Of a stretch of DNA of 41,277 nt, positions 1 through 41,277 are shown piece after piece. This DNA comes from Deltaproteobacteria bacterium. Lineage in GTDB: Bacteria > Desulfobacterota > Desulfobaccia > Desulfobaccales > 0-14-0-80-60-11. The position numbers were made by a program, and so were the translations under genes. Location: contig JAKAKP010000166.1 in assembly GCA_021813445.1 (NCBI GenBank), positions 1 through 41,277 on the forward strand. The letters run 5' to 3'. The notes below the pieces were generated by a model. It saw nothing but the letters and a program-made list of their open reading frames with translations. It was not told where the DNA came from and did not search any database. Position 1 is the stretch's first letter. Each line of letters starts with the position of its first letter.

Positions 1-1146
1 ACTGAGGCCCAGGGCGAAAGCCCTGGTGAAGCCACCGGACCCTACCGTAGGCGCGCCAGTCCTCGACCCTACCTTAGGGGAGGGGGTCTCAGCAATGGGA
101 CCTCCTTACCCGACCCCAAGAAGCTGGATCATTTTCTGGTCACCACCATGCAGCGGGACGCTGCCGGCCGGATGCTCCCGGACCTGGAGTTGATGCGCAA
201 ATTGGCCCCCCAGGGCGGCAAACTGAAAGAACTTCCGGTCATGCTGCTCTATAACGATCCGGACATCAACTTTCAGACCCGGTATGCCTGTTATACCGGC
301 AACCGCCTCTGGTGCTGCGGAGATGGGGAAGGAGCCCAGAGGCTGGGAGAAAACGGCAAGTATCAGGCTGTCCCTTGCTCTTGCCTGCGCCTGGAGGCCA
401 ATTATGGAGGTAAGGATCGTTGTAAGCCAAACGGCACCTTGCAGGTGCTGCTCCAAGGGGTGGACCGGATAGGGGGAGTGTGGAAGTTCAGGACGACTTC
501 ATGGAATAGTGTCAACTCGATCATGTCTTCTCTGAAACTGATCCAGGCCATTACCGGCGGCGTCTTGGCGGGTATCCCACTGAAGCTGGTCCTCAGTCCC
601 AAGACCGTGACCGTGCCCGGATCGGGGCAAAATATGGTGGTCTATATCGTGAGTCTGGAATTCCCCGGCACCGAACAGGAGCTGGCCAAGATCGGCTACG
701 ACATCGCCAAACGGCGGGCGGACCACCGGGCCAAGATGGACCAGATCGAGGCCGAGGCCCGGAAGGCCCTGGAGCACTTGGAAGAGACCCCGGAAGAAAT
801 GCGGGAGGTACAGGAAGAATTCTATCCCGAAGGGGTAACCATCGAGGTGCAGCCCGAGGCGGCGCCGGAGTCTGAATCGGAACCTGGGGAGGGGTCCTCA
901 ACAGTGCCGGCCCCCGATGCAAGCCCTCATGTAGTCGAGGAGAAACCGGAAACACCTGAGGAAACTTTCCCCTCATCAGAGCCATTATCTGCGGAAGAAA
1001 CCGTGCCGGTGTCCTGGGATGCGCCGCCTCCGCCACCCCAGCCCTCCCCTAATCCCAAAACCAACAAAGGCAGAAATGTTCCGCCTCCACCCCCGCCCTC
1101 GCCGCCAGGCGAAATGGCGGAAGAAGGCAAACCGACCCTCTTTTGA
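1..1146 (+). CDS. Gp3-like phage protein (recombination directionality factor-like), 5' partial
   Basis: The reading frame is open from the first base. It has no ATG, GTG or TTG before the ATG at 148, yet residues encoded upstream (LPDPKKLDHFLVTT) look like the conserved family N-terminus, so the real start is left of the window. The visible 381 residues hold a globular domain with Cys clusters (WCCGDGEG, then CSCL and a later Cys), a WKFRTT strand and an AGIPLKL strand. This is the pattern I associate with Gp3-like proteins, often annotated 'hydrolase or metal-binding protein'; phage recombination directionality factors belong to this family. From about position 760 the protein becomes acidic and then proline-rich (two polyproline runs), which is probably disordered. 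The role in excision is known only for a few relatives, so for this one it is inferred. Family call fairly sure, function uncertain. Confidence 0.7.
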   Translation, partial: TEAQGESPGEATGPYRRRASPRPYLRGGGLSNGTSLPDPKKLDHFLVTTMQRDAAGRMLPDLELMRKLAPQGGKLKELPVMLLYNDPDINFQTRYACYTGNRLWCCGDGEGAQRLGENGKYQAVPCSCLRLEANYGGKDRCKPNGTLQVLLQGVDRIGGVWKFRTTSWNSVNSIMSSLKLIQAITGGVLAGIPLKLVLSPKTVTVPGSGQNMVVYIVSLEFPGTEQELAKIGYDIAKRRADHRAKMDQIEAEARKALEHLEETPEEMREVQEEFYPEGVTIEVQPEAAPESESEPGEGSSTVPAPDASPHVVEEKPETPEETFPSSEPLSAEETVPVSWDAPPPPPQPSPNPKTNKGRNVPPPPPPSPPGEMAEEGKPTLF

Positions 1147-1317
1147 CCCCTAACGATGCGGATTAAAGCGAGTCCCGGGGCGATTCAAGGGCTTTCCCCA
1201 TAAACCCTTTTTCGTCCCGGCGCAGAGCCTCAGTAAAGATTGGCGAGAATTTTAACCACCATCCCTGGGACTTTCAACTGGTCCCGGAGACGAAGCTTTA
1301 TGAAGGGGAGAATGAGC

Positions 1318-2436
1318 ATGTCGGCTAAAAAGTTAACTCAATATTCTTTCTCACGTCTCGACCTGTATGAGAAGTGTCCGTGGGCCTTTAAGAAGGTCAT
1401 CCTGGAGGGAGTTCCCAGGGTATCCAACGAAGCCATGACCACCGGAAAAATGCTTCATGCCCTGATCGCCGATTACCTGCTGCGGCTCATCAGCAAAAAG
1501 CAGCAGACCGACTGGGAATGGGCGGAAGGGGCTGCCCCCAAAGATGCTTCGCCCGATGTCCTGGAAATCTGGCAGAGATTTTATAACTCGTTCATCCTGC
1601 CTCCTGGCCTGGAAGTCTATGGGGTGGAGCACAAGCTGGCCTTCGATCGCAACTGGCAGCCCTGCGAGTTTTCATCCGCAGACGCTTACTTTCGTATGGT
1701 GGTGGATTTTCATTTTCGCCAGGGGAACCTCGCTGTGGTCCTGGACTGGAAGAGCAACCGGGCAGTGCCCGAGACGGTGGAGAAGGACTTGCAACTGCGA
1801 ACCTATGGCTGGGGGCTTAAGCGGGTGGCCTATCCTGACACCCAGGAGATTCTCCTGCGGCTCCACTTCCTTCGCTACGGCAAGGAGCGGGAAGTCCTCC
1901 TGGAACCCCGGGACCTCGATGGAGTGCCGGAAATCCTGGCAGACAGAATCAACATCATTGAGCAAGATAAGGAATACACTCCCACTCCCGGTTCCTTCTG
2001 CGGTCTTTGCGGAATTACAACCCATTGCCCCACCATGGCCCAAGCCCTGGTGCCGGTGGAAATTATGGCCCCATCAACCCGAGAAGATGCTGAAAAAGCT
2101 GCCTCCCTTCTTCTGACTCTTCAGCAAATGGAGAAGGAACTGGTCGCCCGATTAAAGGAGTGGATTAAAACCAATGGTTCTGTGAAGGTTGGGAATATGG
2201 TTTATGGTCCCAATCAATCAGTTTCCTATGACCTTGACCCCAAGCTGGTTACCATGACTTTGCTAGAGGCAGGGATCAGCCGGGAAGAGATCTGGCCGCT
2301 ATTGTCCATCACTAAAACCAGCTTGGAGAAAGGGTTGCGGAAACTGCGTCGTAAGGATCTTACCGATTTAGCCCTTTCCACTGGCACCGCCAAGGTCTTG
2401 GAAAGGATTGAGTTCCGGAAAGAGAAGAGAGAATAA
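1318..2436 (+). CDS. PD-(D/E)XK (RecB/Cas4-like) phage nuclease, probably Fe-S
   Basis: A 372-residue nuclease of the RecB/Cas4/AddB group. The N-terminus has YSFSRLDLYEKCPWAFK, whose Cys is the usual first cluster ligand. The catalytic core follows: a VVDF strand, then VVLDWKSN (the D-x-K motif) and LQLRTYGW (the Q-x-x-x-Y helix). FCGLCGITTHCP then gives three more cysteines. One N-terminal plus three C-terminal cysteines is the 4Fe-4S 'iron staple' arrangement. The last 130 residues are helical and not assigned. The frame extends up to a TTG at 1240, but the ATG at 1318 sits about 7 bases after AGGGGAG and directly precedes the conserved domain, so I prefer it; 1300 and 1312 are other options. 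In phages such nucleases sit among recombination genes. A host-derived or Cas4-like role is possible, but no CRISPR array is visible. Confidence 0.82.
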   Translation: MSAKKLTQYSFSRLDLYEKCPWAFKKVILEGVPRVSNEAMTTGKMLHALIADYLLRLISKKQQTDWEWAEGAAPKDASPDVLEIWQRFYNSFILPPGLEVYGVEHKLAFDRNWQPCEFSSADAYFRMVVDFHFRQGNLAVVLDWKSNRAVPETVEKDLQLRTYGWGLKRVAYPDTQEILLRLHFLRYGKEREVLLEPRDLDGVPEILADRINIIEQDKEYTPTPGSFCGLCGITTHCPTMAQALVPVEIMAPSTREDAEKAASLLLTLQQMEKELVARLKEWIKTNGSVKVGNMVYGPNQSVSYDLDPKLVTMTLLEAGISREEIWPLLSITKTSLEKGLRKLRRKDLTDLALSTGTAKVLERIEFRKEKRE

Positions 2437-2445
2437 CCTGGGGAG

Positions 2446-2470
2446 GAGGCTTCCCAGTAAGCCTCTATTT
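2446..2470 (+). terminator. Hairpin terminator after the nuclease gene
   Basis: A perfect 7-bp stem (GAGGCTT / AAGCCTC) with a 6-base loop is followed by TATTTG. The U-run is weak, so termination may be partial. It separates the phage-type genes from the two-component operon. Confidence 0.5.
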
Positions 2471-2554
2471 GTGGGTTCGGTCTCGACAACCATTAGGCCG
2501 GGACAGGGCATTTCCGAAATGAATTTTCCTTCAAGATATGAGAAACTATAAACT

Positions 2555-3238
2555 ATGCGGGTATTGGTAGTAGAGGACGATCAAAAGATCGCTTCATTTG
2601 TCATTAAGGGACTGAAGCAGGCGGGATTTGCCGTGGATCATGCCGCCAATGGTGAAGACGGCCTGCATATGGCCCTGAATGAGCCTTACGATGTCGCGGT
2701 CATTGATATCATGTTGCCAAAACGGGACGGCCTGAGCCTGATTCAGGAACTGCGGCGGCAGCAGATCAACACCCCCGTAATAATCCTCAGCGCCAAGCGC
2801 TCGGTGGACGACCGGGTTAAAGGCCTGGAGACCGGGAGTGACGATTACCTCACCAAGCCATTTGCCTTTACCGAACTCTTGGCCCGGGTCCAGGCCCTCC
2901 TTCGTAGGGCTGGCGGCGGTGCGGGGGCTACCCACCCCACTCGCCTGACGGTTGGAGAACTAACGGTAGACCTGGTTTCCCGGGAAGTGATGCGGGGGGG
3001 CATGAAGATCGACCTGCAACCCCGGGAGTTCGCCTTGCTGGAGTACTTGATGCGCCATCCGGGTCGGGCGGTTTCCAAGACCATGATCCTGGAGCATATC
3101 TGGGACTACAGTTTCGACCCGCAGACCAACGTGGTGGATGTCCTGGTATGCCGCCTGCGGAACAAGGTGGATCGGGATTTCGAGCCCAAGATGATTCAAA
3201 CCATCCGGGGAGTGGGCTATGTTCTTAAAACCTCTTAG
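2555..3238 (+). CDS. OmpR/CusR-family response regulator (pair 1)
   Basis: A 227-residue transcription factor switched by phosphorylation. The receiver domain (1-115) has the acidic pocket E7, D8, D9, phospho-acceptor D51 (VIDIMLP), S79 and K101 (KPF). The C-terminal winged helix (about 130-225) has the typical [14 protein letters not shown] segment and ends in RGVGYVLKT. It belongs to the CusR/CopR/QseB-like branch. The partner kinase starts inside its last codons. It is a close paralogue of the regulator at 18502: the receivers are nearly collinear without gaps and the recognition helices are similar. Likely targets are the triple-repeat operators at 4664, 7215 and 20589; that is inference. 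No clear Shine-Dalgarno precedes the ATG. Confidence 0.93.
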
Positions 3239-4613
3239 GCAACTCCGCCAAACCCTCAGCTTCCGCCTGACCCTGTGGTACTCGGCCATCTTTGTCATCA
3301 GCTCCCTGGTTCTGTTTGTTACCGGCTATCTGTTTCTCGCCTCTTCCCTGCGCCAAAAAGATCAGGAAACGATCATGGCAAAACTCAAAGACTACCAGGC
3401 CCAATACCAGGCGGGGGGGATTATCGCCCTGAGAAATGAGATCAAGTTTCAAAAATATGCCGGCAAGCGCCAGGAATATTTCGTCCGCCTGGCCGGGCCA
3501 CATAACCGGACGCTGTTCTTGAGCCTTCCCGAGCAATGGGCCGATTTCGACCTGGCTTCCCTGGAAGGCAGGCCCGTCAGCGGTCAATCCTGGATTCACC
3601 TCAAGGCCCGGGACGATGAAAATGTCTTGGAGATCGTTTCCCAGCGGCTCGCAGATGGTTTAATCCTCCAAGTGGGCAAAAACACCGAAGACCGGGAGGA
3701 ATTCCTGGAAAGCTTCAGGGGGATCTTTCTCGCAGTTATGCTGCCGGTCATCCTTTTAGGCTTTCTGGGGGGTCAATTTCTGGCCTCCCGGGCCTTGCTC
3801 CCCATCCGGCAGCTCATCCGGACGGTCCAAACCATCACCGAGACGGGCGATATTGAGGCGCGCATGCCGGCCACCCCGTCCGGGGATGAACTCGGGGCAC
3901 TGGCCCGGCTCTTCAACCGGATGCTGGAGAAAATCGAGGCCTTGATCAAGGGTATGAAGGGAGCCTTGGACAATGTGGCCCATGATCTACGCACCCCGCT
4001 GACCCGGATGCGGGGAACCGCCGAAATGGCGTTGCAAGCCCCGGAAGACCCGGTGGCCTGCCGGGAAGCCCTGAGCGATTGCCTGGAAGAGTCCGAGCGG
4101 GTTCTCACCATGCTGAACACCCTGATGGATATTACTGAAGCGGAGACGGGAACCCTGCCGCTTAATATGGCTCGAGTCAATCTCGCCGGACTGCTGGAAG
4201 ACGTTTTGGACCTTTACCGCCATGTTGCCGAAGAGAAGCGGATCACGGTTATAAATGACTATCCTGCGGAGCTCTGGGTAACTGCCGATGAAAACCGCCT
4301 CCGCCAGGCACTGGCCAACCTGATGGATAATGCCTTGAAGTACACTTCCCAAGGCGGGCATGTCGAGGTGAAGGCCCGGCAAGCAGAACAGCAGGCGATA
4401 ATTGACTTTCAGGATATGGGGATGGGAATATCACCGGAGGATCTGCCCCGAATCTGGGATCGCCTGTATCGCGGGGACAGAAGCCGGTCGCAGCGAGGCC
4501 TGGGCCTGGGATTGAGCTTGGTGAAGGCCATTATCCAGGCACATGGCGGCCAGGTTTCGGTCATCAGTACTCCCGGCGTCGGTTCCACCTTTAAGATTGC
4601 TTTGCCTCAATAA
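3219..4613 (+). CDS. Sensor histidine kinase, CusS-like (pair 1)
   Basis: A 464-residue inner-membrane sensor kinase. It has a first membrane helix (about 20-40), a periplasmic sensor of about 130 residues, a second helix (about 168-188), then a HAMP linker ([14 protein letters not shown]) and the dimerisation helix with phospho-acceptor His255 in [14 protein letters not shown]. The ATPase domain has the N box (DNALKY), a G1-type DMGMGI and a G2-type [11 protein letters not shown]. The start ATG lies within the end of the regulator gene (20-base overlap), with GGGGAG just upstream, so the two are translationally coupled. The periplasmic ligand cannot be read from sequence. Copper/silver or cationic-peptide stress fits the gene context. 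Confidence 0.92.
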
Positions 4614-4663
4614 TTTCCCGCCCTTCGATTCCCTTATTCCCTAGCGCAAATCAACCTTACTAA

Positions 4664-4708
4664 TTTGTAATGTTGTAGCAAGGTTCTGGTAATATTCCTT
4701 GTGATATC
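4664..4708 (+). promoter_or_regulatory. Triple 11-bp direct-repeat operator (site A)
   Basis: Three contiguous 11-bp repeats (4664-4674, 4675-4685, 4686-4696) match consensus nnGGTAATCTT to varying degrees. A weak extended -10 candidate (TGT then GATATC, 4700-4708) follows. Repeats in phase with the helix are typical sites for OmpR-family regulators. The site precedes the first PepSY gene and directly follows a two-component operon. It shares its middle sequence GCAAGGTTC with site B. Confidence 0.6.
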
Positions 4709-4744
4709 ACCTCAGCCAGATTTTTAGTCAAAGGAGGAAATAAC

Positions 4745-5269
4745 ATGAAAACCGTGTCAGCCTGCGTGGGAATCGTGGCGATATCACTCCTGCTGAACTT
4801 GCCCGCTTTTGCCAAGAAAGATAAGGGGCAAGCCTACCAAATCCAACCGACCATCACCGCGGAGCAGGCCAAAGCCGCGGTCACCTCCGCCCTGCCCCAA
4901 CTGAGTCTCGGCAAGCCCTTTACCAAGCAGGGGAAGAGGGGAGATATCAAGCTGGAAATTCCCCTCATGTGGGAAGGCAAAGTGGTGGGAAGAATGAGGC
5001 TGAATCCCCTGACCGGGGTGGTCCTGGTAAAGGGACAGAAGCTGGAAGTCCAGAAACTATCGGTTGCTCCCGAGCAAGCCACAGCCGCGATCCAAAAAAT
5101 CATGCCCAACCTGCAAGTTGGTTCCGCCTGGCTGGGCAAACAGGGAGAATGGAAAGTTCCCCTGCTTTACCAGGGCGCGGTCATCACCGAGATATCGGTC
5201 CATGGCCAGAATGGTTCTATCTTGCCGGACTGGAAAGCCGCCAAGGACGTGAGCTTGTTCGGCAGGTAG
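4745..5269 (+). CDS. Periplasmic protein with two PepSY-like repeats
   Basis: A 174-residue exported protein. The Sec signal peptide (1-23) ends at AFA. The mature part is an internal duplication: residues 36-96 (starting TAEQAKAAVTSALP) and 105-165 (starting APEQATAAIQKIMP) share the pattern helix, G-W/E-strand, then a G-x-I/V-L turn. This fits tandem PepSY-like domains, which in known proteins bind or inhibit periplasmic partners. A strong AAAGGAGG site precedes the ATG. It stands alone behind an operator shared with the PepSY gene at 7285 and the PAP2 gene, so it is probably an output of the adjacent two-component system. A fragment matching its last 25 codons lies at 6025. The molecular role is unknown. 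Confidence 0.72.
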   Translation: MKTVSACVGIVAISLLLNLPAFAKKDKGQAYQIQPTITAEQAKAAVTSALPQLSLGKPFTKQGKRGDIKLEIPLMWEGKVVGRMRLNPLTGVVLVKGQKLEVQKLSVAPEQATAAIQKIMPNLQVGSAWLGKQGEWKVPLLYQGAVITEISVHGQNGSILPDWKAAKDVSLFGR

Positions 5270-5295
5270 ACCTTACTTGTTGGGCGGGCTGTTAT

Positions 5296-5379
5296 GCGCA
5301 GTGAGGTCGGTTACCCGGCAAATCGCCCGGGCAAATATTGAACCTTCAACTTAAGCTTATGCCGCCGACCTCATGGCGC
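5296..5379. repeat. Imperfect inverted repeat around a 54-base loop
   Basis: GCGCAGTGAGGTCGG (5296-5310) pairs at 13 of 15 positions with 5365-5379. The loop holds a smaller CCCGG/CCGGG hairpin. It lies just downstream of the PepSY gene. It could be a processing or termination structure in RNA, or a small repetitive element. There is no U-run. Confidence 0.4.
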
Positions 5380-5470
5380 TTAATCTCCGGTTATTGAGAA
5401 ATTGCCGTCATAATAATAAAAAAGTGTTTAAGGCTTTGTAATCACTAAATCTATAAAGTGGTGGATAAAG

Positions 5471-5911
5471 ATGATAATTTGGAGAATTATCTTTGCATTA
5501 TTTATATTATTAATAATAAGTATTAATGGTTGTGCTATTGGATATCATTCACTCGGTTTTTTGGGTACTGGCTATCATAAAAGTAATTTAGCCGGAGGCT
5601 ATGATGAAACCCAAATAGACCAGAATACTTATCGGGTCACATTCAAAGCAAATCCATTTACGAGTTTTGATAAAACTGCTAACTATACGTTATATCGCTG
5701 TGCTGAATTTACCTTAGATCATGGTTATGATTATTTTATCGTTCTAGAGAGCCATGAAACCGGGCAGGTCTCAGGAGCTTATGTTACTGCCATGGATCCC
5801 TCTTTCTCCAAAACGATTAAGGTATTTAAAGGCAAAAAACCTGAGAACGAATTAAACGCCTATGACGCTAAGGAAGTTATGGCCAATTTGGAGAAATATA
5901 TTAAAAAATAA
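5471..5911 (+). CDS. AT-rich lipoprotein, CC0125/CC1285-like
   Basis: A 146-residue protein with a membrane-spanning signal and lipobox (SINGC, Cys21), so it is probably anchored in a membrane facing the periplasm. The mature part has GGYDETQIDQNTYRVTFKAN, then LYRCAEFTLDHGYDYF and VLES. This is the hallmark pattern of a widespread lipoprotein family named after Caulobacter CC0125/CC1285; its function is not known to me. Base composition is markedly AT-rich (many ATA, TTA and AAA codons), unlike the GC-rich neighbours, which suggests separate acquisition. It is flanked by a duplicated piece of the PepSY gene. A possible -10 (TATAAA, 5452-5457) lies 19 bases before the ATG and no good -35 is seen. 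Confidence 0.75.
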   Translation: MIIWRIIFALFILLIISINGCAIGYHSLGFLGTGYHKSNLAGGYDETQIDQNTYRVTFKANPFTSFDKTANYTLYRCAEFTLDHGYDYFIVLESHETGQVSGAYVTAMDPSFSKTIKVFKGKKPENELNAYDAKEVMANLEKYIKK

Positions 5912-5947
5912 CGTCCCAGGCTTCGATGCCTCTGAGTCTATCGCCTA

Positions 5948-5969
5948 CTGCTTGTTCTTTAACAAGCAG
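5948..5969 (+). terminator. Hairpin downstream of the AT-rich lipoprotein
   Basis: A perfect 9-bp stem (CTGCTTGTT / AACAAGCAG) with loop CTTT lies 36 bases after the stop. No U-run follows, so it may stabilise the 3' end rather than terminate transcription. Confidence 0.4.
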
Positions 5970-6024
5970 CTGCAATGATTGTTCATTACCATGCCAGCGG
6001 CGGGTTATGGGACTTGTAATGTAA

Positions 6025-6110
6025 GATGTCGGTCCATGGCCAGAACGGTTCTATCTTGCCGGATTGGAAGGCCGCCAAGGACGTGAGCTTGTTCGGCAGG
6101 TAGAACCTTA
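6025..6110 (+). pseudogene. Remnant of a second PepSY gene (3' end only)
   Basis: Bases 6025-6103 repeat 5191-5269, the last codons and stop of the PepSY gene, with only four differences seen. Three of them are synonymous third-position changes and one turns Ile into Met, so the encoded tail (SVHGQNGSILPDW onward) is unchanged. Similarity stops abruptly at 6025. The piece is therefore the end of a once functional paralogue whose 5' part was lost or replaced. It now starts by chance with an ATG but has no ribosome binding site and would give only 25 residues. The two copies bracket the AT-rich lipoprotein gene. Confidence 0.8.
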
Positions 6111-6131
6111 TCCGTTTGTTCCGGTAAGAGT

Positions 6132-6231
6132 TGGGAGCCGGGTAAACCGGGATGCCACACCGCCCCACTGAGGCAGGCCGGGTATCGGGCTCCCATCTTC
6201 ATCAACACGTAGCGATACGTGGCAACGTTGC
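6132..6231 (+). other. Structured leader or intergenic element of unknown type
   Basis: An outer stem TGGGAGCC (6132-6139) / GGCTCCCA (6188-6195) encloses GC-rich sequence with a further possible stem (TGCC / GGCA). Next come a hairpin CACGTA-GCGA-TACGTG (6206-6221) with a GNRA-type loop and the palindrome GCAACGTTGC (6222-6231). It lies 80 bases upstream of the secreted-protein gene. I could not match it to a known riboswitch. The promoter position is unclear, so it may be DNA- or RNA-level structure. Confidence 0.3.
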
Positions 6232-6313
6232 AAGATTGTAGCCGCTATTATGCTGATATTGTTGAGCTTTTGACAAGATTAATTTCATCAGAATCAGTAA
6301 AAGGAGAACCAGC

Positions 6314-6841
6314 ATGAAAACGAAATTTTCTGTACTGACACTAACCGCTCTACTCGTCCTGGGACTGGGTATTACCAGTGCCCTGGGCACCAATGTCACT
6401 TATCTGGGCAAGACCACCTGGACTGCAACAATCACTGACGACACCGATCCCACTAAAATAGGCGCTACCTTCACCGTCACTGGAGGGGTCAGCAAGGTGG
6501 GCGGCGAATTCTATATGTTCCAGGGTTATGTTACCCCTGATACGGACGGGCCTTTTGTGATCTCCGGTTCGGGATTCCTGATGGGGAACACACTGGTATT
6601 CACTGCGAGCGAATCCCAGCAGCACACGATTGAAACCTGGCGGGACAGCGGCGTGATGCACATCAGCATTGACAAGACCACTTTAAATGGCACTTTTTAT
6701 GATATAGGCACGGACTATAACCCGTCAGGAAAGACATTTGGGAATCATAGGAATACCGCTGGCAACCTGACCCGTTCAGGTACGCCCATTCCTTTAAGTG
6801 CCGCGAACGTGCCTGCGCAGCTATTATTGCTGCAAAAATAG
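6314..6841 (+). CDS. Small secreted protein, unknown function
   Basis: A 175-residue exported protein. The signal peptide (1-25) ends in TSALG. The mature part is Thr/Gly/Ser-rich and predicted to be mostly beta (TATITDDTDPTKIGATFTV, then GEFYMFQGYV). It has no cysteines and no lipobox, so it is periplasmic or secreted. AAAGGAGA lies ahead of the ATG and a strong terminator follows, so it is monocistronic. I do not recognise the family. The short Leu-rich tail (AQLLLLQK) is not a convincing anchor. Confidence 0.68.
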   Translation: MKTKFSVLTLTALLVLGLGITSALGTNVTYLGKTTWTATITDDTDPTKIGATFTVTGGVSKVGGEFYMFQGYVTPDTDGPFVISGSGFLMGNTLVFTASESQQHTIETWRDSGVMHISIDKTTLNGTFYDIGTDYNPSGKTFGNHRNTAGNLTRSGTPIPLSAANVPAQLLLLQK

Positions 6842-6887
6842 TGAGGGCTGGCGGCTCCGCTATCCAGCCTGCCAGTGGTTAAACCTC

Positions 6888-6916
6888 AAGGGCGATCCAT
6901 GGGATCGCCCTTTTTA
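6888..6916 (+). terminator. Rho-independent terminator
   Basis: A perfect 9-bp stem GGGCGATCC / GGATCGCCC (6890-6898 with 6902-6910) has a 3-base loop and is followed by TTTTT. It ends the secreted-protein transcript. Confidence 0.88.
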
Positions 6917-7200
6917 TCGATACCTCGGAATAGTTCTGGCCGCCAAAGATTATGAAAGTTTAAGGCACTAATTTCATTTAACTTCTTTTTGTGCGCAGGG
7001 TTAGCACTAAATAACCTCACCGGTCAAATTTCAGGAATAGGCCTTCATGGCAGATAAAATCGCCGGGGCGCGCCCTGAACGCGGGCGGCTAATAGTTTAT
7101 CTTCGTGGCGCAACGGCCGGAAACCTCAAGGTTTCCGGCCCCTTGTCTTTATAGGGACCAAATAGGGACCAAGTTTTCTAACGAGGGGCCGGAGGCCATC
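6917..7200. other. Gene-free stretch with one strong hairpin
   Basis: No convincing gene is seen on either strand. At 7115-7140 a perfect 11-bp stem (GGCCGGAAACC / GGTTTCCGGCC, loop TCAA) is followed by CCTTGTCTTT, possibly a second terminator. A short direct repeat of ATAGGGACCA/AATAGGGACCA follows at 7150-7171. The sequence before the hairpin shows nothing I can name. Confidence 0.45.
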
Positions 7201-7214
7201 GCCATCATTACTTA

Positions 7215-7260
7215 TTTGTAATCTCCGGGCAAGGTTCCGGTAATCCAGCCTGATTATAAT
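7215..7260 (+). promoter_or_regulatory. Triple 11-bp operator with -10 box (site B)
   Basis: Repeats at 7215-7225, 7226-7236 and 7237-7247 share the nnGGTAATCTT pattern. A consensus -10 TATAAT at 7255-7260 begins 8 bases after the last repeat ends. The -35 position falls inside the repeats and is poor, as expected for an activator-dependent promoter. It drives the second PepSY gene. Confidence 0.68.
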
Positions 7261-7284
7261 GAAGTTCAAAAGGAGGTGAGAAGC

Positions 7285-7683
7285 ATGAAAAACTGTGGTT
7301 TTTGGAAGGGAGCAAGCTTGGCCCTGGCCCTGCTGTTAGCCGGAGGGGTCTGCAAGGCGGCCCTGGCCGCGGATCAGCAGACCAATGCCCAGGTCCCCAC
7401 CTACACCTGTAGTATCAAGGTGCCGGAGCCGGAACCCGCGGACCTGTCCACCCTGGCCAAGATCAAGGCCGATCAGGCCATGGCTGCGGCCCAAACCGCC
7501 TTCCCCGGCGCCCAGGTGAGAAAAGTGGAACTGGACAATGAAAACGGCTGCCTGGTGTACAGCGTCTTCCTGAGCAACGGCCTGGATGTGAAAGTGGACG
7601 CCGGCAACGGCAGTATCCTCCACAAAGAACCGGCCGGGAAGGAAGGTCACGAAGGCCGCGAGGGACGCGAAGAAGAAGATTAA
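7285..7683 (+). CDS. PepSY-domain periplasmic protein
   Basis: A 132-residue exported protein. The signal peptide (about 1-29) ends at ALAA. A single PepSY domain follows (about 55-115): an Ala-rich helix DQAMAAAQTAFPGAQV, a strand ending in LVYSVFL, and VDAGNGSIL. The tail is highly charged (GHEGREGREEED) with a His that could contact metal. The frame also contains a GTG at 7276, but AAAGGAGGTGA fits the ATG at 7285 better. Its promoter shares the triple-repeat operator with the other PepSY gene and the PAP2 gene, so I infer control by one of the two-component systems. Metal buffering or control of a sensor kinase are possible roles, neither shown. Confidence 0.82.
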   Translation: MKNCGFWKGASLALALLLAGGVCKAALAADQQTNAQVPTYTCSIKVPEPEPADLSTLAKIKADQAMAAAQTAFPGAQVRKVELDNENGCLVYSVFLSNGLDVKVDAGNGSILHKEPAGKEGHEGREGREEED

Positions 7684-7699
7684 CCTCAACTTTCTCGGG

Positions 7700-7735
7700 G
7701 GCTCCGGGGTTCTCCTGAGCCCCCGGAGCATTTTG
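7700..7735 (+). terminator. Rho-independent terminator after the PepSY gene
   Basis: Stem GCTCCGGGG (7701-7709) pairs with CCCCGGAGC (7721-7729) and is followed by ATTTT. It separates the PepSY gene from the ABC operon. Confidence 0.8.
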
Positions 7736-7746
7736 GAGAGGTTGCC

Positions 7747-8655
7747 ATGCCTGCCATAGATATTCAGGGTTTGAAAAAAGCCTTTAATGAACGGCCGGTG
7801 CTCCAGGGGGTCTCGCTTACGGTTAATCAGGGAGATATCTATGGCTTCCTGGGGCCCAACGGCTCGGGCAAGACCACCACCCTGCGCCTTCTTTTGGGAA
7901 TTTTGAGTCCCGATGAGGGCAGGATCGCCGTGCTGGGGATGAACCCCTCGGTCTCCGGCGCTCAACTGCACCGTCGGGTTAATGCCTTGCCGGAATCCCA
8001 CGGACTGTATGGCTGGATGCCGGCGTTAGCCTACCTGAATTTTTTCGGGCGGCTCTACGGCATGGAGTTTAGCGGCGGCGATTACCGCGCCCGCTTGCGC
8101 CGGGTGGGTCTGGACCCCGACGATTCCCGCCCGGTGAGGACCTTTTCCCAGGGCATGAAGCAGCGCCTGGGTATTGCCCGGGCCATGATCAACGATCCGG
8201 AAATCCTGTTCCTGGACGAACCCACCAACGGCCTGGACCCCCGGGGACGGCGGGAGATCCATGACCTCCTGTTACAACTCAATAGGGAGAAGGGCCTGAC
8301 CATCATTATCTCCACCCACATCCTGGACGACGTGGAGCGGCTGTGCAACCGCATCGGCATCCTGGAGGGTGGCCTGGTCCGGTATGAGGGGCCCTTGACC
8401 GATGAATCTCAATCAGCAATCAGCTATCGCTTCCACCTGGAAAATGGCGCAGCAGTTCAGTCGCCTTGGAATTTTCCGGGTATCGCCTTGTTGGAGCGAC
8501 AGGATAGTTGGATTACCTGCCTGATAAAGGAAGGTTCCCCGGCCGCGGCCATCAAGACCTTGGTGCTGGGTGGGTTGCCCATAATCGAGGCCGTCGCGGT
8601 CTCCGGTGGCGTCGAAGACCTCTATCTCTACTATACCCAAGGAGGTAAGTTGTGA
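7747..8655 (+). CDS. ABC-2 exporter ATP-binding protein
   Basis: A 302-residue ATPase that powers the permease encoded next. Walker A is GPNGSGKT (36-43), the signature is FSQGMKQRLG (about 135), Walker B is ILFLDEPTNG, and the switch His is in STHILDDV. The C-terminal 80 residues form a small extra domain common in ABC-2 and NosF/CcmA-type ATPases. Start: ATG after GGAGAGG. It overlaps the permease gene by four bases. The operon goes on with an exported partner and, overlapping that, a cyclase. The substrate is unknown. The nearest style is the Nos/Gld type of membrane-protein or envelope exporter. Confidence 0.93.
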   Translation: MPAIDIQGLKKAFNERPVLQGVSLTVNQGDIYGFLGPNGSGKTTTLRLLLGILSPDEGRIAVLGMNPSVSGAQLHRRVNALPESHGLYGWMPALAYLNFFGRLYGMEFSGGDYRARLRRVGLDPDDSRPVRTFSQGMKQRLGIARAMINDPEILFLDEPTNGLDPRGRREIHDLLLQLNREKGLTIIISTHILDDVERLCNRIGILEGGLVRYEGPLTDESQSAISYRFHLENGAAVQSPWNFPGIALLERQDSWITCLIKEGSPAAAIKTLVLGGLPIIEAVAVSGGVEDLYLYYTQGGKL

Positions 8656-9404
8656 ATCTTTTGCGGCCTTTGATCGGCAAGGAAATCCAGGAGGACTTCA
8701 GGTCAGCCCGAGGGGCGTTTTTCCTGGTGGTGGCGGCCCTGGTGCTCAGCGTCTTTGCGGTGCTACTGGTAAGCAACACCGAACTTAGCCTCTTAGACAA
8801 CGCCCAGGCCGTGTACCTGATGGCGGGCTTGGTCATCGCCCTGGCAGCGCTGGTGGCGGTGCTCCGGGGCAGCGAAGGCTTTGCGGGGGAGCGGGAGCGG
8901 GAAACGCTGGAGACTCTGTTGCTGACCCCCGCTACCGGTCACCGCCTGGCCTGGGCCAAACTGCTGGGGATTTTGTTTTCCTGGCTGATTCTCTTTATCC
9001 TGGCGATCCCATATCTTTGGGCAGTGGGGAGCGCCGGGCAAAACCTCCTGCCCGCCCTCTGGTATCTGTTCATCACCGGCACCCTGATCGTTCTGATCCT
9101 TGGCGGTCCAGCCCTGGCCTTTTCGGCCAGAATGAAGTCCTTCAAAGGGGTGCTGTCCCTGGGTCTCACCCTTCTTCTGTTGTTGGGCAGTCCCGTCGTT
9201 CTCGGCCCATCCCTTAGACAGAGCGCCGTAGGGCGGATACTGGACCTGGCAAATCCCCTGGCGGGCACCTTAAATACCCTGGACAGCGTGATCATTGACA
9301 GCCAGGGAGTAGCCTTGCAACTTGTCCGCTTGACCATCATGATCGCCTATTCTCTGGCGGTCCTTTGGTTCCTAAAGGCGGTTACCCGGAGAATCGAGCC
9401 ATGA
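8652..9404 (+). CDS. ABC-2 family permease
   Basis: A 250-residue integral membrane protein with about six helices, the usual ABC-2 size. The conserved cytoplasmic segment EGFAGERERETLETLLLTPA after the second helix is typical of NosY/GldF-like permeases. It starts with GTG inside the stop of the ATPase gene. Its stop overlaps the ATG of the next gene, so all three are coupled. The last helix ends LWFLKAVTRR. The substrate cannot be told from sequence. Confidence 0.9.
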   Translation: MNLLRPLIGKEIQEDFRSARGAFFLVVAALVLSVFAVLLVSNTELSLLDNAQAVYLMAGLVIALAALVAVLRGSEGFAGERERETLETLLLTPATGHRLAWAKLLGILFSWLILFILAIPYLWAVGSAGQNLLPALWYLFITGTLIVLILGGPALAFSARMKSFKGVLSLGLTLLLLLGSPVVLGPSLRQSAVGRILDLANPLAGTLNTLDSVIIDSQGVALQLVRLTIMIAYSLAVLWFLKAVTRRIEP

Positions 9405-10003
9405 ACCCAAAAATTTGGCATAATCTCTGGTTAGTTTTGGCGGCGCTGGCACTGGTGCTTGGACTTGGGGCTGCCCTGGCTTGGCCCGCAGAACCGCCTG
9501 CGCTGCGGGTGACCTTGCAGCCGCCGGTGGGTCCCTTAAAAATGGGCGACACTCCCAATTTCCTGGGCGCGGTCACCAATCTCAGCCCGCAGCCGGCCCA
9601 GGGGCTGGTGGTTTATCTGTCGCTGGTCTCCCTGGCTCCAGGGCATGAGCATCCCGTGGACCTGGAGGACTGGTCGGCCCAAAAAGCCGTGCGCCTTGAC
9701 CGCCTGAATCCCGGCGCCACGGATTTTCGCAACTGGGGCATGCGCCTTATTCAGGCAGGGAAATACGGAGTGGCCCTGACCGTGGTGGACCCCAGGGAGA
9801 ACCGACCCATCGTCAGCGACCTGGTGCCCTTCGAGGTCCAATCCAAGGTGACCCTGCTGTCCAGCCGGGTGCTGCCTGTAGCTCTTGGTGAGCCGTTGCT
9901 CATCCTGATCTTTTTCGCCGGCCTGAGATTCTTCTATGCGGGCCGTAAATGTCGACCCAATCATAATGATGAACGATTGGATAGCAATGGCGGACATATT
10001 TAA
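9401..10003 (+). CDS. Membrane-anchored exported partner of the ABC exporter
   Basis: A 200-residue protein with an N-terminal membrane helix (8-28), an extracytoplasmic domain of about 130 residues rich in beta strands, and a second helix near 170-188 (LLILIFFAGLRFFYAG) before a short charged tail. The domain has features of an immunoglobulin-like or NEW3-type fold (LGAVTNLSPQPAQGL, then a V-F-E-V strand). I do not recognise a named family. The ATG overlaps the permease stop (ATGA), so it is probably a third subunit or substrate-binding partner of the exporter. Its 3' end overlaps the cyclase gene. The function is unknown. Confidence 0.75.
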   Translation: MNPKIWHNLWLVLAALALVLGLGAALAWPAEPPALRVTLQPPVGPLKMGDTPNFLGAVTNLSPQPAQGLVVYLSLVSLAPGHEHPVDLEDWSAQKAVRLDRLNPGATDFRNWGMRLIQAGKYGVALTVVDPRENRPIVSDLVPFEVQSKVTLLSSRVLPVALGEPLLILIFFAGLRFFYAGRKCRPNHNDERLDSNGGHI

Positions 10004-11627
10004 AATTAAGAGTCTTTCCCAACGGTTGGTTATTTTTTTGGTTCTGCCGGTGATTCTATTTATGACCGGTATGAGCGTCGCGGGATATATCTTTATCAAA
10101 AATAGCCTTTATGATGAATGGCAAGAAGCCGCTATAGTTAATTTGGAGCAAACAGCAAACCGCTTGGATATGCGTCTCAGCGAAGTTATGCAATTATTGG
10201 AGGCCTTTGACAAGGCTGGGAGTGCGGACCAGCAGGAATTGGTTCTGAAGCAATTGCAAGAGCACCCCGAAGTTAACCGAATCAGATTAACCTGGCATAA
10301 AGAGCTGACAACGCCGCGGGTGGCTCGGGTTTCTCCACCAGAATACCTTTACCCTACGGATGGGGAAACGGTTGGGCTTAGGTCTGATCTTCTCGGTGAG
10401 GCCGGGAATGTCCTGGGGCAAATCCAGGTGTTTTTAAAGGTTGATTATCTGATTAAAGACCTGTTTACCCACAGATGGATGCAAAAATATACCGTTTATC
10501 TGGTGAATGCGACCGGTAAAATTCTGGCTCACATCAACCCCGGAATGAAAAACAAGAATTTCCAGGGAGAAACCCAAAATCCTCTGGAGTCGACCCTACT
10601 GGCGAAGATGCAGGGAAGGCCTTCCGGCGCCATCGTAGAAAAGGATCGAGTAATCGCGTTTTGTCGGCTCCGGGAGGAGGCCCCTTGGGCCATTATCTTG
10701 CAAGCCCGGGATAGCCAGATCCTTGCGCCAATTCAATGGGTTCGCTTCTATTACCTGGGAGGCTGCCTTTTGTTCCTGGCTCTGAGCTTGATGCTAATTC
10801 ACCTGGGGGTGGGACCGATAGTCTCTGCTATCCAAAAGATGTCACAAAAAGCCGGACAGGTGGCTCAAGGCGAATATGGAGACCCGCTGCCGGTATTCAC
10901 CGAAGACGAAACCGGTCAGTTGACCAGGAACTTCAATGACATGATCGCGGGACTCAAGGAACGGGATTTCATCCGCAATACCTTTGGACGTTACATGGAT
11001 CGGGAAATCGCTCGAGAGTTATTGCGCCGGCCGGAAGCAGCCCGCCTGGGGGGAGAGAAACGCGAGGTAGTAATCCTGTTCTGCGACATCCGTGATTTCA
11101 CTCCCATTGCGGAGAACCTGGGTCCGGATACTATTATTCGCTTCCTGAATCGTTTTTTTTCTCAAATGACCGGGGTAATCATGGAACATCATGGAATTAT
11201 TGTTGACTTTTACGGAGACGGTATCTTGGCCTTTTTTGATCCCGTGGACGGTCCCCTTACCCCGATTATGCGGCAGGCCATTACGTGCTCCTTGAAAATG
11301 CAGCGAGCTTTAGGGCGAGTAAATATCCCCGAGAGCGACGGGGCCTTCCCTCCCGTCTCCATGGGCATAGGTCTCCATGCCGGGGAAGTGGTGGTGGGCA
11401 ATGTAGGCTCCGAAAAACGAGCTCAATATGGTATTGTGGGGGCAGCGGTAAATCTGGCTAACCGCCTACAGACCCAAGCTCACGGCGGCGAGGTGGTAAT
11501 TTCAGAGGCGATCTATCAGCCCTTACGGTCAGATCTGGTAGTCAGTCGAGAGTTTCGAGCTTGCCTCAAGGGAATTCAGGAACCTGTAACCATGTACGTG
11601 GTGGAGAATCTTTCCGGAGAACCTTGA
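9987..11627 (+). CDS. Membrane class III adenylate/guanylate cyclase
   Basis: A protein of about 546 residues. It has membrane helix 1 (about 12-38), a periplasmic sensor of about 210 residues resembling a Cache/PAS-like domain, helix 2 (about 252-275), a HAMP linker and a C-terminal class III cyclase domain. The metal-binding aspartates are visible: D367 in CDIRDFT and D411 in YGDGILAFF. The VNLANRLQ helix supplies the usual catalytic Asn and Arg. It probably makes cAMP in response to an external signal. The start is uncertain: 9936, 9966 and 9987 are all possible and none has a good ribosome site. Each overlaps the upstream ABC gene, implying coupling. Linkage of an ABC exporter with a cyclase is unusual. 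Confidence 0.9.
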   Translation: MADIFKIKSLSQRLVIFLVLPVILFMTGMSVAGYIFIKNSLYDEWQEAAIVNLEQTANRLDMRLSEVMQLLEAFDKAGSADQQELVLKQLQEHPEVNRIRLTWHKELTTPRVARVSPPEYLYPTDGETVGLRSDLLGEAGNVLGQIQVFLKVDYLIKDLFTHRWMQKYTVYLVNATGKILAHINPGMKNKNFQGETQNPLESTLLAKMQGRPSGAIVEKDRVIAFCRLREEAPWAIILQARDSQILAPIQWVRFYYLGGCLLFLALSLMLIHLGVGPIVSAIQKMSQKAGQVAQGEYGDPLPVFTEDETGQLTRNFNDMIAGLKERDFIRNTFGRYMDREIARELLRRPEAARLGGEKREVVILFCDIRDFTPIAENLGPDTIIRFLNRFFSQMTGVIMEHHGIIVDFYGDGILAFFDPVDGPLTPIMRQAITCSLKMQRALGRVNIPESDGAFPPVSMGIGLHAGEVVVGNVGSEKRAQYGIVGAAVNLANRLQTQAHGGEVVISEAIYQPLRSDLVVSREFRACLKGIQEPVTMYVVENLSGEP

Positions 11628-11740
11628 TGCTATTATCCTTACAAAATTGCTTTAGTTAAACCAACCGGTTTGACTGGGGAGAATAAATTTGAGGCCATCG
11701 CAAGAGAGGAAAGCAAACAATCATACAGCAGGCGGGTGAT

Positions 11741-13114
11741 ATGTTCGGATTGCTCCTGTTCCTGACCCTGACGCTCACTGGCTGCGCTACTTATCACCCG
11801 ATGCCGCTTGATAAGGCTGCGGTGGACCGGGCCTTGATGCCGCCGGCCTTAGAAACCATTGCCCTCGAAGCCTCGCAGATTCACCATCCCCTGCTGCGGC
11901 CGGTGAACTTCGACCTGAGAGATGGTCTGTCTCCGGACGAGGCGGCCATACTGGCAGTGATTGCCAACCCTCAACTCCGGGCTCTACGGGATCAAAAAGG
12001 CCTGACCCAGGCGCAGCTTATCCAGGCGGGGATTCTGCCCAACCCTCAGTTCTCGTATAGTCTCGACCTCCCCATGGCGGGAGCCACCCAGGGCACGGTC
12101 AAGGCCTACGGTCTGGGATTGAGTTGGGACATTGTCTCTCTGCTGAACCGGGGCGCGAAGATGGCTGCCGCCCGGAATCAGGCAGCGGCGGTAGATTTGG
12201 ACGTGGCCTGGCAGGAATGGCAGGTGGCCCAGGCGGCCCGGCTCCACCTCTACCGGCTGGCGCTCCTGGACCGGCAACTGGCCGTGGCCCGGGACGAAGA
12301 GAAAGGCCTGGAAGATAATGTCGCCACCGTCAAGCGCGCCCTGGACCAGGGGTATGTCACCATCATCAACCTCTCTGCGGCCCAGGCTTTGCTGCAAAAA
12401 GTCCATCTCCAGGTCCAGAACATCGAGCAGCAGCGGGAGCAGGAGCGCCTGGCCCTGAACCAGGCCCTGGGGCTTCCTCCTGAACAGCGCCTGGCTTTGC
12501 CGGCGCACCTGGAACCCCCGTCTCTCCAGACACTGCCATCCCTTGAGGAAATCAGCCGGGATCTTGAGACGCGGCGGTTGGATCTCCTAGCCCTCAAGAT
12601 GGGCTATCAGAGCCAGGAGGAGCGCCTCCGGGCGGCCATCTTGGCCCAGGTTCCCAGGATAAATATCGGTTTTGCCCATGCCAGCGACACCACCCATGTC
12701 ATTACCACGGGCTTTGCAGTCACCATCGACCTGCCCATTTTCAACCGCAACCAGGGAAACATTGCCATCGAAAAAGCGACCCGGCAGAAGCTCTTCGATG
12801 AATATATCAGCCGCCTCTTTACCGCCCGGGTTGACGTGGCGCGGCTTCTGGCCAATATGGCCTCCTTAAGCCGACAGATCAAAACCACGGAAAAAGCCAT
12901 TCCTACCTTGAGTCACCTGGTGCGGACCTACTACCGCGCCTTGTTGGAAGGCAACGCCGATGTCATCAGTTACTACAATGCCCGGAATGAGCTAATCGCC
13001 CGGCAGATAGAGCTCCTCACCCTGAAGCGCAATCTGGCGGACCAGCACGTAGCACTGGAGATCGCTGCCGGCGAATATTTGGGGAGCGGAGAAAGGGGGA
13101 CGTCACCCAAATGA
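11741..13114 (+). CDS. TolC-family outer-membrane efflux lipoprotein (pump 1)
   Basis: A 457-residue outer-membrane factor that forms the exit duct of a tripartite pump. A lipoprotein signal (LTLTLTGC, Cys16) anchors it. Long amphipathic helices come in two repeats (about 55-250 and 275-440) with the usual NPQLRALRDQKGLTQAQL, GILPNPQ and PIFNRNQGN motifs. It leads an operon: the adaptor gene overlaps its stop (ATGA) and the RND gene overlaps the adaptor stop. It is more like CusC/OprM lipoproteins than the lipid-free third duct at 27381. The 113 bases upstream contain TTGACT near 11670 without a clear -10. Confidence 0.9.
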   Translation: MFGLLLFLTLTLTGCATYHPMPLDKAAVDRALMPPALETIALEASQIHHPLLRPVNFDLRDGLSPDEAAILAVIANPQLRALRDQKGLTQAQLIQAGILPNPQFSYSLDLPMAGATQGTVKAYGLGLSWDIVSLLNRGAKMAAARNQAAAVDLDVAWQEWQVAQAARLHLYRLALLDRQLAVARDEEKGLEDNVATVKRALDQGYVTIINLSAAQALLQKVHLQVQNIEQQREQERLALNQALGLPPEQRLALPAHLEPPSLQTLPSLEEISRDLETRRLDLLALKMGYQSQEERLRAAILAQVPRINIGFAHASDTTHVITTGFAVTIDLPIFNRNQGNIAIEKATRQKLFDEYISRLFTARVDVARLLANMASLSRQIKTTEKAIPTLSHLVRTYYRALLEGNADVISYYNARNELIARQIELLTLKRNLADQHVALEIAAGEYLGSGERGTSPK

Positions 13115-14181
13115 GATGGGGTCGAAGTATTGCGATTATCCTTATCCTAGTGGTTATTCTGACAGTGGCTGTCTGGCGGCTGCGTCATGCGGAGGAGGGA
13201 GGGACCGGAGGCACGCCGGGACCGGTGGCCAAAGTCAAGACTGCGCCCATCCGCCAAGGAGTCATGACTGAAAATATTACCGCCTATGGCTCGGTCATCC
13301 CAGCGCCCGGGGCCTTGCAGACCGTCTCCGTGCCGTTCGAGAGCCAGGTCATGCAAATCATGGTCAGCAGCGGCCAAAAGGTATCCAAAGGCAATGATCT
13401 TCTGGAGATTAAGCCCAGTCCCGATGCTGCTCTCCAACTGGAGCAGGCCGCCCAGGCATATGACCTGGCCCGGCAAAGCCTGCAATTTATGGAGCGGAAG
13501 TTTGAGCTCAAGCTAGCCACCAATGACCAGGTGCTCCAGGCCCAGCAGGCCCTGCAACAGGCCCAACTGCGCCTGGAAAGCATGAAGAAGCGCGGCGTTG
13601 GGGCTCCCCGCATCATTCATGCCGATGTGGGAGGGTTGATTAAGAAGGTTTTCGCCCAAGAGGGGGCCATAGTTCCGGCTGGCAACCCCTTGCTGGAAAT
13701 CGTGGCGCAAAATCGCCTGGAAGTTCGCCTGGGGGTTGAGCCGGACGATATTAACCGGGTGGCGCCCAATCAGTCAGTGTCATTAACCAGGGTGAATGTC
13801 CCTGCGGCCCCAGCGGTTACCGGCCACATCCGTAAGGTTTCCTATGGCGTAGATCCTGCCACGCGGCTGGTTGACGTGTTTGTGACCCTCCCCACAGGGG
13901 CCGAGTTTTTGCTGGGCGAATCCACCTCCGGAGAAATCACCGTGGCCACGGTCCAGGGGCTGATCGTGCCCCACTCGGCCGTTCTGCCCGAGGGCCAGGG
14001 TTACAGCCTGTTTACCATCAAAGATAATCGGGCCGTGAAACACCTGGTCCAGGTAGGTCTCCGCAATGACCGGGAGGTAGAAATCAAGGGGGGGGACTTG
14101 CAGGCCGGCGAGCCGGTAGTGGTGTTGGGGAATTACGAACTCAAGGACGGCATGGCGGTAAAGGTCGAGGCTACGCCGTGA
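13111..14181 (+). CDS. RND periplasmic adaptor (membrane fusion protein, pump 1)
   Basis: A 356-residue adaptor linking inner-membrane pump and duct. It has an N-terminal membrane anchor (8-24) and then a complete barrel-sandwich. The first lipoyl half ends in SSGQKVSKGNDLLEI, the coiled-coil hairpin is short (about 105-160), and the second half is GLIKKVFAQEGAIVPAGNPL. A beta-barrel and a membrane-proximal domain follow (IVPHSAVLPEG). Start ATG overlaps the duct gene by four bases. No His/Met-rich metal-binding tail is seen, so the substrate is open: a metal, a lipid or a drug. Confidence 0.92.
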   Translation: MRWGRSIAIILILVVILTVAVWRLRHAEEGGTGGTPGPVAKVKTAPIRQGVMTENITAYGSVIPAPGALQTVSVPFESQVMQIMVSSGQKVSKGNDLLEIKPSPDAALQLEQAAQAYDLARQSLQFMERKFELKLATNDQVLQAQQALQQAQLRLESMKKRGVGAPRIIHADVGGLIKKVFAQEGAIVPAGNPLLEIVAQNRLEVRLGVEPDDINRVAPNQSVSLTRVNVPAAPAVTGHIRKVSYGVDPATRLVDVFVTLPTGAEFLLGESTSGEITVATVQGLIVPHSAVLPEGQGYSLFTIKDNRAVKHLVQVGLRNDREVEIKGGDLQAGEPVVVLGNYELKDGMAVKVEATP

Positions 14182-17100
14182 CGTTCACTGACTGGATTCA
14201 GGCCCACCGTCGCTCCCTGCTCTTCATTATGGCGGTCATGGCCGGAGCCGGGTTGATCAGCATATTCAGCCTGCCAGTGGCCCTGTTCCCCCGGACCAAT
14301 TTCCCCAGGATTGAAGTGAGCCTGGACGCGGGTGACCGTCCCGCCGAACGCATGGCCATCGAGGTCACCTACCCGGTGGAAGAGGCCATCCGCTCCGTAC
14401 CCGGCGTCCTCGACATTCGTTCCACTACCAGCCGGGGCAGTGCCGATATCTCCGTCAATTTCCAGTGGGGCCAGGACATGGTGGCTGCCATGCTCCAGGT
14501 GGAGTCGGCCATCAACCAGGTCATGGCCACCCTGCCTGCCGGCACCGCCTTCCGGGTGCGGCGCATGGACCCCACCGTCTTCCCGGTGCTGGCCTATAGC
14601 CTGACTTCGAAAACTCACTCCCTGGTTGAACTGCGGGACATCGCCCTGTATCAATTGCGGCCGTTGCTTTCCGCGGTGCCCGGCGTAGGCCGGGTGGGGG
14701 TGGGAGGCGGCGCCCAAGCGGAGTACCACGTGGTGGTCGATCCGTCTCGGCTGGCCAGCTATCATCTCTCCCTGGATGAAGTAGCCCGGGCCGTTTCCGC
14801 CGCCAATATCATTACCGCGGTGGGCCGGCTGGAAGACCATTACAAGCTTTACCTGGTGGTTTCCGACACCCGCTTCCATGCCTTAAAACAGATCGGGCAA
14901 ACCATTCTGCGCTCGGGTAAAGACGGCCTGGTGCGTCTGGATGATATTGCCCAAGTCATTGCGGCTACGGCCCCCCAGTGGACCCGGGTCACCGCCGATG
15001 GCCGTGACGCCGTAATCTTTCAGGTCTACCAGCAGCCCGGTGGCAATACCGTGCAGATTGCCACAGATATCAAAAAGGAACTGGCCGGGTTTCGGGGGCA
15101 CCTGCCCGCGGGGGTCACCATCGCCAACTGGTACGACCAGAGCCAGTTGATCCTGGCTTCCGCCGCCAGCGTCCGGGACGCCATTCTCATCGGGGTGCTC
15201 TGTGCGGTCCTGATTTTATGGCTCTTCCTGCGCAACCTCCGCATGACCTTCATTGCCGCCATCATTGTGCCCTGCGTCCTGGGGGCCACCATCCTGCTCC
15301 TCTATGTGTTACACATGAGCTTTAACATCATGACCCTGGGGGGCATGGCCGCGGCAGTGGGCCTCATCATTGACGATATGATCGTCATGGAAGAGCAGAT
15401 CGTCCGGAGAATGCGGGAGGCGGTCATGAGCCATAAATTGAGCGTCATGGCGGCCATGCGGGAATTTTTTCAGCCCCTGTCGGGGTCGTCCGCGGCCACC
15501 ATCATCATCTTCACTCCCATGGCCTTCCTTTCCGGGGTCACCGGCGCGTTTTTCAAGTCCCTGTCCCTGACCATGGCCGCCAGCCTGGTCATCTCCTTCC
15601 TGATGGCCTGGCTGGCCGTGCCGCTACTGGCCGCACATCTGCTTCGGGCCGAGGACGCCCAACAAGAGGAAGGCGGCTTCTGGACCTTGCGCTGCCACCT
15701 CGCCTATGACGCCATTATGCGCCGGCTCCTTCAGCGTCATTGGCTGGTCCTTTTGGGGATATTGCCCTTGTTGGTTCTGGGCTGGCTGGCTTATCAGCAC
15801 CTGGGCTCCGGCTTTATGCCCAAAATGGATGAAGGGGGCTTTGTCATCGATTATCATGCCCCCCCCGGCACCTCCTTAACGGAAACCGACCGCTTGGTGC
15901 GCCAGGTGGAGGCGATTTTGCAGAAAATCCCGGAAGTTGACACCTATTCCCGGCGCACCGGCCTGGGGCTGGGCAGTGTCGGTCTCACCGAGGCCAATGA
16001 AGGTGATTTCTTTGTCCGGCTCAAACCTTTCCCCCGGAAACCCATCGAAAGCGTGATGGATGAGGTGCGCCGGCGCGTCGAACACGCTGTACCCGGCTTG
16101 CACGTGGAAATGGCCCAACTGATGGAAGACCTGATAGGCGATCTCACCGCAGTGCCCCAGCCCATCGAGATTAAAATCTTTTCAGACAATGCCCCACTGC
16201 TGCAAAAATTGGCCCCCCGAGTGGCCGCGACCATCGGCAAAATCCCGGGTGTGGTGGACGTCAGGGACGGAATTGTACTGGCGGGGGACGCCCTTGATAT
16301 CAGGGTGGACCGGGATAAGGCTTCGCTGGAGGGGGTCAACCCCGATGAGGTCACCCGTATGGCAGCAAACTTCCTGACTGGCGTGGTTACCACCCAGATT
16401 CAGCAAGGTCCAAAAATGGTGGGGGTGCGCGTCTGGACGCCTTCGGGAAGCCGTCACATCATCCGCGACCTGTACCGTTTGCAACTGCGAGCCGCAGACG
16501 GGCATCTCTTCCCCCTCAAGCGCATCGCCCAATTAACTGTAATTACCGGGGAGCCGCAGATCACCCGGGATAATCTGAAGCGCATGGTGGCCGTCACCGG
16601 GCGCATCAGCGGCCGGGATATGGGTTCGGTCATCCGGGACGTTGAGGCCGCACTTAAGCAGCCAGGCCTGTTGCCGGCGGGGGTGTATTACCGCCTGGGG
16701 GGTCTCTATGCCCAGCAGCAGATCGCCTTTGCCGGTCTCTTAGTAGTATTTGCAGCTGCAGTGGTTCTGGTTTTCGCCTTGCTGCTCTTTCTCTATGAAA
16801 GATTTCTCGGAGCCATCGCCATCCTCTGCACCACGCTCCTGGCTCTGAGCGCCGTGTTCATCGGTCTCTGGCTCACCGGGACGGAACTGAACATCTCCTC
16901 GATGATGGGGCTGACCATGATCGTCGGGATTGTCACTGAAGTGGCTATCTTCTACTTTTCCGAATACCATGCGTTGCCGGACGACCTGGACCGTCACCAC
17001 GCCTTAATCCTGGCGGGCAAAAACCGGATGCGGCCCATCGCCATGTCTACCCTGGCGGCCATCCTGGCCCTGATGCCCCTGGCCCTGGGCATCGGCCAGG

Positions 17101-17216
17101 GCGCGGCCATGCAACAACCCCTGGCCATTGCCATCATCTCGGGGTTGTGCTTACAATTGCCGCTGGTTTTAATCGTCCTGCCGGTTTTGCTGGTGAGCTT
17201 CGGGAAACGGACTTGA
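14178..17216 (+). CDS. RND efflux transporter (pump 1)
   Basis: A 1012-residue proton-driven inner-membrane pump with the standard twelve-helix, two-repeat plan and large periplasmic loops after helices 1 and 7. The helix-4 motif is GLIIDDMIVMEEQIVRRM, with the paired acidic residues used for proton relay. This differs from the two heavy-metal-type pumps downstream (DDAVIDVEN and DGSVIQVEN). The sequence GSGFMPKMDEGGFVIDYHA marks the start of the second loop. It begins with GTG inside the adaptor stop. I cannot fix the substrate and the pump may not be a metal exporter. Confidence 0.92.
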   Translation: MTFTDWIQAHRRSLLFIMAVMAGAGLISIFSLPVALFPRTNFPRIEVSLDAGDRPAERMAIEVTYPVEEAIRSVPGVLDIRSTTSRGSADISVNFQWGQDMVAAMLQVESAINQVMATLPAGTAFRVRRMDPTVFPVLAYSLTSKTHSLVELRDIALYQLRPLLSAVPGVGRVGVGGGAQAEYHVVVDPSRLASYHLSLDEVARAVSAANIITAVGRLEDHYKLYLVVSDTRFHALKQIGQTILRSGKDGLVRLDDIAQVIAATAPQWTRVTADGRDAVIFQVYQQPGGNTVQIATDIKKELAGFRGHLPAGVTIANWYDQSQLILASAASVRDAILIGVLCAVLILWLFLRNLRMTFIAAIIVPCVLGATILLLYVLHMSFNIMTLGGMAAAVGLIIDDMIVMEEQIVRRMREAVMSHKLSVMAAMREFFQPLSGSSAATIIIFTPMAFLSGVTGAFFKSLSLTMAASLVISFLMAWLAVPLLAAHLLRAEDAQQEEGGFWTLRCHLAYDAIMRRLLQRHWLVLLGILPLLVLGWLAYQHLGSGFMPKMDEGGFVIDYHAPPGTSLTETDRLVRQVEAILQKIPEVDTYSRRTGLGLGSVGLTEANEGDFFVRLKPFPRKPIESVMDEVRRRVEHAVPGLHVEMAQLMEDLIGDLTAVPQPIEIKIFSDNAPLLQKLAPRVAATIGKIPGVVDVRDGIVLAGDALDIRVDRDKASLEGVNPDEVTRMAANFLTGVVTTQIQQGPKMVGVRVWTPSGSRHIIRDLYRLQLRAADGHLFPLKRIAQLTVITGEPQITRDNLKRMVAVTGRISGRDMGSVIRDVEAALKQPGLLPAGVYYRLGGLYAQQQIAFAGLLVVFAAAVVLVFALLLFLYERFLGAIAILCTTLLALSAVFIGLWLTGTELNISSMMGLTMIVGIVTEVAIFYFSEYHALPDDLDRHHALILAGKNRMRPIAMSTLAAILALMPLALGIGQGAAMQQPLAIAIISGLCLQLPLVLIVLPVLLVSFGKRT

Positions 17217-17329
17217 TACGAAAAACCCATCGCACAAGGATAATGGGAACATTCAGGCCTCCCATTTACCCCTGAAATCGCGGATCGCGGCGGAGGTTTG
17301 ATTTTGATTAGGTGCACATCTCAAGACCC

Positions 17330-18364
17330 TTAACTTTTCCTGGCGCGCAGGGTTAGCATTAACGAACCCGCGGCTATTAAGAAAAGGGCTATTTCTATTC
17401 CATGAATTCTGATAAATGCGTATATGTAAAGCCAGGCGATGTATCCTAAGCGATCCAGCCATTCATAATCGGGAGAAGGAAGTTTTTGCACCTGAATTGT
17501 GGCTGTACCATCTTTTGCCTGCACTTTTAGGTAATGATAAAAAAAGTGACTGGGGTCGGTCCCATATAATTCTGCCCCGGCACCTCCAGTGATTGTATAG
17601 GGAATTCCTTGCCATTGTCCGCTGAAATAGCCGTGAATGTGAGAGGCGAAGATATGGGTAACGTGGTATTTCTTAAAAAGTAATGCCAACCTATGGGCTT
17701 CGCGCTCCGGCAGGCAGTGCTTATACATGCCGCCTCTGGGATCAAAAAGCGGTACATGCATGAAGATGAATCGGGTACCGAAATGCTGGGATTTTATCAA
17801 TTCTTCCTCGAGCCACCGGCTTTGCCAGAAATCAAGTCCAATTTCATTGGCGTCGTCTAGAACGATAAAGTAGTTATTGCCGATCTGGAAAGAATAATAG
17901 AAGGGGCCGAAAATGTCATAATAAAGACCACGCCCATTTTCTTTGAGTTCGTGATTGCCGATGGCAGTTAAAAGAGGCAGGCGCAGATTACGGCGCACCT
18001 GGTTAAAGAAATAACGGTATTTTTCTTTTTCTCCGTCATAGACGAGGTCGCCAAGATCAAGAGCAAAATCCATATCGGGGTCTTGCTCTACATGTTTTAG
18101 TAATTTTTCAAAAGTAGCAAAGCTGTTCTTATTGTCTCCGAAAACTGCAAAGGAAAGTTCATCAGGTTGATTTACCTTGATTTTTTTCAGGTTGGTTGCA
18201 ATCCAGTCATGGGCTGGAACGGGGGCAAAGTGGTCATACCCTTCAATAGCCACCAATAGCACAACACAAAGGACAAACAGCCCTATCCTGAGTGGCTGCC
18301 TTTTCAATTCGCTCTTTATTGCCTGGATAAAAGGCCTCACCTGGGAAAAGATTTTCTTATACAT
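17330..18364 (-). CDS. Membrane-anchored calcineurin-like metallophosphatase
   Basis: A 344-residue phosphoesterase, the only minus-strand gene. It has an N-terminal membrane helix (about 26-44) and then the metallophosphatase motifs in order: FAVFGDNK (GD-x), LDLGDLVYDG, IGNHE, an H in IFMHVPL and SHIHGY. These are the ligands of the two-metal site. A C-terminal helix (about 312-335) follows, so the catalytic domain probably faces the periplasm. Base composition is more AT-rich than the pumps. It converges on the RND gene and diverges from the second two-component operon, sharing a 137-bp intergenic region. The substrate is unknown, possibly a lipid pyrophosphate or nucleotide in the envelope. 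Confidence 0.87.
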   Translation of the reverse strand: MYKKIFSQVRPFIQAIKSELKRQPLRIGLFVLCVVLLVAIEGYDHFAPVPAHDWIATNLKKIKVNQPDELSFAVFGDNKNSFATFEKLLKHVEQDPDMDFALDLGDLVYDGEKEKYRYFFNQVRRNLRLPLLTAIGNHELKENGRGLYYDIFGPFYYSFQIGNNYFIVLDDANEIGLDFWQSRWLEEELIKSQHFGTRFIFMHVPLFDPRGGMYKHCLPEREAHRLALLFKKYHVTHIFASHIHGYFSGQWQGIPYTITGGAGAELYGTDPSHFFYHYLKVQAKDGTATIQVQKLPSPDYEWLDRLGYIAWLYIYAFIRIHGIEIALFLIAAGSLMLTLRARKS

Positions 18365-18385
18365 CGCTGGGCTGGATTTAAATTG

Positions 18386-18416
18386 CTTATAGTTCCAAAC
18401 CTTACCACAATGTCAA
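18386..18416 (-). promoter_or_regulatory. Possible promoter of the metallophosphatase
   Basis: On the minus strand, TTGACA (18411-18416) and TATAAG (18386-18391) are spaced by 19 bases, slightly long. The spacer contains GTGGTAAGGTT, close to one unit of the triple-repeat operator, so the same regulator might bind here. Only one unit is clear. Confidence 0.4.
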
Positions 18417-18501
18417 TAAAAAGACCATAATCGTGCGGATCATTACGGAGGTGACCATCCTTCGGTTATCTGCGCTTAAGGACGAAAAATGGAGATCCAC
18501 A

Positions 18502-19179
18502 ATGAAAATCCTTCTGGTCGAAGATGATACCAGGACCGCCTCTTTCATTATGAAGGGACTAAGGCAGGCCGGTTTTGTGGTGGATTGTGCCGGCGATGGC
18601 GCGGAAGGGCTCAACTTGGCTTCGACTGAGTCCTACGATGCCGCGATAATCGATATCATGCTGCCGCGTTTGGATGGGCTGTCGTTGGTGGAGGAACTTC
18701 GCAAGAAGAATATTACGACTCCTGTCATAATTCTTAGCGCCAAGAGTTCGGTGGATGATCGTGTCAAAGGTATTCAGGCGGGGGGAGACGACTACCTGAT
18801 TAAGCCCTTTGCCTTCTCGGAACTCCTGGTGCGCATACAGGCCCTGATCCGCCGGGCCACCTCCGTTTCAGAGCCGACCACTTTGACCATTGCGGACCTT
18901 TCCATTGACATTAGAAAGCGTAAGGTGCATCGGGCTGGAAAAGAAATCCCCCTGCAACCCCTGGAGTTCGCCCTGCTGGAGTATCTGATGCGCAATGCCG
19001 GCCGGGTCGTTTCCAAGACCATGATTATGGAGCACGTCTGGGATTATAACTTCGATCCCCAGACCAACATCGTAGAAGCCCGGATTTGCCGTTTAAGAGA
19101 CAAGATCGATCGTTCCTCCAATCCCAAGTTGATCCATACCTTGCGGGGCGTCGGCTATGTACTCGAAGAGCAAAAGTAA
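18502..19179 (+). CDS. OmpR/CusR-family response regulator (pair 2)
   Basis: A 225-residue regulator. The receiver has E7, D8, D9, phospho-acceptor D51 (IIDIMLPRLDG), a Ser and KPF. The winged helix has WDYNFDPQTNIVEA and ends RGVGYVLEE. The frame continues upstream to a GTG at 18433, but the ATG at 18502, after GGAGA, aligns with the first regulator's start, so I chose it. It is a paralogue of the regulator at 2555: residue numbering is identical through the receiver and the recognition helices differ mainly at VDVLV versus VEARI. Codon use is somewhat more AT-rich. Its likely target is the operator between its kinase gene and the PAP2 gene. Confidence 0.93.
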   Translation: MKILLVEDDTRTASFIMKGLRQAGFVVDCAGDGAEGLNLASTESYDAAIIDIMLPRLDGLSLVEELRKKNITTPVIILSAKSSVDDRVKGIQAGGDDYLIKPFAFSELLVRIQALIRRATSVSEPTTLTIADLSIDIRKRKVHRAGKEIPLQPLEFALLEYLMRNAGRVVSKTMIMEHVWDYNFDPQTNIVEARICRLRDKIDRSSNPKLIHTLRGVGYVLEEQK

Positions 19180-20557
19180 AATTTTCGCCACAGTCAAGTT
19201 TCGGCTGACGGTGATGCTCACGGGTCTGTTTTCCGGACTCTCGCTAATAGTTTTCCTGATGGTATATCTCACGTTGACTTCTAGCCTGCAGCAAAGAATA
19301 GATACAAACCTGCTTGATAGCACCAGGGAATTTGACGCACTCTATCGAACCCACGGCGTCGATGCTCTTAGGGCTGAATTCAAACGGGAGTCGGAGGCGC
19401 GTGGCATAGAAAGGGCCTTTTTCTTATTGGCGTCGCCCAGCCATGAAGTGCTTGCCACCTCCAACTTGGCTGCCTGGGGCAATTTGGCGGTTCCTCTTTC
19501 CATGATGTCTCCGGACGAGAAAATAGGGTTCAGAACCATGGCGGTTCCCGGACATCGACATAAGGTGCGCATAGCCTTAAGAAAACTCGATGATGGCAAT
19601 ACTTTGGATATAGGATATTCTCTCCAGGACAACGAAATGCTGATGAGAAGGTACCGGCAGACCTTTACTACAGCTTTTGGCATAACATTGTTGTGCGGAA
19701 GCCTTATAGGGTGGTTTGTCGCAAAACGCGCCATGTCAGGTGTTGAACGGGTTACTCAGGCAGCGACACGGATCGACCGGGGTAATATCACTCAGCAATT
19801 GCCGATGGGCCATGAAGGAGATGAAATAGACACTCTCGTCACCGCATTTAACAATATGCTTAAACGAATTCAAATGCTGGTCACCGAAGTCAAGGAAGTT
19901 ACGGACAATATTGCCCACGACTTACGCAGCCCGATAACCAGGATGCGCGGAATTGCTGAAACTACCTTGACCGGTGAGCAGCGGCTAGACGATTACCAGG
20001 ATATGGCTGCGATGGTGATTGAAGAAAGCGACCATCTCGTGGCCATCATCAATACCATGTTGGAAATTGCCAGGGTAGATACCGCGATCGAGGAATTTTC
20101 GAAACAACCTGTCGATATAACGGAGATCGTCCGTAGCGCAGGTGAATTGTTTCAGCCTTTTGCAGAAGATAAGGGCATTTGCCTGGAAACCGATGTTCCT
20201 CCGGAGCCGCTCATCGTCTATGGCGACGGGACTCGACTCCAGCGCGTCATTGCCAACCTCCTGGATAACGCCATCAAGTATTCCTCTAATGGCAAGGTCC
20301 GTCTGGTTGCGAAAGGAATTCCTTCCAAGGTACTGGTCTCAGTTATAGACTCAGGCATAGGAATATCTGATAAAGATTTACCTCACATATTTGAGCGCTT
20401 TTATCGCGGGGACCAAAGCCGTTCCACCCTGGGAAATGGCCTGGGCCTAAGTCTCGCCCATGCTTATGTTCATGCCCATGGAGGAGATATCTCTGTTGAA
20501 AGTTCCCTGGGAACGGGAAGCATTTTTACCGTTTCTTTGCCCCACGACCGGCATTGA
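19157..20557 (+). CDS. Sensor histidine kinase (pair 2)
   Basis: A 466-residue membrane kinase with helix 1 (about 14-38), a periplasmic sensor of about 130 residues, helix 2 (about 170-190), a HAMP domain, phospho-acceptor His254 in NIAHDLRSPITRMRG, and an ATPase domain with LDNAIKYS, DSGIGI and GLGLSLAHAYV. The gene starts inside the regulator gene (23-base overlap). The sensor region is unlike that of the first kinase, so the two systems probably sense different signals. It is followed by an operator and the PAP2 gene, an arrangement reminiscent of envelope or cationic-peptide response systems. Confidence 0.92.
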   Translation: MYSKSKSKIFATVKFRLTVMLTGLFSGLSLIVFLMVYLTLTSSLQQRIDTNLLDSTREFDALYRTHGVDALRAEFKRESEARGIERAFFLLASPSHEVLATSNLAAWGNLAVPLSMMSPDEKIGFRTMAVPGHRHKVRIALRKLDDGNTLDIGYSLQDNEMLMRRYRQTFTTAFGITLLCGSLIGWFVAKRAMSGVERVTQAATRIDRGNITQQLPMGHEGDEIDTLVTAFNNMLKRIQMLVTEVKEVTDNIAHDLRSPITRMRGIAETTLTGEQRLDDYQDMAAMVIEESDHLVAIINTMLEIARVDTAIEEFSKQPVDITEIVRSAGELFQPFAEDKGICLETDVPPEPLIVYGDGTRLQRVIANLLDNAIKYSSNGKVRLVAKGIPSKVLVSVIDSGIGISDKDLPHIFERFYRGDQSRSTLGNGLGLSLAHAYVHAHGGDISVESSLGTGSIFTVSLPHDRH

Positions 20558-20588
20558 TTGTTAGCCCACTCCCCCCTAACATTACCAA

Positions 20589-20634
20589 AAGGTAATCTTT
20601 CGGTCATCTTCCGGTAAGCTATTCCGTTTATACT
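20589..20634 (+). promoter_or_regulatory. Triple 11-bp operator with -10 box (site C)
   Basis: This is the cleanest copy: units at 20589-20599, 20600-20610 and 20611-20621 follow nnGGTAATCTT closely. TATACT at 20629-20634 begins 8 bases after the last unit ends, the same spacing as site B. ATTACC just upstream (20581-20586) also makes a palindrome with GGTAAT. It drives the PAP2 gene. Confidence 0.7.
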
Positions 20635-20680
20635 GGTTACGCTTTAATCTATTTCGGCGATATGATCAGGGGAACACTAA

Positions 20681-21283
20681 ATGGTGAAACTCGAATCGCT
20701 TAATCGCGCCTTTTTCTTGAAAATCAACGCTGGTCCTGCCGTTCCGGCTTGGATTGTCGATGGAGCCACGCTCATTGCCAACTATTTGATCTACATGATA
20801 CCCATTCTTCTTCTTGGCATGTGGTTATGGGGTGACGAACCGAGGCGCAGCTTGGCCCTCAAGGCGTGTCTGGTCTCCTTACTTGCCGTCGGCTTTAATC
20901 AAATTATCGGGCTTGCATGGCAACATCCGCGGCCTTTTATGCTCGGGCTCGGGCATACCTATCTGACGCATGCGCCAGATTCATCTTTCCCTAGCGACCA
21001 CGTGACCATTTTTGCAGGCATCGGTCTGAGCCTGTTGTTTAGTGGTGCGGCGAGGCTTGCATTCCTTTTTTTAACAGCAGGAGCAGCGGTCGCATGGGCG
21101 CGTGTTTTCCTTGGCGTTCATTTTCCGCTGGATATGCTTGGAGCCGTTGGCATAGCCTGCGGCGCGTTTGCTGTCGTTATGCCCATATGGTCGAAGACTG
21201 GAAGTACTATGACTCGACTTTCCGAACAGCTCTATCGCAAGGTTCTGGCAAGACTGATTTCGTCTGGATGGATACGATATTAG
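20681..21283 (+). CDS. PAP2-family phosphatase, BcrC/YbjG-like
   Basis: A 200-residue membrane phosphatase with about five helices. Motif 1 region: NQIIGLAWQHPRPF, where the classical Lys position is Gly. Motif 2: SSFPSDH. Motif 3: ARVFLGVHFPLDM, containing the catalytic His and Asp. This pattern resembles undecaprenyl-pyrophosphate phosphatases (BcrC/YbjG), which recycle the peptidoglycan lipid carrier on the periplasmic side. Hydrolysis of another lipid pyrophosphate is possible. AGGGGA precedes the ATG. It is the sole gene behind operator site C and directly follows the second two-component operon, so it is likely its target. Confidence 0.88.
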   Translation: MVKLESLNRAFFLKINAGPAVPAWIVDGATLIANYLIYMIPILLLGMWLWGDEPRRSLALKACLVSLLAVGFNQIIGLAWQHPRPFMLGLGHTYLTHAPDSSFPSDHVTIFAGIGLSLLFSGAARLAFLFLTAGAAVAWARVFLGVHFPLDMLGAVGIACGAFAVVMPIWSKTGSTMTRLSEQLYRKVLARLISSGWIRY

Positions 21284-21345
21284 ACAGCGAGCAGGGTTAA
21301 GCAGAGAGATACACTGTGGTGTTTGTTGGCGGCAGGAAAGACTTC

Positions 21346-22758
21346 ATGCGACACATGGCTATCTTCACCCTGACAGTTACTCTGGCCCTTTTTGCGGGCT
21401 GCGCTTCTTTCCATTCCCGGCCCTTGTCGCCGACGCAATCCGCCGCCGCCCTGGAAAGCCGCCGGCTGGATAACGTTAAGCTCAAGGAATTCATCGAAAC
21501 CAACCTGAAATGCAAACTCACTACCTGGCCACTCCGCTCCTGGGATTTCCCCATGCTCACCCTGGCCGCCCTCTATTATCACCCAGACCTGGATTTGGCC
21601 CGGGCCAAGTGGCGGGTGGCCGAAGCCGGCAAGATCACCGCCGGCCAGCGTCCGAACCCGAGTCTCTCTATGCGACCCGGATTCATCGGCAACCCGGGTA
21701 TGAGCAACCCTTTGCTTTTTGGGATAGTCCCAAGTATCCCCATTGAGACCGCGGGCAAACGCGGCTACCGCCTGGCCCGGGCCGGGCACCTGGCCGAGGC
21801 GGCCTCCCTGGATATCGCCACGGCCGCTTGGCAGGTGCGAAGTCGCCTACGGACGGGTCTCCTGAACCTTGACCTGAGCCGGGAAAGCGCCGCGCGGCTG
21901 AAGCGGCAAATGGCGGTGCAGGAAGACCTGGTCCAGGCATTGGCGGCGCGGCTGGCGCAGGGGGAGATTCCCAGGCCGGAGCTCACCCAGGCGCAGATTT
22001 TCCTGGACCAGACCCGTCTGTTGCTCCAGGAAGCAGAAAGGCAAACAGCCGAGAATCGCGTGCGGCTGGCCGCGGCCCTGGGTCTACCGGAGACCGCCCT
22101 GCGACAGGTGGTGATTTCGTATGCCTTCTTGCAACGGCTTCCCCGCAGGGCCCTATCGCCGGAATTGAGGCGGCAGGCCCTGCTGAGCCGGCCGGATATC
22201 CTGGCCGCCCTGGCGAACTATGAAGCAACTCAGTCCGCCCTGCAACTGGAGATCGCCAAACAATACCCTGACCTGCACCTGGGGCCAGGCTACAGCTTCG
22301 ACGACTCCGAGAATAAATGGACTTTTCGCATATCTTTGACGCTGCCGGTGCTGAACCAAAACCAAGGCCCCATCGCCGAGGCCCAGGCGCGGCGGCAGGA
22401 AGCCGCCGCCCGCTTTACCGCTTTGCAAGCCAGAGTCATCGAGGAACTGGACCGAAGTCTGGCCGGCTATCTGGAGACCCTCCGGAAACTAAAGACCGCC
22501 GAAACCTTGGTGGCGGCGGAAAAGACCCAGGAGCAGGCGGCGCAGCGCGGCTTTCAGGCGGGTGAGAGCGACCGGCTGGCCCTGCTCAGCGCCCATTTGG
22601 TTTCGAACCAAGCGGCCCTGGCCCGGCTCCAGGCCTTCTACCAGGCGCAGCAGGCCCTGGGCCTCCTGGAAGATGCCGTCAAGTCGCCGCTGGGGGCATA
22701 CGCCGGACTCCCGGCGGATCTCCAAACCAACCCCCGCCATGGAGAACATCGCCCTTGA
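21346..22758 (+). CDS. TolC-family outer-membrane efflux lipoprotein (pump 2)
   Basis: A 470-residue outer-membrane duct. The frame reaches up to 21316 (GTG), but the ATG at 21346 follows AGGAAAG and starts the lipoprotein signal (LALFAGC). The two helical repeats carry [20 protein letters not shown] and [31 protein letters not shown] is typical of metal-efflux ducts. Its stop overlaps the TTG start of the adaptor gene. It is distinct in sequence from the pump 1 and pump 3 ducts. It starts only 62 bases after the PAP2 gene with no terminator seen, so it may be partly co-transcribed from site C. Confidence 0.9.
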
Positions 22759-23810
22759 AGAATCCCTGCTCCCTTCGCCCAACTGCCGCAGTGCTGCTCA
22801 TCCTCCTGGGTCTCGGCGGGCCGCCGGCCTGGAGTCTGTTTGATCAATCTGCACCCGCCGGGGCCGCCGAACCGGTCGCTGAGACGACATCTCCGGCGGC
22901 TCGGGTCATCACCCTGGAGAAAAAGGCCCAGGAAAAGGCCGGCCTGGTCACCGCACCGCTGGCCCAGGTATTTCATGCCAGGGAACTGCGGGCCTATGGC
23001 ACGGTGCAGCCGCTCCAAGGCTTGGCCGACCTGGGTCGAAGTTATGCCCAGGCCAGGGCGCAGGTGGAGAACGCCCAGGCCCGGCTTAAGGTTTCGCAAG
23101 CGGAATATACCCGCCTGAAGTCGCTTCATGCCCAGGATCAAAATGTCTCCCTCAAGGCCCTCCAGGCGGCGGAGAGCACCTGGCGGGAAGACCGGAATAA
23201 TCTGGGCGCCGCTAAGGCGGGGCAGCAGTCCCTGGAGGGCGCCGCCCGGCAACAGTGGGGCGGGGTAATCGCCCGCTGGGTTTTCCTAAACGCCCCGGCC
23301 TTGGCCAGGTTAATGAATCAAGAAGAATTTTTGGTGCAGGTTACCCTCCCCGTCGGTGAAAAGATTGCCCCGATGCCCCGGCAGATAACTATTTTACTGC
23401 CCAGCCAGAACCGGTTGGCGGCAAATCTGATCTCTCCCGCGCCGCGCACTGACACCCAAATCCAGGGGCTGAGCTTTTTCTATACTGTTTCGGGCCGGGC
23501 GGGCCAGGTGCTGGCGAGCATGAATGTGGAGGCCCGACTACCGGCCGGACCCAAGATTAAGGGCTTCCTGATTCCGGCCGCCGCGGTGGTCTGGCAGAAT
23601 GGCCAGGCCGTGGTCTTTGCGCAAACCGGCCCGGAAAGTTTTGCGGCCCGGCCGGTGGCCACCGACACCTTGTTGCCTGACGGTTACTTCGTGACCACCG
23701 GCTTCACGGCCGGAGAGCGCCTGGTAGTCCAGGGGGCGCAGGCCTTGCTGTCCGAGGCCTCGGTTTCCCGGACCAAGGCCGGTCAGGGCAAAGAAGAAGA
23801 CGAAGATTAA
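22755..23810 (+). CDS. RND periplasmic adaptor, apparently lacking the lipoyl domain (pump 2)
   Basis: A 351-residue adaptor starting with TTG (overlapping the duct stop). The signal peptide is hydrophobic (about 10-27). After the first strand ([11 protein letters not shown]) the sequence enters the coiled-coil ([20 protein letters not shown]) after only about eight residues, without the usual lipoyl half (A-x-G-x-V, G-D-x-V-x-x-G). After the hairpin only a short WGGVIARWV remnant precedes the beta-barrel ([13 protein letters not shown]). The membrane-proximal domain ([18 protein letters not shown]) and an acidic tail follow. It is therefore shorter in the barrel-sandwich than the other two adaptors here. 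No frameshift is visible, so this is probably a family trait. It should still couple duct and RND pump. Confidence 0.88.
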
Positions 23811-26800
23811 TGGGAAACGGTATGGGAACCGCGGAATCCGGGCTGCTGACTGCGATTATCCGCTTTGCCCTGCGGCGCCGCGGCGCCGTCCTCGCTTTGG
23901 CCATGATCGTCATGGCCTACGGGCTCTATACCCTCAGCCGCACTCAGTACGACGTCTTTCCCGAATTTGCTTCGCCCCAAGTTGCGATTCGCACCGAAGC
24001 CCCCGGGCTGTCCCCCGAACAGGTGGAGACGCTGGTCACCCGGCCCATTGAAAGCGCGGTCATCGGCACCGGGGGCATCACTTCTTTGCTGTCGAGTTCC
24101 ATCCAGGGGCTGTCGGCCATTAAGGTCAATTTTTCTCCGAACATCGATGTCTACCGGGCGCGGCAATTGGTGGCGGAGCGGCTGGTGTCGCTGCCGGGCA
24201 AGCTGCCCCTGGAGGCCAAACCCCCGGTGCTGACTCCCCTGACTTCATCCACGGGGACGGTGATGGTGCTGGGGCTGACTTCGGCCAGCCGCTCCTTAAT
24301 GGAAGTGCGGTCTACCGCCCGCTGGCTGGTGAAGCCCCGCCTGTTGGCGGTTCCCGGAGTCGCCGGCGTGCTGAGTTTCGGGGAAGGGGTTAAACAATTC
24401 CAGATTCAGGTGAGCCCAGAACGTTTAGTGAAGCATCACCTGGGCTTAACCGAGGTGCTGGCCGCGGCCCGCCGAGCCACCGGCGTTCGCGGAGCGGGCT
24501 TCATCGAGACCGCCAACCAGCGCCTGGTGCTGCAAACCGAAGGCCAGGCCTTGACCCCAGCCCAACTGGCCAACGTCGTCCTGGTTCACCGGGCCGGCGC
24601 CAGTGTAAGGCTGGGAGACGTAGCCACGGTGACCGCCGCCCAGGAACCTCCCATCGGGGTGGGCTTGATCAATGGACAGCCCAGCATCGTCTTGGTGGTG
24701 AACACCCAATACGGGGCCAGCACCCTGGAGGTGACGCACCGGTTGGACCAGGCGCTCCGGGAACTGCGCCCCGATTTAGAGCGGGAAGGCCTCGCCTTGC
24801 ACCCGAATCTCTTCCGCCCGGCGAACTTTATTCACGCCGCCATTCATAACGTCCTGTCGGCCCTGGCCATCGGGGCAGTGCTGGTGGTTATCGTGCTGTT
24901 TTTGTTCCTGTTTAATTTCCGGACCGCCGCCATTTCCTGCACCGCCATCCCGCTCTCGCTGCTGGCCGGGATCATCGCCATGGAGCGCCTCGGTTTCAGC
25001 CTCAACACCATGACCCTGGGGGGCCTGGCCATCGCCATCGGGGAGATCGTGGATGACGCGGTGATCGACGTGGAAAACATTTTCCGGCGTTTGCGGGAAA
25101 ACCGCGGCCTGACAAATCCCCGGCCGGTTTTGCAGGTCATCCTGGCTGCTTCCCTGGAAGTCCGGGCTGCTGTAGTCTTTGCCACCCTGGCGGTTATCCT
25201 GGTCTTTTTCCCCATCTTAACCCTATCGGGGGTGGCGGGCCGGCTTTTCTCACCACTGGGGGCGGCTTATATCCTGGCGGTGCTGGCGTCGCTTCTAGTT
25301 GCCCTCACAGTTACCCCGGCCTTATGTCTGTTCTTTTTGGAGCGCGGTGAGTTGCCGCCCCAGGACCCGCCGGTGGTGCACCGGTTGAAAAGCGGATACG
25401 CCCACTTGCTGGGACGGGTTGAGCGACATCCCCGCCTGGTGACCCTGGGCGTTATCATGCTCATGGGAGGCGCCCTGGCCGCCTTGCCTTTTCTACGGGG
25501 CAGTTTTCTGCCCGAGTTCCGGGAGGGTCATATTATTGTCCATATGGTCATGGTCCCCGGCACCTCCCTGGAGGAGTCTTTGCGTCTGGGGGGCCGGGTG
25601 ACCCGGGAGCTGCTCAAACTTCCCTATGTGCAGAGCGTAGCCCAGAAAGCCGGGAGAGCCGAGGCGGGCGGCGAAGCCCGGGGCCCCAATGCTAGTGAAA
25701 TCGAGGTGAATCTCAAACCCGGCCGGCAACCGGCAGCGGCCGAGGCCGATATCCGCCGGGTGCTTGACCAAATCCCGGGAGCTTCTTTCACTGTCAACAC
25801 CTTCCTGACGGAGCGCCTGGAGGAGACCATTTCCGGTTACGGGGCCGCGGTGGTTATCAATATCTTCGGCAACGACCTGGATGTCCTGGACCAAAAGGGT
25901 CAGGAGATCGCCGCGGTGCTGCAAAAGATCCCCGGGGCGGCGGATATCCAGGTGCAATCCCGGACCGGCGCCCCTCAAGTCGCCATCCGGCTTAAGAAAG
26001 CGGCGCTACTGCGCTGGGGGCTGGACCCGGTGAGCGTTTTAGACGCCGTGCATACTGCCTATCAAGGAAGCCTCGTGGGCCAGATTTACCAAGGCGAGCG
26101 TGTCTTCGATACCACGGTGATTCTGCCCCCCCGGGAGCGGCAGACGGTGGCAGCCATTGGCCAATTGCCGGTGCGTAGTCCCAGCGGGACTTATCTGCCT
26201 CTGAAGGAGTTGGCCACCATCCAGGCCACATCCGGCCGTTTCGCCGTTCTGCATCAAGGCGGTCGGCGGGTCCAGACCGTAACCTGCAATGTCAGCGGCC
26301 GCAACAGCAACACTTTTGTGGCCGAGGCCAGGAGGCGTATCCTTTCGCAAGTTTCTTTTCCGGCGGGCGCCTACGTGGAATTTACCGGCACCGCCGCGGC
26401 CCAGGCCCGGGCCCAACGAGACCTGCTCTTCCACGCCCTTTTGGCTGCCGTGGGCATTGTGTTACTTGTCTCCGCCATCGCCGGCCATTGGCGCAATGTC
26501 TTGCTGCTCCTGGTCAATCTGCCCTTTGCCCTGGCCGGCGGAGTCTTGGCGGTTCTGCTGACCGGCCGCACCATGTCCCTGGGCTCCCTGGTGGGCTTTG
26601 TCACCGTCTTTGGCATTACCCTGCGCAATGCCATCATGATGCTGTCCCACTATCAACACCTGGTGGCCGTGGAAGGGGTGGACTGGGGGTCGGAAGCGGC
26701 CATCAGGGGAGCCTCGGAGCGGCTGGCGCCCATCCTGATGACCGCTTTGGTCACCGCCTTGGGATTGCTGCCCCTGGCTCTGGGCAGCCGGACGCCGGGG

Positions 26801-26932
26801 CAAGAGATTGTGGGGTCCCTGGCCATCGTGGTGTTGGGTGGCATCGTGACCTCGACGGCACTCAATCTTTTGGTCCTGCCAACCCTGGCCCTCCGATTTG
26901 GCAGGTTTGGAGATATAGGGAATTCACCATGA
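23810..26932 (+). CDS. RND efflux transporter, heavy-metal type (pump 2)
   Basis: A 1040-residue inner-membrane pump. The N-terminus SRTQYDVFPEFASPQV and the helix-4 motif GEIVDDAVIDVENIFRRL place it in the CusA/CzcA-like heavy-metal branch, in a subtype with two Asp residues. The second loop begins GSFLPEFREGHIIVH and contains GPNASEIEVNLKP. Its ATG overlaps the adaptor stop (TAATG). It probably exports a metal ion from periplasm or cytoplasm, with the ion not determined. A second ATG at 23822 is possible. Its C-terminus runs close to the next promoter. Confidence 0.92.
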   Translation: MGNGMGTAESGLLTAIIRFALRRRGAVLALAMIVMAYGLYTLSRTQYDVFPEFASPQVAIRTEAPGLSPEQVETLVTRPIESAVIGTGGITSLLSSSIQGLSAIKVNFSPNIDVYRARQLVAERLVSLPGKLPLEAKPPVLTPLTSSTGTVMVLGLTSASRSLMEVRSTARWLVKPRLLAVPGVAGVLSFGEGVKQFQIQVSPERLVKHHLGLTEVLAAARRATGVRGAGFIETANQRLVLQTEGQALTPAQLANVVLVHRAGASVRLGDVATVTAAQEPPIGVGLINGQPSIVLVVNTQYGASTLEVTHRLDQALRELRPDLEREGLALHPNLFRPANFIHAAIHNVLSALAIGAVLVVIVLFLFLFNFRTAAISCTAIPLSLLAGIIAMERLGFSLNTMTLGGLAIAIGEIVDDAVIDVENIFRRLRENRGLTNPRPVLQVILAASLEVRAAVVFATLAVILVFFPILTLSGVAGRLFSPLGAAYILAVLASLLVALTVTPALCLFFLERGELPPQDPPVVHRLKSGYAHLLGRVERHPRLVTLGVIMLMGGALAALPFLRGSFLPEFREGHIIVHMVMVPGTSLEESLRLGGRVTRELLKLPYVQSVAQKAGRAEAGGEARGPNASEIEVNLKPGRQPAAAEADIRRVLDQIPGASFTVNTFLTERLEETISGYGAAVVINIFGNDLDVLDQKGQEIAAVLQKIPGAADIQVQSRTGAPQVAIRLKKAALLRWGLDPVSVLDAVHTAYQGSLVGQIYQGERVFDTTVILPPRERQTVAAIGQLPVRSPSGTYLPLKELATIQATSGRFAVLHQGGRRVQTVTCNVSGRNSNTFVAEARRRILSQVSFPAGAYVEFTGTAAAQARAQRDLLFHALLAAVGIVLLVSAIAGHWRNVLLLLVNLPFALAGGVLAVLLTGRTMSLGSLVGFVTVFGITLRNAIMMLSHYQHLVAVEGVDWGSEAAIRGASERLAPILMTALVTALGLLPLALGSRTPGQEIVGSLAIVVLGGIVTSTALNLLVLPTLALRFGRFGDIGNSP

Positions 26933-26961
26933 AAAGAACGTTGATCCCTTTGAGCACTTGA

Positions 26962-26986
26962 ATAAGCTTGGGACATAAGCTTGGGA
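26962..26986 (+). promoter_or_regulatory. 13-bp-period direct repeat upstream of pump 3
   Basis: Two perfect copies of ATAAGCTTGGGA (26962-26973 and 26975-26986) are separated by one base. They sit just upstream of a possible promoter: TTGCCT (26993-26998), 15 bases, GATAAT (27014-27019). This fits an activator site for the metal operon. No adjacent regulator gene of its own is present. Confidence 0.45.
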
Positions 26987-27028
26987 AGATGGTTGCCTTT
27001 TTGTGCCGATTGGGATAATGAATATATC

Positions 27029-27307
27029 ATGAAGTTAACGCGGGTTTACAGATGGCTCTGCGCCTTGATTTTTCTTGTCGCACTCTTGCCGGGTTTGGCT
27101 TTTGGCGGGGGCGTTTGCCACGACGGAACCTGCCAGAGCCAGGCGTCCTTAGCACCTTGTTTTTGCTCTTGTGCTTGTCATCTGCCTTGCCTCGCCGCTA
27201 ACCCTGAAATTAGCACGGCTTTGGCAGTAGCCCTTCACCAAGCAATTATTTTGCACCCAACAGCGGAAATCCTTTCCCACGATATCTTCCAACCTCCCAG
27301 GTCTTGA
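27029..27307 (+). CDS. Small Cys-rich exported protein
   Basis: A 92-residue protein. The signal peptide (1-26) ends in LAFG. The mature part has CHDGTC followed by CFCSCACHLPC, eight cysteines and several histidines in about 25 residues, and then a plain Ala/Leu-rich tail. This looks like a periplasmic metal-binding or metal-handing protein ahead of the CzcCBA-like genes. The frame extends to 26981, but the ATG at 27029 starts the signal peptide. No good ribosome site is seen, and the possible promoter lies so close that the message could be nearly leaderless. The exact family is not recognised. Confidence 0.62.
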   Translation: MKLTRVYRWLCALIFLVALLPGLAFGGGVCHDGTCQSQASLAPCFCSCACHLPCLAANPEISTALAVALHQAIILHPTAEILSHDIFQPPRS

Positions 27308-27380
27308 AAAGACTTCCTTTATCTTATTCTCTTAATAAAATTCGTTAGTTATTGGTCCTTTCTATAAGCGGAGGTGGCCT

Positions 27381-28616
27381 ATGACCCCAAACGGGTTGGC
27401 CCTGAAGGCGGCTTTATGCCTGGCGTTGCTCATGTCGACGCCGGCAATGGCCGGCCCCCGGGCCTATTCTCTCCCGGAGTTGGAGGAGATCGCTCTTAAA
27501 GTTCACCCCGGACTCCGGAAAGCCCGAGAAGAGGTACGGAAGAACGAAGCCGAACTGCGCATCACTAAGCAATATCCCAACCCGGAAGTAGAGTTCGAGG
27601 GGGGCAATCAAAGGGAAAGGGGCGGACCTGATAGCGGCCTCACCTATACTGTGGCCCTTTCCCAGACCCTGGAATGGCCCGGACGCCGATCTAAAAAGCA
27701 GGAGGCAGCCCGTTTCGGGATAGACAGCGCCCAGAAGTTGGTGACCAACGAAGAGCTCAATGTCATCGCCAGGTTGCGGGAACTCTACTACCGGGTGCTG
27801 GCCGACGAGCAATTCGTCAAGGTGGCCCGGGAGAACCTCGATTCCGCCAAACAACTTCTCGAACTGGTGGAAAAACGCGTCCGCCTGGGTGAAAGCCGCC
27901 AGATAGAGCTGATCAAGGCGCAGGTGGAATTTTATACCCTGGAACGGGAACACGAAAAAGCCAGGACGACGCTTACCGGGGACCGCCAGGTGCTGAACCG
28001 GTTTTTATTGGAGAATCTACCGGCCGATTTCACCTTGTCCAACAAATTTATCGCTCTGGATGAGGCGATTCCCTTGACGCGCTGGCGCGAGACGGCGCTG
28101 ACTGCTCACCCCCTTATTGCCGCGCAAGAAGCAGCTGTGCGCCAGACCGAAAGCAGCCTGGGTGCGGAGCGCCAGGCCTGGGTGCCGGAAGTGAAGTTCA
28201 AGTTTTTTCATACGTTGGAGATTGACCAGCGCACCACCGGCGGAGGCATTTCCCTGCCATTGCCCCTCTGGAACCGCAAGGGCGGAGAGGTGGATAAGGC
28301 CGCGGCCGCCAAGCGCCAGGCCGTGGCCGAGCTCGGCCTCACCCGCCAGGAGTTGGAGACCAAGCTGGCGTCCCAGTACAGCCTTTACATGGTGGCTCGG
28401 CGCCAGGTGGAATCTTTTCAAAAGAATATCCTGCCCCAGGCGGCGGAATCTTTGCGCCTGGCCGAATTCACCTACCGGCAGGGAGAGACGGGGCTGCTGG
28501 AACTGCTGGATTCCCGCCGCGTCCACCGGACCACTGAGAGAGATTATTACCAAGCTTTGCTCGACTACTGGCAGGCCAGGACGGAACTCTGGCGCATCGC
28601 CGGAGGAGGAGTATAA
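27381..28616 (+). CDS. CzcC-like outer-membrane efflux protein (pump 3)
   Basis: A 411-residue TolC-family duct. The signal peptide (1-24, STPAMA cleavage) has no lipobox, unlike the ducts of pumps 1 and 2. The helices carry HPGLRKAREEVRKNEAELRI, KQYPNPEVEFEGG, SQTLEWPGRRSKK and PLPLWNRKGGEV, the standard CzcC pattern. GGAGG precedes the ATG. The adaptor gene starts two bases after its stop. It leads the third, most clearly CzcCBA-like, operon. Confidence 0.92.
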   Translation: MTPNGLALKAALCLALLMSTPAMAGPRAYSLPELEEIALKVHPGLRKAREEVRKNEAELRITKQYPNPEVEFEGGNQRERGGPDSGLTYTVALSQTLEWPGRRSKKQEAARFGIDSAQKLVTNEELNVIARLRELYYRVLADEQFVKVARENLDSAKQLLELVEKRVRLGESRQIELIKAQVEFYTLEREHEKARTTLTGDRQVLNRFLLENLPADFTLSNKFIALDEAIPLTRWRETALTAHPLIAAQEAAVRQTESSLGAERQAWVPEVKFKFFHTLEIDQRTTGGGISLPLPLWNRKGGEVDKAAAAKRQAVAELGLTRQELETKLASQYSLYMVARRQVESFQKNILPQAAESLRLAEFTYRQGETGLLELLDSRRVHRTTERDYYQALLDYWQARTELWRIAGGGV

Positions 28617-28618
28617 CC

Positions 28619-29845
28619 ATGCTGCGCGACCTTCTCACGTCCAAACGGATTCTTATTGGGGCAGGCATCCTGGCCCTGGTGGTTTTGATTTGGTTTTTCA
28701 TCCCTGCCGGTTCTAAGAAAAAGGGCCCGGAAAAGGAGCCTGGGCAGGAGTCCCACAAACCTGGGCAGGTTAAGCTCGCCACGGAGGCGTTGGAGCGGGC
28801 CAAGATTGAGGCGGCCCCTGCCAATGTTGGCCCCATAACCAATAAAATTCTTCTTACCGGGGAACTGGTCTTCAATGAAGAGAAAACCGCGCGTGTTAGT
28901 TCCCGCCTGGATGGGAGGATAGTGAAAATTTTCGCTGACTATGGAGCGGAAGTAAAGCAAGGCGCGGTGCTGGCCGTCATTGACAGCGTGGAGTTGGGCC
29001 AGGCCCAGGCCGCCTTTTTAAAATCGGGTGCCGAATATAATGTGGCCCAGAAGGCTTTGGAGCGGGCGCGCCTCTTGTGGCAGGAGAAAGCCATCAGCCA
29101 GGCCGAGTATCTGGAGCGGCAGGCCAAGTTTGAGCTCGCCCAGGCGGAGCGGGATTATGCCGAGAACCGCCTCCATCTCTTGGGTCTGAGCGATGCCGAT
29201 ATCGGGCGCATGTTCAAGTCAAAGCCGAGAAAGGGTCCCGGCTTTCACGCTGAGGTGGACACCACCTTCCCATTGCGTTCTCCCATCTCCGGACAGGTGG
29301 TGAATCGCAAGGTCACCCCCGGTTTGGTGGTCAAACCGGACGAGGAACTTTTCACGGTGGCCGACACCTCTACCTTGTGGTGTTTCGTCCAGATTCCTGA
29401 GAAAGACCTGCCCCTGGTCAGCCCCGGCTGTATGACCGCTATCAAGGTAAGCGCTCTGCCCCAGGAGGAGTTCACCGGCTGCATCGACTACATCGCCGCC
29501 TCGGTGGATAAGGCGTCTCGTATGACCCGGGCCCGGGTGCAGGTGGACAACTCCCGGGGCCTGCTGAAAGCCGGGATGTTTGCCACCATTTCGGTGACCG
29601 CAGGCGTCCGGACGGCCCTCAGCGTGCCCGAAACTGCGGTGGTCGCCTCCGGCGGTGAGCAGATTATCTTTATTGAACAGGAACCCGGCCTGTATCTCAA
29701 GCGCGTCATCAAGCCCGGCCTGAAGGCGGAAGGCCGGGTGGAAGTGCTGGAGGGCCTGAAGGAAGGCGAGCGGGTGGTGGTGCAGGGGGTCTTCACCCTC
29801 AAGTCCGAATTGGAGAAAGAAAGCCTGGAGGCGGGGCATGATTGA
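28619..29845 (+). CDS. CzcB-like RND periplasmic adaptor (pump 3)
   Basis: A 408-residue adaptor. It has an N-terminal membrane anchor (10-28), a complete first lipoyl half (VSSRLDGRIVKIFADYGAEV), a coiled-coil hairpin (about 125-190), the second half (RSPISGQVVNRKVTPGLVV), a beta-barrel (LWCFVQIPEKDLPLV) and a membrane-proximal domain (VPETAVVASGGEQIIFIE). All four domains are intact, in contrast to the pump 2 adaptor. It overlaps the RND gene by eight bases. It delivers metal ions to, and bridges, the RND pump and the CzcC-like duct. Confidence 0.92.
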   Translation: MLRDLLTSKRILIGAGILALVVLIWFFIPAGSKKKGPEKEPGQESHKPGQVKLATEALERAKIEAAPANVGPITNKILLTGELVFNEEKTARVSSRLDGRIVKIFADYGAEVKQGAVLAVIDSVELGQAQAAFLKSGAEYNVAQKALERARLLWQEKAISQAEYLERQAKFELAQAERDYAENRLHLLGLSDADIGRMFKSKPRKGPGFHAEVDTTFPLRSPISGQVVNRKVTPGLVVKPDEELFTVADTSTLWCFVQIPEKDLPLVSPGCMTAIKVSALPQEEFTGCIDYIAASVDKASRMTRARVQVDNSRGLLKAGMFATISVTAGVRTALSVPETAVVASGGEQIIFIEQEPGLYLKRVIKPGLKAEGRVEVLEGLKEGERVVVQGVFTLKSELEKESLEAGHD

Positions 29846-32800
29846 AAAAATCGTTCAAGCCTGTCTCCGTCAGCGTTTTCTGGTCCTCATCCTCCTGGCC
29901 GGGTTGATAGGCTATGGTTCCTACTCCGCCTTTAAATTGCCGGTGGATGCCTTTCCCGATGTCACCAACATCCAGGTGCAGGTAATCACCACCTGGCCCG
30001 GCATGTCCCCGGTGGAAGTGGAACAGCAGATCACCTTCCCCGTTGAGGTGACGATGGCGGGTCTCCCGGACATGGTGGAACTGCGGTCGCTGTCCAAGTT
30101 CGGCCTGTCGCTGGTGACCGTGGTCTTCCAAGATTCGGTGGACATCTATTTCGCCCGGCAATTGGTATTGGAGCGTCTCATCGAGGCCAAGGAAAAACTC
30201 CCGAAGGGCGCCGAGGCGATGTTGGGGCCCATCTCCACCGGCCTGGGAGAGATCTACCAATACACCCTGGAAGAGCCGAACGCCCCGCTCCCCACCTCGC
30301 CCCGAGAAGAAGAATTGCGTTTGATGCGCCTGCGCACCGTGCAGGACGGCATCGTCCGGCCCCTTCTGAAAACCGTACCCGGGGTGACTGATGTTAATTC
30401 CTTCGGAGGGTATGTACGGCAGTACCTTGTAGAGGTGAATCCCGACCGGTTGCGCAAATACGATCTCACCCTACACCAGGTGTTCAACGCCTTGGCCCAA
30501 AACAACGCCAACGCCGGGGGCAATATCCTGAACCAGGGGAGCGAACAGGCCCTGGTACGGGGCCAGGGCTTGATGCAGACTATTGAGGACATCGAAGAGG
30601 TGGTGCTCAAAGAGGTGGATGGCGCTCCGGTGCTGGTGCGGGACGTGGCCACGGTCAGAGAAGGACCGGCCACCCGCTGGGGTGCGGTGGTGAAAGACGG
30701 CAAGCAGGAGGCCGTGGTGGGCATCGCCCTCATGATTCGGGGCGGCAGTGGCCGGGAAGTGGTGGCTGCGGTCAAGGATAAAGTAAAAGAAATCAACAAG
30801 GGCGGCATCCTTCCCGGCGGCATCAGGCTGGAAGCCTTCTACGACCGCACCGGCCTGGTGCGAGATTGCATTAATACGGTGGGCAAGGCCATCGGTGAGG
30901 GAGTTATCCTGGTGGTCCTGGTGATATACCTTTTTCTGCGCAATTTACGAGGTGCTCTGGTCATTTCCCTGACCCTGCCGTTGGTGGCTATGGCAACCTT
31001 CATCGTCATGCGCCAGGTGGGGCTGTCGGCCAACCTGATGTCTCTGGGAGGACTGGCCATCTCCATCGGCATGATCGTGGACGGCTCGGTCATCCAGGTG
31101 GAAAACGTCATACACCGGCTGGGAGAGGCCGACGTCCGGACAGGGTTTATGCGCACCGTTTTGGAAGCCGTGGCCGAAGTTCTGAAGCCCAGCTTTTTCG
31201 GGATACTGATCATCGCCATCACCTTCCTGCCCATTATGACCCTGAAAGGCATGGAAGGCAAAATGTTTGCGCCTTTGGCCTTCACCGTGGTTATTGCCCT
31301 ATTGGCCTCCCTGGTCTTCTCCATTTCTGTGATTCCGGTGCTCTGCTCCTACCTGCTCAAACGGGGGGCCGAGCGGGAAAGCCCACTCCTCAGGTGGGCC
31401 CGGCGCCTCTACCAGCCATCTCTCAACTGGGCACTGGGTCATCGGAAAGCGGCCGTTCTCGGGGCGGTCGGCCTTTTAGCCTTTTCCCTGCTGATGGTAC
31501 CATTTTTAGGCACCGAGTTTATCCCCCGGCTGGATGAAGGCTATCTCACCCCCCAGGTTATCCGGCTGCCGTCGGTATCCATCGACAAATCGGCGGAAAT
31601 TGAGCGCCAGGCGCAGCAGGTCATGATGAAGTTCCCAGAGGTGGCCGCGGTAGTATCCAAGATCGGCGCCGCGGAGATCGCCACCGATCCCATGGGGCCG
31701 AATATCAGTGATCCTATCGTGGTACTCAAGCCTCGATCGGAATGGAAGACCGTCCGCACCACCGAAGAACTGGTGGAAAAGATGCGGACCGAGCTGGCCA
31801 AGATCCCGGGGATAGGGATCAATCTCTCGCAGCCTATTGCTTTGAGGGTGGACGAACTCATTTCGGGAGTGAAGTCCCAGGTAGCAGTGAAGATTTTCGG
31901 CGACGACATGGAAATCCTGCGACGCAAGGCCGAAGAAGCGGGCCGCCTTTTGAAGACGGTCAAAGGTGTCACAGATTTAAGGGTGGAGCAGGTGGCCGGC
32001 CAGCCATATCTCAATATCAAGATTGATCGGCGCAAAATCGCCCGGTACGGCATCAACGTAGCCGATGTGCAGGAAGTCATCGAAACCGCGGTGGGCGGCA
32101 AGGTGGCGACCCAGATCATCGAAGGGCAGCTCAGGGTGGGCGTGCTGATGCGCTTCCCGGAAGAACGGCGCAACAGCCTCCAGACCATCGGCAACATCTT
32201 GGTGGAAGCTTCAGGGGGCCGCCAGATTCCCCTGGCGGACCTGGCGACGATTACGGAAGAGGAGGGCCCAGTGCAGATCAGCCGGGACGACGCCCGCCGC
32301 CGGGTGGTGGTGGAATTCAACGTGGAGGACCGGGACATCGGCGGCCTGGTGGCAGAAGCTCAGGGCCTTCTGGAATCCCGGTTGGGGCTGCCTCCCGGCT
32401 ATTACCTTAACTGGGGCGGCGCTTTCGAGAACCAGCAGCGGGCCATGCGTTATCTTATGGTCATTGTACCCATCACCGTGCTCGTCATTTTTCTGCTCCT
32501 GTTCATGACTTTTAATTCATTACGCTATGCCGCACTCATAATCCTGAACCTGCCTTTGGCCATCATCGGCGGCATCCTGGGCCTGCTTATCACCGGCCTT
32601 TATCTGAGCGTCCCGGCCTCGGTGGGTTTCATCGCCCTCTTCGGCGTGGCGGTATTGAACGGCGTGGTCCTGGTTTCCCAGATCAACCAGCTCCGGCAGG
32701 AAGGCCGGCCTCTTGAGGAAGCGGTGCAGGAGGGTTGCAACCGACGCCTCCGGCCGGTCTTAATGACCGCACTGGTGGCCATATTGGGGCTGGTGCCGCT

Positions 32801-32945
32801 GCTGTTCGCTACCGGTCCGGGATCAGAGGTACAGCGGCCCCTGGCCGTAGTGGTGGTTTTCGGCCTGTTCTCCTCCACTCTTTTGACTCTGATTATCCTG
32901 CCGGTGCTGTACGGCAGCTTCGCTGAACGCCTGCCGGAGATTTAG
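29838..32945 (+). CDS. CzcA-like heavy-metal RND transporter (pump 3)
   Basis: A 1035-residue heavy-metal RND pump. FKLPVDAFPDVTNIQVQVIT at the N-terminus, GMIVDGSVIQVENVIHRL in helix 4 and ATDPMGPNISDPIVVLKP in the second loop match the CzcA-like side of the family (cobalt, zinc, cadmium or nickel) better than the copper/silver pump CusA. Twelve helices are expected. The ATG lies inside the adaptor gene. It is followed after ten bases by a P-II-like gene, a linkage known for some CzcA/CusA-type operons. The exact ion is not determinable from sequence. Confidence 0.93.
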   Translation: MIEKIVQACLRQRFLVLILLAGLIGYGSYSAFKLPVDAFPDVTNIQVQVITTWPGMSPVEVEQQITFPVEVTMAGLPDMVELRSLSKFGLSLVTVVFQDSVDIYFARQLVLERLIEAKEKLPKGAEAMLGPISTGLGEIYQYTLEEPNAPLPTSPREEELRLMRLRTVQDGIVRPLLKTVPGVTDVNSFGGYVRQYLVEVNPDRLRKYDLTLHQVFNALAQNNANAGGNILNQGSEQALVRGQGLMQTIEDIEEVVLKEVDGAPVLVRDVATVREGPATRWGAVVKDGKQEAVVGIALMIRGGSGREVVAAVKDKVKEINKGGILPGGIRLEAFYDRTGLVRDCINTVGKAIGEGVILVVLVIYLFLRNLRGALVISLTLPLVAMATFIVMRQVGLSANLMSLGGLAISIGMIVDGSVIQVENVIHRLGEADVRTGFMRTVLEAVAEVLKPSFFGILIIAITFLPIMTLKGMEGKMFAPLAFTVVIALLASLVFSISVIPVLCSYLLKRGAERESPLLRWARRLYQPSLNWALGHRKAAVLGAVGLLAFSLLMVPFLGTEFIPRLDEGYLTPQVIRLPSVSIDKSAEIERQAQQVMMKFPEVAAVVSKIGAAEIATDPMGPNISDPIVVLKPRSEWKTVRTTEELVEKMRTELAKIPGIGINLSQPIALRVDELISGVKSQVAVKIFGDDMEILRRKAEEAGRLLKTVKGVTDLRVEQVAGQPYLNIKIDRRKIARYGINVADVQEVIETAVGGKVATQIIEGQLRVGVLMRFPEERRNSLQTIGNILVEASGGRQIPLADLATITEEEGPVQISRDDARRRVVVEFNVEDRDIGGLVAEAQGLLESRLGLPPGYYLNWGGAFENQQRAMRYLMVIVPITVLVIFLLLFMTFNSLRYAALIILNLPLAIIGGILGLLITGLYLSVPASVGFIALFGVAVLNGVVLVSQINQLRQEGRPLEEAVQEGCNRRLRPVLMTALVAILGLVPLLFATGPGSEVQRPLAVVVVFGLFSSTLLTLIILPVLYGSFAERLPEI

Positions 32946-32955
32946 GAGGTGGCTA

Positions 32956-33315
32956 ATGAAAGAGATACGAGCGTATATCCAGCCCTTCATGCTTTCTAAG
33001 GTGACGCACGCCTTGCAAAAAATTGCCGGGTTTCCTGGAATGAGTGTTATCGAAATCCAGGGGTTTGGTCGGGGCAAGGTCAGGGTGCCAGGAGACAAAG
33101 TCATTCGGGAGTTCGTCCCCAAGATCCGCCTTGAGGCGGTGGTGAAGGACGAGTTGGTGGAAGAAGTGGTGCGCTCCATTGAAAAAGCCGCCCGCACCGG
33201 GAATCCCGGAGATGGGGTTATCTTCGTCTTACCGGTGGAGCAGGCGGTGCGTATCCGCACGGGCGAAAGGGACAAAGAAGCGATCAGGTCGGAAGGAAAT
33301 GGAAAAAAAGGCTGA
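32956..33315 (+). CDS. P-II-like protein linked to metal efflux (PII-NG type)
   Basis: A 119-residue trimeric-type GlnB/GlnK relative: MKEIRAYIQPFMLSKVTHAL, GFGRGKV, then AARTGNPGDGVIFVLPVEQA and VRIRTGERDKEAI. The nucleotide-binding B loop (TGNPGDG) is intact. The T loop is short and lacks the Tyr51 that is uridylylated in nitrogen-regulatory P-II. Such proteins occur beside CzcA/CusA-type pumps and are thought to sense nucleotides for metal transport rather than nitrogen. GGAGGTGG precedes the ATG. Its tail overlaps the start of the HMA fragment. I infer that it tunes pump 3, perhaps by contacting the RND protein. Confidence 0.9.
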   Translation: MKEIRAYIQPFMLSKVTHALQKIAGFPGMSVIEIQGFGRGKVRVPGDKVIREFVPKIRLEAVVKDELVEEVVRSIEKAARTGNPGDGVIFVLPVEQAVRIRTGERDKEAIRSEGNGKKG

Positions 33316-33534
33316 GCCTGAAACCGCGGTAAGGAAAATCGTCAAAGAGGACTTTCCAGTCCAGGGTCTCGACTGCGCGGACTGCGCCCAATTGCTGGAG
33401 AAAGCCGTCTGCAAGCTTAAGGGCGTAGCCAGTGCGACATCCAAGTCAAGATCGTTGACCTCCATTACCAGGCAAGAGTTGTAGCCTTCCCTCGGGCCAA
33501 GAGGTCCCGAAACCTCGTTGTGACATCGGCATAA
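33299..33534 (+). pseudogene. Truncated, frameshifted HMA metal-binding domain
   Basis: An ATG with a GGAAGGA site overlaps the P-II gene by 17 bases. It opens an HMA-type domain: FPVQGLDCADCAQLLEKAVC, where the C-x-x-C pair binds metal, then KLKGVAS. The frame drifts into SKSRSLTS and stops at 33484 after 61 residues. Shifting frame near 33436 gives DIQVKIVDLHYQARVVAF up to 33534, which looks more protein-like. It is probably the remnant of the N-terminus of a heavy-metal P-type ATPase or of a small metallochaperone. No ATPase follows. A functional short HMA protein is possible but would lack the last strand. Confidence 0.6.
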
Positions 33535-33641
33535 TCGCAGATCATAACTCATCGTGATCGTAAACGGCCTGAGAGTCTTCAGGGTAAAATCGTGATTTGG
33601 GCATGCTGGTGATGCAAGAAGGAATGGGGTAACGGCTTTTG

Positions 33642-33764
33642 GTGGCGAGGGGAAAGAGGAAGTTATTCACAACCTTACTCGCCCTGATAGTCCTCTTGGT
33701 GCCCTGTCACCTGTTGAGGGAACACCGAAGAGGATTAATAACGATAACAAAAAGTTTTTATTAA
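33642..33764 (+). CDS. Possible small membrane peptide
   Basis: A GTG-started frame of 40 residues, basic then hydrophobic (KRKLFTTLLALIVLLVPCHL) like a signal peptide or single membrane helix, and a short basic tail. No clear ribosome site. It could equally be the start of a broken exported-protein gene or chance. The rest of the 33535-33781 spacer shows only an AT-rich inverted repeat (33734-33766, arms ATTAATAA/TTATTAAT). Confidence 0.22.
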   Translation: MARGKRKLFTTLLALIVLLVPCHLLREHRRGLITITKSFY

Positions 33765-33781
33765 TAATCGGGAGGATACAC

Positions 33782-34264
33782 ATGGAACATAGGTGGCTGT
33801 TAGGACTTGTGGCCTTGGCGTGTTTCTTGATGGCTTGCAGCGCTCCACTTCAGGAGCACAGTTACCTGCAAGAATATGGCTATCGGGGCGGCAGAGGCCA
33901 AGGATTCCGCATGTTGCCTTATCGAGTCTCCCAGGAGCTTCATGCCTGTGTGCCCGGGAAGATCAGCGGACGCATAGCCCGCCTCCGGGTCGAAACTTTT
34001 TCGCTGGACATGGAGCCGGGGTTGGCAATGGAAGTGCAAACTCCAGACTGGGGCCTGGTGCACGTCCATTTGGGCCCGCTTTGGTTCCTGGAGCGCCAGG
34101 AGGCCGATCTGAAACCGGGGGACGAGGTAACCATCCAGGGGTTTTGCTATAAATTGGCGGGCCAGGAAAGACTTCTTGCTGGCGAGGTCAAGCATAAGGA
34201 TCACACTTTAGTATTACGGGATCCTCGAGGCAATCCTTATTGGGAGGCCTGGCGCAAGAATTAG
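33782..34264 (+). CDS. Lipoprotein with OB-fold-like domain
   Basis: A 160-residue protein. The lipoprotein signal ends in FLMAC (Cys19). The mature part after residue 55 alternates strands in an OB-fold-like pattern: GKISGRIARLRVETF, VHVHLGPLWFLE, LKPGDEVTIQGF, LLAGEVKHKDHTLVLRDPRG. Similar domains occur in periplasmic proteins of many Proteobacteria with no clear function. The end (NPYWEAWRK) is characteristic of these. GGGAGG precedes the ATG. It is the last gene before the phage structural module and stands alone. The function is unknown; binding of a small ligand or metal is possible. Confidence 0.7.
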   Translation: MEHRWLLGLVALACFLMACSAPLQEHSYLQEYGYRGGRGQGFRMLPYRVSQELHACVPGKISGRIARLRVETFSLDMEPGLAMEVQTPDWGLVHVHLGPLWFLERQEADLKPGDEVTIQGFCYKLAGQERLLAGEVKHKDHTLVLRDPRGNPYWEAWRKN

Positions 34265-34375
34265 CCCAGGATGCGAGGGACAATTCAAGCCAGCAAGGCG
34301 CGTTCGCCTTTGTTCTTACACCAGATTAATTGCCGCGCCATTCTTTTATATAGTATATACATACCAAATGTAGAA

Positions 34376-34418
34376 TTGACTATATCCCTTCCCCCTATAT
34401 GATGTGAGCCAGTCTCAC
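34376..34418 (+). promoter_or_regulatory. Promoter and operator-like repeat before the portal gene
   Basis: TTGACT (34376-34381), a 16-base spacer, then TATGAT (34398-34403). Immediately after it lies a perfect inverted repeat GTGAG-CCAGT-CTCAC (34404-34418) at the expected start of transcription. The palindrome GTATATAC lies upstream near 34353. This could be a repressible late or leaky promoter. The terminator side of the lipoprotein gene shows no clear hairpin. Confidence 0.5.
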
Positions 34419-34439
34419 GATTATACGGGGGGAAGGGTA

Positions 34440-36548
34440 GTGCAAGCGCTTATCAGCCGGGGAATCACCCGTCTCATCAGGACCGGCAGCAACCTGATCA
34501 ACAGGGAAGCTCCGGCCCTGCCCACCTTTCCCGAGACGGACCGCCTCTTTTTCCTTTCCCCCCATTTGCTCATGGCGCAACTGCGTGGGGGCGGGCTGAC
34601 CCATCCTTACAAGGACCATGTCTGGGTCTATTCTTGCGTCAACGCCATCGCCCAGAACCTCATGGGCATCCCTTTGCTTTTTTTCACCGGTAGCCGCAAA
34701 GACAAGAAGCTGGTGGAAACCGGCCCTATGGTCCAACTCTTCGAGACTCCCAACCCTATGATGTCCGGGGCTCAGCTTATTGAGGCTACGTTCATCTACC
34801 TGGGGCTATGCGGCGAGGCATTTTATATCGCCGAGCGGAAGAACTCCCAGGAGGTTCCCCGGGAACTCTGGACCTTTCACCCTAACCGCTTCAAAGAAGT
34901 GGTGGATAAAGATACCGGCCTGATTGCCGGCTGGACTTACGAGAAGGGCGGAAAAAAGATTCCCTTCGAGGCCCACGAGATCATCTTCTTCCGCTACTTC
35001 AACCCCTACCACGACTACCGGGGCCTGGCGCCCTTGCAGGCGGCCCAGGCCGGGATCGACCAGGACTTCTGGGCCAGCCGCTATAATGCCGCGTTTTTCA
35101 AGAACAACGCCCAGCCCGGCGGAATACTGGAGACCTCGGCCAACCTGGGAGACGAAGAGTTCAAGCGCTTACTCGCCCAGTGGAACGACCGCCACCAGGG
35201 AGCGAGCAAAGCCCACGCCATCGCGCTTTTGGAAGGCGGGGTCACCTACAAGCAGACGGGCCTTTCCCAGAAGGACATGGACTTCCTGGAGCAACGTAAA
35301 TTCAACCGTGAAGAAATCATGGCCGCGTTCAAGGTGCCCAAGAGCGAGCTGGGCATCTATGAGGACCTCAACTTTGCCACCGCCAAGACCCAGGACCGGG
35401 TCTTCTGGACCAAGACCCTCCTTCCCAAAATGGCTCTCTTCGAGTTCGTCGTCTGGCATCAGCTCTGCGCCAAACTTACCGGCCCGGAGACCTGGGCCGA
35501 GTTCGACCGCACCGCGGTGGACGCCCTCAAGGAAGACCTGAAGGAGATGCTGGAAGCCGGCCAGAAGGTCTGGCAGATGGGCGTGCCCTTCAATGTGGTG
35601 AACGAGACCCTGAACCTGGGGTTCCCCAAGGTTGAAGGCGGCGACGTGGGATATCTGCCGTTCAACCTGATGCCGGTGGGCAGCCAGGGTCTCCCCAATC
35701 CTTCTCCTTCCGCAGCCGTTCCCTCCTCTCAGCCGGAGAAGGCGGCCGGTCCCCCTCCCTGGCCGGCTGCCTCTCTCCACCTCCCCGGACACCAGGTCAT
35801 CGTGCGCCGGAAGATGGACCCCCGGGCTTCCTGGCAGCAGTACCACAACCTATGGGCAGCCCTGATGGGGAAGTTCAAAGGAAAGATGGAGAAGTTTTTC
35901 TCCTGGCAGGAGGCGCTCCAGATCAAACTGCTGGAAGAGCGGCTAGCCAAAGCCCGGCTCCGGGAATATATGGCGGAAGACCTTCTCTTTGATCTTACGG
36001 AAGCCAACGAAATTTTGAAAAAGCTAGCCTGGCCCATGTACCTAACCATCGGCACCGAATCCGGCAAAGCCTTGTTTGTGGAGCTGGGGGCCGACCCCGC
36101 CAATTTTGTCCTGGCGGACACCGCGGCCATGCAGGTCTTGAAGGACAAGCTCATCAAGGTCACCCGGATCAACGACTACACCCGGGAAAAGCTCCGGGAG
36201 ACGTTGCTGGAGGGACTGGCCAAGACCGAGACCGTTAACGAACTGCAACAAAGGGTCCGAGACCTTTTCGGTTTCTCGGAGGCCCGGAGTCTCAACATCG
36301 CTCGCACGGAAACCGGCCAGGCTGCGGCCCCGGCCCGGGATTCGGCCATGGCGGAACTCGGGGTCGAGAAGATCCAGTGGTGGACCGCCGGGGACACCGA
36401 GGTGCGGGAGACCCACCAGTTCCTGGAGGGCATGGTGGTACCCCGGGGGATGCTCTTTCCTAATGGCTGCCTTTACCCTTGTGATCCCGGCGGCCCGGCG
36501 GAGCAGATCATCAACTGCCGCTGCGTGGCCGGGCCCGTCATCGACTAG
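34440..36548 (+). CDS. Phage portal protein fused to MuF-type head morphogenesis domain
   Basis: A 702-residue fusion. Residues about 40-400 form an HK97-type portal, the ring through which DNA enters the head: VYSCVNAIAQNLMGIP near the start, then APLQAAQAGIDQDFWASRY, and the core helix region FLEQRKFNREEIMAAFKVP. A Pro/Ser-rich linker (about 420-450) and a helical stretch follow. The last 150 residues are a SPP1 gp7/Mu F-like domain ending in RTETGQAAAPARDSA and the Cys-rich tail NGCLYPCDPGG...INCRC. The frame reaches up to 34404, but GTG at 34440 follows GGGGGGAAGG and is the likely start. Portal and MuF are usually separate genes. Confidence 0.9.
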   Translation: MQALISRGITRLIRTGSNLINREAPALPTFPETDRLFFLSPHLLMAQLRGGGLTHPYKDHVWVYSCVNAIAQNLMGIPLLFFTGSRKDKKLVETGPMVQLFETPNPMMSGAQLIEATFIYLGLCGEAFYIAERKNSQEVPRELWTFHPNRFKEVVDKDTGLIAGWTYEKGGKKIPFEAHEIIFFRYFNPYHDYRGLAPLQAAQAGIDQDFWASRYNAAFFKNNAQPGGILETSANLGDEEFKRLLAQWNDRHQGASKAHAIALLEGGVTYKQTGLSQKDMDFLEQRKFNREEIMAAFKVPKSELGIYEDLNFATAKTQDRVFWTKTLLPKMALFEFVVWHQLCAKLTGPETWAEFDRTAVDALKEDLKEMLEAGQKVWQMGVPFNVVNETLNLGFPKVEGGDVGYLPFNLMPVGSQGLPNPSPSAAVPSSQPEKAAGPPPWPAASLHLPGHQVIVRRKMDPRASWQQYHNLWAALMGKFKGKMEKFFSWQEALQIKLLEERLAKARLREYMAEDLLFDLTEANEILKKLAWPMYLTIGTESGKALFVELGADPANFVLADTAAMQVLKDKLIKVTRINDYTREKLRETLLEGLAKTETVNELQQRVRDLFGFSEARSLNIARTETGQAAAPARDSAMAELGVEKIQWWTAGDTEVRETHQFLEGMVVPRGMLFPNGCLYPCDPGGPAEQIINCRCVAGPVID

Positions 36549-36558
36549 GAGGAAGAAT

Positions 36559-37677
36559 ATGGCTGAAGCCGCCATTAATCGGGAAAAGAATCCAACTTTC
36601 CATAAGGCCCTGGACATCCAGGTCCGCCAGGTGGGAGATCCTGCCGAGCGGGTTCTGGAGTTCATCGCCTCCACCGCCCAGGTGGACCGCTACGGCGACA
36701 TTATCGAGGTGGAGGGCTGGGAACTGGACAACTGGCTGAAGGTGCCGGTGATCCTCTACGGCCACGATTATGGCGGCTTCCCCATCGGCCAGGGAATCAG
36801 CGCCATCAAAGACCCGCTACGCGGCTTGGTGATCCAGGCCAAGTTCGCCACTGCTGCAGAAAACCCGGACGCCGACATTGCTTATCGCCTGGCCCTGGGG
36901 GGCTATATCCGGGCGGTCTCGGTGGGCTTCATGGACCTGGAGCGGGAGCCCATCCTGGATAACGAGGGCAACCGCACGGGCTGGCGCTTCAAGCGGGCGG
37001 AGTTGCTGGAGGTCTCTTTGGTGGCCGTGCCCGCCAACCCCGGGGCGCTGATCGTGCCGGTGCAGAGGGGCCTCCTGACCCAGGAAGAAGCAGAAGCCTT
37101 CCAGGCCAAGATGCAGGAGGCGGCTGAGGAAGGTCAGGAGAAACAGAGCGCCGATGGTCCCGAAACCGAGAAGCATGACAACCTGAACCAGAGGCTCATC
37201 CACCTGGGCCTGCCGCCCACCGAGGGAGGCGGTGACTGCTCCGGCACCATCATAGCCCTATGCGACCTGGCAGAACTTCAGCACCGGGAAATCGAGGAAC
37301 TCCGGACCAAAGCAACCCTAAAGGTCGACGTGACCCTGTCGGAAGAGCAACTGGCGGAGATCAGGGGGCAATGGGAAGCCTTATTCCAGGGCTTTAAAGC
37401 CGACATCCCCATTCTTCAGGTGAAGGCCGAGGCCGTCTTGAGCGCCAAGAACAAGGCGGCCCTGGCGGAGGCCCGGGACCGCATCCAGGCGGTGCTGGAT
37501 GCCGCCGAAAGTTCAGCCCAGGAAGAGGGCAAGAGCAACATCACCGATTACTACTCCCTGGCCATGGACCCGGAGAGCAGCGTTCCTGGAAGCTCTCCAG
37601 GGGATGACTCGGATCTGACTAAAATCTTCGAGCTGACGCAAGAAGTGGCCAAAAATTTCAAGCTGCCCGCCAATTAA
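36559..37677 (+). CDS. HK97-family prohead protease with long C-terminal extension
   Basis: A 372-residue serine protease that matures the capsid. The core (about 18-205) has catalytic H69 in ILYGHDYGG and S121 in GGYIRAVSVGF, followed by LLEVSLVAVPANPGA. This part matches the family's usual 180-200 residues. The remaining 165 residues are charged and probably helical (SEEQLAEIRGQWEALFQGF). They could act as an internal scaffold, as in protease-scaffold fusions. Start ATG after AGGAGGAAG; the frame upstream to 36463 overlaps the portal gene and is not needed. The extension contains two Cys (GGDCSGTIIALC). Confidence 0.92.
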   Translation: MAEAAINREKNPTFHKALDIQVRQVGDPAERVLEFIASTAQVDRYGDIIEVEGWELDNWLKVPVILYGHDYGGFPIGQGISAIKDPLRGLVIQAKFATAAENPDADIAYRLALGGYIRAVSVGFMDLEREPILDNEGNRTGWRFKRAELLEVSLVAVPANPGALIVPVQRGLLTQEEAEAFQAKMQEAAEEGQEKQSADGPETEKHDNLNQRLIHLGLPPTEGGGDCSGTIIALCDLAELQHREIEELRTKATLKVDVTLSEEQLAEIRGQWEALFQGFKADIPILQVKAEAVLSAKNKAALAEARDRIQAVLDAAESSAQEEGKSNITDYYSLAMDPESSVPGSSPGDDSDLTKIFELTQEVAKNFKLPAN

Positions 37678-37696
37678 GGGCTAAAGGAGGAGGGAC

Positions 37697-38929
37697 ATGG
37701 GCGAGCCTGCCATCAACCTGCAAATCAAGGAGTTGCTGGAGGACATCAACAAAAACCTCAAGACCACGGACAATGATGGCCGGGTAATCACCATCGCCGA
37801 GGCTTTCAAGACCATCCAGGGCCTCTCGGAAAAATACGCCGACCTGGAGAAGCGGTTTGCGGAGTTGGACGAGAAATACCGCTCCCGGAAGTGGGCCAAT
37901 CTCCCCGGCCTGGAAGACGAGAACAAGAAGTTCTCCCTCTTCAAGGCGGTGAACGCCATCATGAACAAGAACTGGAAGGGCGCGGAGCTGGAGGAAGAGG
38001 TCTTCAGCCAGACCCGGGCCATGTCCGCGGGGGATGACGCCGCGGGCGGCTACCTGGTGCCGGCCCAGGCGGTGCCCGAGCTCATCGAACTCCTGCGGGC
38101 CGAGGCGGTGTGCATCCGCATGGGGGCCCGGGTCATCGACAACCTCATGGGCTCTCCGGTGGAATTTCCCAAGCAGACGGGTGGGGCCGTAGCCTACTGG
38201 GTGGGGGAAAACGCGGCTATTCCTCCCAGCCAGGCCACTCTCGGCCAGTTGCAGATGACCCCCAAGTCGGTGACCGCGCTGGTGCAGCTCTCGAACCGCC
38301 TGATCCGCATGTCCAACCCCTCGGCGGAGCAGATGGTGCGCCAGGACGTGGCCATCGCCCTGGGTTTGGCCATCGACATGGCAGCACTTCGCGGCACCGG
38401 CACGGACGACCAGCCCTTAGGCGTAGCCAACACCCCGGGCATCAACAACGTGATCCTGGGGCCGAACGGCGGCCTGGCCGACTTCGACACCTTCACGGAC
38501 ATGGAATACGAACTCAGCGTGGACAATGCGCTCCGGGGTAAGCTGGGGTTCGTGTTTCATCCGGCCATCCGCCGGCGCTTGAAGAAGCTCAAGATCGCCC
38601 AGTTCAGCGGCGACCTCTCCGGCGAGTACATCCTGGCGCCCTTCAGCGACGCCCAGTTGGAAGCGTATTTGGGGTATCGCTTCGGCATGACCACCCAGGT
38701 CCCGGTGAACCTGGTGAAGGGGACCGCCACCAACTGCACCGAACTCTTCTTCGCTAACTGGGCGGAACTCTTGATCGGCCAGTGGGCGGGCTTCCAGATC
38801 CTGGCCTCGGACCAGGCCGGTACCGCGTTCGCCGCCAACCAGACCTGGATCCGGATCATCGCCGACGTGGATGTCGGTCTCAGGCACACCGAGAGTTTCT
38901 GCCTGTGTAGCGACGCCAAAATTGCTTAA
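37697..38929 (+). CDS. HK97-fold major capsid protein
   Basis: A 410-residue shell protein. The first about 110 residues are charged coiled coil (SEKYADLEKRFAELDEKYRS), the delta domain removed by the protease. The mature shell begins near SAGDDAAGGYLVPAQAVPEL. Later hallmarks are ALVQLSNRLIRMS, ALRGTGTDDQPLGVANTPGI and LIGQWAGFQILAS, the usual HK97 (phage capsid family) pattern. AAAGGAGGAGG precedes the ATG. Length and motifs are normal and the gene seems intact. Confidence 0.95.
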   Translation: MGEPAINLQIKELLEDINKNLKTTDNDGRVITIAEAFKTIQGLSEKYADLEKRFAELDEKYRSRKWANLPGLEDENKKFSLFKAVNAIMNKNWKGAELEEEVFSQTRAMSAGDDAAGGYLVPAQAVPELIELLRAEAVCIRMGARVIDNLMGSPVEFPKQTGGAVAYWVGENAAIPPSQATLGQLQMTPKSVTALVQLSNRLIRMSNPSAEQMVRQDVAIALGLAIDMAALRGTGTDDQPLGVANTPGINNVILGPNGGLADFDTFTDMEYELSVDNALRGKLGFVFHPAIRRRLKKLKIAQFSGDLSGEYILAPFSDAQLEAYLGYRFGMTTQVPVNLVKGTATNCTELFFANWAELLIGQWAGFQILASDQAGTAFAANQTWIRIIADVDVGLRHTESFCLCSDAKIA

Positions 38930-38979
38930 CTGCCGGGGAGCCGGTGGTCCCGGCTCCCCTCAACTTACAGGAGTCGACC

Positions 38980-39228
38980 ATGCAATACCGGGTTAGAGAC
39001 GAATACGTGGTGCACCTGGGGAAGGGAAACGTCGTGAAGGGCGGCGAAGTGTTTGAACCCACTCCCAAGGTCCTGGAGGAGCAGGGCTGGAAGATCGAGC
39101 CGGTGGGCGAGGAGCCGCAGGCGGGCAAAAGCGATAAGCCTGATCCCATCACCAAGCCCGAAATCAAGGAAGTGCCGGAGCCCCCGAAAGACCGGGCCCT
39201 GAAGAAGGACGAAGCCCAGACCAAGTGA
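38980..39228 (+). CDS. Small phage protein between capsid and connector genes
   Basis: An 82-residue soluble protein. A short N-terminal fold (YRVRDEYVVHLGKGNVVKGG, then FEPTPKVLEEQGWKI) is followed by a Lys/Pro/Glu-rich tail. Small proteins of this kind occur at this place in many HK97-type phages and are often unnamed; a head decoration or accessory role is a guess. ACAGGAG precedes the ATG at 38980; the frame to 38944 lacks a better start. Confidence 0.68.
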   Translation: MQYRVRDEYVVHLGKGNVVKGGEVFEPTPKVLEEQGWKIEPVGEEPQAGKSDKPDPITKPEIKEVPEPPKDRALKKDEAQTK

Positions 39229-39235
39229 GCTTGCC

Positions 39236-39838
39236 ATGGACCTGACTACCCTGGCCAATATCAAGGCCCTGCTGCAGGGCGATACCCCCTTGGGACCCGA
39301 GGCGGATGAGCTGCTTTCCCGGCTGATCACCGCGGTTTCCAAGCGGGCCGAGACTTTCTGTAACCGGGAGTTCGAAAAGAAGGAGCAGGTGGAGGTACAC
39401 GACGGCGGCGGGAAATACCTCTATCTCCGGGCCCTGCCGGTGGCGGAGATCACCTCCATCATCTGCTCCGACACCTGGGACTGGGCAGCCGCGTCGCCGT
39501 TGAGCGTCAGCAGCTACGCTTTTGAGGCGGCCACAGGCATGGTGCTTTACCGGGGCGGGGAGTGGCCGTACGGAGAAGGCGCCGTCCGGGTGACTTATAC
39601 GGGTGGCTTTGACCCGTTGCCGGAAGAAGGAGCCGAACCACCCGAAGGATATACCCCCATTCCGGAGGACTTGCAACAGGCGGTGTGCACCCAGGTGGCC
39701 TACGAGTATCGCCGCAGGAACGACCCGGGCCTCCAGTCTGTGTCCTTCCCGGACGGCTCCATCCAGAAGATGGATATGGGGGAATTTCTTTCTTCGGTTA
39801 AGAACACACTGCTCCGCTACCGCAGGAGGCCCGGCTGA
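39236..39838 (+). CDS. Head-tail connector protein (HK97 gp6-like)
   Basis: A 200-residue protein, starting seven bases after the previous stop. The N-terminal helices (LTTLANIKALLQG, then ADELLSRLITAVSKRAETFC) and the following beta region (EVHDGGGKYLYLRALPV, VRVTYTGGFDP) are typical of gp6-like adaptors that ring the portal. A loop with acid and Pro residues precedes a helix QQAVCTQVAYEYRRR. It is coupled to the next gene by a TGATG overlap. Confidence 0.87.
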   Translation: MDLTTLANIKALLQGDTPLGPEADELLSRLITAVSKRAETFCNREFEKKEQVEVHDGGGKYLYLRALPVAEITSIICSDTWDWAAASPLSVSSYAFEAATGMVLYRGGEWPYGEGAVRVTYTGGFDPLPEEGAEPPEGYTPIPEDLQQAVCTQVAYEYRRRNDPGLQSVSFPDGSIQKMDMGEFLSSVKNTLLRYRRRPG

Positions 39839-40473
39839 TGGCCAAGGACCCCATTGCCACTCTCACAGCCCTGGAGAAGAACCTGGTGAAGCAGGTGGCG
39901 GGCGTGTTGAACAAGACCCTGGCGCAAGTGGTGCGCAAGCTCCAGACCCAACATTTGACCGGGGGCACCACGGATACTGCCCTGGGCAAGCGCTCCGGGA
40001 CCTTAAGCCGGGAAATTATCCCCACTCCGGCCCATGCGGACGCGGCCTCGCCGACCTTGATCACCGCGGCCGTCCACGCCGGGGTGAAGTATGCCGGGGT
40101 GCACTTCGGGCCCCGGGGCTCAATGGTGACGATTACCCCCAAGAACAAGCAGTTCCTGGCCATCCCCACGGACTTCGCCAAGACCCCGGCAGGGGTGGCC
40201 AAGGGCGGGCCGCTGGACCCGATTTGGGGCCCGACCTTCATCAACAAAGGCGTGATCTTCGGCTATCACGGGGGCCAGCGAGGAGTGACGGAAGGCGTTA
40301 GGCAGAGAAACGCGGCGGGGCAGGCAGTGAAGAAGGGCGAAATCATCCCTCTCTTCATCCTGAAGAAGTCGGTGGTGGTGAAAAGGCGTATTGACCCGCA
40401 CATCGATTTGATCCTCTGGGCCAAGCCCCGATTCCTGGCGGACTTGAAGAAAGAGGCTTTAAAGGTTGGTTAA
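39838..40473 (+). CDS. Phage head-closure / gp10-like or virion morphogenesis protein
   Basis: A 211-residue protein with an N-terminal helix (LEKNLVKQVAGVLNKTLAQV), then a beta domain with KYAGVHFGPRGSMVTITP and a C-terminal AKPRFLADLKKEALKV. The position after the gp6-like gene and the AVH...G motif resemble HK97 gp10-like or Mu gpG-like proteins of the head-tail joint. Which one is not clear. Its ATG overlaps the previous stop and its stop overlaps the next ATG. Confidence 0.7.
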   Translation: MAKDPIATLTALEKNLVKQVAGVLNKTLAQVVRKLQTQHLTGGTTDTALGKRSGTLSREIIPTPAHADAASPTLITAAVHAGVKYAGVHFGPRGSMVTITPKNKQFLAIPTDFAKTPAGVAKGGPLDPIWGPTFINKGVIFGYHGGQRGVTEGVRQRNAAGQAVKKGEIIPLFILKKSVVVKRRIDPHIDLILWAKPRFLADLKKEALKVG

Positions 40474-40922
40474 TGGCGGACACCATCAAGACCCAGGTTT
40501 TACGCACCCTGGAGACCATGCTCCAGGAAATCGAAGAGCTGGGCTCGGTGCACCGCCGCCCGCCCTTGAACGTGGACCTGGACAAGGTGAAGACCCCGGC
40601 CCTGTTCTTCTGGGAAGAAGAGGAACGCAAGCCCCGGAACCGGCTGATGCTGGGGGTGCTGCGCCTCACCATGGCCGTATTCGTCCGGCTTACGCCGGGG
40701 AATGACCATGGCTTTACGGCCTTTTCGGACCTGGCCGACACCATCGCCGGGAGAGTCCACGAGGTTATGGCCCGTCCCGCAGCCCTGGCAGGCAAGGCGG
40801 TGAATATTCAGGAACTGACCACCCGGAAAGCGCTGGCCAACGAGCTGTTCGGCGAGTTGGTCCTGATCTACCAGGTAACCTACGCGCATTCCTCCGGGAA
40901 TGCCTTCAGCACCAGTTATTAA
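40473..40922 (+). CDS. Tail-terminator-like phage protein
   Basis: A 149-residue protein starting inside the previous stop (TAATG). It has an N-terminal helix VLRTLETMLQEIEEL, a strand with PALFFWEEEERKPRNRL and then LRLTMAVFVRL, and a final VLIYQVTYAHSSGNAF. Size, order and the fold pattern match the tail terminator (gpU-like) or tail-completion proteins between gp10-like and tail tube genes. No motif decides the subgroup. Confidence 0.7.
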   Translation: MADTIKTQVLRTLETMLQEIEELGSVHRRPPLNVDLDKVKTPALFFWEEEERKPRNRLMLGVLRLTMAVFVRLTPGNDHGFTAFSDLADTIAGRVHEVMARPAALAGKAVNIQELTTRKALANELFGELVLIYQVTYAHSSGNAFSTSY

Positions 40923-40937
40923 GGAGGGTGACAAAAT

Positions 40938-41277
40938 ATGCTGCCTCCCAGCACGGAGAATCTCACCATCCCCGGGGGCATCAAGCTCTTTTTCGATGCC
41001 GGCACGGGCGAGCGGGACCTGGGAAACATTGTGGATTTGGATCTCGATCCCAAGACCGAGGAGCTAAAGCACTACACCAACCGCTCCGGCAAGCGCCGGG
41101 TGGACAAGGTCTTCCCCATCGAGGAAGAGCTGACCATGAAGTTCAAGCTGGACGAGCCAGTGGCGGAGAACCTGGCGGTCTACTTCAAGGGCGGTCCCGC
41201 AGAACTGGTGGGGGGCGGGACCGGTCAGGTGGTGGACCAGAAGGTGACGCTCAACGCCTTGATCCTTTCTTCTTTGG
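40938..41277 (+). CDS. Phage major tail tube protein, 3' partial
   Basis: At least 113 residues, cut by the window edge. AAGGAGGGTGA precedes the ATG. The sequence ENLTIPGGIKLFFDAGTGER, then DLDLDPKTEELKHYTNRSGK and EEELTMKFKLDEPVAENL is typical of siphophage tail-tube proteins, whose beta-barrel units stack to form the tail shaft. Its place after the tail terminator agrees. The length of the full protein is unknown. Confidence 0.75.
   Translation, partial: MLPPSTENLTIPGGIKLFFDAGTGERDLGNIVDLDLDPKTEELKHYTNRSGKRRVDKVFPIEEELTMKFKLDEPVAENLAVYFKGGPAELVGGGTGQVVDQKVTLNALILSSL

Follow-up and report, generated by a model that had tools for sequence, protein, structure and literature searches.

Can the adaptor of an RND pump dispense with its lipoyl domain? 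A 2021 review, in the part of its text available, lists it as one of the core domains that every RND adaptor has, and notes that its mutation often destroys function (PMC8277102). The exceptions named for missing domains, again in partial texts that include reviews of 2015 and 2026, are BesA, which has no hairpin, and EmrA, which has no membrane-proximal domain (PMC4446572, PMC13328181, PMC8277102). The question is raised by the gene at positions 22755-23810 of a 41,277-nucleotide stretch of deltaproteobacterial DNA (the window), one contig of a 4.18-Mb genome in 166 contigs. A first-pass annotation had proposed that its product has lost the lipoyl domain with the frame and the other domains intact, and Pfam, AlphaFold2, a family scan and a control adaptor all bear this out. 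We favor the reading, with a probability of about 0.8, that the product is a genuine adaptor of an OMF-adaptor-RND pump, that the lipoyl domain was lost long ago, and that the hairpin ring would stand directly on the beta-barrel ring.

The locus and the missing domain

The adaptor gene stands between those of an outer-membrane factor and an RND permease. Its start at 22755 overlaps the stop of the TolC-family open reading frame 21316-22758, and its final base also opens the RND frame 23810-26932. The order duct-adaptor-RND is shared by the window with L001-L003, L011, L012, L014, L015 and L018; L001, a groundwater deltaproteobacterial MAG, is the nearest named relative found. Two-component pairs similar to that of the window also flank other loci with lipoyl-less adaptors. 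The genes concerned are:

13111..14181, + strand, second lipoyl-bearing adaptor of the window, both halves recognized from sequence only
18433-19179, + strand, response regulator of a two-component system upstream of the operon (whole system 18433..20557)
19157-20557, + strand, histidine kinase of the two-component system, upstream of the operon
20681..21283, + strand, PAP2-family phosphatase, immediately 5' of the duct gene (PF01569, E 9.2e-14)
21316..22758, + strand, TolC-family outer-membrane duct, partner of the adaptor (PF02321, E 2.6e-37)
22755..23810, + strand, lipoyl-less periplasmic adaptor, 351 amino acids, TTG start, open reading frame confirmed
23810..26932, + strand, RND pump, partner of the adaptor, CusA/ZneA-like, with DDAVIDVEN in TM4 (TIGR00914, ZneA match)
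28619..29845, + strand, lipoyl-bearing adaptor used as control, both halves by Pfam and AlphaFold2

A divergent calcineurin-like phosphoesterase gene lies at 17330-18364 on the - strand of the window, and one also adjoins the L001 operon. Genes of the PAP2, DedA/VTT or LssY membrane phosphatase type were found by phmmer near 6 of 26 lipoyl-less loci and 2 of 30 others, a weak count given that the queries were drawn from the same loci, that flank lengths varied and that the annotated PAP2 of L110 escaped detection. Such genes occur at 20681-21283 in the window, L001 1788-2390, L014 12019-12621, L016 896-2299, L093 11951-13102 and L089 1-474, and in L088 and L113.

At E<=1, Pfam returns no lipoyl, HlyD_D23 or HlyD_3 match for the adaptor. 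The other two adaptors of the window, 13111-14181 and 28619-29845, each match HlyD_D23, HlyD_3 and two Biotin_lipoyl models, the Biotin_lipoyl scores of 28619-29845 lying under the Pfam cut-offs; the first-pass annotation had assigned both lipoyl halves to each of them, and Pfam, joined by AlphaFold2 for 28619-29845, agrees. TIGR01730 (RND_mfp) covers only residues 184-338 of the lipoyl-less adaptor and stays at 47.9 bits, under its cut-off of 94.9, and TIGR00999 (CzcB/NccB) reaches 34.4 bits against a cut-off of 319.3. The absence of Pfam matches is partly due to sequence divergence, and the argument leans on a structural model and its control.

The AlphaFold2 monomer model was built from an alignment of 10 sequences (A2) and has a mean pLDDT of 79.6 and a pTM of 0.60. 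The 10-residue pLDDT means are 83-98 over residues 51 to 220, and 88-98 in the hairpin and the elbow that follows it; the angles between domains are uncertain, given the 10 sequences, the pTM of 0.60 and low Foldseek TM-scores. The parts of the chain are as follows:

22755..22895, + strand, N-terminal hydrophobic export-signal-like segment and linker, residues 1-47, by reading of the translation (pLDDT < 50 over residues 5-48)
22965..23006, + strand, last strand before the hairpin in the AlphaFold2 model, residues 71-84, ending in AYGTV
23007..23015, + strand, loop of three residues, 85-87, at the position of the first lipoyl half (AlphaFold2; the control has three strands there)
23016..23132, + strand, predicted hairpin helix 1, residues 88-126 (10-residue pLDDT means 88-97)
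23112..23150, + strand, TolC-docking RLS-type motif R120, L124 and S132, by conservation in alignments A2 and A4
23151..23258, + strand, predicted hairpin helix 2, residues 133-168, with W168, invariant in A2, at its end (AlphaFold2)
23259..23324, + strand, two-helix elbow, residues 170-177 and 181-187, at the position of the second lipoyl half (AlphaFold2, alignments and hhalign)
23325..23759, + strand, C-terminal region after the elbow (partial TIGR01730 match; model aligned to chains of CusB, MexA, AcrA and MacA)

In the model a beta-barrel strand runs directly on into the alpha-hairpin, and the way back is by the short two-helix elbow, followed by the barrel strand 191-197. A80 is invariant and Y81 and G82 nearly invariant in A2, and G169 and L186 of the elbow are invariant in alignments A1 and A2. 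The control 28619-29845, modeled by the same procedure from 10 sequences, has strands 90-94, 99-104 and 117-122 on the N-terminal side of its hairpin and strands 216-220, 225-230 and 243-248 on the C-terminal side. The first-pass annotation had allowed about eight residues between the first strand and the hairpin; the connection is indeed very short, and the estimate proves slightly generous, the model leaving only the three residues 85-87. The absent part corresponds to the middle ring of the duct, between beta-barrel and hairpin.

A lipoyl domain might still be present, built of unrecognizable residues, and a normal domain formed in this way is what the first-pass annotation had named as evidence against a loss. 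Family models can miss diverged domains, the proteins concerned are far from known models, and in the hhalign alignment the elbow falls against a portion of the second lipoyl half. The predicted monomer contains no such domain, however: it has three residues between strand and hairpin and about 22, modeled as helices, between hairpin and barrel, where the control has three strands per side. We consider a hidden domain very improbable, and a diverged lipoyl fold was rejected on the models of the adaptor and the control.

Profile comparison supports homology to lipoyl-bearing adaptors. Alignment to them by hhalign gives a probability of 99.5%, an E of 2.6e-23 and 296 columns, with a clean gap at the first lipoyl half. 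The elbow aligns there with part of the second half and may be what is left of it in refolded form rather than a new element. The model aligns to chains of CusB, MexA, AcrA and MacA over about residues 57-335 (Z 11-12, rmsd 5-15), with Z 12.3, rmsd 5.3 and 193 aligned residues for CusB. Large rmsd values are expected for hinged domains. Foldseek TM-scores to whole adaptors do not exceed 0.42 among the 50 matches listed. Purely helical entries (F-BAR domains, OprM) also reach Z of about 10, and the fold scores are therefore read jointly with the hhalign profile match. Since homology is present and the lipoyl domain is absent, the adaptor is a homologous but non-canonical branch of the RND-associated periplasmic adaptors (PAP/MFP) and not a four-domain member.

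Recurrence, selection and descent

The source assembly is fragmented, in 166 contigs, and gene damage or mis-assembly, through a recent deletion, a frameshift or decay to a pseudogene, might produce a shortened adaptor. The frame is intact, however, and the architecture is common to many independent genomes and plasmids: it is found in L001 (81% identity), L002 (54%), L003 (50%), a paralogue in the same genome (72-73%) and many distant loci. The ratios of non-synonymous to synonymous substitution rates (NG86) are 0.102/0.318 = 0.32 against L001, 0.166/0.833 = 0.20 against the paralogue and 0.311/0.907 = 0.34 for the pair L002-L003; within the hairpin and elbow they are 0.074/0.257 = 0.29 (L001) and 0.145/0.837 = 0.17 (paralogue). 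By these ratios the adaptor gene is under purifying selection. The recurrence of the architecture across loci, together with dN/dS values of 0.20-0.34, makes chance, a pseudogene or an assembly error appear very unlikely, and a recently damaged gene is scarcely credible; pseudogene and assembly error were rejected on the recurrence in independent records and on dN/dS. The loss extends beyond 22755-23810: it is an old property of a whole pump clade and no local deletion.

The paralogue belongs to a second operon of duct, lipoyl-less adaptor and pump in the same genome (G000:C96, L096 5030-10594), its adaptor sharing 72% and its pump 83% identity with those of the window.

A tblastn search of plasmids found 51 records, 39 of which cover >=80% of the query at a single site; the genera include Acetobacter, Burkholderia, Gluconobacter, Rhodanobacter, Bradyrhizobium and Acidithiobacillus. 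Eight of the records, the loci L011-L018, were read, and all eight are lipoyl-less. Among 297 sampled genomes of the phylum, 16 have a profile match at E<=1e-10, full-length in six (G000, G066, G201, G126, G145, G196) and partial in ten. Four of the ten partial matches were read: G117 (L070) is also lipoyl-less, and G123, G165 and G222 (L072, L073, L075) carry lipoyl halves. Within the same class, a full-length match occurs in 2 of 29 genomes, both among the seven of the window's genus. Lipoyl-less adaptors are patchy in this lineage; elsewhere the sampling covers mainly plasmids.

We compared 24 lipoyl-less adaptors from at least two phyla (A4; 14 from plasmids, 10 from genomes) with 28 adaptors of related pumps (A3). 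HlyD_D23 and HlyD_3 each match none of the 24 and all of the 28, and Biotin_lipoyl_2 matches none of the 24 and 14 of the 28, counts that confirm a sorting made beforehand by reading the sequences and are no independent discovery. No Biotin_lipoyl model matches any row of A4, where the sole Pfam match is one DUF4398; a smaller family scan (0/11) agrees with the 0/24.

In a tree of 53 RND sequences, clade A (100% SH-aLRT) consists of 21 rows, all 21 with lipoyl-less adaptors. Its sister clade B (100%) is mixed: L070, L085 and L086 are lipoyl-less and Hymenobacter (L088) keeps the domain; of the genera here, Sphingomonas and Methylomonas lack it. The 28 rows outside both clades, 27 from A3 and the partner of 13111-14181 of the window, all have lipoyl-bearing adaptors. 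L076, L076_2, L084 and L091_2 were omitted, with no adaptor assigned or a partial pump, and the G126 pump (L067), which has an internal stop, gave no row; its adaptor (L021), judged lipoyl-less from the sequence, forms part of A2. According to this tree the trait follows the pump and is inherited with one CusA/ZneA-like RND clade.

That the lipoyl-less state arose once, to the exclusion of Hymenobacter, was rejected: in a tree of 34 rows, to which Methylomonas koyamae and a second Hymenobacter were added, placing the 18 lipoyl-less rows in one group gives p-AU 6.7e-13, a value that comes from quick trees of the RND. The replacements of the domain differ as well. Clade A has a short loop and an elbow that starts with W/F/Y-G; clade B has a longer first linker and no such elbow. 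Sphingomonas L085 and Hymenobacter L088 align end to end at 39% identity, and 52 of the 77 gap columns by our own count fall at the two lipoyl halves. The simplest reading is at least two losses of the lipoyl domain; a regain or an exchange of adaptors in Hymenobacter is possible.

Partner proteins, docking tip and hairpin length

The partner pump scores 680.8 bits with TIGR00914 (CusA/CzcA), narrowly under the cut-off of 701.45, and among solved structures it matches ZneA best (410.5 bits) and CusA next (363.9), with MdtB further behind (259). Its residues were compared between 20 clade-A rows and 27 others, the broken pump of L015 and the window pump 14178-17216 being excluded:

25052..25057, + strand, D415-D416 in TM4, equivalent to D407-D408 of AcrB, in 20/20 clade-A rows
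25541..25543, + strand, H578 at the position of M573 of CusA, H in 18/20 clade-A rows
25823..25825, + strand, E672 at the position of M672 of CusA, E in 20/20 clade-A rows and also in 18/27 others

The methionine triad of CusA for Cu(I)/Ag(I), M573/M623/M672, is replaced by H578/A628/E672. Genes for metal-type two-component systems, chromate resistance, cation diffusion and P-type ATPases lie near some of the loci, though not near every one. A metal cation is the probable substrate, though one different from Cu(I)/Ag(I), an assignment drawn from homology and some neighbors, with other loci having no metal-type neighbors; the Asp-Asp pair in TM4, also present in 9 of the 27 other rows, is drug-pump-like and counts against it.

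Compensating insertions in the partners were a candidate that both row comparisons rejected. None was found in the RND among the 20 clade-A and 27 other rows, where six isolated single columns differ by clade, nor in the barrel helices of the OMF among 17 partners of lipoyl-less and 25 of lipoyl-bearing adaptors, which differ in an N-terminal extension, a three-residue insert at 278-280, two single-column gaps and the tail. A duct gene adjoins 17 of the 21 clade-A pumps, and none was found in the stretches covered for the other four (L013, L017, L066, L069); in Sphingomonas, of clade B, it follows the pump. In the stretches read, one adaptor gene lies between duct and pump.

These comparisons bear on whether another adaptor, mixing into the ring, supplies the missing layer in trans. 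TriA and TriB are thought to mix in one adaptor ring, and the window does encode two lipoyl-bearing adaptors. Against this stand the lone adaptor gene that unrelated bacteria carry between duct and pump and the lack of any clade-specific extra domain in the partner RND and OMF, and such mixing seems quite unlikely.

The adaptor carries an alpha-helical hairpin with an R/L/S tip motif. R120, L124 and S132 are invariant in 10/10 rows of A2, and R120 and L124 are conserved at >=90% across the 24 rows of A4. The spacing is R-x3-L-x7-S, one residue longer than the R-x3-L-x6-S of AcrA. Since the motif is retained, docking to the TolC tip is probably kept. The first-pass annotation had suggested that contact with the duct could change; the retained R-x3-L-x7-S points the other way, to a tip contact that probably persists.

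The same motif bears on a further alternative, that the adaptor serves an RND pump without a sealed duct, with a more direct OMF-RND contact of the kind suggested for BesABC. With one layer gone the OMF lies closer to the RND, and BesA shows, in the part of the report available, that adaptors can lose a duct-building part (PMC3807786). Conservation of the hairpin and its docking motif, however, is unexpected if the hairpin ring is unused, and we find this arrangement unlikely.

Under the favored reading, a duct one layer shorter, the hairpin might make up for the missing length. Its helices have 39 and 36 residues, against 32 and 27 in the control 28619-29845, and the 7-9 additional residues per helix correspond to about 10-13 angstrom at 1.5 angstrom per residue. 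The lipoyl layer measures about 25-30 angstrom, so that the modeled compensation is partial at best, and it is absent in L068, L069, L087 and L089. The adaptors of these four loci have exactly seven residues, one heptad, fewer in each hairpin helix, and strict length compensation was rejected on this ground. Matched heptad deletions would be expected of a working coiled coil that changes its length.

Proposed assembly and comparison with known adaptors

By analogy with CusBA, AcrAB and MacA, six copies of the adaptor would form a ring. The membrane-proximal and beta-barrel domains would hold the RND trimer in the manner of CusBA or AcrAB, the hairpin ring would rise straight from the beta-barrel ring, and the retained R/L/S tip would dock to the TolC tip. 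The duct would then have one layer fewer, with no lipoyl ring for bracing or gating, and in 22755-23810 the gap would be partly offset by the hairpin, 7-9 residues longer per helix than that of the control.

The adaptor differs from the heavy-metal RND adaptors of the CusB/ZneB/CzcB type in having no lipoyl domain and in falling far under the cut-offs of TIGR00999 and TIGR01730. With AcrA and MexA it shares a C-terminal half recognizable by sequence (E 3e-5 to 2e-4) and an overall fold alignment, but these have the four-domain layout with lipoyl (PMC13328181, partial text). MacA has a hairpin and a beta-barrel as well, and its hexamer superimposes on lower TolC (PMC4446572, in the portion available); the lipoyl ring of MacA forms a gating ring (PMC8277102, likewise in part), for which 22755-23810 has no lipoyl domain. 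EmrA is also an adaptor minus one domain (PMC4158417, PMC4446572, PMC13328181, as far as the accessible texts go), but the domain it lacks is the membrane-proximal one, and it keeps the lipoyl domain and serves an MFS pump. As in BesA of Borrelia, one standard domain is gone and no extra partner domains compensate (PMC3807786, available part); BesA lacks the hairpin and keeps the lipoyl domain, and 22755-23810 is the reverse and not of the BesA type.

One adaptor of the sample, L105 3832-4893 (G262), has both lipoyl halves and apparently no hairpin, and is BesA-like; this could be a local deletion.

Searches of 5.39 million papers by topic and organism, with preprints and most subscription papers outside their scope, found no description of lipoyl-less adaptors and nothing on these loci, the available parts of PMC8679861 and PMC11128244 included. 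On balance we think that cation-type RND pumps of a widespread class, often plasmid-borne in our sample, have dropped the lipoyl ring of their adaptor at least twice, in two clades with different connectors, and that the hairpin tube would stand directly on the beta-barrel ring. If so, the bracing, signal relay and gating attributed to the lipoyl ring would be unnecessary in these pumps or taken over by the elbow and the base of the hairpin. A natural lipoyl-less clade beside lipoyl-bearing relatives would offer a clean comparison for assembly, signal relay and sealing.

The annotation of lipoyl-less adaptors is uneven—'hypothetical protein', 'metal transporter', none at all, or adaptor—which fits the loss of the domain, and with 24 of 24 giving no match to an adaptor model in Pfam, a new family model is called for. 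Some plasmid loci show irregular genes. In L016 (Massilia plasmid), positions 5827-9975 hold an unannotated adaptor and RND pump in one frame of 1383 codons, the C-terminus of the adaptor being unlike the family, as if frameshifted. The RND pump of L015 (Gluconobacter pGOX1) appears broken or shortened and is annotated only as a short fragment, with the adaptor frame intact, and in hit H36 (Komagataeibacter xylinus plasmid) the RND pump appears in three pieces.
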